From assembly GCF_030418295.1 (NCBI RefSeq), contig NZ_JAUHQA010000001.1, positions 620,001 through 684,000 of the forward strand: DNA of 64,000 nt, given 5' to 3'. Positions 1-64,000 of this stretch are shown in pieces; the first letter of the stretch is position 1, and every line of letters begins with the position of its first letter. A model generated the notes under the pieces. The model worked only from the letters and a program-made list of their open reading frames with translations, did no database searches and was not told the origin of the DNA. The stretch is from Demequina muriae (GTDB lineage: Bacteria > Actinomycetota > Actinomycetes > Actinomycetales > Demequinaceae). The position numbers were made by a program, and so were the translations under genes.

Positions 1-3000
1 CACCCGGTGTCGATGAACTGGTGGAAGTGGCGCACCGTGCTGATCCCGATCCCGCCTTCGTAGTAGCCGGACCAGGGATCCGATGCCTGGACCAAGGATT
101 TGGGCGTGTAGCGCACTCCCTCGTACATCGCGGAGCTCGCCGGCTGGAACAGGAACGCGGTCATGTGCGCGGGGTTGGACCCGGCTCCCGACCACCGGTA
201 GGCGCCGATGAACCGGTCTGCGATGTCAGCGGCAGAGGTCGTGCCTCCCACTCCGCCGCGGGCGGGGTCGCCGAGGATCCGGTACTGCGGCTCGATCATG
301 GGCGCGATGCCCTCGGAGTAGAGGATCTCCATCCCGAACTCCTTGTTCAGGCGCGTGAGGTTGGTGCCGCCCTCGAGCGTGTAGTGGTACCCGATGGCAT
401 CGATCCAGTCCACCGCGTCCGCGTGGTTGATCACTCGCGTCGCCACGTTCTCGCCGTTGCGGTACGAGTCGAGGGCGACGATCTTGATGTCCGCGTAGTC
501 GTAGCGCGCGTCCGCCGCGCCCGCCTCGTCCGCGATGCGCTTCGCGAACCACACGGTCCAGTCGAGCTCGTCGCTCATGTAGGCGTTGGACACCTCGTTC
601 TGAGCAGGGCTGAAGTAGTCGAACTCGATCCCGAACACGTCGTACGCGGCCTCGATCGTCTCGAGGTACCAGTCGTAGCGCAGCTCGTAGTCGCCGTTCG
701 TCCACGACGGCTCGGCCCAGCGCAGGGCCTCGAGCTTGATGTCGGGGTTGATGCTGAGCGCATCGGCTGCGAAGTGGAATCCTGCGCCGCGCAGCACGTC
801 TGCGGGCTCGTCCGCCGAGCGCTTGGTCGCCGGCTCGGTGCCCGATGACGTATCCACGTCGCCGCCCAGCTCGAGCTTGATGTGGTTGAGGCCCGCTCCG
901 GTGTCAGGGTCGAACAGGGACTCCATGATCGCCCAGTAGACGTCGGGGTGCTCCTCCTTGTAGTCCAGCAGCAGGTTGGAGGTGTTGTTCGCGGACACGG
1001 CGCCGAATCCACCGAAGTGGTTGAACGCCGCGCCGTCCCCATCGCGTTCGACGTCCTCGCCATCGACGATGATCTCGCTCCAGTCGATCGAGGGCCCACC
1101 CACGATCGCAGGAACGCCCATCATCTCGATCTCGGGGATCTCGAGCCATGAGCCGTTCACCTCGAAGGTGAGGCGAATGCCGGCGGCGTCCACCGGCGCG
1201 AACTCGAGCACGGATGGTTCGTCGTTGGTCACGGGGCCGAACTGCGCCGGCTCCGCGGCGCGCCACGTGTCATCGGCAGGGTCGAGATATTCGACCCCGA
1301 CGTCGTCGATCTGGCCCTCGGTGTTGGTGAACTCGACGGTGTCGACCTCCCACGCGCTGGCGAACTCGGCCGTGAAGCTGACCTCGGCAGGGCGGGTGGC
1401 CTGGGATGCCCACGTGCCCCACATCGTCGAGGTGTCGCCGTCGCATGCCTGTGCGGGGGGCAGCGTCTCGTACTGCGTCTGGTGCGTGGAGGCCGAGACC
1501 GTCGTGCCGGGGGCGACGCACACGTTGACAGGCTCCGCCGGGGGCACCTCGGTTCCGAGCACCGCGATCTCGCCGATCTTCAGGTACGACCCGTTGGTGT
1601 CGAACGTGACGCGCAGACCGGTGGCGTCCACGGGATCGATGTCGAGCTGCTGGCTCTCCCCCGTCACCACCGCGCCGAAGGTGGCGGGCGTGACGTCGCG
1701 CCACGTGCCGTCGGCGGGGTCTCGGTACTCGATGCTGCCGCCGTCGATGGTGCCCTCGTTGTTGGTGAACGCCACGCGCTCCACGCTCCAGGGGCGGGTG
1801 AACGAGGCGGTGAAGGTCGCCTGATCGGGCCGTTGGCCCTCCGACGCCCACGTCGACCACGGAGTACTGGTGTCGCCGTCGCATGCGTTCGCGGCGGGCA
1901 GCGTCTCGTACTGGGTCTGGTGGAAGGAGTCGCTCACCGTGGTGCCCGGCTGCGTGCACACGTTGAGCGGTCCCTCCACCACGAGCGTGGCCTGCACCAT
2001 GCGTCCGGCCAGAGGCCCGTCATTCACGTGGCCGCTGAGCGCGTGGGTGCCCGCGCCGGCGAACGCGGCATCGAGGTCAGCCTCGCTCCACGCGGCCGTG
2101 ACGCCGGTGATCGTCTCGCCCCCCACCTCGATCGAGAACTCCGGGTCGAAGCTGTCGCGATCGTCGAGGTGAGCGGTCAGCTCGACCTCGGGAAGCGAGC
2201 GGAACAGGGTGGCGTTGGTCGGGTCCCACTCCCCCACGTTCTCGATGCTGATGCTGCCGCTGTCCGAGTCGACCTGGATGGGCGCCCAGACGTAGCGCGA
2301 CCCCTGGCCCGCGGATCCGGTGCTCGGGTCGACGGCCCAGCGGTCACCCATGTACGCGTAGTGGCCGGCCTCGGCGTCGAGAGTGACGACGAAGGTGGGC
2401 TGGGAGTCGAAGCACTCCGCGGGGCTCGCGGTGCCCACTCCGGTGCGCGACGGATCTCCCACGCACGGGTTGGCGGGGTCGAGCCGCTCCCACTGACCGG
2501 TGGCGGGATGGCCGTTGTCGTCGCCGACCACCGCCTCGGTGGGGGTGATCATCGAGCGCGAGCGATACGCCACCACAGGCGTCGATGCCCAGCCGTCGGT
2601 GCCCGACGTGATCATGTAGTACCAGTCGTCGTGCTTGAAGACGCTCGAGGCCTCGCGCGAGAAGTCGGGCAGCACGCGCGTGGAGAAGTCCTCGCCGAGA
2701 ACGGCGTCCGTCCCCTCCTCGAGAGGGCCCGTGTAGTCCGCGTTGAGGCGCGACACGTACATCCACTTGTTCATCTCGGAGGAGTAGACGGCATAGGCGT
2801 CGTCCGATGCGGGGTCGACGGTGTGGACGCCCGCATCCTGGAACACGGTCATGTCGCGCGCGTCGCCTTCGCGCCCGCTCGGCGGCACGCCTTCTGAGTA
2901 GTTCATCTTGGTCGTGTTCACGAGCTTGAACGGGCCCCACGGGGTGTCCGACGTGGCGAACCCCATCTCCGCGCGCGAGTATCGCGAACCGATCTCGCGG

Positions 3001-3788
3001 TCGGCGGGGTCCCCGCCCTCCTCGACCCATCGGATCAGGTCGGCACTCGTGGCCAGCGGACCATCGGCGTGATAAATGATCACGAACTTCTGGGTCTTCG
3101 CATTCCAGAGCATCTTGGGACGCTCCATGATGTTGATGTTGCCGTTGAGTCGATACGAGGCGTGGGCGAGCGCCTGCTCGTCGTATGTCGCCGCGATGCC
3201 CGCGGCCTCGTCCGCCCATGTCTCGACGTACGGCTGCACGAACGCGCGCGCCTCGTCGATCTGGTCCTGGGTCGACTCCGCGTCGGGCGCGGTCTTGTTC
3301 GCCGTGGTCTTGATCTCGTCGACCCTCGCCTGGTCCACCTCGACGCGGGTGCCGTCCTCGCTCACGTCGAGCGTGAAGAACTGGTGGCTCGGGAGCACTC
3401 GCCCCATGTCGTTCCACGTGGTGAGGTCAGTCGACCAGTAGCCGCGCACCCCGTCCACGGGCCGGGTCGCGTTGGTCTTGTCCTCGCCGTACCAGAGCCA
3501 CACGTCCTGGCCCTGGGTGCCGTCGCCCGTGATGTCCAGGCCCACGTCGGACTCGGACACCTGCACGACGGAACCGCCGTGGGCCGCAACCGCGTCGCCG
3601 TCCGTATCGAGCCACGGCGTGCCGTCGGGCGCGGGGATGTGGCCTGGCGACGCGGCCTGCGCGGGGCTCGCACCCACGCCGGACACTGCGGTCAGGGTGC
3701 CGAGGATGAGGGCCATCACGATGGCGAAGGCGGCGAGGCCCCGCGACCTCGAAGGGCGGGCCACGATGGCAGGGACGTGAGTGAGCAC
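1..3788 (-). CDS. Secreted multidomain glycoside hydrolase (GH43-like + discoidin-like x2 + GH59-like), partial
   Basis: One open frame runs from GTG at 3788 (AAAGGAG Shine-Dalgarno about 6 nt upstream) off the left edge, giving 1262 visible codons. Residues 1-45 are a Sec signal ending near AQA. Residues ~50-520 look like a GH43 exo-beta-1,3-galactanase-type propeller (HGGSVVQ, STDLTTWND, ERPKMLWN, IIYHADG). A short Ig-like segment (~545-605) is followed by two F5/8 type C-like modules (~609-750 and ~751-890), both with a Cys, a QTQYETLP motif and ACDGDTST. From ~895 the sequence resembles the GH59 galactocerebrosidase barrel (HFGGFGAVSANN, HIKLELGGDVD, GTEPATKR). The role is probably extracellular attack on galactose-rich side chains of a plant polymer. 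The substrate is inferred, and the C-terminus lies outside the window. Confidence 0.85.
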   Translation of the reverse strand, partial: MLTHVPAIVARPSRSRGLAAFAIVMALILGTLTAVSGVGASPAQAASPGHIPAPDGTPWLDTDGDAVAAHGGSVVQVSESDVGLDITGDGTQGQDVWLWYGEDKTNATRPVDGVRGYWSTDLTTWNDMGRVLPSHQFFTLDVSEDGTRVEVDQARVDEIKTTANKTAPDAESTQDQIDEARAFVQPYVETWADEAAGIAATYDEQALAHASYRLNGNINIMERPKMLWNAKTQKFVIIYHADGPLATSADLIRWVEEGGDPADREIGSRYSRAEMGFATSDTPWGPFKLVNTTKMNYSEGVPPSGREGDARDMTVFQDAGVHTVDPASDDAYAVYSSEMNKWMYVSRLNADYTGPLEEGTDAVLGEDFSTRVLPDFSREASSVFKHDDWYYMITSGTDGWASTPVVAYRSRSMITPTEAVVGDDNGHPATGQWERLDPANPCVGDPSRTGVGTASPAECFDSQPTFVVTLDAEAGHYAYMGDRWAVDPSTGSAGQGSRYVWAPIQVDSDSGSISIENVGEWDPTNATLFRSLPEVELTAHLDDRDSFDPEFSIEVGGETITGVTAAWSEADLDAAFAGAGTHALSGHVNDGPLAGRMVQATLVVEGPLNVCTQPGTTVSDSFHQTQYETLPAANACDGDTSTPWSTWASEGQRPDQATFTASFTRPWSVERVAFTNNEGTIDGGSIEYRDPADGTWRDVTPATFGAVVTGESQQLDIDPVDATGLRVTFDTNGSYLKIGEIAVLGTEVPPAEPVNVCVAPGTTVSASTHQTQYETLPPAQACDGDTSTMWGTWASQATRPAEVSFTAEFASAWEVDTVEFTNTEGQIDDVGVEYLDPADDTWRAAEPAQFGPVTNDEPSVLEFAPVDAAGIRLTFEVNGSWLEIPEIEMMGVPAIVGGPSIDWSEIIVDGEDVERDGDGAAFNHFGGFGAVSANNTSNLLLDYKEEHPDVYWAIMESLFDPDTGAGLNHIKLELGGDVDTSSGTEPATKRSADEPADVLRGAGFHFAADALSINPDIKLEALRWAEPSWTNGDYELRYDWYLETIEAAYDVFGIEFDYFSPAQNEVSNAYMSDELDWTVWFAKRIADEAGAADARYDYADIKIVALDSYRNGENVATRVINHADAVDWIDAIGYHYTLEGGTNLTRLNKEFGMEILYSEGIAPMIEPQYRILGDPARGGVGGTTSAADIADRFIGAYRWSGAGSNPAHMTAFLFQPASSAMYEGVRYTPKSLVQASDPWSGYYEGGIGISTVRHFHQFIDTG

Positions 3789-3821
3789 GAGTTCTCCTTT
3801 GAATTCGTCAGCTCGCCGCGC

Positions 3822-3841
3822 ATGTTCGTTTATGTTCGTTT
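3822..3841. promoter_or_regulatory. Tandem ATGTTCGTTT repeat, candidate DeoR-type operator
   Basis: Two perfect adjacent copies of ATGTTCGTTT lie 34 bp upstream of the secreted glycosidase start, in the divergent region shared with the acetyltransferase fusion. The 9-mer TGTTCGTTT recurs, inverted, at 17200-17208 before the heparinase gene. TTCGTTT-type direct repeats are typical of DeoR-family sites, and a regulator with a DeoR helix-turn-helix lies at 19119. Binding is inferred. Confidence 0.5.
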
Positions 3842-3987
3842 AATGGTGCATTAAGCGCGGCTTTGCACGACATTAACTAGTCGTGCTTGACTCGTCAAGA
3901 GATGTGCACGTCGAAACGATCTGTCGTGCGATTCCGATGCGCACCTCTGTTCCCGCCCACCCCTCACCCGAAGGGACGCACGCCGAG

Positions 3988-5664
3988 ATGACCGCACCAT
4001 TCGATGCGCACCACTACGACGTGGCGCCCTGGGAGTTCTGGGAGCACGCCACGGAGGAGGAGGTCGCTGAGCAGCTCTCCCTGCAGCGCGCCTTCCTCGA
4101 TCGGCATCCGCACTGCTCGCTGGGAGACCAGTGCTTCATCTCCCCCCTGGCCGCCGTGCAGCCGGGCACGATCCACGTGGGCGACCGCACCACGATCGCC
4201 GCTCGAGCGCACCTCGACGGCGACGTGACCATCGGCGCAGACTGCTCCGTCAACGTCGACTGCGCCGTGCGCGGTCGCGTTCGCATCGGCGACTCCACCC
4301 GCGTGGGCGCTCGCACCTCGATCGTCGGCTTCAATCACGGATTCGACGCGGAGCCCGAGGTGTTCCGTCAGCCCCACACGAGCCGCGGCATCCTCATCGG
4401 CACCGACGTGTGGATCGGCGCGGGCGTGACGATCGTGGACGGCGTGACGGTGGGCGACAAGGCCGTGATCGGCGCCGGCGCTGTGGTGACCAGGGACGTG
4501 CCGGCCGGCGCCATCGCCGTCGGAAACCCTGCGCGCGTGACGCGCTGGCGGGTGCCGCCCGCACACGATGCCTCCCTCGCGACTGCGCTGCGGAACCTCG
4601 GGACAGCGGCGGCGCGCGACCTGCCGGACATCCTGGCTGAGGCCTGGAACCCCGATGCAGGCGGCGGGCTGTTCAGCGACGCCCCCGGCTCGCCGCCCAG
4701 CCTGCGCGCCCAGTGCGACGCGATCGAGCTGTCCACGGCCCTCCTGAGTCAGGTGCCACCACAGCGCACCCTCGAGGGACACCGCGCCCTGCTCGAGTCG
4801 CTGCAGGACCCCACCACCGGACTGTTCCACGAGTGCGCCCCCGATGGCACGGTCGGCGACCGCTCGCTAACGTTCGCCGACCCTGACGCGAGCTACACGG
4901 TGCTCGCGGCCGGCTACGCACTGCGACTGCTCGGCGCGGGGCCCCCTCACGGCTTCGCCCACGTCAGCCAGGCGGACGCCGCCGCGATGGTCGCCCTCCT
5001 CGACTCGCTCCCCTGGCGCGGTGACGCGTGGACCGCGGGACACCAGGTCGACGCCCTCGGAACGTCCCTCCTGTGGGACTGGGACCGTCCCGACTCAGGG
5101 GCTCGCGCCCACCTGCGCACACTGCTCGGCTGGCTGGTCGGTGCGGCATCCCCCGAGACCGGGATGTGGGGGGCGCCCAGCGAGGATGGCGACCTCCTCG
5201 ACGTGGTCAACGGCTACTACCGGACCACGCGCGGCACCTTTGCCCAGTTCGGCGTGGCCCCGCCTCACTCCGCACGCGTCGTGGACACGGTGCTCACGCA
5301 TGCGCGGTCCGCGCGGCGCTTCTCGCCGTCGCGACAGAACGCCTGCAACGTGCTCGACGTGCTCCACCCCCTGTGGCTCGTTCGTCGCTCCACCCGGCAT
5401 CGATCGACAGAGGTGGACGAGGTCGCGCTGCGACTGCTGCAGGACGCGATCACGCATTACGTGCCCGGTGAGGGCTTCCCGTTCGCGGCGAGCGATGCCG
5501 AGGGCGCGACCTCCGATCAGCGCCGGCCAGGCCTCCAGGGCACAGAGATGTGGCTCAGCATCGTCTGGTATGCCGCAGACCTGCTGGGCCTGTCAGGCCA
5601 CCTGCCGTACGAGCCCCGGGGCGTGCATCGGCCCTCTCCCGCGCTCGCCTTGACGCGCTTCTGA
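3988..5664 (+). CDS. Hexapeptide-repeat acetyltransferase fused to an alpha-helical toroid domain
   Basis: About 558 residues from ATG 3988; upstream in-frame starts at 3883 and 3937 exist but lack a Shine-Dalgarno. Residues ~10-190 are a left-handed beta-helix O-acetyltransferase of the maltose/galactoside acetyltransferase type: successive IGxx hexapeptides, a FNHGFD loop with a candidate catalytic His, and the closing VGNPARV motif. Residues ~200-558 are helical (repeated ALLESLQDPTTGLF-like and WDWDRP segments) and recall the alpha/alpha barrels of terpene cyclase or prenyltransferase-like proteins. The gene faces away from the glycosidase across the TTCGTTT repeats, so it probably belongs to the same carbohydrate programme. 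Neither acetyl acceptor nor toroid function can be named. Confidence 0.75.
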   Translation: MTAPFDAHHYDVAPWEFWEHATEEEVAEQLSLQRAFLDRHPHCSLGDQCFISPLAAVQPGTIHVGDRTTIAARAHLDGDVTIGADCSVNVDCAVRGRVRIGDSTRVGARTSIVGFNHGFDAEPEVFRQPHTSRGILIGTDVWIGAGVTIVDGVTVGDKAVIGAGAVVTRDVPAGAIAVGNPARVTRWRVPPAHDASLATALRNLGTAAARDLPDILAEAWNPDAGGGLFSDAPGSPPSLRAQCDAIELSTALLSQVPPQRTLEGHRALLESLQDPTTGLFHECAPDGTVGDRSLTFADPDASYTVLAAGYALRLLGAGPPHGFAHVSQADAAAMVALLDSLPWRGDAWTAGHQVDALGTSLLWDWDRPDSGARAHLRTLLGWLVGAASPETGMWGAPSEDGDLLDVVNGYYRTTRGTFAQFGVAPPHSARVVDTVLTHARSARRFSPSRQNACNVLDVLHPLWLVRRSTRHRSTEVDEVALRLLQDAITHYVPGEGFPFAASDAEGATSDQRRPGLQGTEMWLSIVWYAADLLGLSGHLPYEPRGVHRPSPALALTRF

Positions 5665-5685
5665 CGGCCGCGCCCCCGCTCGCGG

Positions 5686-6789
5686 TCAGCGGTCCACCCG
5701 GGCGCCGCCGCCTCCCGCGAGCTTGAACACGTCTGCGGCCGAGGCCATCGAGGTGTCGCCCGGCGTCGTCATCGCCAAGGCGCCGTGCGCGGCACCCCAC
5801 TCCACCGCGGTCCGCAGGCCCTCGCCCGCGAGCAGTCCAGCGATGAGTCCAGACGCGAACGAGTCACCCCCTCCCACGCGGTCGAAGATCTCCAGATCGG
5901 GCCGGTGCGTCGCGTGCACGATCCCGCTCTCGCGAGACCATGCGAGGGCGCCCCAGTCGTTGATGGTGGCGCTGCGCACCGTGCGCATCGTGGTGGCGAC
6001 CACCGCGAAGTTCGGGTACTGACGGGTGACCTCGGCGATCATCGCCTCGAAGCCGCTCACGTCGAGTTCGTCGAGCGACGCGTCGACGCCAGGGACCTCG
6101 AAACCCAGCGCGGCGGTGAAGTCCTCCTCGTTTCCGAGCATCACGTCGACGAGCGGCGCGATGCGTCGGTTGACCTCCTGAGCACGCTCGCGACCGCCCA
6201 CCGCCTTCCACAGGCTCGGGCGATAGTTGAGGTCGTACGAGACCACGACCGAGTGCCGGCGCGCCGCCTCCAGCGCAGCCACGACGGTGTCAGCCGCGGT
6301 GTCGGACAGCGCGGCGAAGATCCCGCCGGTGTGCAGCCACCGCACTCCCGACGAGAACAGCGCGTCCCAGTCCACCTCGTCCGCCGCCAGCAGCGATGCG
6401 GCCGTGTGACCACGGTCCGAGACACCCACCGCTCCGCGCACGCCGAAGCCGCGCTCCGTGAAGTTGAGCCCGTTGCGGGCGGCGCGACCCACGCCGTCGA
6501 AGTCTCGCCACCGAATCCACGAGGCGTCGACGCCGCCCGCCATGATCAGTCCCTCGACGAGCCGTCCGACCTCGTTGTCCACGAGCGACGTCACGACCGC
6601 CGCGCGGTGGCCGAACACGCGGGCCAGCCCGCGTGCGACGTTGTACTCGCCGCCGCCCTCGTAGGCGTCGAAGCTGCGCGCGGTGCGCACTCGGCCCTGG
6701 CCGGGGTCGAGCCTCAGCATCACCTCACCGAGGGACACCACGTCGTAGGCGCACTCCTGCGCGGGGCGCACTGCCAGATCCTTCGCCAT
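5686..6789 (-). CDS. kdgK: 2-keto-3-deoxygluconate kinase (PfkB family)
   Basis: A 367-residue ribokinase/PfkB-fold sugar kinase. It carries the N-terminal substrate region (SLGEVMLRLDPG, GGGEYNVARGLAR) and the C-terminal catalytic signature DRVGGGDSFASG with the anion-hole GGGD. It should phosphorylate 2-keto-3-deoxygluconate to KDPG in the cytosol, the step before the aldolase encoded immediately upstream. The start ATG at 6789 overlaps the aldolase stop (ATGA), indicating coupled translation; longer in-frame starts would run into the aldolase gene. The assignment to KDG rather than another ketose rests mainly on the operon. It is the last gene of the operon. Confidence 0.85.
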   Translation of the reverse strand: MAKDLAVRPAQECAYDVVSLGEVMLRLDPGQGRVRTARSFDAYEGGGEYNVARGLARVFGHRAAVVTSLVDNEVGRLVEGLIMAGGVDASWIRWRDFDGVGRAARNGLNFTERGFGVRGAVGVSDRGHTAASLLAADEVDWDALFSSGVRWLHTGGIFAALSDTAADTVVAALEAARRHSVVVSYDLNYRPSLWKAVGGRERAQEVNRRIAPLVDVMLGNEEDFTAALGFEVPGVDASLDELDVSGFEAMIAEVTRQYPNFAVVATTMRTVRSATINDWGALAWSRESGIVHATHRPDLEIFDRVGGGDSFASGLIAGLLAGEGLRTAVEWGAAHGALAMTTPGDTSMASAADVFKLAGGGGARVDR

Positions 6790-7433
6790 CACTCCTCCTT
6801 CGTCGCCGCCGACACCGCCGCCGCGACCTGTCGTCGAATCTCTTCGCCATCGCCGTTCCGGAGCGCCTCCCGGGGCACCATCCACGAGCCTCCGACCGCG
6901 CTGACGGCGGGAATCGCGAGGTACTGGGCCACGTCATCGGCGCCGATGCCCCCGGTCGGGACGAACGAGACCCCCGCGAACGGCGCGGCGAGCGCACGAA
7001 TCGCGGCGGGGCCTCCCGAGGTGCTCGCCGGGAAGAACTTGACCGTGGTCACGCCAGCCGTGAGCGCGGCCTGCACTTCCGTCGCCGTCACGGCACCGGG
7101 CAGCGCGGCCACACCCCGCTCGTGGCAGCGCGCGATGACCTCGGCCGAGGTGCCAGGGCTGACGATGTACTGCGCCCCGGCGTCGACCGCACGGTCCACC
7201 TGGTCCACGGTGAGGACGGTGCCCGCCCCCACCAGCAGGTCGCCGCGTGCCGCGAGCGTCGCGATGGCGTCCAGGGCCCCGGGAGTCCGGAGGGTGACCT
7301 CCGCCACCGGCAGCCCGCCACCCACCAGACCGTCGCCGAGCAGCGTTGCCGCGGACGGGTCCTCGATGACGATCACGGGCACCAGCCGATGCCGGGCGAG
7401 CTCCGCGAGGACGGGGTGGCCCGCCGCGCTCAT
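6789..7433 (-). CDS. eda: KDPG/KHG aldolase
   Basis: A 214-residue class I aldolase of the KDPG/KHG family, close to the usual ~210. The Schiff-base Lys sits in TTVKFFPAS, with LVGAGTVLT and the phosphate loop VPTGGIGADD also present. It splits KDPG into pyruvate and glyceraldehyde 3-phosphate, ending the uronate branch. An upstream ATG at 7445 exists, but ATG 7433 overlaps the kduD stop in an ATGA arrangement as at other junctions here, so 7433 is preferred. Confidence 0.88.
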   Translation of the reverse strand: MSAAGHPVLAELARHRLVPVIVIEDPSAATLLGDGLVGGGLPVAEVTLRTPGALDAIATLAARGDLLVGAGTVLTVDQVDRAVDAGAQYIVSPGTSAEVIARCHERGVAALPGAVTATEVQAALTAGVTTVKFFPASTSGGPAAIRALAAPFAGVSFVPTGGIGADDVAQYLAIPAVSAVGGSWMVPREALRNGDGEEIRRQVAAAVSAATKEE

Positions 7434-8197
7434 CGCGCCAGCCATCCGCCGTCAACCGGAATGGTCGCACCGTTGATGTATGCACCCGCTCGCGAGGCGA
7501 GCAGGACGACGGCGCCCTGCAGATCCTCGGGTACTCCCCACCGGGCGGCAGGAATGCGCGCAAGAATCGACGCCGAGCGCTCGGCATCGGCCCGCAGGGG
7601 CGCCGTGTTGTCCGTGGCCATGTATCCGGGCGCGATCGCGTTGACGGTGATCCCGCTCGCGGCCCACTCGTTCGCGAAGGCGCGCGTCAGCCCCATCACC
7701 CCGTGCTTGGAGGCGGTGTAGGACGGGACGTTGATGCCGCCCTGATACGACAGCATCGACGCGATGTTCACGATCGACCCGCGACCGGCCTCGGCCATGC
7801 CCGCGGCGGCGGCCTGCGACAGGTGGAAGACGGCGTCGAGGTTCACGCGCATCACGTCATCCCAGTCCTGAGCGGAGTGCTCGAGCGCGGGCGCCCGGCG
7901 AATGATGCCGGCGTTGTTGACCAGGACGTCGAGCGAGCCGAGTTCGGCCACCACCGATGCGACCACTGCCCGGAGGTCACTCGGCGAGGCCTCCAGGAAG
8001 TCGCACGCGACGGGCATGGCGCGTCTGCCCAAAGCCGTGACCTCCTCGGCCACCTCGGGAGCGCCCGAGCGGTCGAGGAGGGCGATGTCCGCACCGGCCT
8101 CCGCCAGCGCGAGGGCGAGGCCGCGACCGAGGCCGCGACCTGCCCCCGTGACGAGCGCGACCGTGCCGTCCAGACGGAACGAGTCGAGGATCATCAT
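7430..8197 (-). CDS. kduD: 2-deoxy-D-gluconate 3-dehydrogenase-like SDR
   Basis: A 255-residue classical short-chain dehydrogenase: TGAGRGLG cofactor loop, NNAG, catalytic Ser in NIASML and YTASK active site, and the C-terminal IPVDGGW. Its place between the KduI/IolB-like isomerase and the KDPG aldolase supports the KduD role, NAD(P)H reduction of 2,5-diketo-3-deoxygluconate to 2-keto-3-deoxygluconate. SDR substrate cannot be proven from sequence alone. It starts 6 nt after the isomerase stop. Confidence 0.82.
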   Translation of the reverse strand: MMILDSFRLDGTVALVTGAGRGLGRGLALALAEAGADIALLDRSGAPEVAEEVTALGRRAMPVACDFLEASPSDLRAVVASVVAELGSLDVLVNNAGIIRRAPALEHSAQDWDDVMRVNLDAVFHLSQAAAAGMAEAGRGSIVNIASMLSYQGGINVPSYTASKHGVMGLTRAFANEWAASGITVNAIAPGYMATDNTAPLRADAERSASILARIPAARWGVPEDLQGAVVLLASRAGAYINGATIPVDGGWLAR

Positions 8198-8203
8198 GAC
8201 CTC

Positions 8204-9028
8204 CTAGTGGCCCAGTGCGCGCAGCATCGGGACGGTGCGCGCGACCCAGCCCACATCGGGATCGTCGATCGCGCCCTGCGTGCGCTGCTCGCCTGCGAGG
8301 AACCACAGGAAGTACGTCTCGTAGCCGGGAGCCGAGACGAGCGTGTGGTACCCCTCGGGCATCATCTGCATCACGTTGTTGCGGATCGTGTAGTTCTCCT
8401 CGTCGCCCTCGTCAGTTGTGACGCGCGAGATGCCGAAACCGTCGCCGGGGTTCACGAGGTAGTAGTACATCTCCTCGTGGCGCGCCTCGCGGGGCAGGTC
8501 ATCCACCTTGTGGCGGTGCGGCGGGTAGGTCGCCCAGTTGCCGGAGGGGGTGAACGTCTCCCCCACGATCAGGCGGCGTGCCGGGAGGTCGGGCTGTGCG
8601 ACCTCGGTGAGGATCTGGTGGAAGTTGCGCGAGAAGTTCGCCGCGCCCCACCGGCCGTTCGCGACGCGATCGGGAGCGATGACGTACGGATCCACGTCCA
8701 GGTCGCTCGGCGCCGACGGCAGCGCGATCTGCACGTCCGTCACTGCGGTGAACGAGTAGTCGCGGCCCGCGGGAATGTAGACCGAGTGCGGCTTGCCCGC
8801 GAAGACGTTCGGGCGCCCGCCGACGGCGGCGAACGAGCTGTCGCCCACGCGGACGTCCACCTTGCCCCCCAGGACGACGGCGAGAATCTCGCGATCGCCC
8901 GAGTGGCCCTCGTGGCTCTGGCCCTTGGCGAGCCTGACGGTCGAGAAGTCGAGCAGCTCGCAGGGGTTGTGCGGCAGGGTGTTCAGCCCCTGCTCCGTGC
9001 CGATCTCGCTGTGGTACTTGGCGGTCAT
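8204..9028 (-). CDS. KduI/IolB-family isomerase
   Basis: A 274-residue double-cupin isomerase. The PSGNWATYPPHRHKVDD and ARHEEMYYY segments carry metal-binding His and Glu residues and match IolB (5-deoxyglucuronate isomerase) better than classical KduI. No other inositol genes are nearby. The neighbours instead call for 5-keto-4-deoxyuronate isomerase activity between the GH88 hydrolase and KduD. I infer the KduI reaction carried out by an IolB-like protein. A gap of only 4 nt separates it from the upstream FAH gene. Confidence 0.8.
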   Translation of the reverse strand: MTAKYHSEIGTEQGLNTLPHNPCELLDFSTVRLAKGQSHEGHSGDREILAVVLGGKVDVRVGDSSFAAVGGRPNVFAGKPHSVYIPAGRDYSFTAVTDVQIALPSAPSDLDVDPYVIAPDRVANGRWGAANFSRNFHQILTEVAQPDLPARRLIVGETFTPSGNWATYPPHRHKVDDLPREARHEEMYYYLVNPGDGFGISRVTTDEGDEENYTIRNNVMQMMPEGYHTLVSAPGYETYFLWFLAGEQRTQGAIDDPDVGWVARTVPMLRALGH

Positions 9029-9032
9029 GGTG

Positions 9033-9929
9033 TCACCTTTCTTGGGGTTGGGACATGGACTCGGGCCGGAAGGAATGGGAGACCACCGGGGACGTGAGAG
9101 TGCCGAGGTGGCCGTAGGTGATCGATACGGTGTCGCCGGGGCTCAGCGAACGGCCGGAGGCCGCGGGCCCGGGGAGCTTTCCCGGTGTGCCGGTCGCGAT
9201 CACGTCGCCGGGACGCAAGGCGATGGCTCGGCTCACGTGGGACACCAGCCACGCCACGGAGCGGATCATGCGCGAGGTGTGAGACCTCACCGTCACTTCT
9301 CCGTGGCACTCCACCGTGATGTCGAGCGCCTGGGGATCGGGAACCTCGTCGGCCGTGGTGAGCCACGGGCCCATCGGCCCGAAGGTGTCGAACGACTTGC
9401 CGAGGGTCCACTGCGATCCCCACGCCTGCACGTCCCGGGCGCTGACGTCGTTGAGGATGGTGTAGCCAGCGACATGGGAGAGCGCATCGGCCTCACGCAC
9501 CCGCGACGCGTGGCTGCCGATCACGACGGCGAGTTCGCCCTCGTAATCCACCTCGTTCGACTCGGGAGGCAGCCTGATGGCGTCCCCGGGACCGATGATC
9601 GACTGGGGCGCCTTCGCGAACACGTCCGGGTGGTCGGGCACGGCGCCGTCCTCGTCGCCATGGCCGAAGTAGTTGTAGCCGATGCACACCAGCATCCCGG
9701 GGTCCGGCACGGGAGCCAGCAGCCTGGCCTCCTCGAGAGAGAGGCGCACCGCCGCGCTGGCCGATGACTCGGCGCGCACCGCGGACCAGGCCTCGGAGCC
9801 GCCCCACAGCAGGCGCGACATCGACGCCGGGGCGCGGTCGCGCGCGCCGATGTCGACGAGCGCGGAGCCATCCTCCGTGAGTGCACCGAGTCGGGCTCCC
9901 GCGTCGCCTGCGAAGCTCACCAGCCTCAT
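9033..9929 (-). CDS. Fumarylacetoacetate hydrolase family protein
   Basis: 298 residues with the FAH fold in the C-terminal ~200: the metal-binding EVDYEGELAVVIG stretch, NDVSARD, GKSFDTFGPMGPW and GDVIATGTPGK. Members hydrolyse or decarboxylate beta-keto acids, and some act as dehydratases or lactonases in sugar-acid pathways. In this operon it may open or tidy a uronate intermediate, but its substrate cannot be assigned. It sits between the GH88 hydrolase and the isomerase with no promoter-sized gap. Confidence 0.8.
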   Translation of the reverse strand: MRLVSFAGDAGARLGALTEDGSALVDIGARDRAPASMSRLLWGGSEAWSAVRAESSASAAVRLSLEEARLLAPVPDPGMLVCIGYNYFGHGDEDGAVPDHPDVFAKAPQSIIGPGDAIRLPPESNEVDYEGELAVVIGSHASRVREADALSHVAGYTILNDVSARDVQAWGSQWTLGKSFDTFGPMGPWLTTADEVPDPQALDITVECHGEVTVRSHTSRMIRSVAWLVSHVSRAIALRPGDVIATGTPGKLPGPAASGRSLSPGDTVSITYGHLGTLTSPVVSHSFRPESMSQPQER

Positions 9930-9954
9930 GCTGCGCGCCTCCTCTCCCCGCCCG

Positions 9955-11124
9955 TCACCAGAACGACGGACGGTCGGGATGGCTCAGACGCACGAGGTTC
10001 TCGAGGTAGAAGTAGTCGCCCCACAGCGTGCCCTCATCGATGCCCACGTCCTTGGGCATGTCGTAGACGCCGTGCACCAGGAGTGCGTTCGAGTCGTCAT
10101 CGGGGCCGGGCGTGTAATGCGCCACGAGGGTGTCCATGATCGCGAGCGCGGTCGCGCGTGCCGCCGGGTCGCCACCACTGGCGGCGTCGATCTCCATCAG
10201 TCCCGCAGCGGCGATCGCAGCGGCCGACGAGTCACGCAGCGTGCCCGGCTGGCCGGCCTCGGCAAGATCCCACGGCGGCACGCGGCGCTCGTCGAGGCGA
10301 GACTCGAAGTACGCGGCGCACGTGCGGGCGGCGTCGAGGAATTCGGAGCGACCCGTGAGCCGGTAGTTGATGGCGAATCCGTAGATCCCCCACGCCTGTC
10401 CCCGCGCCCAGCAGGAGTCGTCGGCGCTGCCCTGCTCCGTCGCTCCGCGCATCGGGCGCCCGCTGTCGGCGTCCCAATAGAAGGTGTGGAACGTCGACCC
10501 ATCGGGCCGGAAGATGTTCTCGCTGAGCTGCTGGACGTGGGTCAGCGCCGCCGCGGCATACGCGGGGTCGCCGCTCTCGCGAGACGCCCAGTGAAGCAGC
10601 GGCGTGTTCATGAGGCTGTCGATGATGGTCCGTCCGCGCTGCGTCGGATCGTCGAGCGCCCCCCAGGCCTGGATGATGCCCGCCGCAGGGATGTACCGCT
10701 CCATGAGCGCATCGGCCGCATCCAGGGCCGCCCGGCGGGCGAGGGCGTCGCCCAGGCGATCGGACGGGACGACGCAGGACAGCTGATAGAGGAAGCCGAG
10801 GTCGTGCGTCTCCGTGTCGATGCGCCCCTCGACGCGCTCGCGGAAGGACTGCACGTGCGCGCTCGCGGCCGTCGCGAACTGCTCGTCGTCCGTGTGCTCG
10901 TACGCCAGCCACAGCATCCCCGGCCAGAAGCCCGTGGTCCACCCCACATTCGATCCCTCGGGAAGGCCCTCGCGCTGCCGCGGACGGTAGCGATCATCCG
11001 TCGTGGTGTCGTCGGGGTATGCCGTTCCGAATGCGGCGATGTTCGCGCGCACGGTGCGGATCGCGGCAGCGAGCGCAGCGTCGATGTCTGTGGCATCGGC
11101 TCTCGCCTGCGACGTGAGGGGCAT
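9955..11124 (-). CDS. Unsaturated glucuronyl hydrolase (GH88 family)
   Basis: 389 residues from ATG 11124, with AGGAGA 7 nt upstream. The (alpha/alpha)6-barrel features of GH88 are visible: NVGWTTGFWPGMLW, the HDLGF region with the presumed catalytic Asp, IDSLMNTPLLHW, and the SCWARGQAWGIYGF signature near the second active-site Asp. No signal peptide is seen, so it should be cytosolic, releasing 4-deoxy-5-keto-uronate from unsaturated oligosaccharides brought in by the ABC transporter. It feeds the KduI/IolB-like isomerase downstream. Confidence 0.88.
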   Translation of the reverse strand: MPLTSQARADATDIDAALAAAIRTVRANIAAFGTAYPDDTTTDDRYRPRQREGLPEGSNVGWTTGFWPGMLWLAYEHTDDEQFATAASAHVQSFRERVEGRIDTETHDLGFLYQLSCVVPSDRLGDALARRAALDAADALMERYIPAAGIIQAWGALDDPTQRGRTIIDSLMNTPLLHWASRESGDPAYAAAALTHVQQLSENIFRPDGSTFHTFYWDADSGRPMRGATEQGSADDSCWARGQAWGIYGFAINYRLTGRSEFLDAARTCAAYFESRLDERRVPPWDLAEAGQPGTLRDSSAAAIAAAGLMEIDAASGGDPAARATALAIMDTLVAHYTPGPDDDSNALLVHGVYDMPKDVGIDEGTLWGDYFYLENLVRLSHPDRPSFW

Positions 11125-11153
11125 TGTCTTCTCTCCTAGGGGTGGGTTGCGGG

Positions 11154-11828
11154 TCATGCCGCGGGGGCCATGACGGGGGGCAGGACGGGACGCAGCGAAT
11201 AGCGTGCGTTCGCCCACACCAGGTACAGGGCGGGGGTGAGGGCCAGGCCGAGGCCGAGCGCGGGCTGCTGGATCGCGAAGCCCGCGAACACGCTGAGCAC
11301 CACCAGCGACAGGGCCGAGAGGTACCACCGGCGCACCGCCAGCGCGAGGCTCGCCTTCCATGCGAGTCGCAGACGCGCCTCGGGCTCGACGGCCAGCGCG
11401 ACCAGGACGGTGAGGGACGTGATGAGCGTCACGACACCGATGGTGGCGAGAATGGGGATCACCAGCGCGCCCCACCGCGACTCCCACACGATGCCCACGT
11501 CGATGATCACGATCGCGAGCACCGCGGTGGCCGTGACGCCCACGATCAGGGCCGGCCGGAACGTGGCCCGCAGCGTCGCGATGAACGTGCGGATCACGGT
11601 GGTCTGACCCGTGTCGCTGAACCGCGTCATGACGCCGAACGCCGCAGCGAACAACGGAGCGACGAAGGGCATGAGGACCAGCAGCGCGTGCCAGCTGAAG
11701 CCGAGGTCGGTGGTGGCGTACAGCAGCACGATCGGCAGCACGGGGATGCCCACCAGGATGTTGGTCATGAGGATGACGTACGCCATCCCCGTGACGGTCT
11801 CGAAGGCGCGCTGGAAGGAGTCGTTCAT
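11154..11828 (-). CDS. YesL-like membrane protein (DUF624)
   Basis: 224 residues with about five or six hydrophobic segments, in the DUF624/YesL pattern (an ~80-residue hydrophobic start, then long helices ending near NARYSLRPV). YesL-type genes typically accompany ABC importers of pectic or uronate oligosaccharides, as here, where it follows the second permease by 3 nt. The molecular function of the family is unknown. Confidence 0.75.
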   Translation of the reverse strand: MNDSFQRAFETVTGMAYVILMTNILVGIPVLPIVLLYATTDLGFSWHALLVLMPFVAPLFAAAFGVMTRFSDTGQTTVIRTFIATLRATFRPALIVGVTATAVLAIVIIDVGIVWESRWGALVIPILATIGVVTLITSLTVLVALAVEPEARLRLAWKASLALAVRRWYLSALSLVVLSVFAGFAIQQPALGLGLALTPALYLVWANARYSLRPVLPPVMAPAA

Positions 11829-11831
11829 CGG

Positions 11832-12716
11832 TCAGCCCTTCAGCCCGGTCGTGGCGACGCCCTCGACGAAGTAGCGCTGAGCGAATCCGAAGATCAGCGC
11901 GATGGGCAGCACCGACAGCACCGAGCCCGTCATGATGAGCGCGTGCTCCGCGTTGTACTGGTCGATGAACGAGTTCAGTCCGATCTGGATGGTCCAGATG
12001 TCACGGTCGCGCAGGTAGATCAGCGGCCCGAGGAAGTCGTTCCAGGTGTTCACGAAGGTCAGCAGCGCGAGTGATGCGATGCCGGGAATCGCGAGCGGCA
12101 GCATGATCCTGCGGTAGATGCCGTATTCGTTGAGCCCATCCACCCTGGCCGCCTCGCTGAGCTCCGGCGGAATCGACTCGAAGTACTGACGCATCAGGAA
12201 CACGCCGAACGCACCGAAGGCCTGCAGCGCGATCATGGCCCACAACGTGTTGTTGAGCCCGATCTCCGTGAAGATCTGGAACTGCGGCACCATGTACGCC
12301 TGCCACGGCACCGCGATCGTCGCGACGTACATCAGGAACAGCGTGTCGCGCCCGGGGAACCGCATCTTCGAGAATCCGTACGCCGCGAACGATCCAGTCA
12401 GGCACTGCAGGAACGTGATCACGACCGACAGGAACAGCGTGTTGCGCGTCCACAGGAACATGTCCGACTTCTGCCAGATCTCGATGTAGTTGCTCCACTG
12501 GACTGGGTCCGGGATCCACTGCACGGGGACGGTGAAGACCTGGTTGTTCATCTTGAGCGAGGAGATGATCATCCACGCGAAGGGAAGCATCACGGCCGCG
12601 GCGGCGATGATGAGCGCCATGTAGCCGATGACCCGGTAGAGCGGGTACAGGGGGCTGCGCTCGAGGCTCGTGCGCGAGCCCGACGGGCTGGACGACGTCA
12701 GGGAGGAAGTGGTCAT
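11832..12716 (-). CDS. ABC sugar transporter permease (MalG type)
   Basis: 294 residues with six predicted membrane helices and the EAA cytoplasmic loop (SEAARVDGLNEYGIYRRIMLPLA) that docks on the ATPase. The conserved C-terminal FVEGVATTGLKG is present. Start ATG 12716 overlaps the stop of the first permease (ATGA). No ATP-binding gene lies in the operon, so a shared MsiK-type ATPase encoded elsewhere is likely. Confidence 0.9.
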   Translation of the reverse strand: MTTSSLTSSSPSGSRTSLERSPLYPLYRVIGYMALIIAAAAVMLPFAWMIISSLKMNNQVFTVPVQWIPDPVQWSNYIEIWQKSDMFLWTRNTLFLSVVITFLQCLTGSFAAYGFSKMRFPGRDTLFLMYVATIAVPWQAYMVPQFQIFTEIGLNNTLWAMIALQAFGAFGVFLMRQYFESIPPELSEAARVDGLNEYGIYRRIMLPLAIPGIASLALLTFVNTWNDFLGPLIYLRDRDIWTIQIGLNSFIDQYNAEHALIMTGSVLSVLPIALIFGFAQRYFVEGVATTGLKG

Positions 12717-13648
12717 CGTTCGATCCTCTTGTTGACAAGGAACTGGACAATGGTGACGACGAGCGACATCGAGAACAGCACGATGGCGCCCGCTGACGCG
12801 TAGCCGTACTCGAACTCGACGATGCCCTTCTGATAGATGAACTGGGCCAGCACGAACGTGGACTGGCCGGGGCCGCCCGCCGTGAGCAGGAACACCAGGT
12901 CGAACACCTTGAGCGACTGGATGGTGAGCATGACGGTGACGAAGAAGGTGGTGGGACGCAGGCACGGCCACGTGACGTTCCAGAAGCGCTGCCACGCGCT
13001 GGCTCCGTCGACGCGTGCGGCCTCGTACAGGGTGCGCGGCACGGTCTGAAGTCCGGCCAGGTACAGCAGCATGAAGAACCCGGTGTCGCGCCAGACGCTC
13101 ACGAGGATCACGGCGGGCATGGCGAGCGTGCTGTCGGCGGTCCAGCCGACGCCGGGGTCGAGTCCGACGACGCCCAGGATCTGGTTGATGACGCCGTCAG
13201 CGCTGAAGAGCTGGCTCCACACGGCGGCGATGGCCACCACGGCGGTGATGTACGGGAAGAACGCGGCGGTGCGGAAGAAGGCCACGCCGCGCAGCTTGGT
13301 GTTCAGCAGCATCGCGAGCGACAGCGCCGCGACCAATGTCAGCGGAATGTGGAAGACGCTGTAGTAGAGCGTGTTCCCCAGCGAGGTCTGGAAGGATCCG
13401 TCCCCGATGAGGCGGGTGAAGTTGTCGAACCCGAGGAACTCCGGGTCACCGAAGGCGCTCCATTCCGTGAACGCCATATAGAACAGGAACACCACGGGGA
13501 TCAGCGTGACCAGCCCGAACCCGAGGAAGTTCGGGAGGATGAATGACCAGCCGATGAGGGTGTTGCGCCGGCGCATCGCGTTGCGGGGCTTGCGCGAGCC
13601 GCCCGGCTGCACTTCCCGCACCGCTGGCGCGTCTGTTGCCATTGTCAT
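12713..13648 (-). CDS. ABC sugar transporter permease (MalF type)
   Basis: About 311 residues. An N-terminal cytoplasmic tail rich in Arg and Lys leads into LIGWSFILPNFLGFGL, followed by six helices and an EAA loop (YEAARVDGASAWQRFW). It pairs with the MalG-type permease by ATGA overlap. A 101-nt gap containing a strong hairpin separates it from the binding-protein gene upstream. ATG 13642 is an alternative start. Confidence 0.9.
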   Translation of the reverse strand: MTMATDAPAVREVQPGGSRKPRNAMRRRNTLIGWSFILPNFLGFGLVTLIPVVFLFYMAFTEWSAFGDPEFLGFDNFTRLIGDGSFQTSLGNTLYYSVFHIPLTLVAALSLAMLLNTKLRGVAFFRTAAFFPYITAVVAIAAVWSQLFSADGVINQILGVVGLDPGVGWTADSTLAMPAVILVSVWRDTGFFMLLYLAGLQTVPRTLYEAARVDGASAWQRFWNVTWPCLRPTTFFVTVMLTIQSLKVFDLVFLLTAGGPGQSTFVLAQFIYQKGIVEFEYGYASAGAIVLFSMSLVVTIVQFLVNKRIER

Positions 13649-13703
13649 CGTGTCTCTCGTTCCGTTGCAGTGACGGTCAGGGTCGAGGAGGAGCACCCCA
13701 GAC

Positions 13704-13737
13704 GATGGCGGGGCCGGTGAGGACCGACCCCGCCATC
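13704..13737 (-). terminator. Intercistronic hairpin between binding protein and permeases
   Basis: A perfect 10-bp stem (GATGGCGGGG / CCCCGCCATC) around a 14-nt loop, with no U-run. It lies between the abundant binding-protein gene and the permeases. Such hairpins often stabilise or partly terminate the message so that binding protein exceeds permease; that role is inferred. Confidence 0.6.
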
Positions 13738-13749
13738 GGCGTGTGGGGG

Positions 13750-15051
13750 CTAGCCCACCTCGTTGGCCACGCGCTCCTGGGCCTCAGCGATGCCGTCCTC
13801 CACGCTGACGGAGTCGGTGAGAATCGCGGAGTGAGCGTCGTTCAGGATGTTCTGAATCGCCGCGGTGTCGAGCGACACCGGGTTCTCAGGGAGCGTCTCG
13901 TGCGTGCCGAAGGCGAACTGCGACAGCTCGTCCTGGGGCAGGCCCGCAACGGAGAAGTAGGCCTCGGTGACGGCGTCAGAGGCGAAGGCCGGCTTGATGC
14001 CGATCTGCGCGAGAGCCGAAGCCGCGTCCTCGGACCCCACGAACGCCAGGAACTCCTTGGCGGCGTCCATCTTCGCCTCGTCGATCTGCGGGTTGATACC
14101 GACCGCGGTCGGGTCACCGAACGACACGGGGGTCTCGAGAGTCGAGTCGTCGTACTGCGGTGCGGGCATGAAGCCCCACTCGAAGTCCTCGGCCTCGCCG
14201 CTCTCCTGCTGTGCGATCAGCGTGGCGACGTACCAGGAGCCCATGTTCATCATCGCGGCCTCCTGGGTGCCGAACTGCGCCTGGTAGGTCAGCTGGTTGG
14301 TCTGGACGGTCGCGAAGTCGGTCTGAGCGCCCGACTCCTGCATCGCGAGCACCCGGTCGTAATACGGAGCCAGGAATGAGAAGTCGCCGCTGAAGAGGTC
14401 GGCGCCAGGCGTCTGCGCGAGCGCGAAGCCCTGCAGGGTCGACTGCCAGCTGTGCTGGTACGACCCGGTCGCGTCGAGCCCATCGTTGAGCTGGTTGGCG
14501 AGGTCCGCGTACTCATCCCAGGTGATGGCGCCTTCCGGGTGCGCGATGCCGGCCTCGTCGAACAGGGACTTGTTGTAGTAGGTGAACCAGGTGTCCTGGC
14601 GATACGGCACCGCCCACGTCGCCCCGTCGACCTCGTAGAAGTCGAGGGCGCCGTTGCCCTCGCCCACGCCGTCAGCGACGTCGCTCACGTCCACGAGCTG
14701 CTCGCCGTCCTGGAAGGTGGCGAAGTACTTGAGGTTCTTGAGGATGTACAGGTCAGGCGCCGCGCCTGCGGACAGGTCGGCCGTGATCTGCGTGTCGTAC
14801 TCCGCGGCGTCGTACTCCTGGAGCTCGACGGTCACGTTCGGGTTGATGGCGTTGAACTCGTCTGCCAGCAGCTGGAACTCGGGCGTGCTGTCCAGGCTCC
14901 AGGCCGACATGGTGAGGGTGACGGGCTCGTCGCCCGAGCCGGAACCGGTGTCATCGGGGGTCGAGCTCGAGCCATCGTCGCTCGAGCAGGCAGCGAGCGT
15001 GAGGGCCGCTGCGATCGCGACTCCCGCGCTTCTCATCACGTGGTGCTTCAT
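13750..15051 (-). CDS. Sugar-binding lipoprotein of ABC transporter
   Basis: 433 residues with a lipoprotein signal (lipobox LAAC, Cys at ~22), a Ser/Asp/Gly-rich linker, then an extracellular solute-binding family 1 fold (VELQEYDAAEYDTQ, ITWDEYADLANQL, VSFGDPTAVGINP). It should capture the oligosaccharide and deliver it to the two permeases. ATG 15051 overlaps the DUF2264 stop by the usual ATGA. Confidence 0.9.
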   Translation of the reverse strand: MKHHVMRSAGVAIAAALTLAACSSDDGSSSTPDDTGSGSGDEPVTLTMSAWSLDSTPEFQLLADEFNAINPNVTVELQEYDAAEYDTQITADLSAGAAPDLYILKNLKYFATFQDGEQLVDVSDVADGVGEGNGALDFYEVDGATWAVPYRQDTWFTYYNKSLFDEAGIAHPEGAITWDEYADLANQLNDGLDATGSYQHSWQSTLQGFALAQTPGADLFSGDFSFLAPYYDRVLAMQESGAQTDFATVQTNQLTYQAQFGTQEAAMMNMGSWYVATLIAQQESGEAEDFEWGFMPAPQYDDSTLETPVSFGDPTAVGINPQIDEAKMDAAKEFLAFVGSEDAASALAQIGIKPAFASDAVTEAYFSVAGLPQDELSQFAFGTHETLPENPVSLDTAAIQNILNDAHSAILTDSVSVEDGIAEAQERVANEVG

Positions 15052-17078
15052 TGCGCCTCCTTGGTGGGGGTGGTGGTCGGGTCAGATGCGACCCTGGTTT
15101 CACTGGAGAGGGCGGCGCCCTCTTCAGAAATGTGGTGGTCGAGGGTGAGCGTGGACTGCTGTCCGTCCGCCCAGACGACGGCGAGCACATCGCCGTCGAG
15201 CCGTACGCGCGGCGCCTGGCCGACGCCAGCGAGGCCCCCGACGAGTCCGACCGTCACGGCGATCCACTCGCCCGGCACGATGTGCGCGACGTCGATGTCG
15301 ATCACGGGGATGTCGGTGGCGTCGCCGAGCGGTGTGGCGTCACGTCGATGGTGCACGTGCGCGTGGGCGTGAGGGTGTGCGCACTCGACGGTGCTGACGC
15401 CGTGGTCGCCGGCCACGCTGGCCTTGCCGCCGTTCACGTGCTCCACGCCCGCCGCGACGGCCCAGCCGCCGATGCGCATCGTGACGGCACGCTCGCGGCC
15501 CGCCTCGGTGACGTGGTCCATGCGCACGCAGCGCACCTCCCACGCGCCGCGCACCAGCGACAGCGTGGTCACGCTGGCCGCGACGACCGCGTCTCCGGTG
15601 AGCCCCGAGCCGTGACGCTGCTGGATGAGGTCAGGCGTGATCCAGTGCACCTGTGCGCGTGAGGCACCCACGGCCGCGATTCCGTCCGTGTCCATCTCGA
15701 GGGCCAGCGGCGTGAGCCCCGCGCGATGCGTGGACTCCTCGTCGGCGTCCACCAGGGTCACCGACCCGTCGAGCGGCGAGCGCCAGCTGGCTTCGTCCAG
15801 GAGCGGTGAGGTGCGGGTGCTGTAGGTGAGGCGTGCGTACAACGGCGAGTCGCCGGTGAGTGCGCCCTCCACCGCGTGGTCGGTGCCGTGATTGACGACC
15901 CGGACGATGCCGTCGTCTGAGGTGCCTGAGATGATCCAGCCGGGCGCCTGGGCAAGACGAATCACGTCACCCGAGTCGATCGGAAGCTGCGCCGCGGGAG
16001 CTCCCCACACCTCGTGATGCGCGGGAAGCGCCAGTCCGAGGAGTCCCTTGGCTGCCCAGTAGGGAGACCCGGGGCCGGAGTAGCGCTGGGCGAGCGCGGG
16101 CCACGGGCCATGCCACCCCAGGGTGAGCAGCCCGTCCTCGTCCGGTGCTCCACGGTCGACGAAGTGCTGGACGATGCGCATCGCGGCAGCCCGCAGCGTG
16201 CCCGCATCGTGCGACGGCACCTCCGACAGGACCCCGGCCCACATCGGCGCTGCGGCGGCGAACCGGTAGATGAGGCTCCGCCCCTGAATCAGGGGGGACC
16301 CGTCCGCACCGACGAGGCTCAGCGCATCCGTGAGGAAGCGGTCGAGCAGCAGGCGATCCTGCGCGGCACGGCCCGCCGCGAGGTCGCGTGCGCCCTCCAT
16401 GCGGGACCACAGCGCCGGGTACAGGTGCAGCGCCCACCCCGAGTAGTGGTCGAAGGCACGCTCGGCGCCGTCGGAGAGCCATCCGCCCGGGCGGACGAAC
16501 GTGTCGTGAGTGGCCAGATCCTCGCGCATCTCCGCCTCGGAGTGCGGGCCGCCCACGGAGCGCAGGAAGGTCTGGACCACCAGTCGGAACCACACCCAGT
16601 TGATGCGGGGATAGGTGTCGTCGCCGACGGCGGCGGCGAGGTAGTCGATCACGCGGCGCTGGACGGTGCTGTCGAGCCCCTCCCACAGCCACGGCCGCGT
16701 CATGTCGAGGATCAGAGCGATGGAGGCGGCCTCGACCTTGGCCTGGGCGTGCTCTTCGAGACGGGGCCACCGGTGGGAGCCAGCAGGGTCGGTGCCCGCG
16801 GACAGGCCGCGCCCGAACCGCTCCAGCAGTCCTGCCGGATCGTCACCCTCGCGGCCGGCGAGCACGAAGCCCGCAATGAGGAACGTCCGAGCAAACCCTT
16901 CGAGGCCGTCGACCGCGGCGCCGTAGCCACCGGTCGGTCCCGGCAGGCGCACGTGTGAGGCCGCATCGTCCGCATGCCGTTCCGTCGCCGCGAGCATTCT
17001 GAGCGCGAGCGCTTCCAGGTCATCGCGTGTGCGAAGAGGCACCACGCCGGGTGTGGCGTCCTCGGTGCTCCGGCGCAT
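15048..17078 (-). CDS. DUF2264 family protein
   Basis: 676 residues with no signal peptide. The N-terminal ~380 residues match the DUF2264 helical-barrel pattern (VDGLEGFARTFLIAG, WNWV-like INWVWFRLVVQTFLR, DGWLSDG-like GGWLSDGAERAFDHYSGWALHLY), and the rest is a beta-rich domain with a His-rich HAHAHVHHRR stretch. Members sit in polysaccharide loci beside heparinase-like and GH88 genes and may be lyases or glycosidases; no activity can be fixed here. It is first in the long minus-strand operon and faces the heparinase gene. A GAGAGG Shine-Dalgarno precedes ATG 17078. Confidence 0.8.
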   Translation of the reverse strand: MRRSTEDATPGVVPLRTRDDLEALALRMLAATERHADDAASHVRLPGPTGGYGAAVDGLEGFARTFLIAGFVLAGREGDDPAGLLERFGRGLSAGTDPAGSHRWPRLEEHAQAKVEAASIALILDMTRPWLWEGLDSTVQRRVIDYLAAAVGDDTYPRINWVWFRLVVQTFLRSVGGPHSEAEMREDLATHDTFVRPGGWLSDGAERAFDHYSGWALHLYPALWSRMEGARDLAAGRAAQDRLLLDRFLTDALSLVGADGSPLIQGRSLIYRFAAAAPMWAGVLSEVPSHDAGTLRAAAMRIVQHFVDRGAPDEDGLLTLGWHGPWPALAQRYSGPGSPYWAAKGLLGLALPAHHEVWGAPAAQLPIDSGDVIRLAQAPGWIISGTSDDGIVRVVNHGTDHAVEGALTGDSPLYARLTYSTRTSPLLDEASWRSPLDGSVTLVDADEESTHRAGLTPLALEMDTDGIAAVGASRAQVHWITPDLIQQRHGSGLTGDAVVAASVTTLSLVRGAWEVRCVRMDHVTEAGRERAVTMRIGGWAVAAGVEHVNGGKASVAGDHGVSTVECAHPHAHAHVHHRRDATPLGDATDIPVIDIDVAHIVPGEWIAVTVGLVGGLAGVGQAPRVRLDGDVLAVVWADGQQSTLTLDHHISEEGAALSSETRVASDPTTTPTKEAQ

Positions 17079-17149
17079 GTGCGGGCCTCTCGTCGATGAG
17101 ATGGGGAACGGGTGCTGCGTGTCTGACTTCGCCCACAGTCAAGCGCTTA

Positions 17150-17240
17150 AGTTTCGTAATTGTCAACTACTGTCACCATTTCGAGACCAAAGGTGCTTGA
17201 AACGAACAAAAGCGCACAGTAGTCTGGGGCGAAACGAGGA
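17150..17240. promoter_or_regulatory. Divergent control region with TTCGTTT-type elements
   Basis: This AT-rich gap separates the DUF2264 operon from the heparinase gene. It holds AAACGAACA at 17200-17208, the reverse complement of the TGTTCGTTT found in tandem at 3822-3841, plus related TTTCG elements near 17151, 17179 and 17231. The adjacent chimeric regulator has a DeoR-type DNA-binding domain that would suit such sites. Binding is inferred. Confidence 0.5.
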
Positions 17241-17247
17241 GGACACC

Positions 17248-19122
17248 GTGGTCGCAGAGCCCCCACCCGAGGGCCCGCTGATGCAGGCGTGGTCGACCGT
17301 GCGCGAACGCAAACCCGCGCCGCTGCCGGTGGCGCCGGCATCCGACCGGTCGACCTGGGGCAATCCCCAGGCGCTGCACGGTCCCAGCGTGGACGCGATC
17401 ATGGCGCGCGCACAGGACGACCTCGGTACGGACTGGCCCGTCGTCCCGGCCTCGCTGTACGCGCGGTACCACCGCGACGGCGACCGCACGCTCTACGAGG
17501 ACTACGTTCACGCCCGCCACCAGCGCCTCACCCGCGCGGCGGTGACGGCAGCCGTGTCGCTCGAGCCCCGCTGGATCGACGAGGTGGTCGATGGCGTCAC
17601 CGCACTGTGCGAGCAGTCCTCCTGGTGCTGGCCCGCCCACGACGAGGTGGGAGATCGAGGCGACCACGTGCCGGACATGACCCGCCCGTACCTGGACCTG
17701 GGCGCCGGTGAGGTGCTCGCGCAGCTCGCCTGGATCGATGCACTCCTGGGCGAACAACTCGACGCGCACGCGCCCGGGCTGCGCCGACGAGTGCGGCATG
17801 AGGCTCGGTCCCGCGCGTTCGCGCCCTTCGTTCGCCGCCGGGACTGGCACTGGATCGGCCTCGACGGCGACGTGCACAACTGGAACCCGTGGATCCATGG
17901 CAACGTCATCTGCGGTGCGCTGGCACTGCTGGACGGAGCAGAGCGCGATGAGGTGCTCGCGCTCGCGGTGGCCGGGCTCGACCTCTACCTCTCCCGCCTG
18001 CCCGACGACGGGGCGATCGACGAAGGCTACGGGTACTGGTGGAACGGAGCCTGCCGCGCGTTGGAGGCGATCCACCTGCTGCAGCAGTGCTTCGGGCCGC
18101 TCGACCTGACGGCCCTCGGCGCGCTGCGCGCCAGCATCGAGTTCCCCGCCGCGATGAACCTCGCGGGACCGTGGTTCGTCAGCGTCTCCGACTCGTCCGC
18201 TCGCCCCCACGAATCTGCGCCCTGGCACAGCCTGCACCGGGCGGCCTCCGAGTGGGGGCTCACGTCGAGCGCGCGCTTCGCCGCGAGCAGGGTCGAGGCC
18301 GCGACCGCAGTCGCCACCGAGGACCAGGGGTGCGGACGCACCCTGCTCGCCCTCACCGACACCGCGTGGCACCGCGCGATGGGCTCCGCGCCTCCGGCCG
18401 CGGCCGACGTGTGGCTGCCGTCCATCGAGCTCGGCATCCTGCGGCCCCGGGGGCATCACCGCCTCACTGCGGTGCTCAAGGGTGGGCACAATGCCGAGCA
18501 TCACAACCACCTCGACGTGGGCTCGTGCATCATCGCCCTGGACGGCGTGCCTGTCATCGTGGACCCGGGCCGCCCCACGTACACGCGCGAGACGTTCTCC
18601 CCGCGCCGGTACGACATCTGGACGATGCAGGACGCGTGGCACTCGGTGCCCGCGATCGCGGGCATCGGCCAGGGGCAGGGCGCCTCCTGGCGGGCGGGTG
18701 AGGCACGGATGTCCAGCACCGAGGAGCACGGCGAGCTGTCCATCGACCTTGCTGGCGCGTACCCCGACTGCCCGGCCCCGTGGTGGCGCCGCACGCTCCG
18801 GGTCGACCACGCGGCCGGGACGGTGACCCTGGAGGACGCATGGCCCGCGTTCGCTGCGGAGTCGCCCACCCTCTGGCGGGTGATCATCGCGGGAGAGGTC
18901 GACCACGGCCACGGACGTGGCCCCGTCCGCGTCCGCACCCTCGCCGGCCGGACAGTCGTGCTCGACTGGGACGCCACGCTGACGAGCACGTGGGACCATC
19001 GAGTCATTGACGATCCCATGCTCACCCGTGTCTGGGGAGACTCGCTGTCGCGTCTCACCGTCCGTGTGCCGCACGCCCAAACGAGCGCGTCGTTCGCGCT
19101 GACGATCCGGGAGGAACCATGA
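17248..19122 (+). CDS. Heparinase II/III family polysaccharide lyase
   Basis: 624 residues from GTG 17248 with AGGAGG 5 nt upstream. The N-terminal ~370 residues form a helical toroid (DWHWIGLDGDVHNWNPW, IDEGYGYWWNGACRALE). From ~415 the beta-sheet domain carries the heparinase II/III signature (AEHHNHLDVGSCIIALDG, VDPGRPTYTRETF, DAWHSVPAI). No signal peptide is evident, so it may act inside the cell on imported oligosaccharides. Such lyases leave 4,5-unsaturated uronyl ends, the substrate of the GH88 enzyme. Its polymer class cannot be read from sequence. Confidence 0.82.
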   Translation: MVAEPPPEGPLMQAWSTVRERKPAPLPVAPASDRSTWGNPQALHGPSVDAIMARAQDDLGTDWPVVPASLYARYHRDGDRTLYEDYVHARHQRLTRAAVTAAVSLEPRWIDEVVDGVTALCEQSSWCWPAHDEVGDRGDHVPDMTRPYLDLGAGEVLAQLAWIDALLGEQLDAHAPGLRRRVRHEARSRAFAPFVRRRDWHWIGLDGDVHNWNPWIHGNVICGALALLDGAERDEVLALAVAGLDLYLSRLPDDGAIDEGYGYWWNGACRALEAIHLLQQCFGPLDLTALGALRASIEFPAAMNLAGPWFVSVSDSSARPHESAPWHSLHRAASEWGLTSSARFAASRVEAATAVATEDQGCGRTLLALTDTAWHRAMGSAPPAAADVWLPSIELGILRPRGHHRLTAVLKGGHNAEHHNHLDVGSCIIALDGVPVIVDPGRPTYTRETFSPRRYDIWTMQDAWHSVPAIAGIGQGQGASWRAGEARMSSTEEHGELSIDLAGAYPDCPAPWWRRTLRVDHAAGTVTLEDAWPAFAAESPTLWRVIIAGEVDHGHGRGPVRVRTLAGRTVVLDWDATLTSTWDHRVIDDPMLTRVWGDSLSRLTVRVPHAQTSASFALTIREEP

Positions 19123-20231
19123 GCGCATCTGAACGCAGATCCATGCTGGGCGAGGAGCGGCGGGCGATCCTCATCACCACGCTCGAGCGGGAAGGCGTGG
19201 TGCGGATCAGCGACATGGCCGAGCGCATGGGGGTCACGCAGGTCACGCTCAGGCGCGACATCGGCGCGCTGAGCGATGAGGGCGTCGTGCGGCGCGTCCA
19301 CGGCGGCGCCGTGCTCGCCGAGCGCCGTACGGACGACGTCACCGAGCAGGTCCCGTCGACCAACGCCGCCTTCTCCTCCGACATCACCCTGGGCATGCTG
19401 GTGCCATCCCTGGACTACTACTGGCCAAGCGTCATCCGCGGAGCCGAGAAGGCGGCCGAGGCGCGGCACATGCGGCTCGTGCTGCGAGGATCGTCCTACG
19501 AGGCCGACGACATGCGTGCTCAGATCGACCGGCTGCTCGACGGCAACGCCGTCTCCGGTCTCGTGCTCGCCCCCAACATGGCCGCGGAGCACACCACCGA
19601 GACCCTCGAGTGGCTGGCAGGGACGGACACGCCGGTCGTGCTGGTCGAGCGCCGAGCCCGCAACGGCGCCCTCGCAAGCGCATTGGAATCGGTCACCACC
19701 GACCATGCCGAGGGTGCGCGCATCGCGCTGCGGCACCTCGTGGAGCTCGGACACCGCCGCATGGGCATGGTGACGTCCACCGCGAGCCCCACGAGCCAGC
19801 ACCTGCGGCGGGGTTGGCACAACGCGCTGGCCGAGTTGAGTCTCGGATCGTCGCGAGACATCGACGTCGACGTGCCGGAGCCATCGGAGCCAGGCTGGGC
19901 CGAGGTCGCGGACGCGGTGCTCTCCGCCTGTCGGGAGACGGGCACCACCGCGCTCCTGGTCCACGCCGATGCGGCGGCTGCGGCGCTCGTGCAGCGCTGC
20001 GTCCATCACGGGATGTCCGTGCCCCGCGACCTCTCGGTGATCGCGTACGACGACGAGTTCGCCGACATCTTCACGCCACGCCTCACGGCCGTTCGCCCGC
20101 CCCGGCAGTCGATCGGTCACGGGGCGATCGACCTGCTGGCCGCGCGGATCGCCGATCGGAACCGCCCGCTTCACCGGGTCGTGATCACGCCGTCCCTGCG
20201 GGTCCGGGAGACCACGGTTCCTCCGCGCTGA
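19119..20231 (+). CDS. Chimeric DeoR-HTH / LacI-sensor transcriptional regulator
   Basis: 370 residues. Residues ~10-70 are a DeoR-type winged helix (ILITTLEREGVVRISDMAER then VTLRRDIGALSDEGVVRR and VHGGA). From ~90 onward it switches to a LacI/GalR periplasmic-binding-like sensor (LGMLVPSLDYYWPSVIRGAE, GLVLAPNMA, DLSVIAYDDEFADIFTPRLT). ATG 19119 overlaps the heparinase stop (ATGA). Linkage and the shared TTCGTTT sites suggest that it controls the uronate operon, the lyase and the secreted glycosidase in response to a sugar ligand. Confidence 0.85.
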   Translation: MSASERRSMLGEERRAILITTLEREGVVRISDMAERMGVTQVTLRRDIGALSDEGVVRRVHGGAVLAERRTDDVTEQVPSTNAAFSSDITLGMLVPSLDYYWPSVIRGAEKAAEARHMRLVLRGSSYEADDMRAQIDRLLDGNAVSGLVLAPNMAAEHTTETLEWLAGTDTPVVLVERRARNGALASALESVTTDHAEGARIALRHLVELGHRRMGMVTSTASPTSQHLRRGWHNALAELSLGSSRDIDVDVPEPSEPGWAEVADAVLSACRETGTTALLVHADAAAAALVQRCVHHGMSVPRDLSVIAYDDEFADIFTPRLTAVRPPRQSIGHGAIDLLAARIADRNRPLHRVVITPSLRVRETTVPPR

Positions 20232-20290
20232 TCGCGCGGCAGAGCCCCGTCCCACACCGGCCTGCGGGCCGCCTCCAGCGCCAGCGCTCT

Positions 20291-21814
20291 CTACAGACCC
20301 TGGGCCAGCCGGTAGTAGGCGGCGTTCGCGCGCATCTCAGCGGCGAAGGCCGGCAGCGTGGTCGACTCGTCGATCACGAGCAGCTCGATCTCGCTCATGG
20401 TCGCGAAGTCGCGGAACACCTCGAGGCCCACCTGGTTCGACATCACTGTGTGGTGGGCTGCGCCCGCCTGGATCCAGGCCGTCGCGGAGGTGTGGAAGTC
20501 GGGCTGCGGCTTCCACACGGCGTGACCGACGGGCAGCTTCGGCATGGGAGCCGGGAGCGCCACGTTCTCGACGACGTTGGCGACCAGGCGGAACCGCTCG
20601 CGCATGTCGCTCATGGCGACCACGATCGCGTCCCCCGCATCGGCCGTGAAGACCAGGCGCACCGGGTCCTCCTTGCCGCCGATGCCGAGCTCCGCGACCG
20701 TGAGCCGCGCCTTCTCGCTCGACAGTGCAGGGTTCACCTCGAGCATGTGGGCGCCGAGGATCAGCTCGTTGCCTGGCTCCAGGTGGTACGTGTAGTCCTC
20801 CATGAGGCTCGCACCTCCGGGCAGGCCGGCGCCCATGACGGCCGCGGTGCGCACCAGGATCGCGGTCTTCCAGTCGCCCTCGGCGCCGAAGCCGTAGCCA
20901 TCGGCCATCAGGCGCTGGACGGCGAGGCCGGGGAGCTGACGCAGCTCGCCCAGGTCCTCGAACGTCGTGGTGAAGGCGGTGAATCCGCCCTCCTCGAGGA
21001 AGGACCGCAGGCCCAGCTCGATCGCGGCGCCGTAGCGCAGCGAGTCCGCGCGCTCCGCGCCGGGACGAAGGTTCTCGTCGACGTCGTAGGTGTCGACGTA
21101 CTCGGCCACCAGCGCGTCGATGTCCGCCTCGGACTGCGCGTGCACGACCTCGGCGAGCTCGTTGACGCCCCAGGTGTTGACCTGGACCCCCAGCTTGATC
21201 TCGGCCTCGGTCTTGTCCCCCTCGGTGACCGCCACGTTGCGCATGTTGTCGCCGAACCGCGCGAGGCGCAGGTTGCGGGTCGCGTGACGCCCGGCGGCGG
21301 CACGCACCCACGTGCCCACCCGCTCCTGCGTCGCGGCGTGTGACGCGTGACCCGCAACCGTGGTGCGCGGGATCGACATGCGGGTCTCGATGTACCCGAA
21401 CTCGCGGTCGCCGTGCGCGGCCTGGTTGAGGTTCATGAAGTCGAAGTCGATCTGGTCCCACGGCAGGTCCACATTCGCCTGCGTGTGCAGGTGGAGCAGC
21501 GGCTTGTCGAGGGCGCCGAGGCCGGCGATCCACATCTTCGCGGGGCTGAACGTGTGCATCCAGGCGATGACGCCGATGACCTTGTCGTCAGCGTTCGCGT
21601 CGAGCATGGCCTGGCGGATGCCGTCGCGCGACTTCACGACCGGCTTCCACACGATGCGCGCGGGCACCGCGCTGGCGCCGTCGAGCGCGGCCGCGACCGT
21701 CTGCGACTGCTCGGCGACCTGTCGCAGCGTCTCGTCTCCGTAGAGGTCCTGGCTGCCGGTGAGGAACCAGACCTCGTACTGAGCGAGATCGGGGATGACG
21801 GAACGGGTGCTCAC
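20291..21814 (-). CDS. araA: L-arabinose isomerase
   Basis: 507 residues, the normal length. It opens with [18 protein letters not shown] and keeps CMHTF-like [34 protein letters not shown] and the metal-binding Glu/His set. It interconverts L-arabinose and L-ribulose. GTG 21814 overlaps the araD stop (GTGA) and has AGGAG upstream. It ends the araB-araD-araA operon. Confidence 0.95.
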
Positions 21815-22530
21815 TTGGATTCTCCTTCTGCGGCGCCGCCGCGCTGTCCGTAGACGTTCTGGTAGCGATCGAACAGGGCGTCGATCTTGTCCTGCGGGAG
21901 GGGGATGAGGTCTCCGCCCTGGCGCGCGATGTGGGTGGTGCGGGCCACGTCCTCGCACATGACGGCCGCCTTCACCGCGTCCTTGGCGTCCTTGCCGATG
22001 GTGAAGACGCCGTGGTTCTGCATGAGCACGGCCTTCGAGCGGTGGCCGTCGAGGGTCGCGACGATCCCACGGCCGATGCTGTCGTCGCCGATGATCGCGA
22101 ACGGGCCCACCGGGATGGGTCCGCCGAACTCATCGGCCATGCCGGTGATGTGGCACGGGATCTCTTCGCCGCGTGCCGCCCAGGCGGTCGCGTACGTCGA
22201 GTGGGTGTGGACGACTCCGCCCACGTGGGCCATGTGCTCGTACACGTATGCGTGCGCGGCGGTGTCGGACGAGGGGCTGCGGTCGGACCCCGGCGAACCG
22301 GGAACCGCTCGCCCGTCGAGGGTGCACAGGATCATGTTGTCCGGTGCGAGCTCGTCGTAGCTCACGCCCGAGGGCTTGATCACGAACAGCTCCTCGCCCG
22401 GCACGCGGCCGGACACGTTGCCACCGGTCCACACGACCAGCTCGTAGCGCGTCAGCTCGCTGTGCAGGCGGGAGACATCCGCGCGGATGCGGTCGATGGT
22501 CTCCTGGACGGCGGAACTGAACTGGCTCAC
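21811..22530 (-). CDS. araD: L-ribulose-5-phosphate 4-epimerase
   Basis: 239 residues of the class II aldolase/epimerase family: TGGNVSGR phosphate loop, [11 protein letters not shown], and the zinc ligands in [11 protein letters not shown] and the later QNHGVFTIG. It converts L-ribulose 5-phosphate to D-xylulose 5-phosphate for the pentose phosphate pathway. Start ATG 22530 overlaps the araB stop. Confidence 0.93.
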
Positions 22531-24227
22531 TGGTGTGCCTCCCGGCGAATCTGCTTGAGACGCTTCATGACGTCGTTGCCTCCGCGGCCGAAGTAGTCGT
22601 GCAGGTGCAGGTACTCGGCGTACAGGGCGTCGTAGGCATCGGCCGATGCGGGGTTCGGGGTGTAGACGGCGCGGTTCACCTTGCCCATGGCCTCACCCGC
22701 GGCGCGCACGTCCGGATAGGCGCCGGCGGCCACGGCGGCGTGGATGGCGCTGCCGAGCGCGGGGCCCTGGTCGGAGGCGATCGTGGAGATGGGCAGGCGC
22801 AGGATGTCCGAGTACGCCTGCATGAGGTCGCGGTTCTTGAGGAGCCCGCCGGCGACCACGAACTCCGTGACGGGCACGCCGGACGCGTTGAAGGTCTCGA
22901 CGATCACGCGCGTGCCGAACGCGGTGGCCTCGTGGAGCGCGCGGTAGATCTGCTCGGGGCGGGTGGTGAGCGTGGCGCCCAGCACCATCCCGGAGAGCTC
23001 GGTGTTGACGAGCACAGAGCGGTTGCCGGAGTGCCAGTCGAGGGCGATCAGGCCGTGGGCGCCGACAGGCTCCGCGTAGCCCAGGTCCGTGAGGTGCTCG
23101 TGGATCGACTTCCCCGCTGCCTCGGCATCCGCGTAGTACGACGCGGGCACCTGGTTCTTCACGTACCACGCAAAGATGTCGCCCACGCCGGACTGACCGG
23201 CCTCGTAGCCGTACAGTCCCTCGACGATGCCGCCGGGCACCACCCCGCACATGCCGGGGACCTCGGCGAGCTGCTCGCCATTCATCACGTGACAGGTCGA
23301 GGTGCCCATGATGGCGACCATCTGGCCGGGCTCGACGGCCTTGGCGGCCGGGGCGGTGACGTGTGCGTCGACGTTGCCCACCGCGACGGCGATGCCGGCG
23401 GGCAGCCCGGTCCACTCGGCGGCCTGGGCCGTGAGCGTTCCCGCGGCGTGGCCCAGCTGGCCGATGTCGCCCGTGAGCTTGGTCTCGGCGAAGTCGGCGA
23501 AGTCGGGGTTCAGCGCGCCCAGATACTCGCGCGACGGGTAGGCGTCGTCCTGGTAGATGGCCTTGTAGCCGTTCGTGCAGGCATTGCGCACGTAGGTGCC
23601 GGAGAGCTGCCAGATGATCCAGTCGGCCGCCTCGACCCAGTGGTCCATGCGGTCGTAGATCTCGCGGTCCTCCTCGAGCAGCTGCAGCGCCTTCGCAAAC
23701 TCCCACTCGGAGGAGATGAAGCCGCCGTAGCGCGAGATCCAGGACTCGCCGCGCTCGTGGGCGACGGCGTTGATCCTGTCGGCCTGCTGCTGGGCGGCGT
23801 GGTGCTTCCACAGCTTCACATAGGCGTGCCTGCGGTCCTCGAAGCCGGGAACCTCGCACAGCGGGGTCCCGTCGGCGAGCACCGGCAGCGGCGTCGACGC
23901 GGTGAAGTCGGTGGCGATGCCGATCACGGAGGCGGGGTCGATTCCTGCGGCCTTCACGGCGGCGGGAACTGCATGGCGCAGGACGTCGCGGTAGTCGTTC
24001 GGGACCTGCAGCGCCCACTCCGGCGGGAGCTTCTCGCCGGTGGCGGCCAGCGTGGAGTCCATCACCGCATGGCTGTATTCGTGAACCGCGGTGCCCAGTT
24101 CGGCGCCGTCGGAGACCCGGACCACCAGGGCACGTCCGGACAGGGTTCCGAAGTCGATGCCGATCACATGGGCGTCGCCGGGCGAGGGGTCGTGTGCGGC
24201 GTCGCTGCCGCCATCATCGAGCGTCAT
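22527..24227 (-). CDS. araB: Ribulokinase
   Basis: 566 residues of the FGGY kinase family: the ATP motif GIDFGTLSGRALVV near residue 25, TDFTAS, the central GNVDAHV and the C-terminal VVAGGLLKNRDLMQ. It phosphorylates L-ribulose. ATG 24227 has no Shine-Dalgarno. A TAACGT -10-like hexamer ends 7 nt before it, so the transcript may be leaderless. The LacI-type palindrome overlaps this -10. A TTG 12 codons upstream is possible but would place the operator inside the gene. Confidence 0.93.
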   Translation of the reverse strand: MTLDDGGSDAAHDPSPGDAHVIGIDFGTLSGRALVVRVSDGAELGTAVHEYSHAVMDSTLAATGEKLPPEWALQVPNDYRDVLRHAVPAAVKAAGIDPASVIGIATDFTASTPLPVLADGTPLCEVPGFEDRRHAYVKLWKHHAAQQQADRINAVAHERGESWISRYGGFISSEWEFAKALQLLEEDREIYDRMDHWVEAADWIIWQLSGTYVRNACTNGYKAIYQDDAYPSREYLGALNPDFADFAETKLTGDIGQLGHAAGTLTAQAAEWTGLPAGIAVAVGNVDAHVTAPAAKAVEPGQMVAIMGTSTCHVMNGEQLAEVPGMCGVVPGGIVEGLYGYEAGQSGVGDIFAWYVKNQVPASYYADAEAAGKSIHEHLTDLGYAEPVGAHGLIALDWHSGNRSVLVNTELSGMVLGATLTTRPEQIYRALHEATAFGTRVIVETFNASGVPVTEFVVAGGLLKNRDLMQAYSDILRLPISTIASDQGPALGSAIHAAVAAGAYPDVRAAGEAMGKVNRAVYTPNPASADAYDALYAEYLHLHDYFGRGGNDVMKRLKQIRREAHQ

Positions 24228-24229
24228 GG

Positions 24230-24245
24230 CGTGAACGTTAACATG
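24230..24245. promoter_or_regulatory. LacI-type operator overlapping the araB promoter
   Basis: On the minus strand TGTTAACGTTCACG is a near-perfect version of the TGTTAACGTTAACA-type palindrome bound by LacI-family regulators. It covers the proposed -10 and start region of araB, so binding would block transcription directly. The regulator is not in this window unless the chimeric one acts here, which its DeoR domain makes unlikely. Confidence 0.55.
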
Positions 24246-24309
24246 CGCTGTTCGACGGGGCAATCGGACACGCGGTGGACTGCCCTCTCCGGCGCGTCTG
24301 CGGCGCCCG

Positions 24310-25266
24310 TCAGGCGGGGAAGAGCGCCTCGATCAGCGTCACGTGATCCGGCGCTGGGCGCCACGAGGCGGAGGCGGCGTTCTGGCGGATCTGCTCGGGT
24401 CGGGTGGCGCCGGCGATCACCGAGGACACAGCGGCGCGTGACAGGAACCACCCGAACGTCGCCTCCAGCATGGTCACGCCCCACTCGTCGCACAGCCGCT
24501 GGTAGGCCTCCATCGCGTCCCAGTCCGCCTGCTCGGCGATGTGGGGGCGCTGGCGCGCGATCCGCGAGTCGGCAGGCATGTCGGTGCGCGTGAACTTGCC
24601 GGTGAAGAGCCCATTGGCCAGCGGGAAGAATGGCAGGAACCCCGCGCCGATGCGCTCAGCGGCGGCGAACCGACCATCCGTCTCCACGGCACGTGCGACC
24701 AGGCTCAGCTCGTCCTGGCTCGAGGCGATGGCGGGCACGCCGAGGCCCGTCGCCGCCGCATCGGCCTGCGTGAGTTGCTCCGCCGTGAACTGCGAGACGC
24801 CGTAGGCGCGGATCTTGCCCTCGTCGATCAGCTCGGACAGCGCACCGATGGTCTCCTCGATGGGCGTGGCAGGGTCGGGCTGATGCTGCTGGAAGAGGTC
24901 GAGACGATCCGTCTGGAGCCGCTCGAGCGACGCCTCGCACGCGGCCCGCAGGTACGCACGGGAGCCTTTCGCGCCGCGCTCGTCGAGCGGTGTGGCGACC
25001 TCGGTGAAGCCGAACTTTGTCGCGACGATCGCCTCGTCCCGGCGGCCCTTCAAGGCGTGCCCCATGAGCGACTCGGAGAGTCCCCACTCGCCGCCGTACA
25101 GGTCCGCGGTGTCGAAGAAGGTGACGCCGGCATCGAGTGCGGCGTGGATCACCGCGTCCGTGCCCTCCTGCGTCTGCGACGCCGTGCCCTGGCGGCCGAA
25201 GTTGTTGCAGCCCAGTCCGATGGCGCTGACGGCGAACGGGGCGGATCCGAGGGTGCGCTGTTCCAT
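24310..25266 (-). CDS. Aldo/keto reductase
   Basis: 318 residues forming an AKR TIM barrel: GVTFFDTADLYGG with catalytic Asp/Tyr, VATKFGF with Lys, the QQHQPDP His, YGVSQFTAEQL, and the C-terminal VIAGATRPEQI cofactor region. It is probably an NADPH-dependent carbonyl reductase, possibly for sugar aldehydes given its place downstream of araB. It ends 82 nt before araB begins on the same strand. The specific substrate is unknown. Confidence 0.85.
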   Translation of the reverse strand: MEQRTLGSAPFAVSAIGLGCNNFGRQGTASQTQEGTDAVIHAALDAGVTFFDTADLYGGEWGLSESLMGHALKGRRDEAIVATKFGFTEVATPLDERGAKGSRAYLRAACEASLERLQTDRLDLFQQHQPDPATPIEETIGALSELIDEGKIRAYGVSQFTAEQLTQADAAATGLGVPAIASSQDELSLVARAVETDGRFAAAERIGAGFLPFFPLANGLFTGKFTRTDMPADSRIARQRPHIAEQADWDAMEAYQRLCDEWGVTMLEATFGWFLSRAAVSSVIAGATRPEQIRQNAASASWRPAPDHVTLIEALFPA

Positions 25267-25337
25267 GCGTCTCACGCTAGCCGCCCGCAGCCTCGACGAG
25301 CGCATCGGCCGCTGGACCGGCGTGACCCGGGCGCACG

Positions 25338-25376
25338 AAAGGCCACCGCGCTCCGCAAGGGAGCGCAGTGGCCTTT
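25338..25376 (-). terminator. Rho-independent-type terminator after ssrA
   Basis: A long stem (AAAGGCCAC with inner GCGCTCC, pairing with GGAGCGC and GTGGCCTTT) begins 23 bp past the tmRNA 3' end. It separates ssrA from the aldo/keto reductase on the same strand and is symmetrical enough to work in either direction. Confidence 0.8.
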
Positions 25377-25398
25377 CGGTCACCTACCAGGGATGAAA

Positions 25399-25766
25399 GC
25401 GTGGAGATGGCGGGAATCGAACCCGCGTCCGCGTGCACGACGACAGGTATTCTCCGGGCGCAGTCTGAATGCTCAGTATCTCGGACCCGCACTGTCTTCA
25501 GACAAACTGTGCGATAGCCCCAGTCACCTAAGAGTCCCCCACCCCCTGGTGACGAGGAGGTGGAGCAAGTTCCCTAAATGACGCCAGGAACCAGGACGGG
25601 AACAAGCCTGGGCTGACGGACTTCTAGGCTCGCTTAAGCAGCGAGGGCGAAGTCGGTGCGCTTGGAATCGGCACCTATTGGTTTGCCACGATCGTTAACG
25701 AGATAACGTGACGTCCTCGGCCCGCTTCCCCTGAGGAAAGCACACACGTCGAAACCGATCATCCCC
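25399..25766 (-). ncRNA. ssrA: tmRNA
   Basis: The minus strand starts GGGGATGATCGGTTTCGAC, the standard tmRNA 5' end, and finishes with a T-arm (GGTTCGATTCCCGCC) and an acceptor strand CATCTCC pairing with the 5' GGGGATG. The CCA end is not encoded. The internal tag reads ADSKRTDFALAA then TAA, at about 25640-25680, a typical actinobacterial degradation tag. The RNA rescues stalled ribosomes with SmpB, encoded 6.5 kb away at 32269. The exact 3' end is uncertain by three bases. Confidence 0.95.
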
Positions 25767-25847
25767 TGTGCAGTTGTGCTTTCAGTGTACGCCGGTGCAC
25801 CGACAACGATCAACGGCCGATGCGCGGGCGGCGCGCGGCCGGCATCG

Positions 25848-26411
25848 TCACCTCGTCGCGTAGGCGTCGGGCGGGCCCATGATGATGCGCCACACCCACA
25901 GTGCGGCGTCGTCGACGGGCGCGCGGGGATCGTGGTCGAGCCACGCCCCGATGACGCCGATGATCGACCCGGTCACACCTGCGGCGATCACGTCGAGGGG
26001 TACGTCTCGGTCCCGCTCGACCACGGTCGCGGCCGACGCGGACACCGCATCGTTGACGTGGTGGCGCAATCGCGCGAGCACCGCGCCCGAGCCCGGCTCG
26101 GAGAAGACCCTCCGGTACAGCTCTGCGTGCGCATCGATATGAGTGAGGAACGTCACCAGAGGCGCGGGCGGCTCCGTCGACCACTCGTTGATCCCATGCA
26201 GCTCGGCGCCTGCCTCCTGCGCGACCAGATCAAGCGCATCGGCCAGCAGCGTCTCCTTGTCCGCGTAGTGCTGATAGAAGGTCGTCCGGTTGACGCCGGC
26301 CCGCTTCGCGATGGCACTGATCGAGACATGGTCGAGCCCCTGCTCGTGCGCGAGGTCGAACAGCGCCTCCTGGAGGCGGCGCCGAGTTCTCGCGATGCGT
26401 GCGTCCACCAT
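25848..26411 (-). CDS. TetR family transcriptional regulator
   Basis: 187 residues. Residues ~10-58 form the TetR helix-turn-helix (LFDLAHEQGLDHVSISAIAK then AGVNRTTFYQHYADKETLL). The C-terminal ligand domain ends with a GSIIGVIGAWLDHDP segment typical of TetR_C proteins. The start is taken at ATG 26411 because the arginine-rich region before the HTH begins there. It diverges from the MMPL exporter gene and probably represses it and itself. Confidence 0.87.
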   Translation of the reverse strand: MVDARIARTRRRLQEALFDLAHEQGLDHVSISAIAKRAGVNRTTFYQHYADKETLLADALDLVAQEAGAELHGINEWSTEPPAPLVTFLTHIDAHAELYRRVFSEPGSGAVLARLRHHVNDAVSASAATVVERDRDVPLDVIAAGVTGSIIGVIGAWLDHDPRAPVDDAALWVWRIIMGPPDAYATR

Positions 26412-26463
26412 TCGATTGTGCACCCTCGTCCAGGCATTCACCAATCGATAACCGACACTTGTC

Positions 26464-26489
26464 GTGTAAATCACAGATGCGGGTTACAC
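26464..26489. promoter_or_regulatory. GTGTAA-N14-TTACAC inverted repeat, candidate TetR operator
   Basis: The 133-bp divergent gap between the TetR and MMPL genes contains GTGTAA and TTACAC half-sites 14 bp apart, about 55 bp before the exporter start. A third ACAC/GTGT element overlaps at about 26452-26467. The position fits an autoregulatory TetR site; no direct evidence. Confidence 0.4.
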
Positions 26490-26544
26490 TTTTTTCAGGC
26501 ATCGTCGCCGCTCAATCGTCCCCTCCCCTGAGAAAGGCACTGAC

Positions 26545-29193
26545 GTGGCCAACCTCCTGTTCCGCATCGGCCGTGGCTCCGCAGCCAAACCGTTCATCGC
26601 GATCGTCGCGTGGCTGGTGGCGCTCGCCGCGGCCGCCGGCGCGTTCCTCACCTTCGGCGGCACGCTCACCGACAGCTTCACGATTCCGGGCACCGAGACC
26701 CAGCGCGTCTCCGACCAGCTCTCCGAGGAGATCTCCGGGCTGGACGGCGCATCCGCGCGGGTGGTGTTCGAATCCCAGGACGGTTCGGCGCTCGACGAGG
26801 ACCAGCAGGGGCAGATCAGTGAGGCGCTCGCCTCGGCCACCGAGGTCGGCTCCGTCTCGGGCATCGTCGACCCCTTCGCCACGGCCGCGGAGCGCGCTGA
26901 GCAGGTCGCGCAGCTCGAAGCCGGCGCCGAGCAGATCGCGGGTGCCCGCGCGGAGATCGAGGCGGGTCAGCAGCAGATCGACGCCGGGCTCGCCGAGCTC
27001 GAGGCCGGTCAGGCACAGCTCGACGCCGGGCAGGCGCAGCTGGACGAGGGACAGGCGCAGCTCGACGCCGCCGTCCAGCAGGCGCAGGACGCGGGCGCCT
27101 ACGAATCGCAGCAGGCCCAGTTCGAGGCCCAGCAGGCAGAGCTGGACGCCCAGCAGTCCGCTCTCGACGAGCAGCAGGCGCAGATCGACGCGGGACTCGA
27201 GGAGATCGCCGCCCAGCAGGGCGAGCTCGACGCCGGACTCGCCGAGCTGGAGGCTCAGTCGACCCAGGTCGAGCTGGGACGTGAGCTCGCCGACGCCGCG
27301 TCTGGCATCCGCACCGTGTCCGAGGACGGCTCCACCGCGCTGGGCGTCGTGCAGTTCGAAGAGAGCGGCTTCAACCTCCCGCAGGAGGACAAGGACGGCG
27401 TGATCGACGCGGTCGAGTCGACCCCGATCGACGGCGTGGACGTCTACTTCTCCGCCGAGATCGCCACGACCGTGGGCGGCATCCTCGGCGTGGGCGAGAT
27501 CGTGGGCGTGGCCCTCGCCCTCGTGGTGCTGCTCGTCATGATGCGCACCTGGCTGCCGGCGATCCAGCCCATCATCACGTCGATCATCGGCGTGGGCGTG
27601 GGCGTCGCGACGGCCCTGTCCTTCTCGGATGTCACCGAGATGTCTGCTGTCACCCCGGTGCTGGGCGTGATGCTCGCCCTCGCCGTGGGCATCGACTACT
27701 CGCTGTTCATCGTCAACCGGCACCGCATGCAGCTCAAGCGGGGCATGGACGTCCACGAGTCGATCGGGCTCGCCAACGGCACCTCCGGCAACGCGGTGGT
27801 GTTCGCCGGCTCGACGGTGCTCATCGCTCTGCTCGCCCTCAACGTGACCGGCGTGCCGTTCCTCGGCGTCATGGGTTCCGTCGCGGCGTTCTGCGTCGCG
27901 ATCGCCGTGCTGGTCGCGGTGACGCTGACGCCGGCGCTGCTGGGCCTCACCGGCATGCGGGCGATCTCCAAGCGCTCGCGTGCGCGCATCGGCCACCCTG
28001 AGGAGGCGGAGAAGCCCCTCACGCCCATGCGCACGAGCCGCGCCGTGCTCGCACTGGTCGTCGCCGCCGTGGCCCTCGCCGTCATCGCCATTCCCTCGGC
28101 GTCCATGCGGCTGGGGCTGCCCGACGGCACCCAGGAGCCCGAGGATTCGACGCAGTACCAGGCGTACACCACCATCGACGAGCGGTTCGGCGAGGGACTC
28201 AACGGCACCCTGCTCGTCACCGCGGATCTCCCCCAGGCAGTGGCCGAGGAGGACGTCCTCGCGACCCAGGTCGCCATCATCGACGTGATCACGGCCGAGG
28301 ACGACGTGGCCGCCGCCGCACCCGCGGCCGTCTCCGACGACCGCGACTTCATGGCGTTCCAGGTCATCCCCCGCGAGGGACCATCCAGCGAGTCCACCGA
28401 GCAGCTGGTGAACGCGTTGCGCGAGCTGTCGCCGGTCGACCTCACGGTGGAGGGCGCCGACCTGAGCAGCACTCCGATCGGAGTGGCCGGCTCGGCCTCC
28501 GGCAACATCGACGTGTCCGAGAAGCTCGACGAGGCACTGCCGCTCTACCTCGCGGTCGTGGTCGGGCTGTCGCTGGTGATCCTGATCATCGTGTTCCGCT
28601 CGCTGCTGGTGCCGATCATCGCCACGGCCGGGTTCGTGCTGTCGCTGTTCGCCGCCTTCGGCGTGGTCACTGCCGTCTACCAGTGGGGCTGGCTGTCCGA
28701 CATCTTCGGCGTCCACTCCCCCGGTCCGGTCCTGAGCTTCCTGCCCATCCTGCTGACGGGCATCCTGTTCGGGCTGGCCATGGACTACCAGCTGTTCCTC
28801 ACGTCCGGGATGAGGGAGGCCTACGTCCACGGGGCGAACGCGCGCCAGGCGGTGGTGGCCGGCATGCGCAACGGCCGCGCCGTCGTGACCGCGGCGGCCA
28901 TCATCATGGCCTCGGTGTTCGGCGGGTTCATCTTCTCGCACACGGCGATGATCCGGCCCATGGGCCTGGGGCTCGCCATGGGCGTGCTCCTCGACGCCTT
29001 CGTAGTCCGCATGGTCATCGTTCCCGCGCTGATCCACGTGGCCGGAGAGCGTGCCTGGTGGCTGCCCAGGTGGCTCGACCGGATCCTGCCCAACGTCGAC
29101 GTCGAGGGATCGGCGCTCGAGCGCTCACACCCGGTGGTGCACGCGCACAGCGCGGAAGCCACGACGTCGGCGGCGACCGCCGACCGCGCCTGA
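26545..29193 (+). CDS. MMPL/RND-type membrane exporter with coiled-coil insert
   Basis: 882 residues from GTG 26545 (AAAGG 8 nt upstream). An N-terminal helix, an extracytoplasmic domain and six helices are duplicated (~310-490 and ~650-840), with the second-half MDYQLFL motif matching IDYSLFI in the first half. These Asp-Tyr motifs are typical of MMPL proton relay sites. Residues ~125-255 of the first external domain are a Gln/Ala/Leu coiled coil with seven-residue periodicity (QLDAGQA, QLDEGQA). The family exports lipids, siderophores or drugs. Control by the divergent TetR gene suggests an efflux role. Confidence 0.88.
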   Translation: MANLLFRIGRGSAAKPFIAIVAWLVALAAAAGAFLTFGGTLTDSFTIPGTETQRVSDQLSEEISGLDGASARVVFESQDGSALDEDQQGQISEALASATEVGSVSGIVDPFATAAERAEQVAQLEAGAEQIAGARAEIEAGQQQIDAGLAELEAGQAQLDAGQAQLDEGQAQLDAAVQQAQDAGAYESQQAQFEAQQAELDAQQSALDEQQAQIDAGLEEIAAQQGELDAGLAELEAQSTQVELGRELADAASGIRTVSEDGSTALGVVQFEESGFNLPQEDKDGVIDAVESTPIDGVDVYFSAEIATTVGGILGVGEIVGVALALVVLLVMMRTWLPAIQPIITSIIGVGVGVATALSFSDVTEMSAVTPVLGVMLALAVGIDYSLFIVNRHRMQLKRGMDVHESIGLANGTSGNAVVFAGSTVLIALLALNVTGVPFLGVMGSVAAFCVAIAVLVAVTLTPALLGLTGMRAISKRSRARIGHPEEAEKPLTPMRTSRAVLALVVAAVALAVIAIPSASMRLGLPDGTQEPEDSTQYQAYTTIDERFGEGLNGTLLVTADLPQAVAEEDVLATQVAIIDVITAEDDVAAAAPAAVSDDRDFMAFQVIPREGPSSESTEQLVNALRELSPVDLTVEGADLSSTPIGVAGSASGNIDVSEKLDEALPLYLAVVVGLSLVILIIVFRSLLVPIIATAGFVLSLFAAFGVVTAVYQWGWLSDIFGVHSPGPVLSFLPILLTGILFGLAMDYQLFLTSGMREAYVHGANARQAVVAGMRNGRAVVTAAAIIMASVFGGFIFSHTAMIRPMGLGLAMGVLLDAFVVRMVIVPALIHVAGERAWWLPRWLDRILPNVDVEGSALERSHPVVHAHSAEATTSAATADRA

Positions 29194-29295
29194 TCTCAGG
29201 GGCCAGGGCGTCTCGCGACGCCCTGGCTCCCCCTGACCCCAGACCGTCCTCGCGGCCGATGCCACGCCCGCGCCCGCCCGCCTAGCGTGGTGCGC

Positions 29296-30273
29296 ATGAC
29301 GCTCGACCTCGACCCCCTCCGCTCCGGACTCCACCACCGCCACGACCGCGTGCTGATCGCCGCCGTGGCGGGCGGCGACACCGCTCATCGCACCTACGGC
29401 GCGCCCGAGGCGGCCGACGCGGAGATCGGCTCGGTCTCCAAAGGCCTCACGGGCCTGCTCTACCAGGATGCCGTCGACCGGGGTGAGGTCACACCGGAGA
29501 CCACGCTGGGAGAGGCGCTGGACCGGCCCGAGGGGGCCTACGCCCAGGCGACGCTCGGGTCACTGGCCACGCACGCATCGGGCTTGCCCCCGCAGCCTCC
29601 GTACGGCGGCCCCCGCACCATGCTCCGGCGCACGTGGCGCATGTGGCGACACGGGGAGAATCCCTACGGCGACTCGGTCGATCAGCTGCTCGACGAGGCG
29701 GCCGACGTCCGGCTCGGCAAGCCCCGCTTCGTGTACTCGAACCTTGGCTTCGCACTTCTCGGGGCGGCGCTCGCGAGGACGGCCGGCACGTCGTACGAGC
29801 GACTGCTGCTGGCTCGCGTCGCCGAGCCCCTAGGAATGACCGGGGTATCCGTCCCCTCGACTCCGCGCTGCCTGGGGCCCACTGCCCTCACAGGACGGTC
29901 CAAGGGCGGACGCCCCCACGAGCCGTGGACGGGCGAGGCGATCGGGCCCGCCGGCGGCGTCCGGGCGACCGCCGCTGACCTGGCGGCGCTGCTCGGTGGC
30001 CTGATCGAGCGCCGCGCCCCGGGCATCAGCGCGCTCGACCCGGCAGCCGATGCGCCCGGAGCGTCGCGCATCGGCGCCGCGTGGCTGACGACGCGCACAG
30101 GAGACGCGTCGGTGACGTGGCACAACGGGCGCACCGGAGGGTTCGCGTCGTGGGTGGGCGTGGATCGTGACGCGGGCGTGGGGCTCGCGCTCGTGTCCGC
30201 CACGGCCGCGAGCCTGGACCGCGACGGCTTCGCGGGGCTCGCGAGGCTGCGTGCCGAGGCCGATCGCTGCTAG
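29296..30273 (+). CDS. Serine beta-lactamase-like protein (class C/DD-peptidase fold)
   Basis: 325 residues. The serine-hydrolase triad motifs are visible: SVSK (SxxK) near residue 46, YSN (YxN) near 153 and HNGRTGGF as the third (KTG-like) box. No signal peptide is seen, so an esterase or peptidase in the cytosol is as likely as cell-wall work. A TAGCGT -10-like hexamer ends 7 nt before ATG 29296, indicating leaderless transcription. It is convergent with the DUF2207 gene. Confidence 0.8.
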   Translation: MTLDLDPLRSGLHHRHDRVLIAAVAGGDTAHRTYGAPEAADAEIGSVSKGLTGLLYQDAVDRGEVTPETTLGEALDRPEGAYAQATLGSLATHASGLPPQPPYGGPRTMLRRTWRMWRHGENPYGDSVDQLLDEAADVRLGKPRFVYSNLGFALLGAALARTAGTSYERLLLARVAEPLGMTGVSVPSTPRCLGPTALTGRSKGGRPHEPWTGEAIGPAGGVRATAADLAALLGGLIERRAPGISALDPAADAPGASRIGAAWLTTRTGDASVTWHNGRTGGFASWVGVDRDAGVGLALVSATAASLDRDGFAGLARLRAEADRC

Positions 30274-30286
30274 ACCGCCGCGAGAG

Positions 30287-32215
30287 TCACCAGCCCCCGC
30301 CACCGCCGCCGAAGCTTCCGCCACCGGAGAACCCACCGCCCGAGGAGAACCCCGATCCCCCACTGGCGCCCGCCGTCGGCGTGGAGATCGCGGCGTCCGC
30401 GAGCGAGGTGAAGTCCTGCATCTGAGCCCCGAAGTTCTGGTGGGCCAGCCAGAAGCCGCCTCCGTAGTACGCGCCGTACCAGGTGGGCGTCGGCACGTCG
30501 TAGCCCTCCTGGGCGAGGGCGGCGAACTTCGCCGACCACTTGTCGGCGATGCCGAACGCGATCGCGTAGGGCAGGTACTGGCTGAAGATGTCGTGCCCCT
30601 CCTCGAAACGGAGGCGATAGCCGTCGGCCGTCTCGAGAAACAGCTTGAAGCCCTTGGTCTGCGCCAGCACCTTGGTGCCCTCGGCGGTCCGCGCCGGCGC
30701 CGCGCCCGTCAGCGCCAGTGCGACGATCGAGACGATCACGACCGGCAGCCCCACGAGGGCCCACCGGGAGTTTGCCGCCAGCACCAGCGTGCCGATCACA
30801 CCGACCACGAGCCCCACCACCGCGATCGATGCCCACGTCACCCGCGCCGTCTGCGGGTTCCGATGGAACCACCCTCGGTCCGTGACGTCCGCATAGAGCT
30901 CCTTCTGCACCTTCGCGAGATCGGCCGCGAACGTGGCCTTCAGGTCCGTGAGCGTCACCTGCTCGCGCCCGTCGAAGATCGAGTCGAACAGGGTGCGCCC
31001 GTAGGCGGGCATCGCGTCGTCCCCCTCGCGCAGCTTCACGAGCGTGTAGTCACGCGGAGCCGTGCCCTCCGGCTCCTGCTCGTCGCCGACGGGGTCGATG
31101 CGCAGGTAGCCGCGCACGGCCTGGTCCACGATCGTGGCCGTGACGTCGCGCACGTCGGCCTTCTCGTCGAGAAGGGTGCCGAGCTGACCTGGCCGCAGTC
31201 CCGCAGGGGGCTCGAACTGCACCGCCACGGGCTGGCCGCCGGCCACCGGTCGCGTGCCCGCATCGGCTCCTGACACCGGCCCGAGGCCAGGGGTGAGCTC
31301 CGCGTACTGCCGGTCCACGGCAGTGCGGCGGAAGTACAGCGCCAGCGCTCCCAGACCTGCCGCGAGCATGGCCACCGAGATGCCCACCGTCCACGGCGTG
31401 ATCGCGAACGCGCGCACGATGTCGTTCTCGATGCGGGTGCGCGCAGTGGTGTCGAACGTGCCTGCGGGATACAGCGCGGCGATCGTGACGGGCTCGCCCG
31501 GCTCGAGGCCCGACGCTTCGAACGTGACCGACGGTGCGGGGTCGCCCACGGCGTCGCATGCGTCGGTGGTTCCCTGCGGCCCCGCGAAGCACGCGACCTC
31601 GGTGGCCGCGACCGGCGACTCGACCGTGATGGTCACGTCGCGGATGGGGGTCTCCCATCCCGTGCCGATCGGGTTCCAGAAGAACTCGTCACCTGCGATC
31701 CCGCTCTCGGTCTCACTGGCCTCGGTGGAGTTCATGGCGCGCGCCACCGAGTACGTGATGACGTAGGTCTGCGTGCCGGACACGTCGTCGACGTCCTCAT
31801 CGCCGATCCGCACCACCAGGCTGCCGCCCTGCGCCTCGGTGGCCAGGTCGTCGGGCGCCCCGGAAGGGCTCTCCGCCGTGACGTCCGTGATGTCGAAGAG
31901 ACGCTCGTACCCGTCCTCGATCGGCTGAGCGGTGGGCAGCGTGAACACCACGCCGTGGCCGGGGTCATCGCCGAAGTCGAAGTCGATCTCCGTGCGGACG
32001 TCGACCGAGCCGTCGACCTGGAGCGCGTAGGTCGCGTCCCACTGGAGCACCTCGCGACCCGGGTAGTCGTCTGAACCGGCACCGTCACCGGCCGATGCGG
32101 CGGCGGGCAGGGCGGACACGGCCAGCACGAGCGCGCAGACGCATGCGACCATCACGACACGAATGGCGGCGGCGACGGTCGACCGCGCCGTGGCGGCGAG
32201 AGCAAGGGAGGGCAT
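30287..32215 (-). CDS. DUF2207 family membrane protein
   Basis: 642 residues: signal peptide (to ~42, AAASA), a beta-rich external domain (~50-270, WDATYALQVDGSVDVRTEID) typical of DUF2207, a helix at ~280-300, a cytoplasmic domain with YLRIDP, two further helices (~465-510), and a C-terminal tail of Gly/Ser repeats ending GGGGW. The family is predicted to sit in the membrane of Gram-positive bacteria; its function is unknown. Transcription runs toward the beta-lactamase-like gene. Confidence 0.82.
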   Translation of the reverse strand: MPSLALAATARSTVAAAIRVVMVACVCALVLAVSALPAAASAGDGAGSDDYPGREVLQWDATYALQVDGSVDVRTEIDFDFGDDPGHGVVFTLPTAQPIEDGYERLFDITDVTAESPSGAPDDLATEAQGGSLVVRIGDEDVDDVSGTQTYVITYSVARAMNSTEASETESGIAGDEFFWNPIGTGWETPIRDVTITVESPVAATEVACFAGPQGTTDACDAVGDPAPSVTFEASGLEPGEPVTIAALYPAGTFDTTARTRIENDIVRAFAITPWTVGISVAMLAAGLGALALYFRRTAVDRQYAELTPGLGPVSGADAGTRPVAGGQPVAVQFEPPAGLRPGQLGTLLDEKADVRDVTATIVDQAVRGYLRIDPVGDEQEPEGTAPRDYTLVKLREGDDAMPAYGRTLFDSIFDGREQVTLTDLKATFAADLAKVQKELYADVTDRGWFHRNPQTARVTWASIAVVGLVVGVIGTLVLAANSRWALVGLPVVIVSIVALALTGAAPARTAEGTKVLAQTKGFKLFLETADGYRLRFEEGHDIFSQYLPYAIAFGIADKWSAKFAALAQEGYDVPTPTWYGAYYGGGFWLAHQNFGAQMQDFTSLADAAISTPTAGASGGSGFSSGGGFSGGGSFGGGGGGW

Positions 32216-32268
32216 GCCTCCATTGTGCCGAGGTCACGGCCAGCGGCGGGCCACTTCCACGGGGAGTC

Positions 32269-32733
32269 CTAGGTGTTGCGGCGCAGGCTCATGGCCCGCT
32301 GAGCCTCACGGTCGTCCTGCTTCTGGCGCAGCGTCTGGCGCTTGTCGTACAGCTTCTTGCCTCGCCCGATGCCGATCTCGACCTTCGCGCGGCCCTTCAC
32401 GAAGTACAGCCGCAGCGGCACGATCGTGAAGCCCTTCTCGCGCGTCTTGATCATCAGCTCGTCGAGCTCGGTGTGGTGCAGCAGCAGCTTGCGACGTCGC
32501 CGCGGCGCGTGGTTGGTCCACGTCCCCTGCGCGTACTCGGGAATGTGGATGTTCTCGAGCCAGGCCTCGTTGTTGTCGACGTAGATGTAGCCCTCGCCGA
32601 TGGCCGCACGGCCCGCGCGGAGTGCCTTGACCTCAGTGCCCTGGAGCACGATGCCGGCCTCGTAGGTCTTGTCGATGAAGTAGTCGTGGCGCGCCGACCT
32701 GTTGGTCGCGACGATCTTCTGCTCGTCTGCCAT
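32269..32733 (-). CDS. smpB: SsrA-binding protein
   Basis: 154 residues, normal for SmpB: a conserved core (KIVATNRSARHDYFIDKTYE, LQGTEVKALRAGRA, FTIVPLRLYF) and the basic tail GRGKKLYDKRQTLRQK that mimics the anticodon arm in the A site. It binds tmRNA and loads it on stalled ribosomes. It lies downstream of the FtsX/M23 genes; ssrA is not adjacent but 6.5 kb further on. Confidence 0.96.
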   Translation of the reverse strand: MADEQKIVATNRSARHDYFIDKTYEAGIVLQGTEVKALRAGRAAIGEGYIYVDNNEAWLENIHIPEYAQGTWTNHAPRRRRKLLLHHTELDELMIKTREKGFTIVPLRLYFVKGRAKVEIGIGRGKKLYDKRQTLRQKQDDREAQRAMSLRRNT

Positions 32734-32807
32734 GACTCACCTCCTCGAGTGCCGTCTGTGTGGGGACAGGGACGTTCGAGTATAGAGGCACCGGGCCGTG
32801 GCGGCCG

Positions 32808-34169
32808 CTACGGGAAGTTCGGGAGCAGCGTCTCGGGATTCACGACACTGCCGCTCACGTACACCTCGAAGTGCAGGTGGCACGCCGTCGAGGAGCCGGT
32901 GGAGCCCGAGTAGCCGATCAGGTCCCCTCGGGCCACCCGCTGACCACCGCCCACGGCGAACCGCGAGAAGTGGTTGTAGTTCGTGATGACGGACTTGCCG
33001 CCGATGATCCCGTGATCGATCAGGACCTGGTTGCCGTAGCCCGGCTTGTAGGTGGCCCATTCGACGGTGCCGGCGGCGGAGGCGTAGATCGGGGTGCCGC
33101 AGTAGGCGCGCAGGTCGGTGCCGGCGTGCAGGCGCATGTAGTTGTAGATCGGGTGCTGACGCATGCCGAACGACGACGTCTTGTACGGCACCTTGGTGGG
33201 GAAGGCCAACGAGCCCTTGGTGAGCCCACTGCTGGGCTTGGAGTTGTTGGCCTCGGCGCGCTTGCGGGCCCTCTCTGCCTCCTGCTCCTCCGCCTCGCGC
33301 TTCTTCGAGTACAGCGTCAGGACCTCGTTGCGGAGCTGCTGCTGCAGCGCCTCGTTCTCCTCCTGCTGTGCGACGAACGCGGCTCGCTGAGACTCGAGAT
33401 ACGCACGCAGCTCCTCCTGCTCGTCGAGCAGCGCCTGCACCTCGTCACGCGCCTCCTGGGCGACCTCGCGCGCCTCGTCGAGCTGAATGACGAGCGCATC
33501 GATCTCCGCCTTGAGCTCGCCGATGTACTCGCGCACCGCGTCCTGACGCGCGCCGCGGTTGCGGTTGACGGCCGCGATCTCCTCGAGTTCGCCGAGCGCG
33601 TTGCTCTGCACCCGTGTCGCAGACTGCTGGGCCGTGTACTCGTCCACGAAGTCCTGGGTGTCGGACGAGCCGAAGACGATGGCGAGCCCCGCCGAGTTGT
33701 CATTGCCCTTGTAGGTCTCGCGCGCGATCGCGGCGACGAGCGCCTCGAGAGAGGCCGTGCGCTCCTCGTCCTCCGCGATCTGCTCGGAGATGGCGCGGTC
33801 CTGCGCCTCGGCGGAGTCCAGCTTGTCCTGGACGATGCCCTGCTCGATGATGGCGGCCTCGACGCGCCGTTCGGCGTCCTCGAGCTGCTCCTCGAGCGCG
33901 GGGAGCTCGCCCTCGAGAGCACGCAGCTCCTCGTCGGCCTCGACGATGCGCGCGTCGGTGTTCTCGAGCTCGTGCTCGAGCTGCTCGGCGCGACGCTCCG
34001 CCGCCCTGCGCTCGCGCTCGGTGGCATCGATGTCGTCCTGGTAGTCGTCGGAGGACGCCTGCGGGAGCCCCTGCGGGGACAGCGCCGATGCGCCCACGGC
34101 ATAGCCGCCGAAGATCGCCGCGACGAGGATCGCCACGACGAGGGCCGAGAGCCTGCGAGTCCGAGTCAT
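32808..34169 (-). CDS. EnvC-like M23 peptidase with coiled coil
   Basis: 453 residues from ATG 34169, which overlaps the ftsX stop (ATGA). A signal helix (~8-30) is followed by coiled coil at ~40-300 (EEQLEDAERRVEAAII, AREVAQEARDEVQALL). The C-terminal LytM/M23 domain at ~330-450 has intact zinc motifs: HAGTD and HLHFEV. Its coupling to ftsEX indicates a cell-wall hydrolase or amidase activator controlled by FtsEX at the septum, as for EnvC or PcsB/RipC. Confidence 0.9.
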   Translation of the reverse strand: MTRTRRLSALVVAILVAAIFGGYAVGASALSPQGLPQASSDDYQDDIDATERERRAAERRAEQLEHELENTDARIVEADEELRALEGELPALEEQLEDAERRVEAAIIEQGIVQDKLDSAEAQDRAISEQIAEDEERTASLEALVAAIARETYKGNDNSAGLAIVFGSSDTQDFVDEYTAQQSATRVQSNALGELEEIAAVNRNRGARQDAVREYIGELKAEIDALVIQLDEAREVAQEARDEVQALLDEQEELRAYLESQRAAFVAQQEENEALQQQLRNEVLTLYSKKREAEEQEAERARKRAEANNSKPSSGLTKGSLAFPTKVPYKTSSFGMRQHPIYNYMRLHAGTDLRAYCGTPIYASAAGTVEWATYKPGYGNQVLIDHGIIGGKSVITNYNHFSRFAVGGGQRVARGDLIGYSGSTGSSTACHLHFEVYVSGSVVNPETLLPNFP

Positions 34170-35077
34170 GCGCGCGTGTACCTTCCCAGCGTCGCCAACG
34201 AGGCGAGGGCAGCGAGGCCCACGGCGATCGCGAGCAGCCATGGCGCCACGGTCCAGACGTCATCGCGGCCCACGTAGTCGACCCACGCGATCGAGCCGTG
34301 CAGCCAGTCCTCGATGAAGTAGCGGGCCGAGAGATACAGCCCACCGATCGCGAGGACGGCCCCCAGCGTGGCGGCGACGGCGCCCTCGAGCATGAACGGC
34401 ATCTGGATCAGGCTCTTCGAGGAGCCGACCATGCGCATGATGGTGGTCTCGCGCCGCCTGCTGAGCGCGCTGAGCCGGATGGTGGTGGTGATGAGCAGGA
34501 CGGCCGCGAGCATCATGACCGCGGCCAGCCCGGCGGCGATGAACGTGGCGGCGTTGAGGAAGCGGAACAGCTCGTCGAACACCTCGCGCTGGTCGTTGAC
34601 CTCTTCGACGCCCGGCAGGCCCTCGGTGGCGTCCGCCACGACCTGGAACTGCTCCGGGTCGGTGAGCTTGACGCGGAACACGGGGCCCAGGTCTGCGGGC
34701 TCCAGCTGCGAGTACACGCCGGTCTCATCGGCGCCGACGATGTTCTCGAACACCTCTTCGCGGGTCTCGTAGTAGACCTCGTCGACGATGTCCGCGACGG
34801 AGCCCTCCTCGAGCACGCCACGGATGTCGTCCTCCTGGTCAGGCGAGACGGGCCCGGCGGCGCACTGTTCGTACAGAGAGTTCTCGGGGCACAGGAAGAT
34901 CGACACCTCGACCTCGCCGTACCAGGCGTCGCGCAGCTGCTGCACCTGCATCTGGGTGAGCGCGGCGGCGCCCACGAACGTCAGCGACACGAACGTCACG
35001 AGCACCACGGACAGCGCCATGGTCGAGTTGCGGCGCAGGCCGCTCGCGACCTCGCCGAGGATGAACCGGATTCTCAT
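34166..35077 (-). CDS. ftsX: Cell division protein FtsX
   Basis: 303 residues: a short cytoplasmic start (MRIRFILGEVASGLRRN), TM1 (~22-42), an extracytoplasmic domain (~45-180) with a Cys pair (FLCPENSLYEQC), then three helices (~185-300) with the cytoplasmic LSRRRETTIMRMVGSS loop. It forms the membrane half of FtsEX and passes ATP-driven motion to the M23 protein encoded next. The start is taken at ATG 35077, giving 10 nt from ftsE. Confidence 0.93.
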   Translation of the reverse strand: MRIRFILGEVASGLRRNSTMALSVVLVTFVSLTFVGAAALTQMQVQQLRDAWYGEVEVSIFLCPENSLYEQCAAGPVSPDQEDDIRGVLEEGSVADIVDEVYYETREEVFENIVGADETGVYSQLEPADLGPVFRVKLTDPEQFQVVADATEGLPGVEEVNDQREVFDELFRFLNAATFIAAGLAAVMMLAAVLLITTTIRLSALSRRRETTIMRMVGSSKSLIQMPFMLEGAVAATLGAVLAIGGLYLSARYFIEDWLHGSIAWVDYVGRDDVWTVAPWLLAIAVGLAALASLATLGRYTRA

Positions 35078-35087
35078 GCCGCGCGCC

Positions 35088-35780
35088 TCACACCGTCTCC
35101 AGGCCGTACACGCCACGGTCCTGGTCGCGCACGAGGTGACCGCCCTTGAGCTCGATCACGCGCTTGCGCATCTGGTCAACGATCTCGTCGTCGTGCGTCG
35201 CCATCAGCACCGTGGTGCCGGTGCGGTTGATGCGGTCCAGCAGGCGCATGATGCCCACGGACGTGCCGGGGTCGAGGTTGCCCGTGGGCTCGTCGCACAG
35301 GAGGATCGGCGGGTGGTTGACGAATGCGCGCGCGATCGCGACGCGCTGCTGCTCACCGCCCGACAGCTCGTGCGGCAGCCGGCGCTCCTTGCCCGCCAGT
35401 CCCACCAGCTCGAGCATCTCGGGCACGTTGGTCTGGATGTCGCGCTTGGACTTGCCGATCACCTGCAGCGCGAACGCGACGTTCTGATACACGGTCTTGT
35501 TGGGCAGCAGGCGGAAGTCCTGGAACACCGCGCCGATCTCGCGGCGCAGGTGCGGCACGCGCCAGCTCGACAGCTTGTTGAGGTGCCTGCCCGCGACGAA
35601 CACGTCGCCCGCGGTCGAGCGCTCCTCGCGCAGGATGAGCTTCAGGAAGGTCGACTTGCCGGACCCCGACGATCCCACGAGGAAGACGAAGTCGCCGCGC
35701 TCGATCTCCACGGAGACGTTGTCGAGGGCAGGCCTCGCTCCGCGCGTGTAGACCTTGCTGACGTTATCGAGTCGAATCAT
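35088..35780 (-). CDS. ftsE: Cell division ATP-binding protein FtsE
   Basis: 230 residues with full ABC ATPase motifs: Walker [11 protein letters not shown]-loop [19 protein letters not shown], signature LSGGEQQR, Walker [14 protein letters not shown] and the H-loop MATHDDEIV. It drives FtsX and is preceded by prfB, a common actinobacterial order. Upstream (35781-35983) lies the promoter region shared with the divergent DUF1801 gene. Confidence 0.96.
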
Positions 35781-35983
35781 GCCACCGGACGCGAGGGGTT
35801 GGACTCGCGCTTCTTGCAGGGTAAGAAAGCCTACGTCGGCGCGGCAGTAGGCGCGCCGGGGGCGCCGATGCGATATGGATCACACCCTGGGCCCCCGACG
35901 GAGCGCTTGCGCCCCGTGGCGACGCAGGGCGGCGCGGGGCGACGAGTCATGGCTAGCATCGAAGCACCAGGAGAGGGGGCACC

Positions 35984-36406
35984 GTGCCGGACAGCGCGCG
36001 GACTGAGGCACCACCGGTGCCTCCCGACGTCGAGGCGGCCATCGCCGACTACCCGGACGCGGTGCGCGACCGGATCCTCGAGCTTCGCCGCCTGGTGTGG
36101 GAGGTTGCTGCCGCCGACCCCGCGATCGAGCCCGTGCTCGAGACGCTGAAGTGGGGGCAGCCCAGCTACCTGCCCGCACGGCCGCGCATCGGGACGACGG
36201 TGAGGATCGACCGCATCGGCCGCGGCACGGACGTCGCGCTCTTCACCCACTGTCAGACGAGCCTCGTCGACGAGTTCCGCGCCGCTCATGGCGACCTGCT
36301 CGCTCACGACGGCACGCGCGCGATCGTGGTTCCCGCAGGCGGGCCGATCCCTCGGGACGAACTGCGGGAGCACATCCGCTCGGCCCTGCTGTATCACCGG
36401 CGCTGA
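35984..36406 (+). CDS. DUF1801 family protein
   Basis: 140 residues from GTG 35984 with AGGAGAGG about 8 nt upstream. The YdhG/DUF1801 pattern is seen (AIADYPDAVRDRILELRRLV, ETLKWGQPSY, IGRGTDVALFTHCQTSLVDE). The family is small and cytosolic with unknown function. It is the only plus-strand gene between ftsE and prfB, and its stop nearly meets the prfB stop in a convergent arrangement. Confidence 0.8.
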   Translation: MPDSARTEAPPVPPDVEAAIADYPDAVRDRILELRRLVWEVAAADPAIEPVLETLKWGQPSYLPARPRIGTTVRIDRIGRGTDVALFTHCQTSLVDEFRAAHGDLLAHDGTRAIVVPAGGPIPRDELREHIRSALLYHRR

Positions 36407-36424
36407 CGCGCCGGCGGGGCGTCC

Positions 36425-37534
36425 TCAGCTGTCGCTGACCTGCTGACGTCGCCAGCGGATGCCCGCGTCGATGAACCCGTCGAGGTCGCCGTCGAACACC
36501 GCCTGCGGGTTCCCCACCTCGTGTCCCGTGCGCAGGTCCTTGACCAGCTGCTGACCGTAGAGGAAGTAGGAGCGCATCTGGTCGCCCCAGCTCGCCTTGA
36601 TGTCGCCTGCGAGCTCCTTCTTCTGCGCGGCCTCCTGCTCCTTCTTGAGCAGGAGCAGCCGCGACTGCAGCACCCGCATCGCGGCGGCGCGGTTCTGGAT
36701 CTGGCTCTTCTCATCCTGCATCGACACCACGAGCCCGGTCGGCAGGTGCGTGATGCGCACCGCGGAGTCGGTGGTGTTGACGGACTGACCGCCTGGGCCG
36801 GAGGACCGGAAGACGTCGACCTTGATGTCGGTCTCCGGCACCTCGATGTGGTCCGTGCCCTCGATGAGCGGGATCACCTCGACGGCGGCGAAGCTCGTCT
36901 GACGCTTGTCGGCGGAGCCGAAGGGGCTGATCCGCGCGAGGCGATGGGTGCCGGCCTCGACCGACATGATGCCGAACGCGTACGGCGCCTGGATCTCGAA
37001 CGTGGCCGACTTGATCCCGGCGCCTTCGGCGTAGGAGGTGTCGAGCACCTTGGTGGCGTAGCCGTGGCGCTCCGCCCAGCGCAGGTACATGCGGAGCAGC
37101 ATCTCGGCGAAGTCGGTCGCGTCGTCTCCCCCAGCGCCGGAACGGATGGTGACGACGGCGTTGCGCTCGTCCCACTCCCCCGTCATGAGGGTGCGCACCT
37201 CCATCGCCGAGAGGTCGGCGCGCAGCTTGGTGAGCTCGGCGTCCGCCTCGGCGAGCGTCTCGGCGTCGTTGCCTTCGACCGCCATCTCCACGAGGACCTC
37301 GAGGTCATCGATGCGCTGGCGGAAGGAGCCCAGCCGGTCGAGCTCCGCCTTGGTGTTGCTGAGCTTCTGCGTGACCGCCTGGGCATGGTCCTGGTCGTCC
37401 CACAGGTCGGGCGACCCGGCCTGGTCCTCGAGCTCGCTCAGCTGCGAGCGCAGCGTGTCGGGGTCGGTCACGGCCTCGATCTGTTCGAAGGTCGACCGCA
37501 GCGCGGAGATCTCTGCAGGGAAGTCAGTAGCCAC
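36425..37534 (-). CDS. prfB: Peptide chain release factor 2
   Basis: About 369 residues. The SPF recognition tripeptide ([11 protein letters not shown]) that reads UGA/UAA and the catalytic GGQ ([12 protein letters not shown]) are intact. There is no in-frame stop or programmed +1 frameshift site near the 5' end, so this RF2 is not autoregulated as in E. coli. A TAGACT -10-like hexamer ends 8 nt before GTG 37534, suggesting a leaderless start. A TTG three codons upstream overlaps that hexamer. Confidence 0.94.
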
Positions 37535-37567
37535 GACGGTCAAGTCTAGTGGCGACCCATGCGACCC

Positions 37568-37605
37568 GTGCCGCCGGGGCGAGGAGGCCCCGCTCCCGGC
37601 GGCAC
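37568..37605 (-). terminator. Strong hairpin after the small lipoprotein gene
   Basis: An 11-bp perfect stem (GTGCCGCCGGG / CCCGGCGGCAC) 14 nt beyond the lipoprotein stop. It separates that gene from prfB on the same strand. No clear U-run, which is common in high-GC actinobacteria. Confidence 0.75.
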
Positions 37606-37618
37606 GACCAGGAGGACG

Positions 37619-37819
37619 CTAGTCCTCGTCGTTCGCCTCCTCGGAGGCCTCGTCGAGGCCCTCCTCGACGGAGTCCTCGACCTCCTCGGCTCCCTCGGAG
37701 ATCTCTGCGGTGGTCTCGTCCACGACGTCGCCGGCGTCGGCGTCGCCGCATCCCGTCAGGCCCAGGGTCAGCACCCCGGCGCCGATGAGAACGGCTGCGT
37801 GCTTGCGATACGCGATCAT
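37619..37819 (-). CDS. Small acidic lipoprotein
   Basis: 66 residues from ATG 37819 with GAGGAG upstream. A lipobox LTGC puts the modified Cys at about residue 24. The mature part is almost entirely Asp, Glu, Ala and Ser (AEEVEDSVEEGLDEASEE). Unknown function. It has hairpins on both sides and is likely monocistronic. Confidence 0.75.
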   Translation of the reverse strand: MIAYRKHAAVLIGAGVLTLGLTGCGDADAGDVVDETTAEISEGAEEVEDSVEEGLDEASEEANDED

Positions 37820-37907
37820 GCTGCACTCCTCTCGTCGGTACGCCCCCGACAACCGCATCGGCCGTGCGAGCATTCCGAGCGAGCGCGGGCCGATGCGGGC
37901 ACACGAA

Positions 37908-37933
37908 AGCCCCGGCGCGCAGGCACCGGGGCT
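37908..37933 (-). terminator. Terminator after adhE
   Basis: Perfect 8-bp stem AGCCCCGG / CCGGGGCT with a 10-nt loop, flanked by AAA and a CT-rich tail, 84 bp past the adhE stop and before the small lipoprotein promoter. Confidence 0.8.
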
Positions 37934-38016
37934 CTCATGTGCGCCGGGTGTGTCCTGACCGGCGACGGTGGTGGGTCACGCTGGCGGGGCGGCCTCCCGC
38001 CCCGCCAGCGCTCCGA

Positions 38017-40743
38017 TTACTTGGCGGCCTTGCGAGACCGCGACTTCTTGGCGGGAGCCTCGGACGCCTCGGGAGCAGCGGCCTCGGTGACCGCGCGACC
38101 CTTGACCTCTTCGTACTTGACCCCGTAGTACGCGGCCTCCATCATCACCTTCATGTCCGCGAGCATCGGCACGCGCGGGTTCGCCGGTGCGCACTGGTCC
38201 TCGTAGGCATTCATGGCCAGCGTGTCGAGAGAGGACATGAACTCCGCCTCGTCGACTCCCACCTCCTGGAAGGAGCGCTCGATGCCCAGCTTGTCGCGCA
38301 GCTCCTCGACGGCCACGGCATAGGCCTCGACGGCCTCCTCCGGGGTCGAGTGTGCGAGACCGAGCATCTTGGCGATCTCCTGGAACCGCTCGGGCGCCAC
38401 GTAGGTCTCGTACTTGGGCCACGAGGTGGGCTTGGTGGGAACGCGACCGTTGTAGCGGATCACGTGCGGCAGGTAGATGGCGTTGGTGCGGCCGTGCGCG
38501 ATGTGGAACATCGAGCCGGTCGTGTGGCTCATCGCGTGGACGAGTCCCAGGAACGCGTTGCCGAACGCCATGCCGGCGATCGTCGCGGCGTTGTGCATCT
38601 TCTCGCGAGCCTTCACCGCGGTGCCGCCTACGGTGACGGACTCCTCGATGTTCTCGAACACGAGCCGGATCGCCTGCAGCGCCATGCCATCGGTGAAGTC
38701 GTTGGCGTAGACGGAGACGTAGGCCTCGGTCGCGTGGGTGAGGGCGTCCATGCCGGAGTCGGCCGCGACGCGTGAGGGCAGGTTCGCCGTCAGCACCGGG
38801 TCGATGATCGCGACGGTGGGCGTGAGCGCGTAGTCGGCGAGCGGGTACTTGCGCCCCGTGTCCGTGTCGGTGATCACCGCGAACGGGGTCACCTCGGCGC
38901 CGGTGCCCGACGTGGTCGGGATGCACACCAGCTGTGCGAGCTCGCCCAGCTTGGGGAAGGTGAACGCGCGCTTGCGCACGTCGAAGAACTTCTCCTTCAG
39001 GTCAGAGAACACGACCTCGGGGTGCTCGTACATGAGCCACATCACCTTGGCGGCGTCCATCGGCGACCCACCACCCACGGCGATCAGGGTGTCGGGCTTG
39101 AAGGCGCGCAGCACCTCGGCACCGGCCTTGACCGTGTTGATGGACGGCTCGGGCTCGACGTTGTCGATGATCTGAACCGACACGCCGTTGCCGCGACGGT
39201 GGAGCACGTCCAGGATCTTGTCCACGACGCCGATGCGGGTCATGGTCGCGTCCGTGATGATCGTGACGCGCTCGACGTTCGGCATGTCGCGCAGGTACTG
39301 GATCGAGTTGGGCTCGAAGTACGTCTTCGCCGGCACCTTGAACCACTGCATGTTGTTGTTCCTCCGGGCGATGCGCTTGACGTTGATCAGGTTGAGCGCC
39401 GTGACATTGCTGCTCACGGAGTTCTTGCCGTAGGAGCCGCAGCCCAGCGTGAGGGACGGCATCAGGGCGTTGTAGATGTCGCCGATGCCACCCTGGCTGG
39501 AGGGCGAGTTGGTGATCACGCGGACGGCCTTGACGCGGCGGCCGAACTCCTGGATGAGATCCAGGTCCTCAGCGTGGATCGCGGCGGAGTGACCCAGTCC
39601 GTGGAACTCGACCATCTGCTCGGCGAGCGTGAGGCCCTGCTCCGTGCTCTCGGCGCGCAGGACGGCCAGCACGGGGGCCAGCTTCTCGCGCGTCAGCGGC
39701 TCGGCCTCGCCCACGTGGGACACCTCGGCGAGGATGATCGAGGTCTCCTCGGGCACCTCGAAGCCAGCCTGCTGGGCGATCCAGTTGGGGGACTTGCCGA
39801 CGATGTTCGGGTTGAGCTTGGCGCCGGCGCAGTTCTCGCCGCCTGCCTGGACTCCGAAGATCAGCTCCTCGAGCATGACCTTCTCCTCCGGCGTCACGCG
39901 GTACGCGTGGAGACGGTCGAACTCGGTGAGCGCGGCGTCGTAGATCGAGGCGTCGAGGATGACGGCCTGCTCGGACGCGCACACCATGCCGAAGTCGAAG
40001 GCCTTGGAGACCACGATGTCGTTGATGGCGCGCTTGAGGTTCGCGGACTCGTGCACGTAGGCGGGCACGTTGCCCGCGCCGACGCCCAGTGCGGGCTTGC
40101 CGCAGCTGTACGCGGCCTTGACCATCGCGTTGCCGCCGGTCGCGAGGATCATCGCGACGCCGTCGTGGTTCATGAGTGCGCTGGTGGCCTCGAGGGAGGG
40201 GGTCTCGACCCACTGGATGCAGTTCTCGGGGGCGCCCGCCTCGATCGCCGCGTCGCGCACCACGCGCGCCGCCGCCACGGAGGACTTCTGTGCGCTCGGG
40301 TGGAAGGAGAACACGATGGGGTTGCGGGTCTTGAGCGCGATGAGCGACTTGAAGATGGCGGTCGAGGTGGGGTTGGTGACCGGCGTGAGGCCTGCGACCA
40401 CGCCCACGGGCTCCGCGATCTCGGTGATGCCGAGGATCGGGTCCTCGTTGATGACGCCCACGGTCTTCATGGTGGCCATCGAGTGGGTGACGTGCTCGCA
40501 CGCGAAGATGTTCTTCACGGCCTTGTCCTCGAAGACGCCGCGGCCGGTCTCCTCGACCGCCATGACGGCGAGGGCGCCGTGCTGGTTGAGCGCCGCGACC
40601 GACGCCTTCTTGACGAGCAGGTTCACGTCGTCCTGCGTCAGGGATGAGTAGTCCGCGAGCGCCTTCTGGGCGTTGGCGACAAGGCGGTCGATCTCGTCGG
40701 AGACCGCGGTTGCGGTGGCCGGCGACTCGGTGGTGGCAGTCAT
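38017..40743 (-). CDS. adhE: Bifunctional acetaldehyde-CoA/alcohol dehydrogenase
   Basis: 908 residues. The N-terminal ~440 residues are the CoA-acylating aldehyde dehydrogenase (FGMVCASEQ with catalytic Cys). The linker leads to an iron-dependent alcohol dehydrogenase (GGGSPMDAAK, TTSGTGAEVTPFAV, and metal His residues in MDALTHATEAYVS and GLVHAMSHTTG). The C-terminus has an extra Ala/Lys/Arg tail (KKSRSRKAAK). It turns acetyl-CoA into ethanol and regenerates NAD+ during fermentation, with PflB supplying acetyl-CoA. Confidence 0.95.
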   Translation of the reverse strand: MTATTESPATATAVSDEIDRLVANAQKALADYSSLTQDDVNLLVKKASVAALNQHGALAVMAVEETGRGVFEDKAVKNIFACEHVTHSMATMKTVGVINEDPILGITEIAEPVGVVAGLTPVTNPTSTAIFKSLIALKTRNPIVFSFHPSAQKSSVAAARVVRDAAIEAGAPENCIQWVETPSLEATSALMNHDGVAMILATGGNAMVKAAYSCGKPALGVGAGNVPAYVHESANLKRAINDIVVSKAFDFGMVCASEQAVILDASIYDAALTEFDRLHAYRVTPEEKVMLEELIFGVQAGGENCAGAKLNPNIVGKSPNWIAQQAGFEVPEETSIILAEVSHVGEAEPLTREKLAPVLAVLRAESTEQGLTLAEQMVEFHGLGHSAAIHAEDLDLIQEFGRRVKAVRVITNSPSSQGGIGDIYNALMPSLTLGCGSYGKNSVSSNVTALNLINVKRIARRNNNMQWFKVPAKTYFEPNSIQYLRDMPNVERVTIITDATMTRIGVVDKILDVLHRRGNGVSVQIIDNVEPEPSINTVKAGAEVLRAFKPDTLIAVGGGSPMDAAKVMWLMYEHPEVVFSDLKEKFFDVRKRAFTFPKLGELAQLVCIPTTSGTGAEVTPFAVITDTDTGRKYPLADYALTPTVAIIDPVLTANLPSRVAADSGMDALTHATEAYVSVYANDFTDGMALQAIRLVFENIEESVTVGGTAVKAREKMHNAATIAGMAFGNAFLGLVHAMSHTTGSMFHIAHGRTNAIYLPHVIRYNGRVPTKPTSWPKYETYVAPERFQEIAKMLGLAHSTPEEAVEAYAVAVEELRDKLGIERSFQEVGVDEAEFMSSLDTLAMNAYEDQCAPANPRVPMLADMKVMMEAAYYGVKYEEVKGRAVTEAAAPEASEAPAKKSRSRKAAK

Positions 40744-40833
40744 CTCGATTCCTTCCGAGGGAGGACGCGGGGTGCGCCCTGATGTGACCAAGGTATGCCC
40801 GTCCGAGGCGGTTTCTCAGGGGCGATGGTCCCG

Positions 40834-40847
40834 GGGACCAAGGGCCC
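40834..40847. promoter_or_regulatory. DosR/DevR-like box upstream of adhE
   Basis: GGGACCAAGGGCCC lies 91 bp before adhE. It differs at two positions from GGGACCAATGACCC upstream of pflB and resembles the GGGAC-N4-GTCCC core of DosR/DevR hypoxia boxes. It overlaps a 15-bp inverted repeat, TGGTCCC-G-GGGACCA (40826-40840). Confidence 0.45.
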
Positions 40848-40900
40848 ACGGCCGATGCGCGCGGGGCTCGGGGACCGCGGCGGCGGCAGGGCACGCACAA

Positions 40901-40932
40901 GGGCGGCGCCCCCGCCTGCGGAGGTGCCGCCC
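40901..40932 (-). terminator. Terminator after the OFA transporter operon
   Basis: Stem GGGCGGC / GCCGCCC (7 bp) with an inner GC-rich loop, 39 bp past the stop of the small transporter-associated gene and before the adhE promoter. Confidence 0.65.
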
Positions 40933-40970
40933 TGGTGTCGTACAGGTGACTGTCGCCAGCCGATGGAGGC

Positions 40971-41102
40971 CTAGCCCGTGAAGAGCGCCGCGGCCTTGAT
41001 GGCCGTCTGCGTCACGCCGTACACGAGGCCGGAGCCCACCACCACCCACAGCGCGATGGCCAGGGGGTTGGTACGGCGCGGGGCCGTGTTCTTGTCGGTC
41101 AT
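40971..41102 (-). CDS. Small membrane protein partnering the OFA-family MFS transporter
   Basis: 43 residues with one central membrane helix (LAIALWVVVGSGLVYGV). AAGG precedes ATG 41102 by about 7 nt; ATG 41108 overlaps the transporter stop as ATGA and is an alternative. Short one-helix proteins of this type are often found just downstream of oxalate/formate antiporter genes and are considered small subunits. The link to the transporter is by position only. Confidence 0.7.
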   Translation of the reverse strand: MTDKNTAPRRTNPLAIALWVVVGSGLVYGVTQTAIKAAALFTG

Positions 41103-41104
41103 GA

Positions 41105-42505
41105 TCATCCCTTCGTCTCGGCGAGAGTGGGCAGGTCCGCAGCGTCCTCGACCGCATCCTGCGTCGCGTCGAGCTCGTGGTGCGGCACCGCGTCGACGTG
41201 CTCGTGCCACTTCGCGGCGACGGGCCTGATCAGCAGGTTGGCGATGAAGCCGACCACGAGCACGCCCACCATGATGAGCAGCGACGGGCGGTAGAGGTCG
41301 GCGCCCTCGAGCCCTTGCGCCTCAAGGTTGTCGAGCACCGAGTTCACGATCAGCGGGCCGGCCACTCCGGCGGCGGACCAGGCGGTCAGCAGCCGGCCGT
41401 GGATCGCGCCCACCTCGAACTCGCCGAACACATCCTTGAGGTACGCCGGGATGGTCGCGAAGCCGCCGCCGTAGAAGCTGATGATCAGCACCGCGAGCGG
41501 CACGAACACCACCATCGCCGAGGGGCCGAACAGCGCGATCGACACGTATGCGAGGGCTCCGACGCCCAGGTACATCACGTAGGTGATCTTGCGGCCCATC
41601 ACGTCGGACAGGCTCGACCAGCCGATGCGCCCGGCCATGTTGGCCAGCGACAGCAGCCCCACGAACCCGGCGGCCGCGGCGGCCGTGATGGCGGGGAAGA
41701 AATCCTCGACCATGGGCTTGGCGTTCTCGAGGATGCCGATGCCGGCGGTGACGTTGGTGAACAGCACGATCCACAGCAGCCAGAACGGCGCGGTCTTGAT
41801 CGCGTTCGTCGCGCTCACCTGGCCGCCGCTGGAGACCTTCGATCGGTGCGCCGAGGGCACGTAGCCCTCGGGCAGCCAGCCCTTGTGCGGCACTCGCACC
41901 ACCGCGGCGCCGGCCAGCATGAGGAGGAAGTAGATTCCGCCGAGCGTCAGGAACGACGGCACGAGCGCATCGGCCGGGGTGTCCGCGTAGTTGCTGAGCA
42001 GGAACTGGGACAGAGGTGCGGCGACCATCGCGCCACCGCCGAAGCCCATGATGGCGAGGCCGGTCGCGAGGCCCGGGCGGTCAGGGAACCACTTGATGAG
42101 CGTCGACACCGGCGAGATGTAGCCCATCCCCAGGCCGATGCCGCCGAGCACGCCGTAGCCCAGGTACACGAGCCACAGCTGTCCGATGGAGACGCCGAAC
42201 GAGGCGACTGCGAAGCCACCCGCCCACGCGAAGGCGGCGAGCACCATCGCGGCGCGCGGCCCGGTGCGCTCCATCCAGCGCCCGCCGAACGCGGCAGACA
42301 GGCCGAGCATCACGATCGAGATGGAGAAGATCATGCCGATCTGGGTGTGACTCGCGTCGAACCTCTCGATCAGCGCGTCCTTGAAGACGCTGAACGCGTA
42401 CACCTGACCGATGCTCAGGTGGACGGCGAGTGCCGCGGGCGGCACCATCCAACGGTTGTATCCAGGCGGCGCAATGGTGCGCTCACGGCTCAGGATGGAC
42501 ATCAT
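41105..42505 (-). CDS. OFA-family MFS transporter (oxalate/formate antiporter-like)
   Basis: 466 residues and 12 predicted helices of the OFA family (RWMVPPAALAVHLSIGQVYAF at the start; GLGMGYISPVSTLIKWFPDR; GFGGGAMVAAPL). In a cluster with pflB and adhE it is likely a formate or monocarboxylate exporter rather than an oxalate importer; that is inference. A DosR-like box lies 67 bp upstream. It diverges from the TDT-family gene across a 235-bp region. Confidence 0.85.
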   Translation of the reverse strand: MMSILSRERTIAPPGYNRWMVPPAALAVHLSIGQVYAFSVFKDALIERFDASHTQIGMIFSISIVMLGLSAAFGGRWMERTGPRAAMVLAAFAWAGGFAVASFGVSIGQLWLVYLGYGVLGGIGLGMGYISPVSTLIKWFPDRPGLATGLAIMGFGGGAMVAAPLSQFLLSNYADTPADALVPSFLTLGGIYFLLMLAGAAVVRVPHKGWLPEGYVPSAHRSKVSSGGQVSATNAIKTAPFWLLWIVLFTNVTAGIGILENAKPMVEDFFPAITAAAAAGFVGLLSLANMAGRIGWSSLSDVMGRKITYVMYLGVGALAYVSIALFGPSAMVVFVPLAVLIISFYGGGFATIPAYLKDVFGEFEVGAIHGRLLTAWSAAGVAGPLIVNSVLDNLEAQGLEGADLYRPSLLIMVGVLVVGFIANLLIRPVAAKWHEHVDAVPHHELDATQDAVEDAADLPTLAETKG

Positions 42506-42571
42506 CGTTCTCCCTCCGGGGAATCGAGTTTCGATGCTGACTATCGTTCCGGGAGAAAGAACCCCTTCCCA

Positions 42572-42585
42572 GGGACTTAGGTCAC
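42572..42585. promoter_or_regulatory. DosR/DevR-like box upstream of the OFA transporter
   Basis: GGGACTTAGGTCAC matches the DosR core GGGAC-TTNN-GTCCC with one mismatch, 67 bp before the transporter start and within the gap shared with the divergent TDT gene. A second, tighter repeat GGGACTGGTCCCC sits near 42690. Confidence 0.45.
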
Positions 42586-42740
42586 CTCAGCGCAAAGTGG
42601 GCGGCCACGGCCCGATCGTTCCGCACCCGACACTCCGCGCGGATCGCGTGTCATGGCCTCCCGCTCGCCACGACCCTCGGGCGCATAGTCTGGGACTGGT
42701 CCCCACCCCGAACGCTCAGCACCGCACGCGAGGACACCCG

Positions 42741-43709
42741 ATGACCGATTCACCCCGCCCGTCCGTCGCGCACCTGCCCGTGGGCGCCTTCGCCATCGTC
42801 ATGGGCATCGGGGGGCTGTCCGCCGCCTGGAACCACGCCGCCGTGGCCTGGCCCGTGCCCAGCGCGGTGGGCGCCGTCCTGGCATGGGCCGCTCTCGCGG
42901 TGCTCGGCGTGCTGCTCGCCGCGTATGCCGTGAAGGCCGCGAGGCATCCTCAGGCCGTGGCCGCCGAGTGGCGACACCCCATCCGCACGGCCTTCACCGC
43001 CACCATCCCGATCGCCGCGCTCATCACGTCTGCGGCGCTGGTGCCGCACCACGGGCCGACCTCCGCGGCGTTGTGGTGGGCCGGCGCGGCCACGATGCTC
43101 ACGGTCTCCGTGTGGGTCATCCGCACGTGGTCCACCGATGCCCAGCTCGAGCACGTCCACGTGCATCCGGCATGGTTCATCCCGGTGGTCGGCAACCTCG
43201 TCGTGCCCCTCGCGGGGGTGGAGCATGCGCCCGTGGACATCTCGTGGTTCTTCTTCGGCGTGGGAATCCTGTACTGGCTCGGGCTGCTCCCGATCGTGCT
43301 CACCCGACTGTTCGTCTACGGGGTCATCCCTCCGCGGCTGGCGCCCACCCTGGCCATCATGGTGGCGCCGCCAGCGGTCGCCGCGATCTCGTGGGTGCGC
43401 CTCGGAGGGCAGTGGTCAGACCCGCTGGGCCGCATCCTGCTGGCCGTGGCGCTGTTCAACCTGGTCGCGCTGGTGGCCCACGCCGGGGCACTCCGCGCGG
43501 CACCGTTCGCACTCCCCGCGTGGGCGTACACGTTCCCGCTGGCGGCGGCCGCGGTGGCGTTCGTCTCCGCCTTCCACGACGGATCCGGCGCGTTCTACGG
43601 GTGGGCGGGCGGCGTCACGCTGGCACTCGCGAGCGGCTTCGTCGTGGCGCTGGCGGTGCGCACGGCGCGCGGCTTCGCCACCGGCGAGCTGCTCCTGCCC
43701 GAGCCCTAG
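42741..43709 (+). CDS. TDT/SLAC1-family membrane transporter
   Basis: 322 residues with ten predicted helices. The tellurite-resistance/dicarboxylate transporter pattern is visible (HLPVGAFAIVMGIGGLSAAW, HVHPAWFIPVVGNLVVPLAG, FFFGVGILYWLGLLPIVLTRL). Members carry anions such as malate, sulfite, nitrate or tellurite. Next to the rhodanese lipoprotein and its CsoR/CstR-like palindrome a sulfur-anion role is possible, but the fermentation neighbours allow a dicarboxylate too. GAGG precedes ATG 42741. Confidence 0.82.
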   Translation: MTDSPRPSVAHLPVGAFAIVMGIGGLSAAWNHAAVAWPVPSAVGAVLAWAALAVLGVLLAAYAVKAARHPQAVAAEWRHPIRTAFTATIPIAALITSAALVPHHGPTSAALWWAGAATMLTVSVWVIRTWSTDAQLEHVHVHPAWFIPVVGNLVVPLAGVEHAPVDISWFFFGVGILYWLGLLPIVLTRLFVYGVIPPRLAPTLAIMVAPPAVAAISWVRLGGQWSDPLGRILLAVALFNLVALVAHAGALRAAPFALPAWAYTFPLAAAAVAFVSAFHDGSGAFYGWAGGVTLALASGFVVALAVRTARGFATGELLLPEP

Positions 43710-43737
43710 ACCACGGCGCGACAAGCAGAGCGAGGCA

Positions 43738-44160
43738 TCAGCCGGTCGCGACGTCGCCGGGCCAGGCGCCGATTCCGCCCTCGAGCCCGACCGTGCGGGT
43801 GAGTCCGGCTGAAGCCATCTGGTCGATCGCCACCCGCGACCGGTTGCCGGACTGGCAGTAGACCGCGTAGGCGCCGTCGGCGTCGAGCTCGGCGACCGCA
43901 TCGGCGAAGGTGGGCGAGGACACGTCGATGTTGACGGCTCCCGGGACGTGACCCTCGGCGAACTCGCCGGAGGTGCGGACGTCGATGATGGTGACGCCCT
44001 CGGCCTCGGTGGCCTCGGTGAACGCCTCGCCGCCCACGTGGGCGCCATCGAAGGCGACAGGGCCGGCGTCGGCGGCGTCATCCTGTCCGGACGAGCACGC
44101 GGAGAGGGCGACGGCGGCAAGGGCAGCGATCATGGCTGCGCGAAGAGTGCGGATTCTCAT
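43738..44160 (-). CDS. Rhodanese-domain lipoprotein
   Basis: 140 residues: lipoprotein signal (lipobox LSAC, Cys at ~22), then a single rhodanese domain with IDVRTSGEFAEGHVPGAVNID and the active-site loop CQSGNRSR, catalytic Cys intact. It should transfer sulfane sulfur outside the membrane. A perfect palindrome lies directly upstream. It converges with the TDT carrier gene, its stop 28 nt from that of the carrier. Confidence 0.9.
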   Translation of the reverse strand: MRIRTLRAAMIAALAAVALSACSSGQDDAADAGPVAFDGAHVGGEAFTEATEAEGVTIIDVRTSGEFAEGHVPGAVNIDVSSPTFADAVAELDADGAYAVYCQSGNRSRVAIDQMASAGLTRTVGLEGGIGAWPGDVATG

Positions 44161-44170
44161 GCCGACCACT

Positions 44171-44186
44171 ATACCCCTAGGGGTAT
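44171..44186. promoter_or_regulatory. CsoR/CstR-like palindromic operator of the rhodanese gene
   Basis: ATACCCCTAGGGGTAT is a perfect 16-bp palindrome 11 bp before the rhodanese start. The C-tract/G-tract flanked by AT is the pattern recognised by the CsoR/CstR/RcnR family. Combined with a rhodanese it points to persulfide sensing (CstR type) rather than copper. No CsoR-type gene is in the window. Confidence 0.6.
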
Positions 44187-44217
44187 CGATAGGCACAACC
44201 CGCGGCGGGTACGGCGG

Positions 44218-45045
44218 CTAGGCCACCGTCACCGGCAGTCCATACGATTCCAGCTGCCCCTTGACCCGCTCGATGAGCTCGTCCGTGGGCGGCTTGGTGT
44301 CTGCCAGCAGGTACGGCTCCCCCGTCGCCTCCCACTTGTACTCGCCCATCTGGTGGAAGGGCAGGATCTCCATCCGCTCCACGCCGTCGAGCGTCGACAC
44401 GAACGCGCCGACCGCGTCCACGTTGTCCTCGGCGTCAGTGAGGTCGGGGACGAGCACGAATCGCACCCACATCTTCTTGCCCAGGCGCGAGAGCCGCTCA
44501 GCGAAGTCGAGGGTGGGCTGCAGCGGTCGACCGGTTACCCGCTTGTAGGTCTCCGGGAGCCCCGACTTGATGTCGAGCAGCACCAGGTCGATGTCGTCGA
44601 GGTCCTCGTCGCTGAGCCGCGCGCCCAGCAGGCCCGCGGTGTCGAGCGCCGTGTGAATGCCGAGCGCGTGCGCCTGGTGGAACACGTGGGTCACGAACTT
44701 CGACTGGAGCAGCGGTTCGCCGCCGGAGATGGTGAGGCCGCCGCCGGTGACCTCCATGACCTTCTGGTAGCGGGTGACCCGCTCCATCACCTCCTCGACG
44801 GTGTGGCGCACTCCGTTCTTCATGCGCCACGTGTCGGGGTTGTGGCAGTACTGGCAGCGCAGTCCGCATCCCGCCATGAACAGCGTCATGCGGGTGCCAG
44901 GGCCGTCGGCGCCGGTCACGAGGTCCCACGAGTGCACCGAGCCTGCGGTGTGGTCGACGATTCTCTCGGACTCCGCCAGTTCGGCGTCGGCGATCTCCAT
45001 GGGCGGACCGGGCTTCAGGTCCACCGAGACAGTGTGGTCGGACAT
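44218..45045 (-). CDS. pflA: Pyruvate formate-lyase activating enzyme
   Basis: 275 residues of the radical SAM glycyl-radical activase group. The [4Fe-4S] motif is CGLRCQYC after FMAGC, followed by GGGLTISGGEPLL, LDIKSG and the HQMGEYKW motif. It makes the Gly radical on PflB using SAM. An N-terminal extension of about 30 residues precedes the GSVHSWDLV start typical of PflA. It lies 84 nt downstream of pflB with a hairpin between. Confidence 0.94.
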   Translation of the reverse strand: MSDHTVSVDLKPGPPMEIADAELAESERIVDHTAGSVHSWDLVTGADGPGTRMTLFMAGCGLRCQYCHNPDTWRMKNGVRHTVEEVMERVTRYQKVMEVTGGGLTISGGEPLLQSKFVTHVFHQAHALGIHTALDTAGLLGARLSDEDLDDIDLVLLDIKSGLPETYKRVTGRPLQPTLDFAERLSRLGKKMWVRFVLVPDLTDAEDNVDAVGAFVSTLDGVERMEILPFHQMGEYKWEATGEPYLLADTKPPTDELIERVKGQLESYGLPVTVA

Positions 45046-45089
45046 TGTGCACCTCCTGGTGCGCGAGCGAACTCTCCGGGGCCGGGGCG

Positions 45090-45112
45090 CCCGTCCCCAC
45101 GTGGGGGACGGG
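45090..45112 (-). terminator. Intercistronic hairpin between pflB and pflA
   Basis: Stem CCCGTCCCC / GGGGACGGG with a short loop. It could reduce read-through so that the activase is made in smaller amounts than PflB. No U-run. Confidence 0.5.
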
Positions 45113-45129
45113 GCCGCCGGGTCGTGCGC

Positions 45130-47406
45130 TTACAGGCCGCCGTGGAACGTGCGCGACAGCACGTCGAGCTGCTGCTCGCGGGTGAGCCGTACGAAGTTGA
45201 CGGCGTATCCCGAGACCCGGATGGTCAGCTGCGGGTAGTTCTCCGGGTGCTCCATCGCGTCCTCGAGCGTCTCGCGGTTCAGCACGTTGACGTTCATGTG
45301 GAAGCCGTGAGAGACGGAGTAGGCGTCGAGCACGCCGACCAGGTTCTTGATCTGCTCCGCCTTGTCGCGGCCCAGGCCCGCCGGCACCACCGTGGTGGTG
45401 AGCGAGATGCCGTCCTGTGCGTCGTCGTAGGGCAGCTTCGCGACCGACAGCGCCGAGGCGACGATGCCGTGAGTGTCGCGCCCGTTCATGGGGTTCGCGC
45501 CCGGGGCGAAGGGCTCGCCCAGACGGCGACCGTCGGGGGTGTTGCCCGTGTGCTTGCCGTAGACCACGTTCGACGTGATGGTCAGCACCGACTGCGTGTG
45601 CTTCGCACCGCGGTAGGTGGGCTGCTGACGCACCTTGGCCATGAAGCGGTGCACGAGCTCGATCGCGATGTCGTCCACGCGGTCGTCATCGTTGCCGAAG
45701 GTCGGGTACTCCCCTTCGACCTCGTAGTCGATCGCGAGGCCGGTCTCGTCCCGGATGGGGCGAACGGTCGCGTACTTCATCGCGCTCAGCGAGTCGGCTG
45801 CGACGGAGAGCCCGGCGATGCCGCACGCCATGGTGCGCAGGATGGAGCCGTCGTGCAGCGCCATCTCCAGACGCTCGTAGGCGTACTTGTCGTGCATGTA
45901 GTGGATGCAGTTGAGCGCGTCGACGTAGGTCTCGGCGAGCCAGTCCAGCAGCCCGTCGAACGCCTCGAGGGTCTCGTCGTAGTCGAGCACCTCACCCATC
46001 AGCGGGGCGCTCACCGGCGCGACCTGCGCACCGGACATCTCGTCCCGGCCGCCGTTGATCGCGTACAGCATCGCCTTGGCGAGGTTGACGCGAGCCCCGA
46101 AGAACTGCATCTGCTTGCCGACCTCCATGGCGGACACGCAGCACGCGATGGCTGCGTCGTCGCCACACTGGGAGCGGATCAGCTCGTCGGTCTCGTACTG
46201 GATCGAGGAGGTGTCGATGGACACCTGCGCACAGAAGTCCTTGAACCCCTGAGGCAGCTTCTCGGACCAGAACACGGTCAGGTTCGGCTCCGGTGCGGGG
46301 CCCAAGTTGTACAGGGTCTGCAGGAAGCGGAAGGACGTCTTGGTGACCAGCGGGCGGCCGTCATCGCCGATGCCGCCGATGGACTCGGTGACCCAGGTCG
46401 GGTCGCCAGAGAACAGGGCGTCGTACTCCGGGGTGCGCAGGAACCTGACGATGCGGAGCTTGATGACGAAGTCGTCGACGACCTCCTGGATGTCGGACTC
46501 GTCCAACGTGCCCTCGGCGAGGTCGCGGGCGGCGTAGACGTCGAGGAAGGTCGAGGTGCGACCCAGCGACATCGCGGCGCCGTTCTGCTCCTTGACCGCG
46601 CCCAGGTAAGCGAAGTAGAGCCACTGCACGGCCTCGCGGAAGTTGCCTGCCGGACCCGAGATGTCGTAGCCGTAGCTCGCCGCCATCTGCTTGAGCTCCT
46701 GGAGCGCGCGGACCTGCTCGGCGTTCTCCTCGCGGTCACGGATCACGTCTTCGGTCGAACGCTCCATGTCGAGGATGCCGCGCTCTGCCTTCTTGGCGGC
46801 GATGAGTGCGTCGACGCCGTAGAGCGCCACACGGCGGTAGTCGCCGATGATGCGGCCACGGCCGTAGGCGTCCGGCAGTCCGGTGACGATGTGCGAGCGA
46901 CGAGCGGCGCGGACGTTCGGCGGGTAGACGTCGAACACGCCGGCGTTGTGGGTCTTGCGGTACTCGCTGAAGATCTTCTCGAGCTGCGGGTCGACCGCGT
47001 AGCCGTAGGTCTCCAGGGCGTTGGCCACCATGCGCCAGCCGCCGTACGGCATGATCGCGCGCTTGAGCGGCGCATCGGTCTGGAGGCCGACGATGACATC
47101 CTCGCCCTCACGCACGTATCCGGGGGCGTGGGCGGTGATCGACGAGGGGGTCGTGGCGTCCACGTCGTAGACGCCCTTCTCACGCTCCTCGGGGAACAGT
47201 GCGGTGATGGACTCCCAGGCGCGTACGGTGCGCTCGGTGGGGCCTTCGAGGAACGAGGCGTCGCCCTCGTACGGCGTGTAGTTGGCCTGGATGAAGCCGC
47301 GGACGTCGATCGCATCGGACCACGGGCCGCGCTCGAAGGAGCGCCATTCGGCCTCGTGGGCGGCGGAGTCTGCGGCTGAGGTGGTGGGGATATCGGTGGC
47401 GGTCAT
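45130..47406 (-). CDS. pflB: Formate acetyltransferase (pyruvate formate-lyase)
   Basis: 758 residues, the usual PflB length. The catalytic Cys pair appears as ACCVSAM and the glycyl-radical site as [10 protein letters not shown], 30 residues from the C-terminus. [12 protein letters not shown] and [11 protein letters not shown] are conserved. It converts pyruvate and CoA to acetyl-CoA and formate, feeding AdhE, while the OFA carrier may export formate. The upstream region holds a DosR-like box and a 12-bp palindrome. Confidence 0.96.
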
Positions 47407-47478
47407 GGGTGTTTCCTCCCTGGTGGGGCCGTCTCCGTAGGTAGCGGATCGAGCCGAGCCATGTACTGCACCGTGGCG

Positions 47479-47551
47479 ACCTGATCAGGTGCCATCGGCG
47501 ATAACTCGACGCTACCCCCGGGGAAAGGCCTCGCCATGGGACCAATGACCC
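47479..47551. promoter_or_regulatory. pflB control region: palindrome and DosR-like box
   Basis: ACCTGATCAGGT (47479-47490) is a perfect 12-bp palindrome 73 bp before pflB. GGGACCAATGACCC (47538-47551) lies 132 bp before it and matches the adhE box at 12 of 14 positions. Together they suggest control by oxygen or redox state. The bases also overlap the 5' flank of the divergent GH2 remnant. Confidence 0.45.
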
Positions 47552-47649
47552 TCGTCACTGCCCTCTGGGGTCAGTCTGCCGTACCCGGCTTCGACATGCC
47601 AGACTGTCGCTCGTCCCCCTGCTCGCGTCGACCCTTTCCGGAGCCGCCG

Positions 47650-49059
47650 TTGTCCGCCGTCACCCTCGTCGCCAATCCCATCCACGAGGGCTGGACGCTG
47701 ACGCATGCCGGGGGCGATGCACCGTCCCAAGTCGAGCGCGCGACCATCCCCGCACAGGTGCCCGGGTCGGCCCCGCTGGACCTCGACCGCGCCGGGCTGC
47801 TCCCCGACGGCCCGCGCGAGGACGGCACCGCCGCCGACTGGATGGCGTGGTGCGAGTGGCGATACGCCACCGTCTTCGCGGCCACCCCCGCGACGGAGGG
47901 CGAACGCGTCGACCTGGTGTTCGACGGCCTCGACACGGTCGCCACCGTGAGGCTCAACGACACCGAGATCGCCCGCACCAAGAACATGCACCGCTCCTAC
48001 CGGTTCGACGTGCGCGAGCTGGTGACCGGCGGCGCCAACAGGCTCACCGTCGACTTCGCCTCCGCTCTCGCGTATGCACGCGGGGTGGACGCCGATGCGC
48101 GGCGCGGCGACGTCACGCGCGCCTACCGAGGCGTGCGCAAGATGGCGTGGGGCTTCGGACCCTTCGGAGGCGCACCCGCCCATTCGGCGGGCATCCGCGG
48201 CGGCGTGCGCATCGAGCGGTGGCGCGTGGCACGGCTGGACGAGGTGCGGCCACTGGTCAGCTTCGACCGCGACACCGGTCGGGTGCAGGTGCACGTGCGC
48301 GTGGAGCGCGCCTCGGGCGAGCCGCTGACGGTGTGGGCCTCCGTCGCGGGCGCCGAGGCCAGCGCGCAGATCCCGCCAGGCGAGGTCACCGGCGTGGTGA
48401 CGGTCGAAGCGCCCCAGATCGAGGCCTGGTGGCCTCACGGCCACGGCCCCGCGCGGCTCTACGACCTCGTCGTGGACCTGCATTCGACCGACGAGCGCCT
48501 GGACACGCACGCACGCCGGGTGGGCTTCCGCTCGGTCACCTTGGACGGCGCCGTCAACGCGCTGCCCGCCACGGAGCACACCACGGCCGATGCGGGCGAG
48601 GAGTTCGCGGATCCACCTCAGGTCTCGCCGCGCACCGAGCGGGTGAGCGTGACGGTCAACGATCGGCAGGTCGACCTGACGGTCGCGCTCTGGACTCCCC
48701 TCGACACGGTGCTCGCTCGCGTCACGGTGGAACAGGTGCGTGCCGTCGTCGAGCGGCAGCGCGATGCGGGCGTGGGAGTGCTGCACGTCGACGGCGTGGG
48801 CGTGTACGAGTCGCCCGAGTTCTACCAGGTGTGCGACGAGCTCGGCATGTTCGTGGTCCAGGACCCGCCGTTCGTGGGCGACGGTTACCGCACGGGAGCT
48901 CCCGTGCAGGGCGAGGCCATCGAGGAGACCCGGGAGCACGTGGCCCGGCTCGCGCCGCACCCGTCGCTGCTGACGTACGGGACCGTCGAGGACCGTGCGT
49001 ACGGATCGCTGGTCTCGGGCATCATCGCGGTGCTCGACCCGGCCCGGCTCACCACCTGA
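47650..49059 (+). CDS. Truncated GH2 beta-mannosidase-like protein lacking catalytic residues
   Basis: About 469 residues from TTG 47650 (GGAG 6 nt upstream); ATG 47536 or 47596 would add N-terminal residues without homology. It covers the jelly-roll and Ig-like domains of GH2 beta-mannosidases (HEGWTLTHAGG, PAQVPGSAPLDL, RVGFRSVTLDG) and the start of the barrel (YESPEFYQVCDELGMFVVQD). Where the family has a WxGNNE acid/base motif it reads LTYGTVEDRAY, and it then stops about 350 residues short. It is probably inactive: a pseudoenzyme or decaying gene. The frame is otherwise intact with normal codon use. Confidence 0.7.
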   Translation: MSAVTLVANPIHEGWTLTHAGGDAPSQVERATIPAQVPGSAPLDLDRAGLLPDGPREDGTAADWMAWCEWRYATVFAATPATEGERVDLVFDGLDTVATVRLNDTEIARTKNMHRSYRFDVRELVTGGANRLTVDFASALAYARGVDADARRGDVTRAYRGVRKMAWGFGPFGGAPAHSAGIRGGVRIERWRVARLDEVRPLVSFDRDTGRVQVHVRVERASGEPLTVWASVAGAEASAQIPPGEVTGVVTVEAPQIEAWWPHGHGPARLYDLVVDLHSTDERLDTHARRVGFRSVTLDGAVNALPATEHTTADAGEEFADPPQVSPRTERVSVTVNDRQVDLTVALWTPLDTVLARVTVEQVRAVVERQRDAGVGVLHVDGVGVYESPEFYQVCDELGMFVVQDPPFVGDGYRTGAPVQGEAIEETREHVARLAPHPSLLTYGTVEDRAYGSLVSGIIAVLDPARLTT

Positions 49060-49202
49060 CCCGTCTCCCGCCTTTCCACCCGCACCCGGTTGCCCACCCG
49101 CACCCGCGTCCCCGTCAGCGCAAGTGTCGAGACGTGTGCGCTTTCGACCCGCTCGGCGCACGGCAGCTGACACTTACGGGATCGCAGCCGGCCCGGGCAT
49201 CG

Positions 49203-49679
49203 TCAGCCCGCGCGCGCCCGACCCTCGGCCGTGAGGGTGATGCCGTCCGAGAAGGACGCGAGTGCGTCGATGTCGAACAGCGGGAGCACACGGCGCGCAA
49301 TGGTCACGGTCGCCGTTCCGTCCGGCGCCGCCGTCACCTGTACCACGGCCACCTCCCCCGCCCACTCGCGTGCGTCTGCTGCCAGCCAGGCGGCGACGGC
49401 CCCGGCCATCGCGTCGTCGTCGAGCGCCACCGTGTCGTCGAGAGTCACGGTGTCGCCGCCCGCGGAGTAGTACTCCCCCGCATCGAGCTCGTCGGCGGCC
49501 GCGAGCGCGAGCTCATCAGCGAGGCTCGTCAGCCGCATGCGGTCGAGGTGCACCTGGGTGGCTGCCGCCATCACGAGCAGTGCCAGCAAGGTGAGCACCA
49601 CCCATCCGAGAGTCAACAGGGTGATGTTCCCGTCGTCGTCTCGCACGTCCGTCCTGAGCCACGCCCGCGAGCGCCTCAC
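49203..49679 (-). CDS. TadE-like protein of the Tad locus
   Basis: 158 residues. GTG 49679 overlaps the preceding stop (GTGA). A short charged leader (DDDGN) is followed by one hydrophobic helix (LLTLGWVVLTLLALLVMAAA), then a soluble domain. It fits the secretion-neighbourhood TadE-like family found at the end of actinobacterial Tad loci. It lacks the Glu at +5 seen in canonical pseudopilins. Cut off from the upstream tad genes by the inserted element. Confidence 0.72.
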   Translation of the reverse strand: MRRSRAWLRTDVRDDDGNITLLTLGWVVLTLLALLVMAAATQVHLDRMRLTSLADELALAAADELDAGEYYSAGGDTVTLDDTVALDDDAMAGAVAAWLAADAREWAGEVAVVQVTAAPDGTATVTIARRVLPLFDIDALASFSDGITLTAEGRARAG

Positions 49680-50152
49680 GGCGAGAACCCCTCGACAGGC
49701 GAACGCCCGGTCGCGGAGACGTCGACGGCAACTGGCACCACCTCGACCACCGGTCCGGGCACACCCGCCAGCGGCACCGCCACCACCACCTCGGCCGTGA
49801 CCGTGGATCCGGGCTCGAAGCACGGCGACGAATCGCACTCGAGAGTCACTGAAGGCTCGCCGCGCACCGAGAAGTCCTCGAGCGCGAGCGCCACCGCCGC
49901 CTGCGCCCGAGCGACCGCCGCCTCCCGCGCATCGGCCGCCGTTCCCCCGCTCTCCAGCGCGTCGAGGCCTGCCACGACGGCGCCACGGGCGGCCGACCGA
50001 CTCGCGCCCTCCACGGCGAACGCCGCAGCCTGGAACTGGGCGGCCGCGATCACGAGGTAGACCACCGGTACCAGCACCAGCACGGTGACCCCGAGGAACT
50101 CGACCATGGCCGCGCCCGCGTCGTCACGACGCCTTGCCGACACGTCAGCCAT
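49676..50152 (-). CDS. TadE/TadF-like pseudopilin
   Basis: 158 residues from ATG 50152, overlapping the previous stop by 8 nt. It has a prepilin-like processing site and helix (DDAGAAMVEFLGVTVLVLVP, Glu five residues after Gly), then an external domain with a Cys pair (ECDSSPC). Such minor pseudopilins help assemble Flp/Tad pili. Confidence 0.8.
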   Translation of the reverse strand: MADVSARRRDDAGAAMVEFLGVTVLVLVPVVYLVIAAAQFQAAAFAVEGASRSAARGAVVAGLDALESGGTAADAREAAVARAQAAVALALEDFSVRGEPSVTLECDSSPCFEPGSTVTAEVVVAVPLAGVPGPVVEVVPVAVDVSATGRSPVEGFSP

Positions 50153-50543
50153 CGCTGGCCTCGTCGAACGCCCTGGCCTCCACCCGCATCGTGCCCGGAC
50201 CCCAGAGCCCGACGATCGGCACCGCGGCCTCGAGCGTGACCACCACCACGCCGGCGCCGTCCACCGAGTCGCGAGAGGCGCGCGCGAGGATCTCCCGGTT
50301 GCCGAGCGCCGAGCGAGCGACCTCCTCGCTGCGCGCGACGCCGTCGTCGAGCGTCCTGTCAGCGCGTGCCCCGTGACGTGCGCCCTCATACGCGCTCGAC
50401 ACCAAGATGTTGCGCACGTGGAGAGCAAGCACCAGTTGCAGCACCGCGAGCCCGATCAGCACCACCAGAGTGCCGACGAGCACGAACTCGACTGCCGCCG
50501 ACCCCCGGTCGTGCTCAGCCCCCCGTGACGGAATCGATCGCAT
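50145..50543 (-). CDS. TadE-like pseudopilin
   Basis: 132 residues: DRGSAAVEFVLVGTLVVLIG is a canonical TadE leader and helix with Glu at +5, followed by SAYEGARHGARADRT, the conserved post-helix motif. The start overlaps the small pilin-like gene by 29 nt. Membrane-anchored minor subunit of the Tad pilus. Confidence 0.85.
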   Translation of the reverse strand: MRSIPSRGAEHDRGSAAVEFVLVGTLVVLIGLAVLQLVLALHVRNILVSSAYEGARHGARADRTLDDGVARSEEVARSALGNREILARASRDSVDGAGVVVVTLEAAVPIVGLWGPGTMRVEARAFDEASDG

Positions 50544-50691
50544 CGGTGAACAGGCCCTCCAACGCCGGCCCGGCGAGCGCCCAGATCGCGGCGACCAGTC
50601 CGGCAGTCATCAGCGTGATGAGCACCCAGCCAGGCACGTCACCGCGCTCCGGTTCCTCAGCCCCCACGCGTGTCATCAATCGTCGGATCAT
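50515..50691 (-). CDS. Small pilin-like membrane protein of the Tad locus
   Basis: 58 residues from ATG 50689-50691: a charged N-terminus (EEPERGDVPG), one hydrophobic helix (WVLITLMTAGLVAAIWALAG) and a short tail. Proteins of this shape occupy the Flp pilin position in actinobacterial Tad loci. The canonical G-N4-E processing motif is absent, so it may not be the major pilin. It lies 38 nt downstream of the tadC 3' part. Confidence 0.7.
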   Translation of the reverse strand: MIRRLMTRVGAEEPERGDVPGWVLITLMTAGLVAAIWALAGPALEGLFTDAIDSVTGG

Positions 50692-50729
50692 CGTGCTTCC
50701 CCCGTCTCATCGTGATGTTGCGCCATCGA

Positions 50730-50927
50730 TTAACCCCCGAGGTCGATTGCGACCAGACCCGGGAAGACTGCGAATGCCACCGTGACGGGGAGGATCAGGA
50801 ACACGACGGGCACCATCATCGCGATCTCGCGCCGCCCACCCTCCTCGACGAGTGCCTGCCGCCCCTGAGACCGTGCATCCTGCGCCTGGGCGCGCAGCAC
50901 CTCGGCCAGTGGGGTGCCGCGCTCCAC
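50730..50927 (-). pseudogene. tadC: tadC 3' fragment (split by the integrated element)
   Basis: 65 codons of the type II secretion F domain C-terminus: ERGTPLAEVLRAQAQDARSQ followed by two hydrophobic stretches ending GLVAIDLGG. There is no ribosome site or start of its own. Its first codons (Val-Glu-Arg) repeat the last codons of the N-terminal part at 59987-60730. Joining both at this point gives a normal TadC of about 306 residues. Confidence 0.9.
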
Positions 50928-50948
50928 GGAACGAGTAGATTACTCACC
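50905..50948. other. Left attachment site (attL) in tadC
   Basis: Host tadC coding sequence ends here and element sequence starts 21-25 bp before the integrase ATG. Codon alignment puts GCC-GCG-CTC-CAC (50916-50927) opposite CGC-ACG-TTC-GAC at the right end (59993-60004). Shared bases are scattered (CG, TC, AC), as expected for a serine integrase with a 2-bp crossover. The outer ACTC of the element half-site is at 50942-50945. Confidence 0.75.
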
Positions 50949-52646
50949 ATGGCAACTACCAGGCGCGCGATCACACTCGGCCGTCAGTCACGCGAGCGCG
51001 AAGACAAGAGCGCGGGCTCGCCCGAGATGCAGAAGCGGGAGACGCGAAGGTTCGTCGAAGAGAAGGGGTGGGACTTCGTCGAACACTTCGAGGACCTCGG
51101 CCGGTCCGGCTGGGACAAGGAGGCACCGCGCCCCGGCCTGGACGCTGCCCTCGCGGCGATAGAGGACCGGACGGCTGACACGCTCGTGGTCTACCGTCTG
51201 GACCGCCTCACTCGCCAGGGGCTCATGGAGGCGGCGTCGCTCCTGAAGCGCATCACGGATGCGGGCGGACGCCTGGTCTCCGCGACCGAGTCCGATATCG
51301 ACGTGTCGTCGTCGATGGGCGCCATGCAGTTCGCGATGCTCTCCGCATTCGCCAAGCAAGAGTCTGAGAACATCTCGACCCGAACCCGCAAGACCAAGGC
51401 CGAGTTGCGCCTCGCGGGCTCCCACATGAGCGGCCAACCTCCGTACGGTATGCGCGCCGTTCGTGCTGCGAATGGCCGACTTGTTGTGCGGATGCTAGAG
51501 CCCTACGAGGCAGAAGCGAAGCACGTTCGCGATGCCTTCAGCGCGGTACGCGACGGACGGTCGATAGCCGAGGTGGCGCGGGAGATGAACGCTAGAGGCC
51601 TACGCACGCGGCCGACGTCCAAGCGCCCTGACGGCGCCGAATGGACGACTTCGGCGCTCTCACGTCTGCTCCGAAATCCGACCATCGCGGGCTACATGCC
51701 CGAGACGCGTTCCCAACCTGCGGGATCGGGTAGGGCCTCGCGCGACGGCGCCACGCCGCGCGACGAACGTGGACGTATCGCTATCGCGCGAGACGCGGAC
51801 AACAATCTGTTTCAGCCGTGGGCGCCCATCGTGGACCCCGGCCAGTGGCATGAGTTGCAGGATGCCCTCGACAAGAGACCCCGGCTGCGCGGCAAGACCA
51901 AGACCCCTTCATTGTTGGGTGGAAACGGTCTTCTGCGCTGCGCTGAGTGTGGCGGCCCGATGTTCGCTGATCGGGCAAGAACCCGGGCGGCGTATCGGTG
52001 CAGTTGGCACCGAACGGGACGTACTCGCCTCGAATGCCCGGGCGTCTCCGTGGCACTCGATCCCACTGACGACTTCGTGGCGCTGGCGGTCTTCTCACGC
52101 CTGGCGACCCTCGCGCCTACGCCTATGGGCCCAGACGATGACGATTCACTTCGCGATGAAGATGCGGCGCTCCTGCTCACGCTGACGGAGCGTTTCGCGG
52201 CCCGGGAGGAGGATCCCGAAACTACGGCGCTTCGTGCGAGGCTTCGCGAGACGATCGCACAACTCGAAGGTGCGTTGTATCGTCTGGATGATGACCGCCA
52301 AGAGGGTTTCTACGACGGCGCTCTCGGTACGGAGAGATACCGCCGCCAATCGGCGACGCTGAGCGCCAAGTATGCCAAGGCGACCGAGGCGCTAGAGCAG
52401 GTGCCGGTCGCGACTGGAAACGGCCTGGTCCCTTGGCTGGACGCGCTCTCTACGACTCAGGACCCCAACGAGGGACCGTTAGGCGATGGGTCGATCTGGG
52501 CGAAGTGGGACGTAGCAGAGCGACGGGACTTTCTGGCACTGGTGATCGATCACGTGCGGGTGCGCAAGGGAACGCGCAACGGCGGCGTCTTCGATGCCGC
52601 TAGCCGTCTGGAGATTCGTTGGGCGACAGGACCCTCCACGCCGTAG
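50949..52646 (+). CDS. int: Large serine recombinase (integrase)
   Basis: 565 residues from ATG 50949. The resolvase domain (~5-150) has the catalytic Ser in LGRQSRE (Ser14) and VVYRLDRLTR. A recombinase domain follows (~170-270, RLLRNPTIAGYMPE), then a zinc ribbon (~330-365, CAECGG ... CSWHRTG ... CPG) and a coiled coil near 420-470. This is the layout of phiC31-type phage integrases. It starts about 21 bp from the left junction, the usual place next to attP. No excisionase-like directionality factor could be identified. Confidence 0.95.
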   Translation: MATTRRAITLGRQSREREDKSAGSPEMQKRETRRFVEEKGWDFVEHFEDLGRSGWDKEAPRPGLDAALAAIEDRTADTLVVYRLDRLTRQGLMEAASLLKRITDAGGRLVSATESDIDVSSSMGAMQFAMLSAFAKQESENISTRTRKTKAELRLAGSHMSGQPPYGMRAVRAANGRLVVRMLEPYEAEAKHVRDAFSAVRDGRSIAEVAREMNARGLRTRPTSKRPDGAEWTTSALSRLLRNPTIAGYMPETRSQPAGSGRASRDGATPRDERGRIAIARDADNNLFQPWAPIVDPGQWHELQDALDKRPRLRGKTKTPSLLGGNGLLRCAECGGPMFADRARTRAAYRCSWHRTGRTRLECPGVSVALDPTDDFVALAVFSRLATLAPTPMGPDDDDSLRDEDAALLLTLTERFAAREEDPETTALRARLRETIAQLEGALYRLDDDRQEGFYDGALGTERYRRQSATLSAKYAKATEALEQVPVATGNGLVPWLDALSTTQDPNEGPLGDGSIWAKWDVAERRDFLALVIDHVRVRKGTRNGGVFDAASRLEIRWATGPSTP

Positions 52647-52719
52647 CGAGCACCTCGGCACACTCCTACTACGAGGGGCGGCTCCGGCTCTATCCGTGTC
52701 TGCTCTTATGGAGGTCCCC

Positions 52720-52878
52720 GTGATTGACCCTCGTCCCTGCGCCGTATGCGCCGCCCCGCTCGCGCCGACCAAGCGCTCCGATGCCCGCTTCTGCGCCACT
52801 CGATGCCAGGAGCGCGCCCGCTGGGCCCGGCGGCGCCGCGAGATGCTCGCTGGCCGCGAAGCCCTCTCCACTTCCTAG
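52720..52878 (+). CDS. Mini zinc-finger protein (copy 1)
   Basis: 52 residues from GTG 52720 with GGAGG 5 nt before; ATG 52708 is an alternative. The core is CAVC-x14-CATRC followed by a highly basic helix (RARWARRRR). A second element gene at 54839 has the same CxxC-x14-CxxxC spacing and basic tail. Probably a small DNA- or RNA-binding factor; function unknown. Confidence 0.7.
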   Translation: MIDPRPCAVCAAPLAPTKRSDARFCATRCQERARWARRRREMLAGREALSTS

Positions 52879-52882
52879 TTTC

Positions 52883-52929
52883 AGGTGCGCGCCCGCCCAA
52901 ATCCCGTGTCGGGGTCCGAGCGCGCACCT
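52883..52929 (+). terminator. Hairpin after integrase and zinc-finger genes
   Basis: A perfect 10-bp inverted repeat AGGTGCGCGC / GCGCGCACCT with a 27-nt spacer, 5 nt past the zinc-finger stop. It probably ends the integrase transcript. Confidence 0.55.
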
Positions 52930-53120
52930 GTCTCATCCTCGGCGCGTTGGTCCGCGTCGTTTGAGTGCCGTCCGCTCTCCTGGCGCGCGCGGCACGCCCC
53001 GTGCGGGTAGGGTCCGCGCGGTCGCGGCGATGGCTTCCAACATGCGCCGCACCTGCGCCTCGCACTGGTTCTACTGGTGCCCGGCGCGGCAACGCGTGGC
53101 CCCTCGGCTCGCCACGCACG

Positions 53121-53175
53121 CATAGGCCGCCCCTGCGCGCCGCCCGGCTGCGCGAGCAGCGCGGGGCGGCCTATG
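53121..53175 (+). terminator. 13-bp-stem terminator before the capsid operon
   Basis: CATAGGCCGCCCC pairs exactly with GGGGCGGCCTATG across a 29-nt GC-rich loop and is followed by a pyrimidine-rich run (CCCCTTCTGTCTTTCC). It insulates the capsid genes from upstream transcription. Confidence 0.75.
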
Positions 53176-53321
53176 CCCCTTCTGTCTTTCCCCCGCTCAC
53201 TCCGGCGCCAAGGCGCGCCCCGTGAGAGATCCCCAGAGCCCTCCGGAGCCAGTGGTCCCGGCTTGCGGCTCGCACCCAGGTGGTGACTCCCCCTATCCCT
53301 TCGGCTCCCCAAGGAGTACCC

Positions 53322-54215
53322 ATGCCCAATGAGTTCCTCAACCCCGAAAAGGTCGCGGCCCTCGCTGCGACCCTCGCCGCCGCTGACCTCGGCCTGACCC
53401 AGCACGTCTACCGCGACGTCGCCTCAGACTTCGGTCAGGGCGTGTCTGGCAAGACCGTCCAGATCCGCGTGCCCGGCGTGACCACGACCGGCTCGCGTCC
53501 CGTGGGCTCGACCGAGAACTACGTCCAGGGCTCCCTGACGGAAACGTCGATCCCCGTGACCCTTGAGAACGAGATCTACTCCTCGGTCCCCATCACCCTC
53601 GACGAGGCAGACCTCGAACTGAAGGACTTCGGCGCCCAGGTCCTGCGCCCGCAGGGCCAGTCCGTCGCCCACCAGATCGATAAGGCCGTGGCGGACGCCA
53701 TGGCAGCGACCTCGCCCGAGGCGTCGATCGTCTACGACAGCACTAATCCGCGTGCCAGTCTGATCCGTGCCCGTGCGGTCCTGCGCGCCCGTGGCGTGAA
53801 TGCGAACCGGGCCCTGACCGCGATCGTCGGAGCGAACGTCTTCGCCGACCTCGCCGAGGCGAACGTCCTCGAACCGGCCGCGAACGGCACGTACCACGTC
53901 GCCGGTATGGCGGTGGTCGAGAACACTCTCGTGAGCCCTTACGCCCTTTACGTGATGGTCAAGGAGGCCTTCGTGGCGGCTGTCCGTGCGCCGGTCCCCC
54001 CGCATGGCGCGGTCACGGCTGCCAGCGTCACTGCCAGCGGCATGGCTCTCACGCACATGATCGGGCTCAACATCGCCAATGGCGTCTCGTCCTCGGTCCT
54101 GACCGCCTTCGTCGGAGTGGCGCCGCTTCCGCTTGCGGTGGCGAACTATGAAAGCGGCTCGGTCGACCTCGTCGACGGCGGCGGCGTGGTGGCCGTCAAC
54201 ACGACCGGCGCGTGA
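53322..54215 (+). CDS. Phage major capsid protein, P22 coat type
   Basis: 297 residues from ATG 53322 with AAGGAG 7 nt upstream. The pattern is that of P22 gp5-like HK97-fold coat proteins: FLNPEKVAALAATLAAADLG, VYRDVASDFGQGVSGKTVQI, the VTLENEIYSSVPITLDEADL beta/elbow region, EDFGAQVL-like LKDFGAQVLRP, and DPYGALV-like NPRASLIRARAVLRARGVNA. At 297 residues it is short beside the ~400+ of P22 coat. No scaffold or protease gene accompanies it. It should form the shell that packages the element. Confidence 0.85.
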   Translation: MPNEFLNPEKVAALAATLAAADLGLTQHVYRDVASDFGQGVSGKTVQIRVPGVTTTGSRPVGSTENYVQGSLTETSIPVTLENEIYSSVPITLDEADLELKDFGAQVLRPQGQSVAHQIDKAVADAMAATSPEASIVYDSTNPRASLIRARAVLRARGVNANRALTAIVGANVFADLAEANVLEPAANGTYHVAGMAVVENTLVSPYALYVMVKEAFVAAVRAPVPPHGAVTAASVTASGMALTHMIGLNIANGVSSSVLTAFVGVAPLPLAVANYESGSVDLVDGGGVVAVNTTGA

Positions 54216-54619
54216 GCCTGGCTCTCCCCCCGGACGTCGACGCTTTAGCGACGCGCCTGGGCCTGCTCCTCTCGGATCTGTCCGGGGTGGAGCGGGCCCG
54301 GGCCTCGGCCGCCCTGGCCGATGCGACGGCCCTCGCGCTGGATGAGGTCGCGCCGCACGTCGCGGCGGACTGGTCTCTCGGCGCCCCGGCGAGCGTCCAC
54401 GTCATCATCCTGAAGGCGGCCCGCCGCGAGTACGAGAATCCGCAGGGATTGCGCTCGGAGACCGTCGGCGAGCATGGCGTCACAATCGCGTTCGCGTCCG
54501 GCGTCTACCTGACCGAGCCCGAGAAGCGCTCGATCCGTCGCGCCGCGACCGGTCGTGTCGGCGGCTTCGTCGGCACGGTCCGCACGCCCTCCGCTTACGC
54601 CCCGGAGACCCCCAGCTGA
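54212..54619 (+). CDS. Phage head-tail adaptor/connector
   Basis: 135 residues; GTG 54212 overlaps the capsid stop (GTGA). A helical N-terminus (LSGVERARASAALADATALA) precedes HVIILKAARREYENPQGLRS, the NP-G-x-x-S segment common in HK97 gp6-like adaptors, then GVYLTEPEKRSIRRAA. It would sit below the portal and join the capsid to helper-derived tails. The portal itself is not encoded here. Confidence 0.75.
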   Translation: MSLALPPDVDALATRLGLLLSDLSGVERARASAALADATALALDEVAPHVAADWSLGAPASVHVIILKAARREYENPQGLRSETVGEHGVTIAFASGVYLTEPEKRSIRRAATGRVGGFVGTVRTPSAYAPETPS

Positions 54620-54765
54620 ACAAATCGTGAGCGCCCCTCACAAATCTTGAAAGGCCCTGGCCCTACGTCGCCCTGCCCCGGCCGATTGGCCGCGCGAGAG
54701 CGCCGCCTACGCGGCAGTGAGCAGATCCGCGAACGCTGGCCCACTCCTTCCACATCACAAGAGAT

Positions 54766-54796
54766 CGACCCGCTGCCACCGCCCCGGCGCGGGTCG
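54766..54796 (+). terminator. Hairpin downstream of the adaptor gene
   Basis: An 8-bp stem CGACCCGC / GCGGGTCG with a 15-nt loop, followed by TTCTCTT, 147 bp past the adaptor stop and 42 bp before the next start. Likely the end of the capsid operon. Confidence 0.6.
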
Positions 54797-54838
54797 TTCT
54801 CTTGGCCCTCTCACTGTGACGTCACGAAAGGAACCACG

Positions 54839-55006
54839 ATGCCCCTCACCCCCGCCCCGCCCTCGCGCTGTCTGACCTGCGACCGCGCGCTACCGCAGGA
54901 CGCTGACCCCCGCCGCCTCACGTGTTCCGATGCGTGCCGTGCCCGCCGCTACCGCGAGCGCCGTGCCGCCGAACTGAAGCGCCTTCGCGCCCTCGTCGGC
55001 GAGTGA
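54839..55006 (+). CDS. Mini zinc-finger protein (copy 2)
   Basis: 55 residues from ATG 54839 with AAAGGA upstream. Core CLTC-x14-CSDAC, then RARRYRERRAAELKRL, a basic amphipathic helix. It shares Cys spacing, length and basic tail with the protein at 52720, so the two are probably paralogues. Possible regulator of element genes. Confidence 0.72.
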   Translation: MPLTPAPPSRCLTCDRALPQDADPRRLTCSDACRARRYRERRAAELKRLRALVGE

Positions 55007-55154
55007 GTGTAGGAAGTGTAGTTCTGAAGGTACTTCTGATTCAGGTCTCCAGTTCATCTCTCCCTAGCGTCACCGGCTCCCTGCCTCCCTAACAGCGATC
55101 TAGCAGGCCTTGCCAGTGCGCCTTTCCTCCCTGGAGCCTCACTGAGCGTCCCTA

Positions 55155-55260
55155 TGTAAATGGCGCTGAAGTGCTGTGTAAGCGCGCCGGGAGAGCCTCC
55201 GGCTCTTTGATCGGCCGGAGGCCGTTTACACGCCGCTGAGCCACTGCGCGCCGTATTACA
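55155..55260. other. Inverted TGTAA cluster: candidate replication origin or control site
   Basis: Four TGTAA elements lie in this non-coding stretch: two on the plus strand (55155, 55177) and two inverted (TTACA at 55226 and 55256). Each is next to a GC-rich GGCG-type motif. Midway is a 9-bp perfect inverted repeat GCCTCCGGC / GCCGGAGGC (55195-55222). The whole gene-free stretch is 55007-55339, directly upstream of the putative replication gene. Iteron-like layout; role inferred. Confidence 0.45.
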
Positions 55261-55339
55261 GCGCACTTGCAACTCCGGGCACCGCCCGAGCCCCACACCT
55301 CCCAGAGCCCGCCCACGGGCCGCCGAAAGGATCCGCGCC

Positions 55340-56203
55340 ATGACTCGCCCCGCCATGGCCGACGCGCGCGAGCGCCTCGGCCTCGACCCCCTGCCTACCG
55401 GCCCCGAGGACGGCCTCCTCGCCGCTCTTCACGCCGACCCCGTCGCCGCATTGCCTGAACCATCGACCGCCCGCCGAGACGGCGCTCTCCCGGTCGCCCT
55501 GCTCCCTGTGGGACACCTCACCGCCGACGCCCGAGCCCGGGGCCTCTCCGGGGGCGCGGGCCGCGCCTACGCAATCGACGGTCGCGCCGTCTCTGCCGCG
55601 TCCGCCGCGTCGCTCCTTGCCGACGTGCTCGACGACGCCGCTGCGATCCTCCGCGCCGAGGAGGAGACCGTCGAAGCGCTCAACGGGGAGCGGCGCATGA
55701 TCGCGGGCTACTTCTTCGACGTCGCAGAGCCCGACGAAGACGTGCGGGAGACCATGCGGCAGATTCACGAGGCCGTCGGCTGGACCACGGGCGCCGAACG
55801 CGCACTCCGATCTCCCGGCTCGGCAAGACTCATCGAAGACCGCGCCGACACGATCGCGCGCCTCGCCCGCGCCCTCGACGCGACGGCGCTGTCGCTGCGA
55901 ACGTCGGCCGCCGCTCGGCGCACCTTGCTCCCGCTGGTCCGCGACCACCTCGCACCCGACGCCGCGCCCTCGCCTGACGAGGCGGCCGCATTCCTGGCGC
56001 GCTTCGACGGCGAGGCCACAGTCCGCCGCTCAACGGTCTGGGACGCATACGAGACCGAGGGCTCGCCCGGGGCCCTCGATCGACCTGCGCTCTATGCCCT
56101 CGCGGATGACCGCTGGGGCCGCTCTGTGAAGTCCTCCGGCTACCCGCTCTGGCGCCCGATCTCGGGCACCCGCTCACGCCGCCCGGCGCTGCGCCTGTCC
56201 TGA
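55340..56203 (+). CDS. Putative replication/primase-related protein
   Basis: 287 residues from ATG 55340 (GAAAGG upstream). The first ~180 residues are Ala-rich and helical with no known motif. The last ~70 (EAAAFLARFDGEATVRRS, VWDAYE, ALYALADDRWGRSVKSSGYP) resemble the winged-helix tail of P4-type phage and plasmid primases. No helicase or TOPRIM motif is present. Its place beside the repeated TGTAA region supports a replication initiator, but it could be a transcription factor. Confidence 0.45.
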   Translation: MTRPAMADARERLGLDPLPTGPEDGLLAALHADPVAALPEPSTARRDGALPVALLPVGHLTADARARGLSGGAGRAYAIDGRAVSAASAASLLADVLDDAAAILRAEEETVEALNGERRMIAGYFFDVAEPDEDVRETMRQIHEAVGWTTGAERALRSPGSARLIEDRADTIARLARALDATALSLRTSAAARRTLLPLVRDHLAPDAAPSPDEAAAFLARFDGEATVRRSTVWDAYETEGSPGALDRPALYALADDRWGRSVKSSGYPLWRPISGTRSRRPALRLS

Positions 56204-56230
56204 ACCCCAAGCCACAAGAGAGGAACCGAC

Positions 56231-56395
56231 ATGAATGGCAAGAAGGGCCGTATGAAGAACCGAGGTCACGGCTGGCTGGCACCGACCATCGCCCACGACC
56301 GCAAGGCGGCACCCTGGCGCAACAAGGCGAGCGAAGCCGCTGCGCTGGCCGCCCACGATCGTCCTCGCAACCGTGCCGAGCGGCGCGCCCGATGA
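56231..56395 (+). CDS. Small basic protein, unknown
   Basis: 54 residues, rich in Lys and Arg (MNGKKGRMKNRGHGWLAP at the start, RPRNRAERRAR at the end), with a GAGAGG Shine-Dalgarno. Its stop overlaps the ATG of the next gene (ATGA), supporting translation. Not recognised. Confidence 0.65.
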   Translation: MNGKKGRMKNRGHGWLAPTIAHDRKAAPWRNKASEAAALAAHDRPRNRAERRAR

Positions 56396-56736
56396 CCGAG
56401 CCCGACACGATCGAGATCCGAGGCCACTCGCTCGACGGCATCGGTTGGGCGGTGCGCGTCCCGGCGCACTCGCCGCAGGCGGCCCGCCTATCTCGCGCCG
56501 CCGAGTGCACCAACGCCCGCCGTGCGGATCAGCGCCGCCTGTCGGCGATCGTTGACGACCCTGACCGCGCGAACGAGGCCGCCTCGATCGCTGCCCGCCT
56601 GGCGGCGCCGACGCTGGATCGTCTCGCAGCACGGCGCCCGGACTACCTCACCGCTCGCTACTACTCCGGCCCGCTTGCCCCGCTGGCGGCCGATGCCCGC
56701 GACCACCTGCACCACTCAACCCACCTGGAGGACTGA
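56392..56736 (+). CDS. Hypothetical protein of the element
   Basis: 114 residues. A short beta-like start (DTIEIRGHSLDGIGWAVRVP) is followed by a helical, Ala/Arg-rich body with a YLTARYYSGPL segment. Coupled to the gene before it by ATGA and separated from the next by 3 nt. Not recognised. Confidence 0.65.
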   Translation: MTEPDTIEIRGHSLDGIGWAVRVPAHSPQAARLSRAAECTNARRADQRRLSAIVDDPDRANEAASIAARLAAPTLDRLAARRPDYLTARYYSGPLAPLAADARDHLHHSTHLED

Positions 56737-56739
56737 CCC

Positions 56740-57036
56740 ATGCCCATGCTCGAACCCAAAGACCAGACCAATGCGACCAATGCCGAGTTCATCGCGACCG
56801 TATGCACAAAGTGTCCATTACTTCGCGACTGGCCCCACGCGGACGTGTTGGGCCTGGCCGCGAACGTGGCGACGCTCGCCTATGGTGACGATCTCCCGGC
56901 GGTGTGGTCACTGCTCGACGGCGTCGGCATGGACCGCCACCAGGGACGGGCATTCGCTCGCGAGGTGCTAGTCAGCCTGTACCCGGCCGCAGTGTCGATT
57001 CCCGCGCACTCCGAACCGGACGGCGAAGACACGTAG
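56740..57036 (+). CDS. Hypothetical protein of the element
   Basis: 98 residues with GGAGG about 9 nt before ATG 56740. A CTKC motif near residue 22 is followed by helices (DVLGLAANVATLAYG, RAFAREVLVSLYP). Last gene of the plus-strand set that starts at 55340, converging on the membrane protein gene. Not recognised. Confidence 0.62.
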   Translation: MPMLEPKDQTNATNAEFIATVCTKCPLLRDWPHADVLGLAANVATLAYGDDLPAVWSLLDGVGMDRHQGRAFAREVLVSLYPAAVSIPAHSEPDGEDT

Positions 57037-57042
57037 CGACAC

Positions 57043-57795
57043 CTATGGAATCGGACGCCTTCCACGCAGGCGGCGCCACAGTCGCCCGGCACGTACGCGG
57101 ATGCTGATCTGATCCTCCTGCGGCGCGAAGTCCCACACGAAACTCGCGGGGTCTTCGTGCACGCGCTCGATCGGCTCGGCTTCCTCGCGGAGCCACCAGC
57201 GTCCGGCCGCGTCGCGAAACACTACTTCGTGACAGGTCCCGATGACCATGAAGCGCGAGCGTAGTGGAGCAAGAAACTCAGCGACGGTCTCCGAGTGCGG
57301 CGGCACGATTCCGATCACGCCCGTTGCGGCGACATCATTGTCGAGGTAAATCCGGACGTTGACTTTGGAGACGAGTTCGTCGCTAACGTTGCACACTGCG
57401 ACTGTATAGATCACCTGGTCCTCGGCGGCGATGAAGAGGTCCCGACCCTCTTTGTCTTGGACGTCGAGCGGAGCACTCCCACCTGCGGCGAAGGTACGCC
57501 CATCAAACCGAACCGTCGCACCGTCCGCGAGCGCCGGGAACTTGGCGCCCTTGATGACGGTCCTGACATGCCTCGTCTCGGAGTAGACCAAGCGCGCTTG
57601 CGCTTTGCGCCGTCGGGACACTTCGAGCGCGAGCGACACCGCAGCAATGAGGAAAGCGAGGCCCGTGAGGATCGCCGCTACCCATTCGGGCCAGGTTCCT
57701 AGTCCTATTCCGGCGCCCGCATCGACCGGCACCGTGGGGACGAACGAGGCTGCCGGGGTAGGCCATGGGTCGACTGGGGGCGAGATCACGTCCAC
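57043..57795 (-). CDS. Single-pass membrane protein, element cargo
   Basis: 250 residues from GTG 57795. A Pro-rich N-terminus outside, one membrane helix (~37-58, WVAAILTGLAFLIAAVSLAL), a basic stop-transfer (SRRRKAQ), then a ~190-residue mixed beta domain in the cytosol (IYTVAVCNVSDELVSKVNVR, FRDAAGRWWLREE). It is opposite in strand to its neighbours and more AT-rich. Placement fits accessory cargo such as superinfection exclusion or defence, without direct evidence. Confidence 0.65.
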   Translation of the reverse strand: MDVISPPVDPWPTPAASFVPTVPVDAGAGIGLGTWPEWVAAILTGLAFLIAAVSLALEVSRRRKAQARLVYSETRHVRTVIKGAKFPALADGATVRFDGRTFAAGGSAPLDVQDKEGRDLFIAAEDQVIYTVAVCNVSDELVSKVNVRIYLDNDVAATGVIGIVPPHSETVAEFLAPLRSRFMVIGTCHEVVFRDAAGRWWLREEAEPIERVHEDPASFVWDFAPQEDQISIRVRAGRLWRRLRGRRPIP

Positions 57796-58002
57796 AACCT
57801 AGCGGACCGCGCTCAACTGCTCGCGGGGTGGGGGCTCCCCCCTCCCCGGGGGTCGGCCAGTCTCCCGGAGCGCATAGCGGCTGCCGTGATGCGTGCGCAC
57901 GGCCCGGTTCCCCGGCGAGTCCACCTTGACCCACTTCCCACACTCGCGCCCGGCGCTCAGCGTCGCGCTGCACCCTCATATCCCTGACACGGAGGACCCC
58001 TG

Positions 58003-58350
58003 ATGACTGAACCAATATTCGACCTGCCCGACCACTGGACTACCGCCGCGCGCGAGACCGTCGAGGAGGTCCTCTCCGTCCGCCCGGACCTTGACGGCGC
58101 CGATCTCGGCGCGCTGGAGCAGGCCGCCGAACTGATCTCCCAGGCCGACGCCCTTCGCGACGTCGCGAGCGCCGCCGGATGGGTCTCGCGCTCCGACTCC
58201 GGCGCCGAGGTCCCGCACCGCGCGGCTGCCGAGGCTCGCCAGGCTCGCGCGTCGGCGGCGGCGATCCTCGGCCGCCTGGTCGACGTCAACGCTCAGACCG
58301 ACCGCTCGGCCGCTGGCCGTGCCCTGGCCCGCAAGCGGTGGGCCCGATGA
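58003..58350 (+). CDS. Small terminase subunit-like protein
   Basis: 115 residues with GGAGG before ATG 58003. The central pattern (LEQAAELISQADALRDVASA, then a Gly/Ser loop SRSDSGAEVPHRAAAEARQA, then AAAILGRL) follows P27/HK97-type small terminases: helix, short hairpin, HP-like turn, helix. A satellite-coded TerS would steer a helper large terminase to element DNA. The call rests on pattern only. The 207-bp gap before it (57796-58002), with a GGGGGCTCCCCC repeat, could hold the packaging site. Confidence 0.5.
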   Translation: MTEPIFDLPDHWTTAARETVEEVLSVRPDLDGADLGALEQAAELISQADALRDVASAAGWVSRSDSGAEVPHRAAAEARQARASAAAILGRLVDVNAQTDRSAAGRALARKRWAR

Positions 58351-58679
58351 AGCGGGTTCGCTCTGTCCCGCTCCCGGCGCGCGCGGTGGAGATCTCGCCC
58401 CGTCACTGGCGTTCGGGCGAGACTCTCCCGCCCCTGACCCTCTCGCCTCCGCGTCGCGGCGGTTGGACTCTGGATCGTGCCGCGAAGGCCGCCCGCGCGT
58501 ACGCGCACGAGAACGGGCTCGGCGAGAGCGCTGCCCGCTCGGCGTTCCGGGCGATCGCGGTGTACGCCCATCCGCGCCCGTCGTCGATGCCGCCCGATGC
58601 CCACTATGTCCCGCCGCTGGCGCTTGCGGCGATGCGTGCTCGTCTGCGCGACGGCCGCGATCCGCTCGCGCTGGACTGA
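58347..58679 (+). CDS. Hypothetical protein coupled to the TerS-like gene
   Basis: 110 residues; ATG 58347 overlaps the TerS-like stop (ATGA). Basic N-terminus (MKRVRSVPLPARAVEI), then helices (AARAYAHENGLGESAARSAF). Co-translation suggests a packaging or morphogenesis partner. Not recognised. Confidence 0.6.
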   Translation: MKRVRSVPLPARAVEISPRHWRSGETLPPLTLSPPRRGGWTLDRAAKAARAYAHENGLGESAARSAFRAIAVYAHPRPSSMPPDAHYVPPLALAAMRARLRDGRDPLALD

Positions 58680-58686
58680 CACACCG

Positions 58687-58720
58687 AAGCCCCCGCCCTC
58701 CTCTGAGAGGGCGGGGGCTT
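58687..58720. terminator. Bidirectional terminator
   Basis: A 14-bp perfect stem AAGCCCCCGCCCTC / GAGGGCGGGGGCTT with a 6-nt loop, flanked by T-rich sequence, lies between convergent genes. The clearest terminator in the window. Confidence 0.9.
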
Positions 58721-58735
58721 TCGTCGTTTCTCGGA

Positions 58736-58870
58736 CTATGCGGCGTCGCGTGCCGGGGCGGAGAGTAGGTCGACCATCTCGGTGAACTCCAGATCGGAGA
58801 CGGCGTCTCCAAGGAGCGGGTCGAGGATGGCGGCGAGGGCTTCCTGGCGGTGTGTGTTCGGTGTGTTCAT
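58736..58870 (-). CDS. Small acidic hypothetical protein
   Basis: 44 residues from ATG 58868-58870: helical with many Leu, Asp and Glu (QEALAAILDPLLGDAVSD). The stop lies just before the bidirectional terminator, supporting a real minus-strand transcript. Not recognised. Confidence 0.45.
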   Translation of the reverse strand: MNTPNTHRQEALAAILDPLLGDAVSDLEFTEMVDLLSAPARDAA

Positions 58871-58961
58871 ACCCCGAGCATGGCACGCCGCGACGATCCT
58901 CGCAAGCCTCGATGCACTACTTACCAGGCATTACGCGTGAGGCGCCTCACGCGTGGACACT

Positions 58962-59168
58962 TCACGGGAGGAGCGCGAGGTCCGCCGACTCCGCCAGGAG
59001 GTAGCGCTTCGCGGCCGCGAACTCGGAGATAGCGGCGACCTTCTCCGCGTCCGACGCTCCGGCCTCCTGGAGCGCGAGCACCGACTCATAGCAGGCGTGC
59101 GCGACGGCGGAGCCTAGATGGTTCTCAGGCCGCGCCAGGATCGCGCTCAGGGCCTCGTCTCGCGTCAT
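58962..59168 (-). CDS. Small hypothetical protein
   Basis: 68 residues from ATG 59168 (TRDEALSAILARP at the start); a start at 59213 would add 15 unlikely residues. Helical, with ALQEAGASDAEKVAAISEFA. The opening TRDEALSAIL recalls the neighbouring protein (HRQEALAAIL), so the two may be related. Divergent from the HIRAN gene. Confidence 0.5.
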   Translation of the reverse strand: MTRDEALSAILARPENHLGSAVAHACYESVLALQEAGASDAEKVAAISEFAAAKRYLLAESADLALLP

Positions 59169-59232
59169 GCCGCACAGAGTATCGGCGCGCTGGTAGCGTC
59201 CAAACCAGGCCAACGAGAGCGAGAGGTGCGAG

Positions 59233-59925
59233 ATGGGGATACTCGATCGTTGGAGGCGGAAGGCCCGTGAGCCCCTGCCATTGCCTCAATCGACGGTCAC
59301 GACCGGGAAGGCTTCACCAGACTGGCGCGACGCGGTCCGGCGTTACCGTGACCCAAGCCACCCTGAGCGCCCTCCGAACCCAAAGAAGGTCGCGCGGTCG
59401 ATCCACTCGTCAAAGACACTGACACCCGACCGGGCAACAGTTGAACGCGAGTGCGAGATTGCGGGCATCCCCTCGGCGGCGGTCTATGCCGAACTAGACG
59501 CTATTCGCGCCCGGGAAGCAGGCGCGGAGAGGGATCGACGAAGTGGCTGGCGCGAGAGAACGCGCACCCTCGATATTGATCCCGAACGCGTTGTCGATCT
59601 GCGACCTCTCGGCGGCACACCGTGGAAGGTCGTCGGCGCGGGGCATTGGCTCAGTGACCGCGAGCGTGACTTGCTCCGCCCGGGCTGGTTTGTCTTGCAC
59701 CGGGAACCGGAGAACCCCTATGACTCTGACGCAGTCGCGGTTTACCTCGACTGCCGCAAGATTGGCTACCTCACGAAGGCGAAGGCCAAGGCGCACAGCC
59801 CGATACTCGCGACGTTCCCGGCGGACGGCTTCGAAGTCGACGCCACGATCAGCGGTCGCAATGTGCTTGTGACGCTGCCTCAACCATCGGTGTTGCGTAG
59901 GTTCGCGAACCGCGCAGTGGCGTAA
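59233..59925 (+). CDS. HIRAN-domain protein
   Basis: 230 residues with GAGAGG before ATG 59233. The N-terminal ~115 residues are basic and unrecognised. Residues ~130-195 match the HIRAN fold: WKVVGAGHW, LHREPENPYDSDAVAVYL and KIGYLTKAKAKAHSP, including the NPYD-AVAV core. HIRAN domains bind DNA 3' ends in SNF2-type repair proteins and also occur alone. It is the last gene before the right junction, a typical cargo position, perhaps for genome protection or defence. Confidence 0.7.
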   Translation: MGILDRWRRKAREPLPLPQSTVTTGKASPDWRDAVRRYRDPSHPERPPNPKKVARSIHSSKTLTPDRATVERECEIAGIPSAAVYAELDAIRAREAGAERDRRSGWRERTRTLDIDPERVVDLRPLGGTPWKVVGAGHWLSDRERDLLRPGWFVLHREPENPYDSDAVAVYLDCRKIGYLTKAKAKAHSPILATFPADGFEVDATISGRNVLVTLPQPSVLRRFANRAVA

Positions 59926-59980
59926 TTCGAGACTCCGGCGCGTCACTGAGCCCCGCTTGGCCTACGCAGGCTCCGCCCGC

Positions 59981-60010
59981 GAGTGACTATTGCGCACGTT
60001 CGACTGCGGT
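59981..60010. other. Right attachment site (attR) in tadC
   Basis: Element sequence (GAGTGACTATTG) meets tadC coding sequence here. The tadC frame reads Ala-Val-Glu-Arg, then Ala-Gln and a stop supplied by the element (59987). The outer GAGT at 59981-59984 mirrors ACTC at 50942-50945. In the rebuilt attP these are about 46 bp apart, with the dyad centre at about 50924/60001. Confidence 0.72.
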
Positions 60011-60730
60011 GGCGATGCCTTCGGCGAACCGCTCGAGAGCTGGCACCCCCAGCTCCCTGGCCATCCGTGTGAGTGCCGCGGGCAGGCGCTGGCCCGCTCT
60101 CGCGTCGGCCAGAGCGAGCGCGATCTCCCCGGTGAGCTCCCCTGAGGTGGTGCGCGCCACTCTCTCGAGGGCGGCCAGCGCGCTCTCGCCGGCGCCCACG
60201 GACAGCGCGAGGAGCTCCGCGATGGTCGGCAGCTCGGCGACGAGCCGACGCTGACGGCGCTTCACTGACTGTGTGAGAACGGCGTCACGTCCGAGCACTC
60301 CGCCGATCGCGAGCACGAGCGCCAGTACGGTGGACGCGAGCACCGGTGCCCCTCTGGTGGCGGTCAGCACGAGCGCCAGCACCACGCCCACCGCGAGACC
60401 GACCGCTCCCCACACGACCTGCTGCGCGCGGAACTGCTCGACGGAGAGGCCTGACCCCGAACGCCGAAGCCGTCGCGCGACGTCGGACGACGGCGAGCCC
60501 CACCGGCTGATCACCGTCCCGATGTCGCGCACCACGGGCGCCAGGAGTCGTTCGAGCGCGGGCACCGGCGTCACGGAGTAATCGCGACGCCGCACCTCGT
60601 CGCCCAGGGTGGTCCGCAGGAACGGCGCGATGCGCGCATCGAGCGTCGCACGGCGCGCCCCAGCCCACGCGAGCACCAGCACACCGCCCATACCAAGGGT
60701 GCTTCCGAGGACGACCTCGACCCACGTCAT
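59987..60730 (-). pseudogene. tadC: tadC 5' fragment (split by the integrated element)
   Basis: 247 residues of a TadC-type pilus platform protein: two N-terminal helices (~90-140), then the T2SF cytoplasmic domain (AELPTIAELLALSVGAGESA, FAEGIATAVERA). It ends prematurely at an element-supplied stop, missing the ~60 residues with the last helices encoded at 50730-50927. A truncated TadC is unlikely to support pilus assembly. Start ATG 60730 is 13 nt after tadB. Confidence 0.9.
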
Positions 60731-60743
60731 CGCCGCCCCCCGT

Positions 60744-61604
60744 TCATCTCAGCACCCGCGCTTCCTCGGGCAGCTGTCCTACGCGCATCATCAGTCGGTA
60801 TGCGACCACGGTGCTGGCGCCGCCCAGCGCGAGCACCACCACCCCCGCCGGTGAGTTGTAGGCGGCCGCGTTGGAGCCCTGAGTCGCGAGCATGGCGAGC
60901 ACCGCCCACGGAGCGGCCACCGCGAGCCGTGCGGCGTTGACCGTCCACGACTGTCGAGCCTCGAGCTCGCCGCGTGTGCGGGCGTCGTCCCTCAGAAACT
61001 CGGCCAGGGTCCTCAGCACCCGCCCCACGTCCGTGCCGCCCACGTCCCGCGTGATTCTCAATGTCTCGACCAGGCGGTCCGCAACCGGGTCCGCGAGCCT
61101 GCCCTTGAGGGCGTCGAGGCAGTCGTGGAAGCGGCCAGACGCACGGTAGTCCTCCGCGAACAGCGCAAAAGGCTCGCGCAGCGCCACAGGGCCCCGGTCG
61201 CCGATCTGTGCCACCGCCTCGGGCAGCGCGAGCCCAGCGCGAATGCCCGATGCGAGCGAGTCCACCACCTCGGGCCACAGTTCGCGGGTCGCCTGGCTCC
61301 GTGCGCGGGCACGCGCTGAGACGAGTGCGAACGGCGCCCTCGCCGCAAGGACTGCGAAGCACGCGGCGATCGGGGCAGCGTCCGACAGGCCCGCCACGAC
61401 GATGAACGTCACGATCCCCAGCCCCGCGGCGACTCCCACCAGGGCGGCCGGCGTGACTGACGGAGCGCCGGCTCGAACCAGATGGTCCTGCGTGCGCGCC
61501 GACCACCCGTCACGTGTGCGCTCTCGACGCTGAGGCGGCGGCCAGAACGACCACCACACCATGAACAGTCCCAGTCCGAGCACCGCCCCCCACAGCGCAT
61601 CCAT
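60744..61604 (-). CDS. tadB: Tad pilus platform protein TadB
   Basis: 286 residues from ATG 61604, 1 nt after the tadA stop. N-terminal helix, two more at ~50-90, the T2SF domain (ASGIRAGLALPEAVAQIG, TLRITRDVGGTDVGRVLRTL) and C-terminal helices. It forms the inner-membrane platform with TadC. Confidence 0.88.
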   Translation of the reverse strand: MDALWGAVLGLGLFMVWWSFWPPPQRRERTRDGWSARTQDHLVRAGAPSVTPAALVGVAAGLGIVTFIVVAGLSDAAPIAACFAVLAARAPFALVSARARARSQATRELWPEVVDSLASGIRAGLALPEAVAQIGDRGPVALREPFALFAEDYRASGRFHDCLDALKGRLADPVADRLVETLRITRDVGGTDVGRVLRTLAEFLRDDARTRGELEARQSWTVNAARLAVAAPWAVLAMLATQGSNAAAYNSPAGVVVLALGGASTVVAYRLMMRVGQLPEEARVLR

Positions 61605-61605
61605 G

Positions 61606-62835
61606 TCACGGACCTCGCAGCAGCTCGTCGAGCCGGTGCCCGCGTTGCTCGAAGAGTTCCTGGTGCGGCGGATACCCTCCCGCGCGCTCGAGCCCCGCCT
61701 GGCCCCATTGAAAGAGGGTCGCAAGCTCGACGACGCCTCCCTCGGTGCGCCCGGAGACGCCCACGATCTCTCGCACACGCCGTACGCCCCGAGCATCGAG
61801 CCCCAGGTGCACGACCAGATCGATGGCCGATGCGACGGTGGGCACCACGAAGCGGTCGGAGACGTTCTCGCCCGCGAGCAGTGGCAGCGTGCACATCTTC
61901 GTGATCGCGTCGCGAGCGCTGTTCGCGTGGATGGTGCACATCCCAGGAACTCCCGCGTTGAGTGCGATCAGCATGTCGAGCGCCTCGGCTTCACGCACTT
62001 CGCCGATGATGATGCGGCTCGGCCGCATGCGCAGCGCTTCTTTGACGAGCCTGCGCAGCGGGATCTCGCCTGTGCCCTCGAGCGAGGGCTGACGGCACTG
62101 GAGCGCCACCCAGTCCCGGGTCGGCACGGCGACCTCGAACACCTCTTCGCACGAGATGACGCGCTCACGGGCAGGAATCGCTCCCGCGAGCGCGCCCAGC
62201 ATGGTGGTCTTGCCCGCCTGAGTCGCGCCCGAGATCAGCACGTTCAGGCCCGTGTCGACTGCCGCGGCGAGGAAGTCCGCCGCCTGCTGAGGCAGCACGC
62301 CGAGCGCGACCATGTCGTTCACGTGACGCGCTCGCACCACGAACTTGCGGATGTTGACGCTCCAGTGCTCGCGCGTCACGTCCGGGATCACGACGTGAAG
62401 ACGCTCGCCACCGGGGAGCGTCGCGTCCACGAACGGGCTCGAGAGGTCCAGGCGGCGGCCGGACTGCTTGAGCATGCGCTCGACGAGATCGCGCACCGTG
62501 TCCTCGCTCAGCAGCGTCGGTGTGAGCTCCGGGGCGCCGCGCCGCGAGATGTACACCTGCGTGGGCGCGTTGATCCAGATCTCCTCGACCTCGGGGTCGT
62601 CGAGGTAGCGCTGCAGGGGGCCGAGGCCGGAGACGTTGTCCATCAGCGCCTGCGCCGCCGCCCCGGGGTCCGTGATCGCGGGCACCGCCCCGGCGAGCGC
62701 GCGGTGCTCCCACGCGGACAGAGCGTCGTCGACTAGGCCGCGGACCGCATCGGCCTCGCGCACGGGATCGAGCCCGGCGCTGCGAATGCTCTCGCGCACC
62801 TGGGCCTCGATGCGCTCCAGGGTCCCCCCGCTCAT
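61606..62835 (-). CDS. tadA: Tad pilus assembly ATPase TadA/CpaF
   Basis: 409 residues from ATG 62835. Secretion ATPase motifs are intact: Walker A ISGATQAGKTTML, Asp box VISCEEVFEV, Walker B RIIIGEVREAEALDML and the His box MCTIHANSARDAI. It powers Flp/Tad pilus assembly. First gene of the visible tad operon. A CpaE/TadZ gene is not seen upstream. Confidence 0.92.
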   Translation of the reverse strand: MSGGTLERIEAQVRESIRSAGLDPVREADAVRGLVDDALSAWEHRALAGAVPAITDPGAAAQALMDNVSGLGPLQRYLDDPEVEEIWINAPTQVYISRRGAPELTPTLLSEDTVRDLVERMLKQSGRRLDLSSPFVDATLPGGERLHVVIPDVTREHWSVNIRKFVVRARHVNDMVALGVLPQQAADFLAAAVDTGLNVLISGATQAGKTTMLGALAGAIPARERVISCEEVFEVAVPTRDWVALQCRQPSLEGTGEIPLRRLVKEALRMRPSRIIIGEVREAEALDMLIALNAGVPGMCTIHANSARDAITKMCTLPLLAGENVSDRFVVPTVASAIDLVVHLGLDARGVRRVREIVGVSGRTEGGVVELATLFQWGQAGLERAGGYPPHQELFEQRGHRLDELLRGP

Positions 62836-62958
62836 GCGCCTTGAGAGTAGAGGGAAACCCGCGACCGCGGTACCCCCTGTGGAAAGACAACGGCCTCGCA
62901 CACGGCCGATGCGGGGGCTCGGAGCGTCAGGTCGGCGTGCGCGGCCCGTCGCCGCAAA

Positions 62959-62992
62959 GGCCAGACCCGCCCCTGTGGGACGGGCCTGGCCT
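62959..62992. terminator. Bidirectional hairpin between methyltransferase and tad genes
   Basis: GGCCAG-A-CCCG pairs with CGGG-C-CTGGCC around an 11-nt loop, 46 bp past the methyltransferase stop and about 125 bp before tadA on the same strand. Confidence 0.7.
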
Positions 62993-63037
62993 CCGTCTGG
63001 CCGGACGTGCACGCGGGTCAGCACGTCTACCCCTGGG

Positions 63038-64000
63038 TCAGGCCCGTGCCTCGAGGATGAGGTTGAACGGCGTCTCCGCGGCCACCCTCACCCGGCTGAA
63101 GCCGGCGGCGCGGAGCACCTCGGTGAGCGCGGCAGGCCCGGCCTGCGCGCCGAGGACGTGCTGCCCGCCCTGGGCGAGAGCACCGGGAGTGCACAGCAAG
63201 GTCGAGCCCGCGTAGTACGCGCGGCCGATAGGGCCGACGTTGTCCTCGAGCCGGTCACCTGCCCGAGGTTCGACCACCATGAGGACCCCGTCCTCGGCCA
63301 GCGCGCGGCGTGCCGCGGCCGCGGCCCCGATCGGGTCGCCCATGTCGTGCAGGGCATCGAAGAAGCAGGCCAGGTCGAATCCGCGTGCTGGAAGGTCGAC
63401 GGCATCGAGCTCCTCGTACCGCACCCGGTCGGTCACCCCTGCCTGATGGGCGCGGTCACGGGCCGCCTCGATCGAGGCGCCGTGGCTGTCATAGCCGACG
63501 AAGGTCGAGCGCGGGAACTCCGCGGCCATCAGTGTGGTGGCCAGACCATATCCGCACCCGATGTCGGCCACCGTTGCGCCTGCCTCGAGACGCTCAGTGA
63601 CCCCGTCGAGCGCGGGGAGCCACGCCTGCACGAGACTCGAGCGGTAGGTGGCGCCGTAGAAGCGCTCGACTCCTCGGTAAAGGCGAGGGTCATGCGCACC
63701 CCATGCGAGCGCCCCGTCGCCGCGGAATGCTCCCTCGAGCAGCTCGGTATCGGCCCAGACCGCGGCGATGATCTCGAAGAAGCCTCCGAGGAAATACGGC
63801 GATTCCTCGTCCGCGAGGGCTGCGGCATGCTCGGGAGGGAGGGTGAACCGGCCGTCCTCATGCTCGATGTAGCCGCCCGCCGCCTGGTTCCGCAGCCACT
63901 CGAGCACAAGCCGCTCGTGCGTCCCGGTGAGTGCGGCGAGCTCGCCTGCGGTCATCTGCCGCCCGGACGCCATCGCCCGGTAGAGACCGAGGCGGTCTCC
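63038..64000 (-). CDS. SAM-dependent methyltransferase with winged-helix N-terminus, partial
   Basis: The frame continues beyond the right edge: the last bases still encode GDRLGLYRAMASGRQMTAGE, so the ATG at 63973 is internal. The N-terminal part is a winged helix (TGTHERLVLEWLRNQAAGGY). The class I fold follows, with motif I VADIGCGYGLATT, then FDLACFFDALHDMGDP and DGVLMVVEPRAGD. Substrate unknown; it resembles bacterial O- or C-methyltransferases with an N-terminal dimerisation/HTH domain. Confidence 0.85.
   Translation of the reverse strand, partial: GDRLGLYRAMASGRQMTAGELAALTGTHERLVLEWLRNQAAGGYIEHEDGRFTLPPEHAAALADEESPYFLGGFFEIIAAVWADTELLEGAFRGDGALAWGAHDPRLYRGVERFYGATYRSSLVQAWLPALDGVTERLEAGATVADIGCGYGLATTLMAAEFPRSTFVGYDSHGASIEAARDRAHQAGVTDRVRYEELDAVDLPARGFDLACFFDALHDMGDPIGAAAAARRALAEDGVLMVVEPRAGDRLEDNVGPIGRAYYAGSTLLCTPGALAQGGQHVLGAQAGPAALTEVLRAAGFSRVRVAAETPFNLILEARA

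Follow-up and report, generated by a model that had tools for sequence, protein, structure and literature searches.

According to passages of PMC6092414, the replication module of PICI satellites is arranged as pri-rep-ori, with the origin 3′ of rep and an AT-rich region between two sets of iterons; the module also includes a primase homologue. The cf-PICIs and the Streptomyces satellites MulchRoom and MiniFlayer carry a fuller set of head and packaging genes that includes the portal and the large terminase, and the Streptomyces pair is presented in the same excerpts (PMC10690885) as being without primase homologues. For extrachromosomal mycobacteriophages, RNA-based origins that do not require protein products are described in part of PMC7157519.

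The locus studied here lies in a Demequina genome, within a window of 64,000 nt, the window being the whole stretch of DNA that was analysed. It consists of an intergenic gap and the adjoining open reading frame of 287 codons (ORF287), both inside an integrated element. The original prediction had taken the gap for an iteron-like array of TGTAA words around a 9-bp inverted repeat, and the ORF for a replication protein. The loci used for comparison are designated L006 (in genome G019), L007 (G014), L047 (G010), L035 (G002), L021 (G109) and L022 (G349). No paper describing the Demequina element was recognised among the matches listed, in a literature collection that lacks most subscription papers, so that this is weak evidence of novelty.

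Results

The element is a probable phage satellite carrying a capsid gene

We read the element as a phage satellite that carries a capsid gene, given its own integrase, its incomplete set of phage genes, and the presence of an empty site in another genome (Table 1). Its satellite-like nature had been proposed from the start and is supported. In the empty site, locus L035 of G002, nucleotides 1-2753 and 2744-4749 match window positions 48118-50927 and 59995-62000, respectively, at 84-85%, and the two L035 segments overlap by 10 nt. The interrupted chromosomal gene, which we take to be of the tadB/tadC type, is an open frame of 326 codons in L035 compared with 253 codons in the window. After integration, the element is presumably excised by its integrase.

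The capsid protein matches 221 phage records (tblastn), every one of them at less than 60% identity. These records include 97 Mycobacterium and 71 Arthrobacter phages, and the best 20 of the 221 are Arthrobacter phages of 42-45 kb; no match to the capsid protein was found in viral contigs. The L007 homologue of the small-terminase-like (TerS-like) ORF matches phrog_1496, terminase small subunit, at 0.001; nothing in Pfam matched it at E ≤ 5. Among the 11 element ORFs scanned and one more, Pfam and PHROGs detected no family of portal, large terminase, protease or tail proteins. A second conserved noncoding block, the IGR1 core, occurs at the equivalent place in L006, L007 and L047, with the L007 case assigned by position, and is also present in L054.

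Table 1. Positions of the element, its genes and the noncoding features, in window coordinates
Feature	Position	Strand	Remarks
Integrated element, 9.07 kb	50928..59994		Inside a chromosomal gene; flanks contiguous in G002
Large serine recombinase (integrase)	50949..52646	+	Pfam Resolvase 7e-29, Recombinase 2e-13, zinc ribbon 8e-8; phrog_95 integrase 1e-86; start codon inferred
Major capsid protein	53322..54215	+	phrog_283 major head protein 4e-28
Head-tail adaptor Ad1	54212..54619	+	phrog_137 4e-12
IGR1 core, second conserved noncoding block	54718..54747	+	Upstream of zinc-finger-like ORF
55-residue zinc-finger-like ORF	54839..55006	+	PF09889 treble clef 0.0099, below cut-off; 71% over 21 residues in L006
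AT-rich stretch, candidate melting region	55002..55061		AT-richest 40-bp and 60-bp windows of the element
Four CTCCCT direct repeats	55060, 55077, 55085, 55127 (span 55060..55134)	+	Upstream of the hairpins
Conserved hairpin block	55150..55275	+	Alignment A4 (window, L006, L007); model R1
Four TGTAA words	55155, 55177; 55226-55230, 55256-55260	+ (first two); - (last two)	Only 55226-55230 kept in L006 and L007
Hairpin H2, covarying	55191..55207	+	7-bp stem, TCC loop; overlaps 9-bp repeat
Perfect 9-bp inverted repeat	55195-55203 / 55214-55222		10 nt between arms; present, not conserved
20-bp invariant stretch	55212..55231	+	Longest run identical in window, L006 and L007
ORF287, candidate initiator	55340..56203	+	Predicted winged helix at residues 211-276 (about 55970-56167)
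Conserved small ORF downstream of ORF287	56392..56736	+	Homologues in L006, L007 and L047
Small-terminase-like ORF (TerS-like)	58003..58350	+	PF05119 0.006, below cut-off; L007 homologue 49% identical
HIRAN-domain protein	59233..59925	+	PF08797 2e-7; homologue in L047

Relatives lack the 9-bp inverted repeat and three of the four TGTAA words

The gap (55007-55339) separates the zinc-finger-like ORF, which ends at 55006, from ORF287, which starts at 55340. The length of 333 bp and the position originally given for it are correct. Two minus-strand frames of at least 70 residues (55054-55356 and 55256-55948) overlap it. All four of the predicted TGTAA words, two on each strand, are present, as is the predicted 9-bp inverted repeat. 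Four copies of TGTAA were reached in none of 5000 dinucleotide shuffles of the gap. The word was chosen post hoc, and some 5-mer with at least four A/T positions reaches four copies in 1.35% of 2000 gap shuffles. Over the whole window the number of TGTAA words is at chance (8 found, 8.38 expected). The unusual part is their clustering, with four of the eight in this one gap.

An iteron-like arrangement is not confirmed: each strand carries two of the words, their starts are 22, 49 and 30 bp apart, and the gaps of L006 and L007 contain a single TGTAA, at the position that matches 55226-55230 of the window. With one of the four retained in these relatives, TGTAA was rejected as a conserved unit. 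The 9-bp inverted repeat is complete in the window only; across the three sequences 77.8% of cells pair, four of the nine pairs break somewhere, and none covaries. It was rejected as a conserved structure: it decays in the relatives, where a 7-bp hairpin that overlaps it remains fully paired. Neither the TGTAA array nor the 9-bp repeat is supported as the functional unit, since what the two relatives retain is one TGTAA and a different, covarying hairpin. Sequence comparison does point to a real, conserved noncoding unit, but this is the covarying hairpin block beside the ORF, and the array and the repeat are largely private to the window.

A hairpin in the conserved block covaries

The 7 base pairs of hairpin H2 are kept in all three sequences, and two-sided changes are seen at 4 of the 7. 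The covariation score of H2 with H3 included is 0.500, which is reached by 2 of 500 shuffles; when the partners were slid by 1 to 3 columns (six versions), the score was at most 0.167. The outer pair of H2, which is conserved, is G-T and pairs only in RNA of the plus strand. Arms that vary while their pairing stays are more indicative of a structure, formed by RNA or by single-stranded DNA, than of a fixed operator.

The 20-bp invariant stretch consists of hairpin H3 (55212-55224, 5-bp stem, GGA loop) and, directly after it, the sequence TTTACAC, where the sole TGTAA common to the three sequences lies. The H2 loops (TCC, TCC and TTC) could pair with the GGA loop of H3 in each of the three.

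Between the window and L006, the block is identical at 81/120 positions, which is above the 45/88 of capsid-gene fourfold sites (one-sided P 0.013), but the best of 100 shuffled copies reaches 0.66 (mean 0.48) compared with 0.675 for the real block. Between L006 and L007 its identity (110/122) is no higher than that of fourfold sites in the capsid (167/189) and adaptor (93/95) genes. Folding energy is not consistently better than that of shuffles across the three sequences, with single-sequence z-scores for the window, L006 and L007 of -2.16, 0.21 and -0.84 as RNA and of -2.28, -0.53 and -1.55 as DNA. Rfam gave no match in the three core loci or in window positions 52500-56500, and tRNA only in L047 and L054.

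Among 396 genomes, the block is found only with ORF287

The closest relatives of ORF287 are in Demequina, where 3 of 44 genomes, counting the one it comes from, have a homologue. In the order, the ORF287 profile finds 5 of 396 genomes, namely G000, G014 and G019 and, as partial matches, G109 and G349. The homologues in L006 and L007 are 45-46% identical to ORF287, and the family members are 274-346 residues long. Both loci have the type of integrase, the capsid, the adaptor, ORF287 and the next small ORF in common with the window, and they additionally carry a scaffold-like gene.

A covariance model of the block, R1, was built from the window, L006 and L007 sequences, which it scores at 131-153 bits. 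The block is known from these three sequences only, two of which (L006 and L007) are close. Across the 396 genomes of the order, with the stricter filters that apply to sets of more than 40 genomes, R1 matches only G000, G014 and G019. When applied to the window and to L006, L007, L047, L048, L049, L050, L051 and L054, it recovers the three known sites, with no further match below an E value of 0.15. No block without ORF287 was found in the 396 genomes searched; as R1 and the ORF287 profile were built from the same three elements, the informative part of this result is the absence elsewhere. In G109 the profile matches 55 residues in a 78-codon frame at 8.6e-8, and this looks like a genuine fragment of the ORF287 family. 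The 16 kb around it contain no R1 match and no capsid gene (tblastn), and a distant serine integrase lies 4 kb off. The ORF is therefore not always accompanied by the block, which counts against strict co-occurrence.

Two further candidates were discarded. The weak profile match in G349 (3.4e-4), near which tblastn found no element gene, was attributed to chance, and a match in G007 to the 18-bp core with two mismatches likewise has no element gene nearby (tblastn) and by eye is a chromosomal gene. No match to the 18-bp core was found in viral contigs, and none to the L006 gap in a distant blastn search of phages.

AT-rich DNA and C-rich repeats precede the hairpins

Three origin-like features of the locus were absent from the original prediction: an AT-rich stretch, a set of short direct repeats rich in C, and the covarying hairpin. 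The AT-richest 40-bp window, with which the gap begins, is 60% AT, compared with element medians of 32.5% (40-bp) and 31.7% (60-bp), and 55013-55039 consists of 2.2 repeats of a 12-bp unit. The gap of L007 likewise begins with the AT-richest 40-bp window of its element, and the AT-rich region of the gap ranks second in L006 and third in L047 among distinct regions, the element bounds in all three loci being approximate.

On the plus strand of the gap, the sequence CYCCCT occurs four times in the window, six times in both L006 and L007, and once in L047, with shuffle P values of 0.007, 0.003, 0.008 and 0.43, respectively. The repeat variants drift together, all four copies being CTCCCT in the window and five of six being CCCCCT in both L006 and L007. 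When the word is not chosen, four copies of some 6-mer occur in 24% of 2000 shuffled versions of the window gap. Upstream of the AT-rich stretch, plus-strand CTCCCT does not recur until 53531; the copies in the gap flank the stretch on one side only. At 6 bp the repeats are short for an iteron. In terms of an iteron theta replicon, the locus has 4-6 short (6 bp) candidate repeats beside the AT-richest stretch. The combination of AT-rich DNA and repeats fits a promoter region equally well.

ORF287 is predicted to contain a winged helix

An AlphaFold2 model of ORF287, made from three sequences, has a pLDDT of 76.8 and a pTM of 0.65. Residues 211-276 of the model align to many winged-helix domains; the top three are Zur, Rpc5 and Fur, with Z values of 7.0-7.4 over 62-63 residues, in a range (under 8) that by the tool's own warning can reflect a mere common arrangement. 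No family stands out among the winged-helix matches, and many are transcription regulators. A generic winged helix at the C terminus is thus supported as a prediction. The fold proposed originally for this region, a primase winged helix, holds as far as the predicted winged helix is concerned, and a relation to primases was not found. Foldseek searches of the PDB and BFVD with the model gave nothing at E ≤ 0.001, and viral entries named primase or virulence-associated E appeared at E values of about 0.8-3 only. Pfam and PHROGs detected no primase homologue among the 11 element ORFs scanned, and two zinc-finger-like ORFs match phrog_8643, DNA polymerase/primase, at 0.014-0.015 only.

A sequence search of the PDB gave no match, and neither ORF287 nor its relatives contain a recognised replication domain or match a Rep family in Pfam or PHROGs. 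No HUH endonuclease family was detected among the scanned element ORFs, and by eye there is no His-x-His in ORF287. Searches with the protein gave nothing among phage records at E limits of 1 and 0.1, nothing among 72,556 plasmid records at E ≤ 0.1, and no relatives in viral contigs. When genome contigs were scanned with the single protein no match was obtained; a scan with the alignment recovered D. mangrovi and D. rhizosphaerae only.

Gap and ORF are exchanged together in a fourth satellite

The capsid profile matches 11 of the 396 genomes of the order. Eight of these matches lie beyond the window, L006 and L007; the loci in G010, G331, G322, G091 and G163 were examined, and those in G243, G345 and G349 were left out. 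The element of Demequina G010 has a similar backbone, with an integrase 28%, a capsid 44%, a small ORF 46%, a minus-strand ORF 33% and a HIRAN protein 66% identical. The adaptor, zinc-finger-like and TerS-like ORFs have no L047 match at E ≤ 0.01 (tblastn); ORFs that by eye resemble the adaptor and the zinc-finger-like ORF are in place. The slot between the zinc-finger-like ORF and the small ORF is occupied in L047 by an unrelated ORF of 327 residues and a different gap that has no TGTAA. Gap and ORF have been replaced together in this fourth satellite, as would be expected of a cis site and the protein that acts on it. This is the one swap observed.

The swapped-in ORF is found in 1 of the 396 genomes, G010, and twice there. 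Its relative (34% identical) belongs to another element of G010, in which its neighbours are a tyrosine integrase and an excisionase-like HTH ORF, both named by eye. Integrative elements often have their initiator beside integrase and excisionase. The swapped-in ORF has no match in phages, and a profile comparison between it and ORF287 gave no match. Its fold model has a pLDDT of 58.3; the order of helices and strands is similar in the two ORF types, which is only suggestive of a shared fold.

Discussion

Part of the predicted origin and initiator survives this analysis: the gap is conserved and goes with the ORF, as an origin would with its initiator. As its functional unit, the TGTAA array and the 9-bp repeat find no support. 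Tentatively, we read gap 55007-55339 and ORF287 as the replication module (origin and initiator) of a Demequina satellite that carries a capsid gene, and we give this reading slightly less than an even chance. It is favoured by the co-occurrence of block and ORF, the swap in G010, the covariation in H2, the position of the AT-rich stretch, the C-rich repeats and the predicted winged helix, and further by the location of the relative of the swapped-in ORF next to a tyrosine integrase and an excisionase-like ORF. The integrase would first excise the element. The C-terminal winged helix of ORF287 would bind the gap, its probable targets being the C-rich direct repeats, the conserved GTTTAC box or both, and the AT-rich stretch would then open. 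The two adjacent hairpins would form a structured strand where host or helper replication proteins load. DNA binding by ORF287, melting and replication are what we infer from the features described above; the hairpin may act in DNA or in RNA.

A more far-reaching version of the replication-module reading is rather unlikely as a whole. ORF287 would found a new family of satellite initiators, the cognate origin would comprise the AT-rich stretch, the C-rich repeats and the adjacent hairpins with complementary loops, and the module would be a plug-in cassette that is exchanged whole between the capsid and downstream genes.

The main rival, which the same data fit almost as well and which we consider unlikely, takes the gap for a promoter or leader, ORF287 for a winged-helix regulator of its own operon, and the hairpin for an mRNA leader element or an operator. 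Zur, Fur, BlaI, MecI and PadR are among the winged-helix matches, although 274-346 residues would be large for a phage-type repressor. The block lies directly 5′ of ORF287 on the coding strand, but a simple scan of 54600-55500, limited to promoters of the sigma-70 type, found no sigma-70-like site there, and Rfam had no match. The outer G-T pair of H2, which forms only in plus-strand RNA, would suit an mRNA element, whereas the changes in the H2 arms with pairing kept argue against a sequence-specific operator on H2. The exchange in G010 is compatible with this rival too, since a regulator and its operator would also be exchanged jointly.

It is improbable that the block is instead a packaging site (cos or pac) for the small terminase of the element and the large subunit of a helper. 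An element that encodes a TerS-like ORF should have such a site, and hairpins with a conserved box would suit one. The block, however, is present in three ORF287 elements and absent from L047, and it does not follow the TerS-like ORF, of which tblastn finds a homologue in L007 and none in L006 or L047, while the block is in both L006 and L007. The IGR1 core, present in all four satellites and in L054, is a better candidate for such a site. We think it equally improbable that the TGTAA array is a window-specific binding site or a coincidence without shared function: the absence of three of the four words from the relatives and the post hoc chance of 1.35% in one gap agree with it, but the conserved 20-bp stretch and the covarying hairpin would be unaccounted for. 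An intrinsic terminator that ends capsid-gene transcription is very improbable, for although a terminator-like plus-strand stem (55186-55203, tail TCTTTGATCG) overlaps the block and two such sites occur in 54600-55500 compared with 0.4 expected in shuffles, the T-run is short, the H2 stem ends in CCTTGAC in L006 and CCTTGCC in L007 (read by eye), and the 20-bp invariant stretch downstream would be left unexplained.

If gap and ORF287 are indeed a replication module, they would represent a minimal replicon of about 1.2 kb and an initiator family from little-studied actinobacterial satellites that carry their own capsid gene. Satellites could then switch their replication cassette while the capsid genes are retained, and it would become testable which functions such a satellite encodes and which it takes from its helper. 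The module might also serve as a compact plasmid origin for actinomycetes.

The Demequina element resembles the PICIs, as these are described in passages of PMC6092414, in being a small integrated satellite with a TerS-like gene and a putative DNA-binding protein beside a repeat-bearing noncoding stretch that has an AT-rich part. It differs from that description in that the candidate origin is 5′ of ORF287, CTCCCT repeats flank the AT-rich part on one side only, and no primase homologue was detected among the 11 ORFs scanned; it also has its own capsid gene and a serine integrase. With the cf-PICIs and with MulchRoom and MiniFlayer, in the excerpts of PMC10690885, it shares a major capsid protein of its own and a connector. 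In contrast to the full cf-PICI set given there (capsid, protease, portal, connectors, both terminase subunits and HNH), the 11 ORFs scanned and one more include a capsid, an adaptor and a weak TerS match. Iteron plasmids and RepA-type prophage replicons, as part of PMC7157519 presents them, likewise have an initiator gene tightly linked to a noncoding region with repeats or conserved motifs close by; ORF287 differs from their initiators in matching no plasmid (72,556 records, E ≤ 0.1) and no Rep family (Pfam, PHROGs). The RNA-based origins of mycobacteriophages, on the description in the same part of PMC7157519, are comparable in being noncoding regions of actinobacterial mobile elements, and the Demequina block, which possibly also acts as RNA, differs from them in going with a specific ORF. 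We regard the mycobacteriophage RepA and RNA-based origins as possible functional analogues of the Demequina module and claim no relationship between them.

The Conserved Non-coding Region IGR1

A second stretch of conserved non-coding DNA, IGR1 (GAGCAG...CGGCCnACTCC), is found in the satellite of the window and in those of loci L006, L007, and L047 from three other Demequina genomes, as well as in a tyrosine-integrase element (L054) of G010, the genome that carries L047. A Zn-finger-like ORF, named by eye, lies downstream of IGR1 in all four satellites, and the copy in the tyrosine-integrase element is followed by an excisionase-like ORF. IGR1 is a candidate cos/pac site or regulatory element.

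A loose IGR1 pattern matched six additional places in 10 sequences, each at 7–8 differences. The L007 core itself stands at 7 differences, and its assignment is therefore based on position and alignment. With a stricter ungapped pattern, the two G010 copies were the sole matches among 44 genomes. The stricter pattern had no match in viral contigs, and an Rfam search of IGR1 gave none.

Features of the satellites and related loci
Feature	Locus	Coordinates	Strand	Remarks
IGR1 block	window	54690–54760 (core 54718–54747)		
IGR1 core	L006	6384–6413		
IGR1 core	L007	7564–7593	−	
IGR1 core	L047	8474–8502	−	
IGR1 core	L054	9057–9085	−	
20-bp unit	window	54620–54658		two copies, ACAAATCNTGA...
Scaffold-like protein	L006	3963–4742		phrog_15003, 2e-7
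Scaffold-like protein	L007	9236–9961	−	phrog_15003, 2e-11
HNH endonuclease	L047	5238–5798	−	phrog_333, 1e-31
78-codon frame	L021	8120–8356		ORF287 profile, 8.6e-8

Gene Content of the Satellites and Related Elements

The 20-bp unit lies directly 3' of the head-tail adaptor gene in the window, and ACAAATCG is found 3' of the adaptor in L006 and L007 as well. The latter two loci encode a scaffold-like protein upstream of the capsid gene; inspection of the ORF list of the window element by eye revealed no counterpart. The fourth satellite, L047, carries an HNH endonuclease, and a search of this satellite for the TerS-like ORF gave no homologue.

Elements with a serine integrase and a capsid gene also occur in another family of the order (L048 in G331, capsid gene of 297 aa; L049 in G322, capsid gene of 296 aa), and these may be defense-carrying capsid satellites. 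The TerS of L048 matches phrog_1496 (9e-18). Large restriction/methylase-like ORFs, named by eye, are situated nearby in these capsid elements' surroundings.

The 78-codon frame of L021 belongs to G109, a genome from another family of the order, and a distant serine integrase is located ~4 kb away. This frame is possibly a remnant of the family of ORF287, the candidate initiator, outside Demequina.
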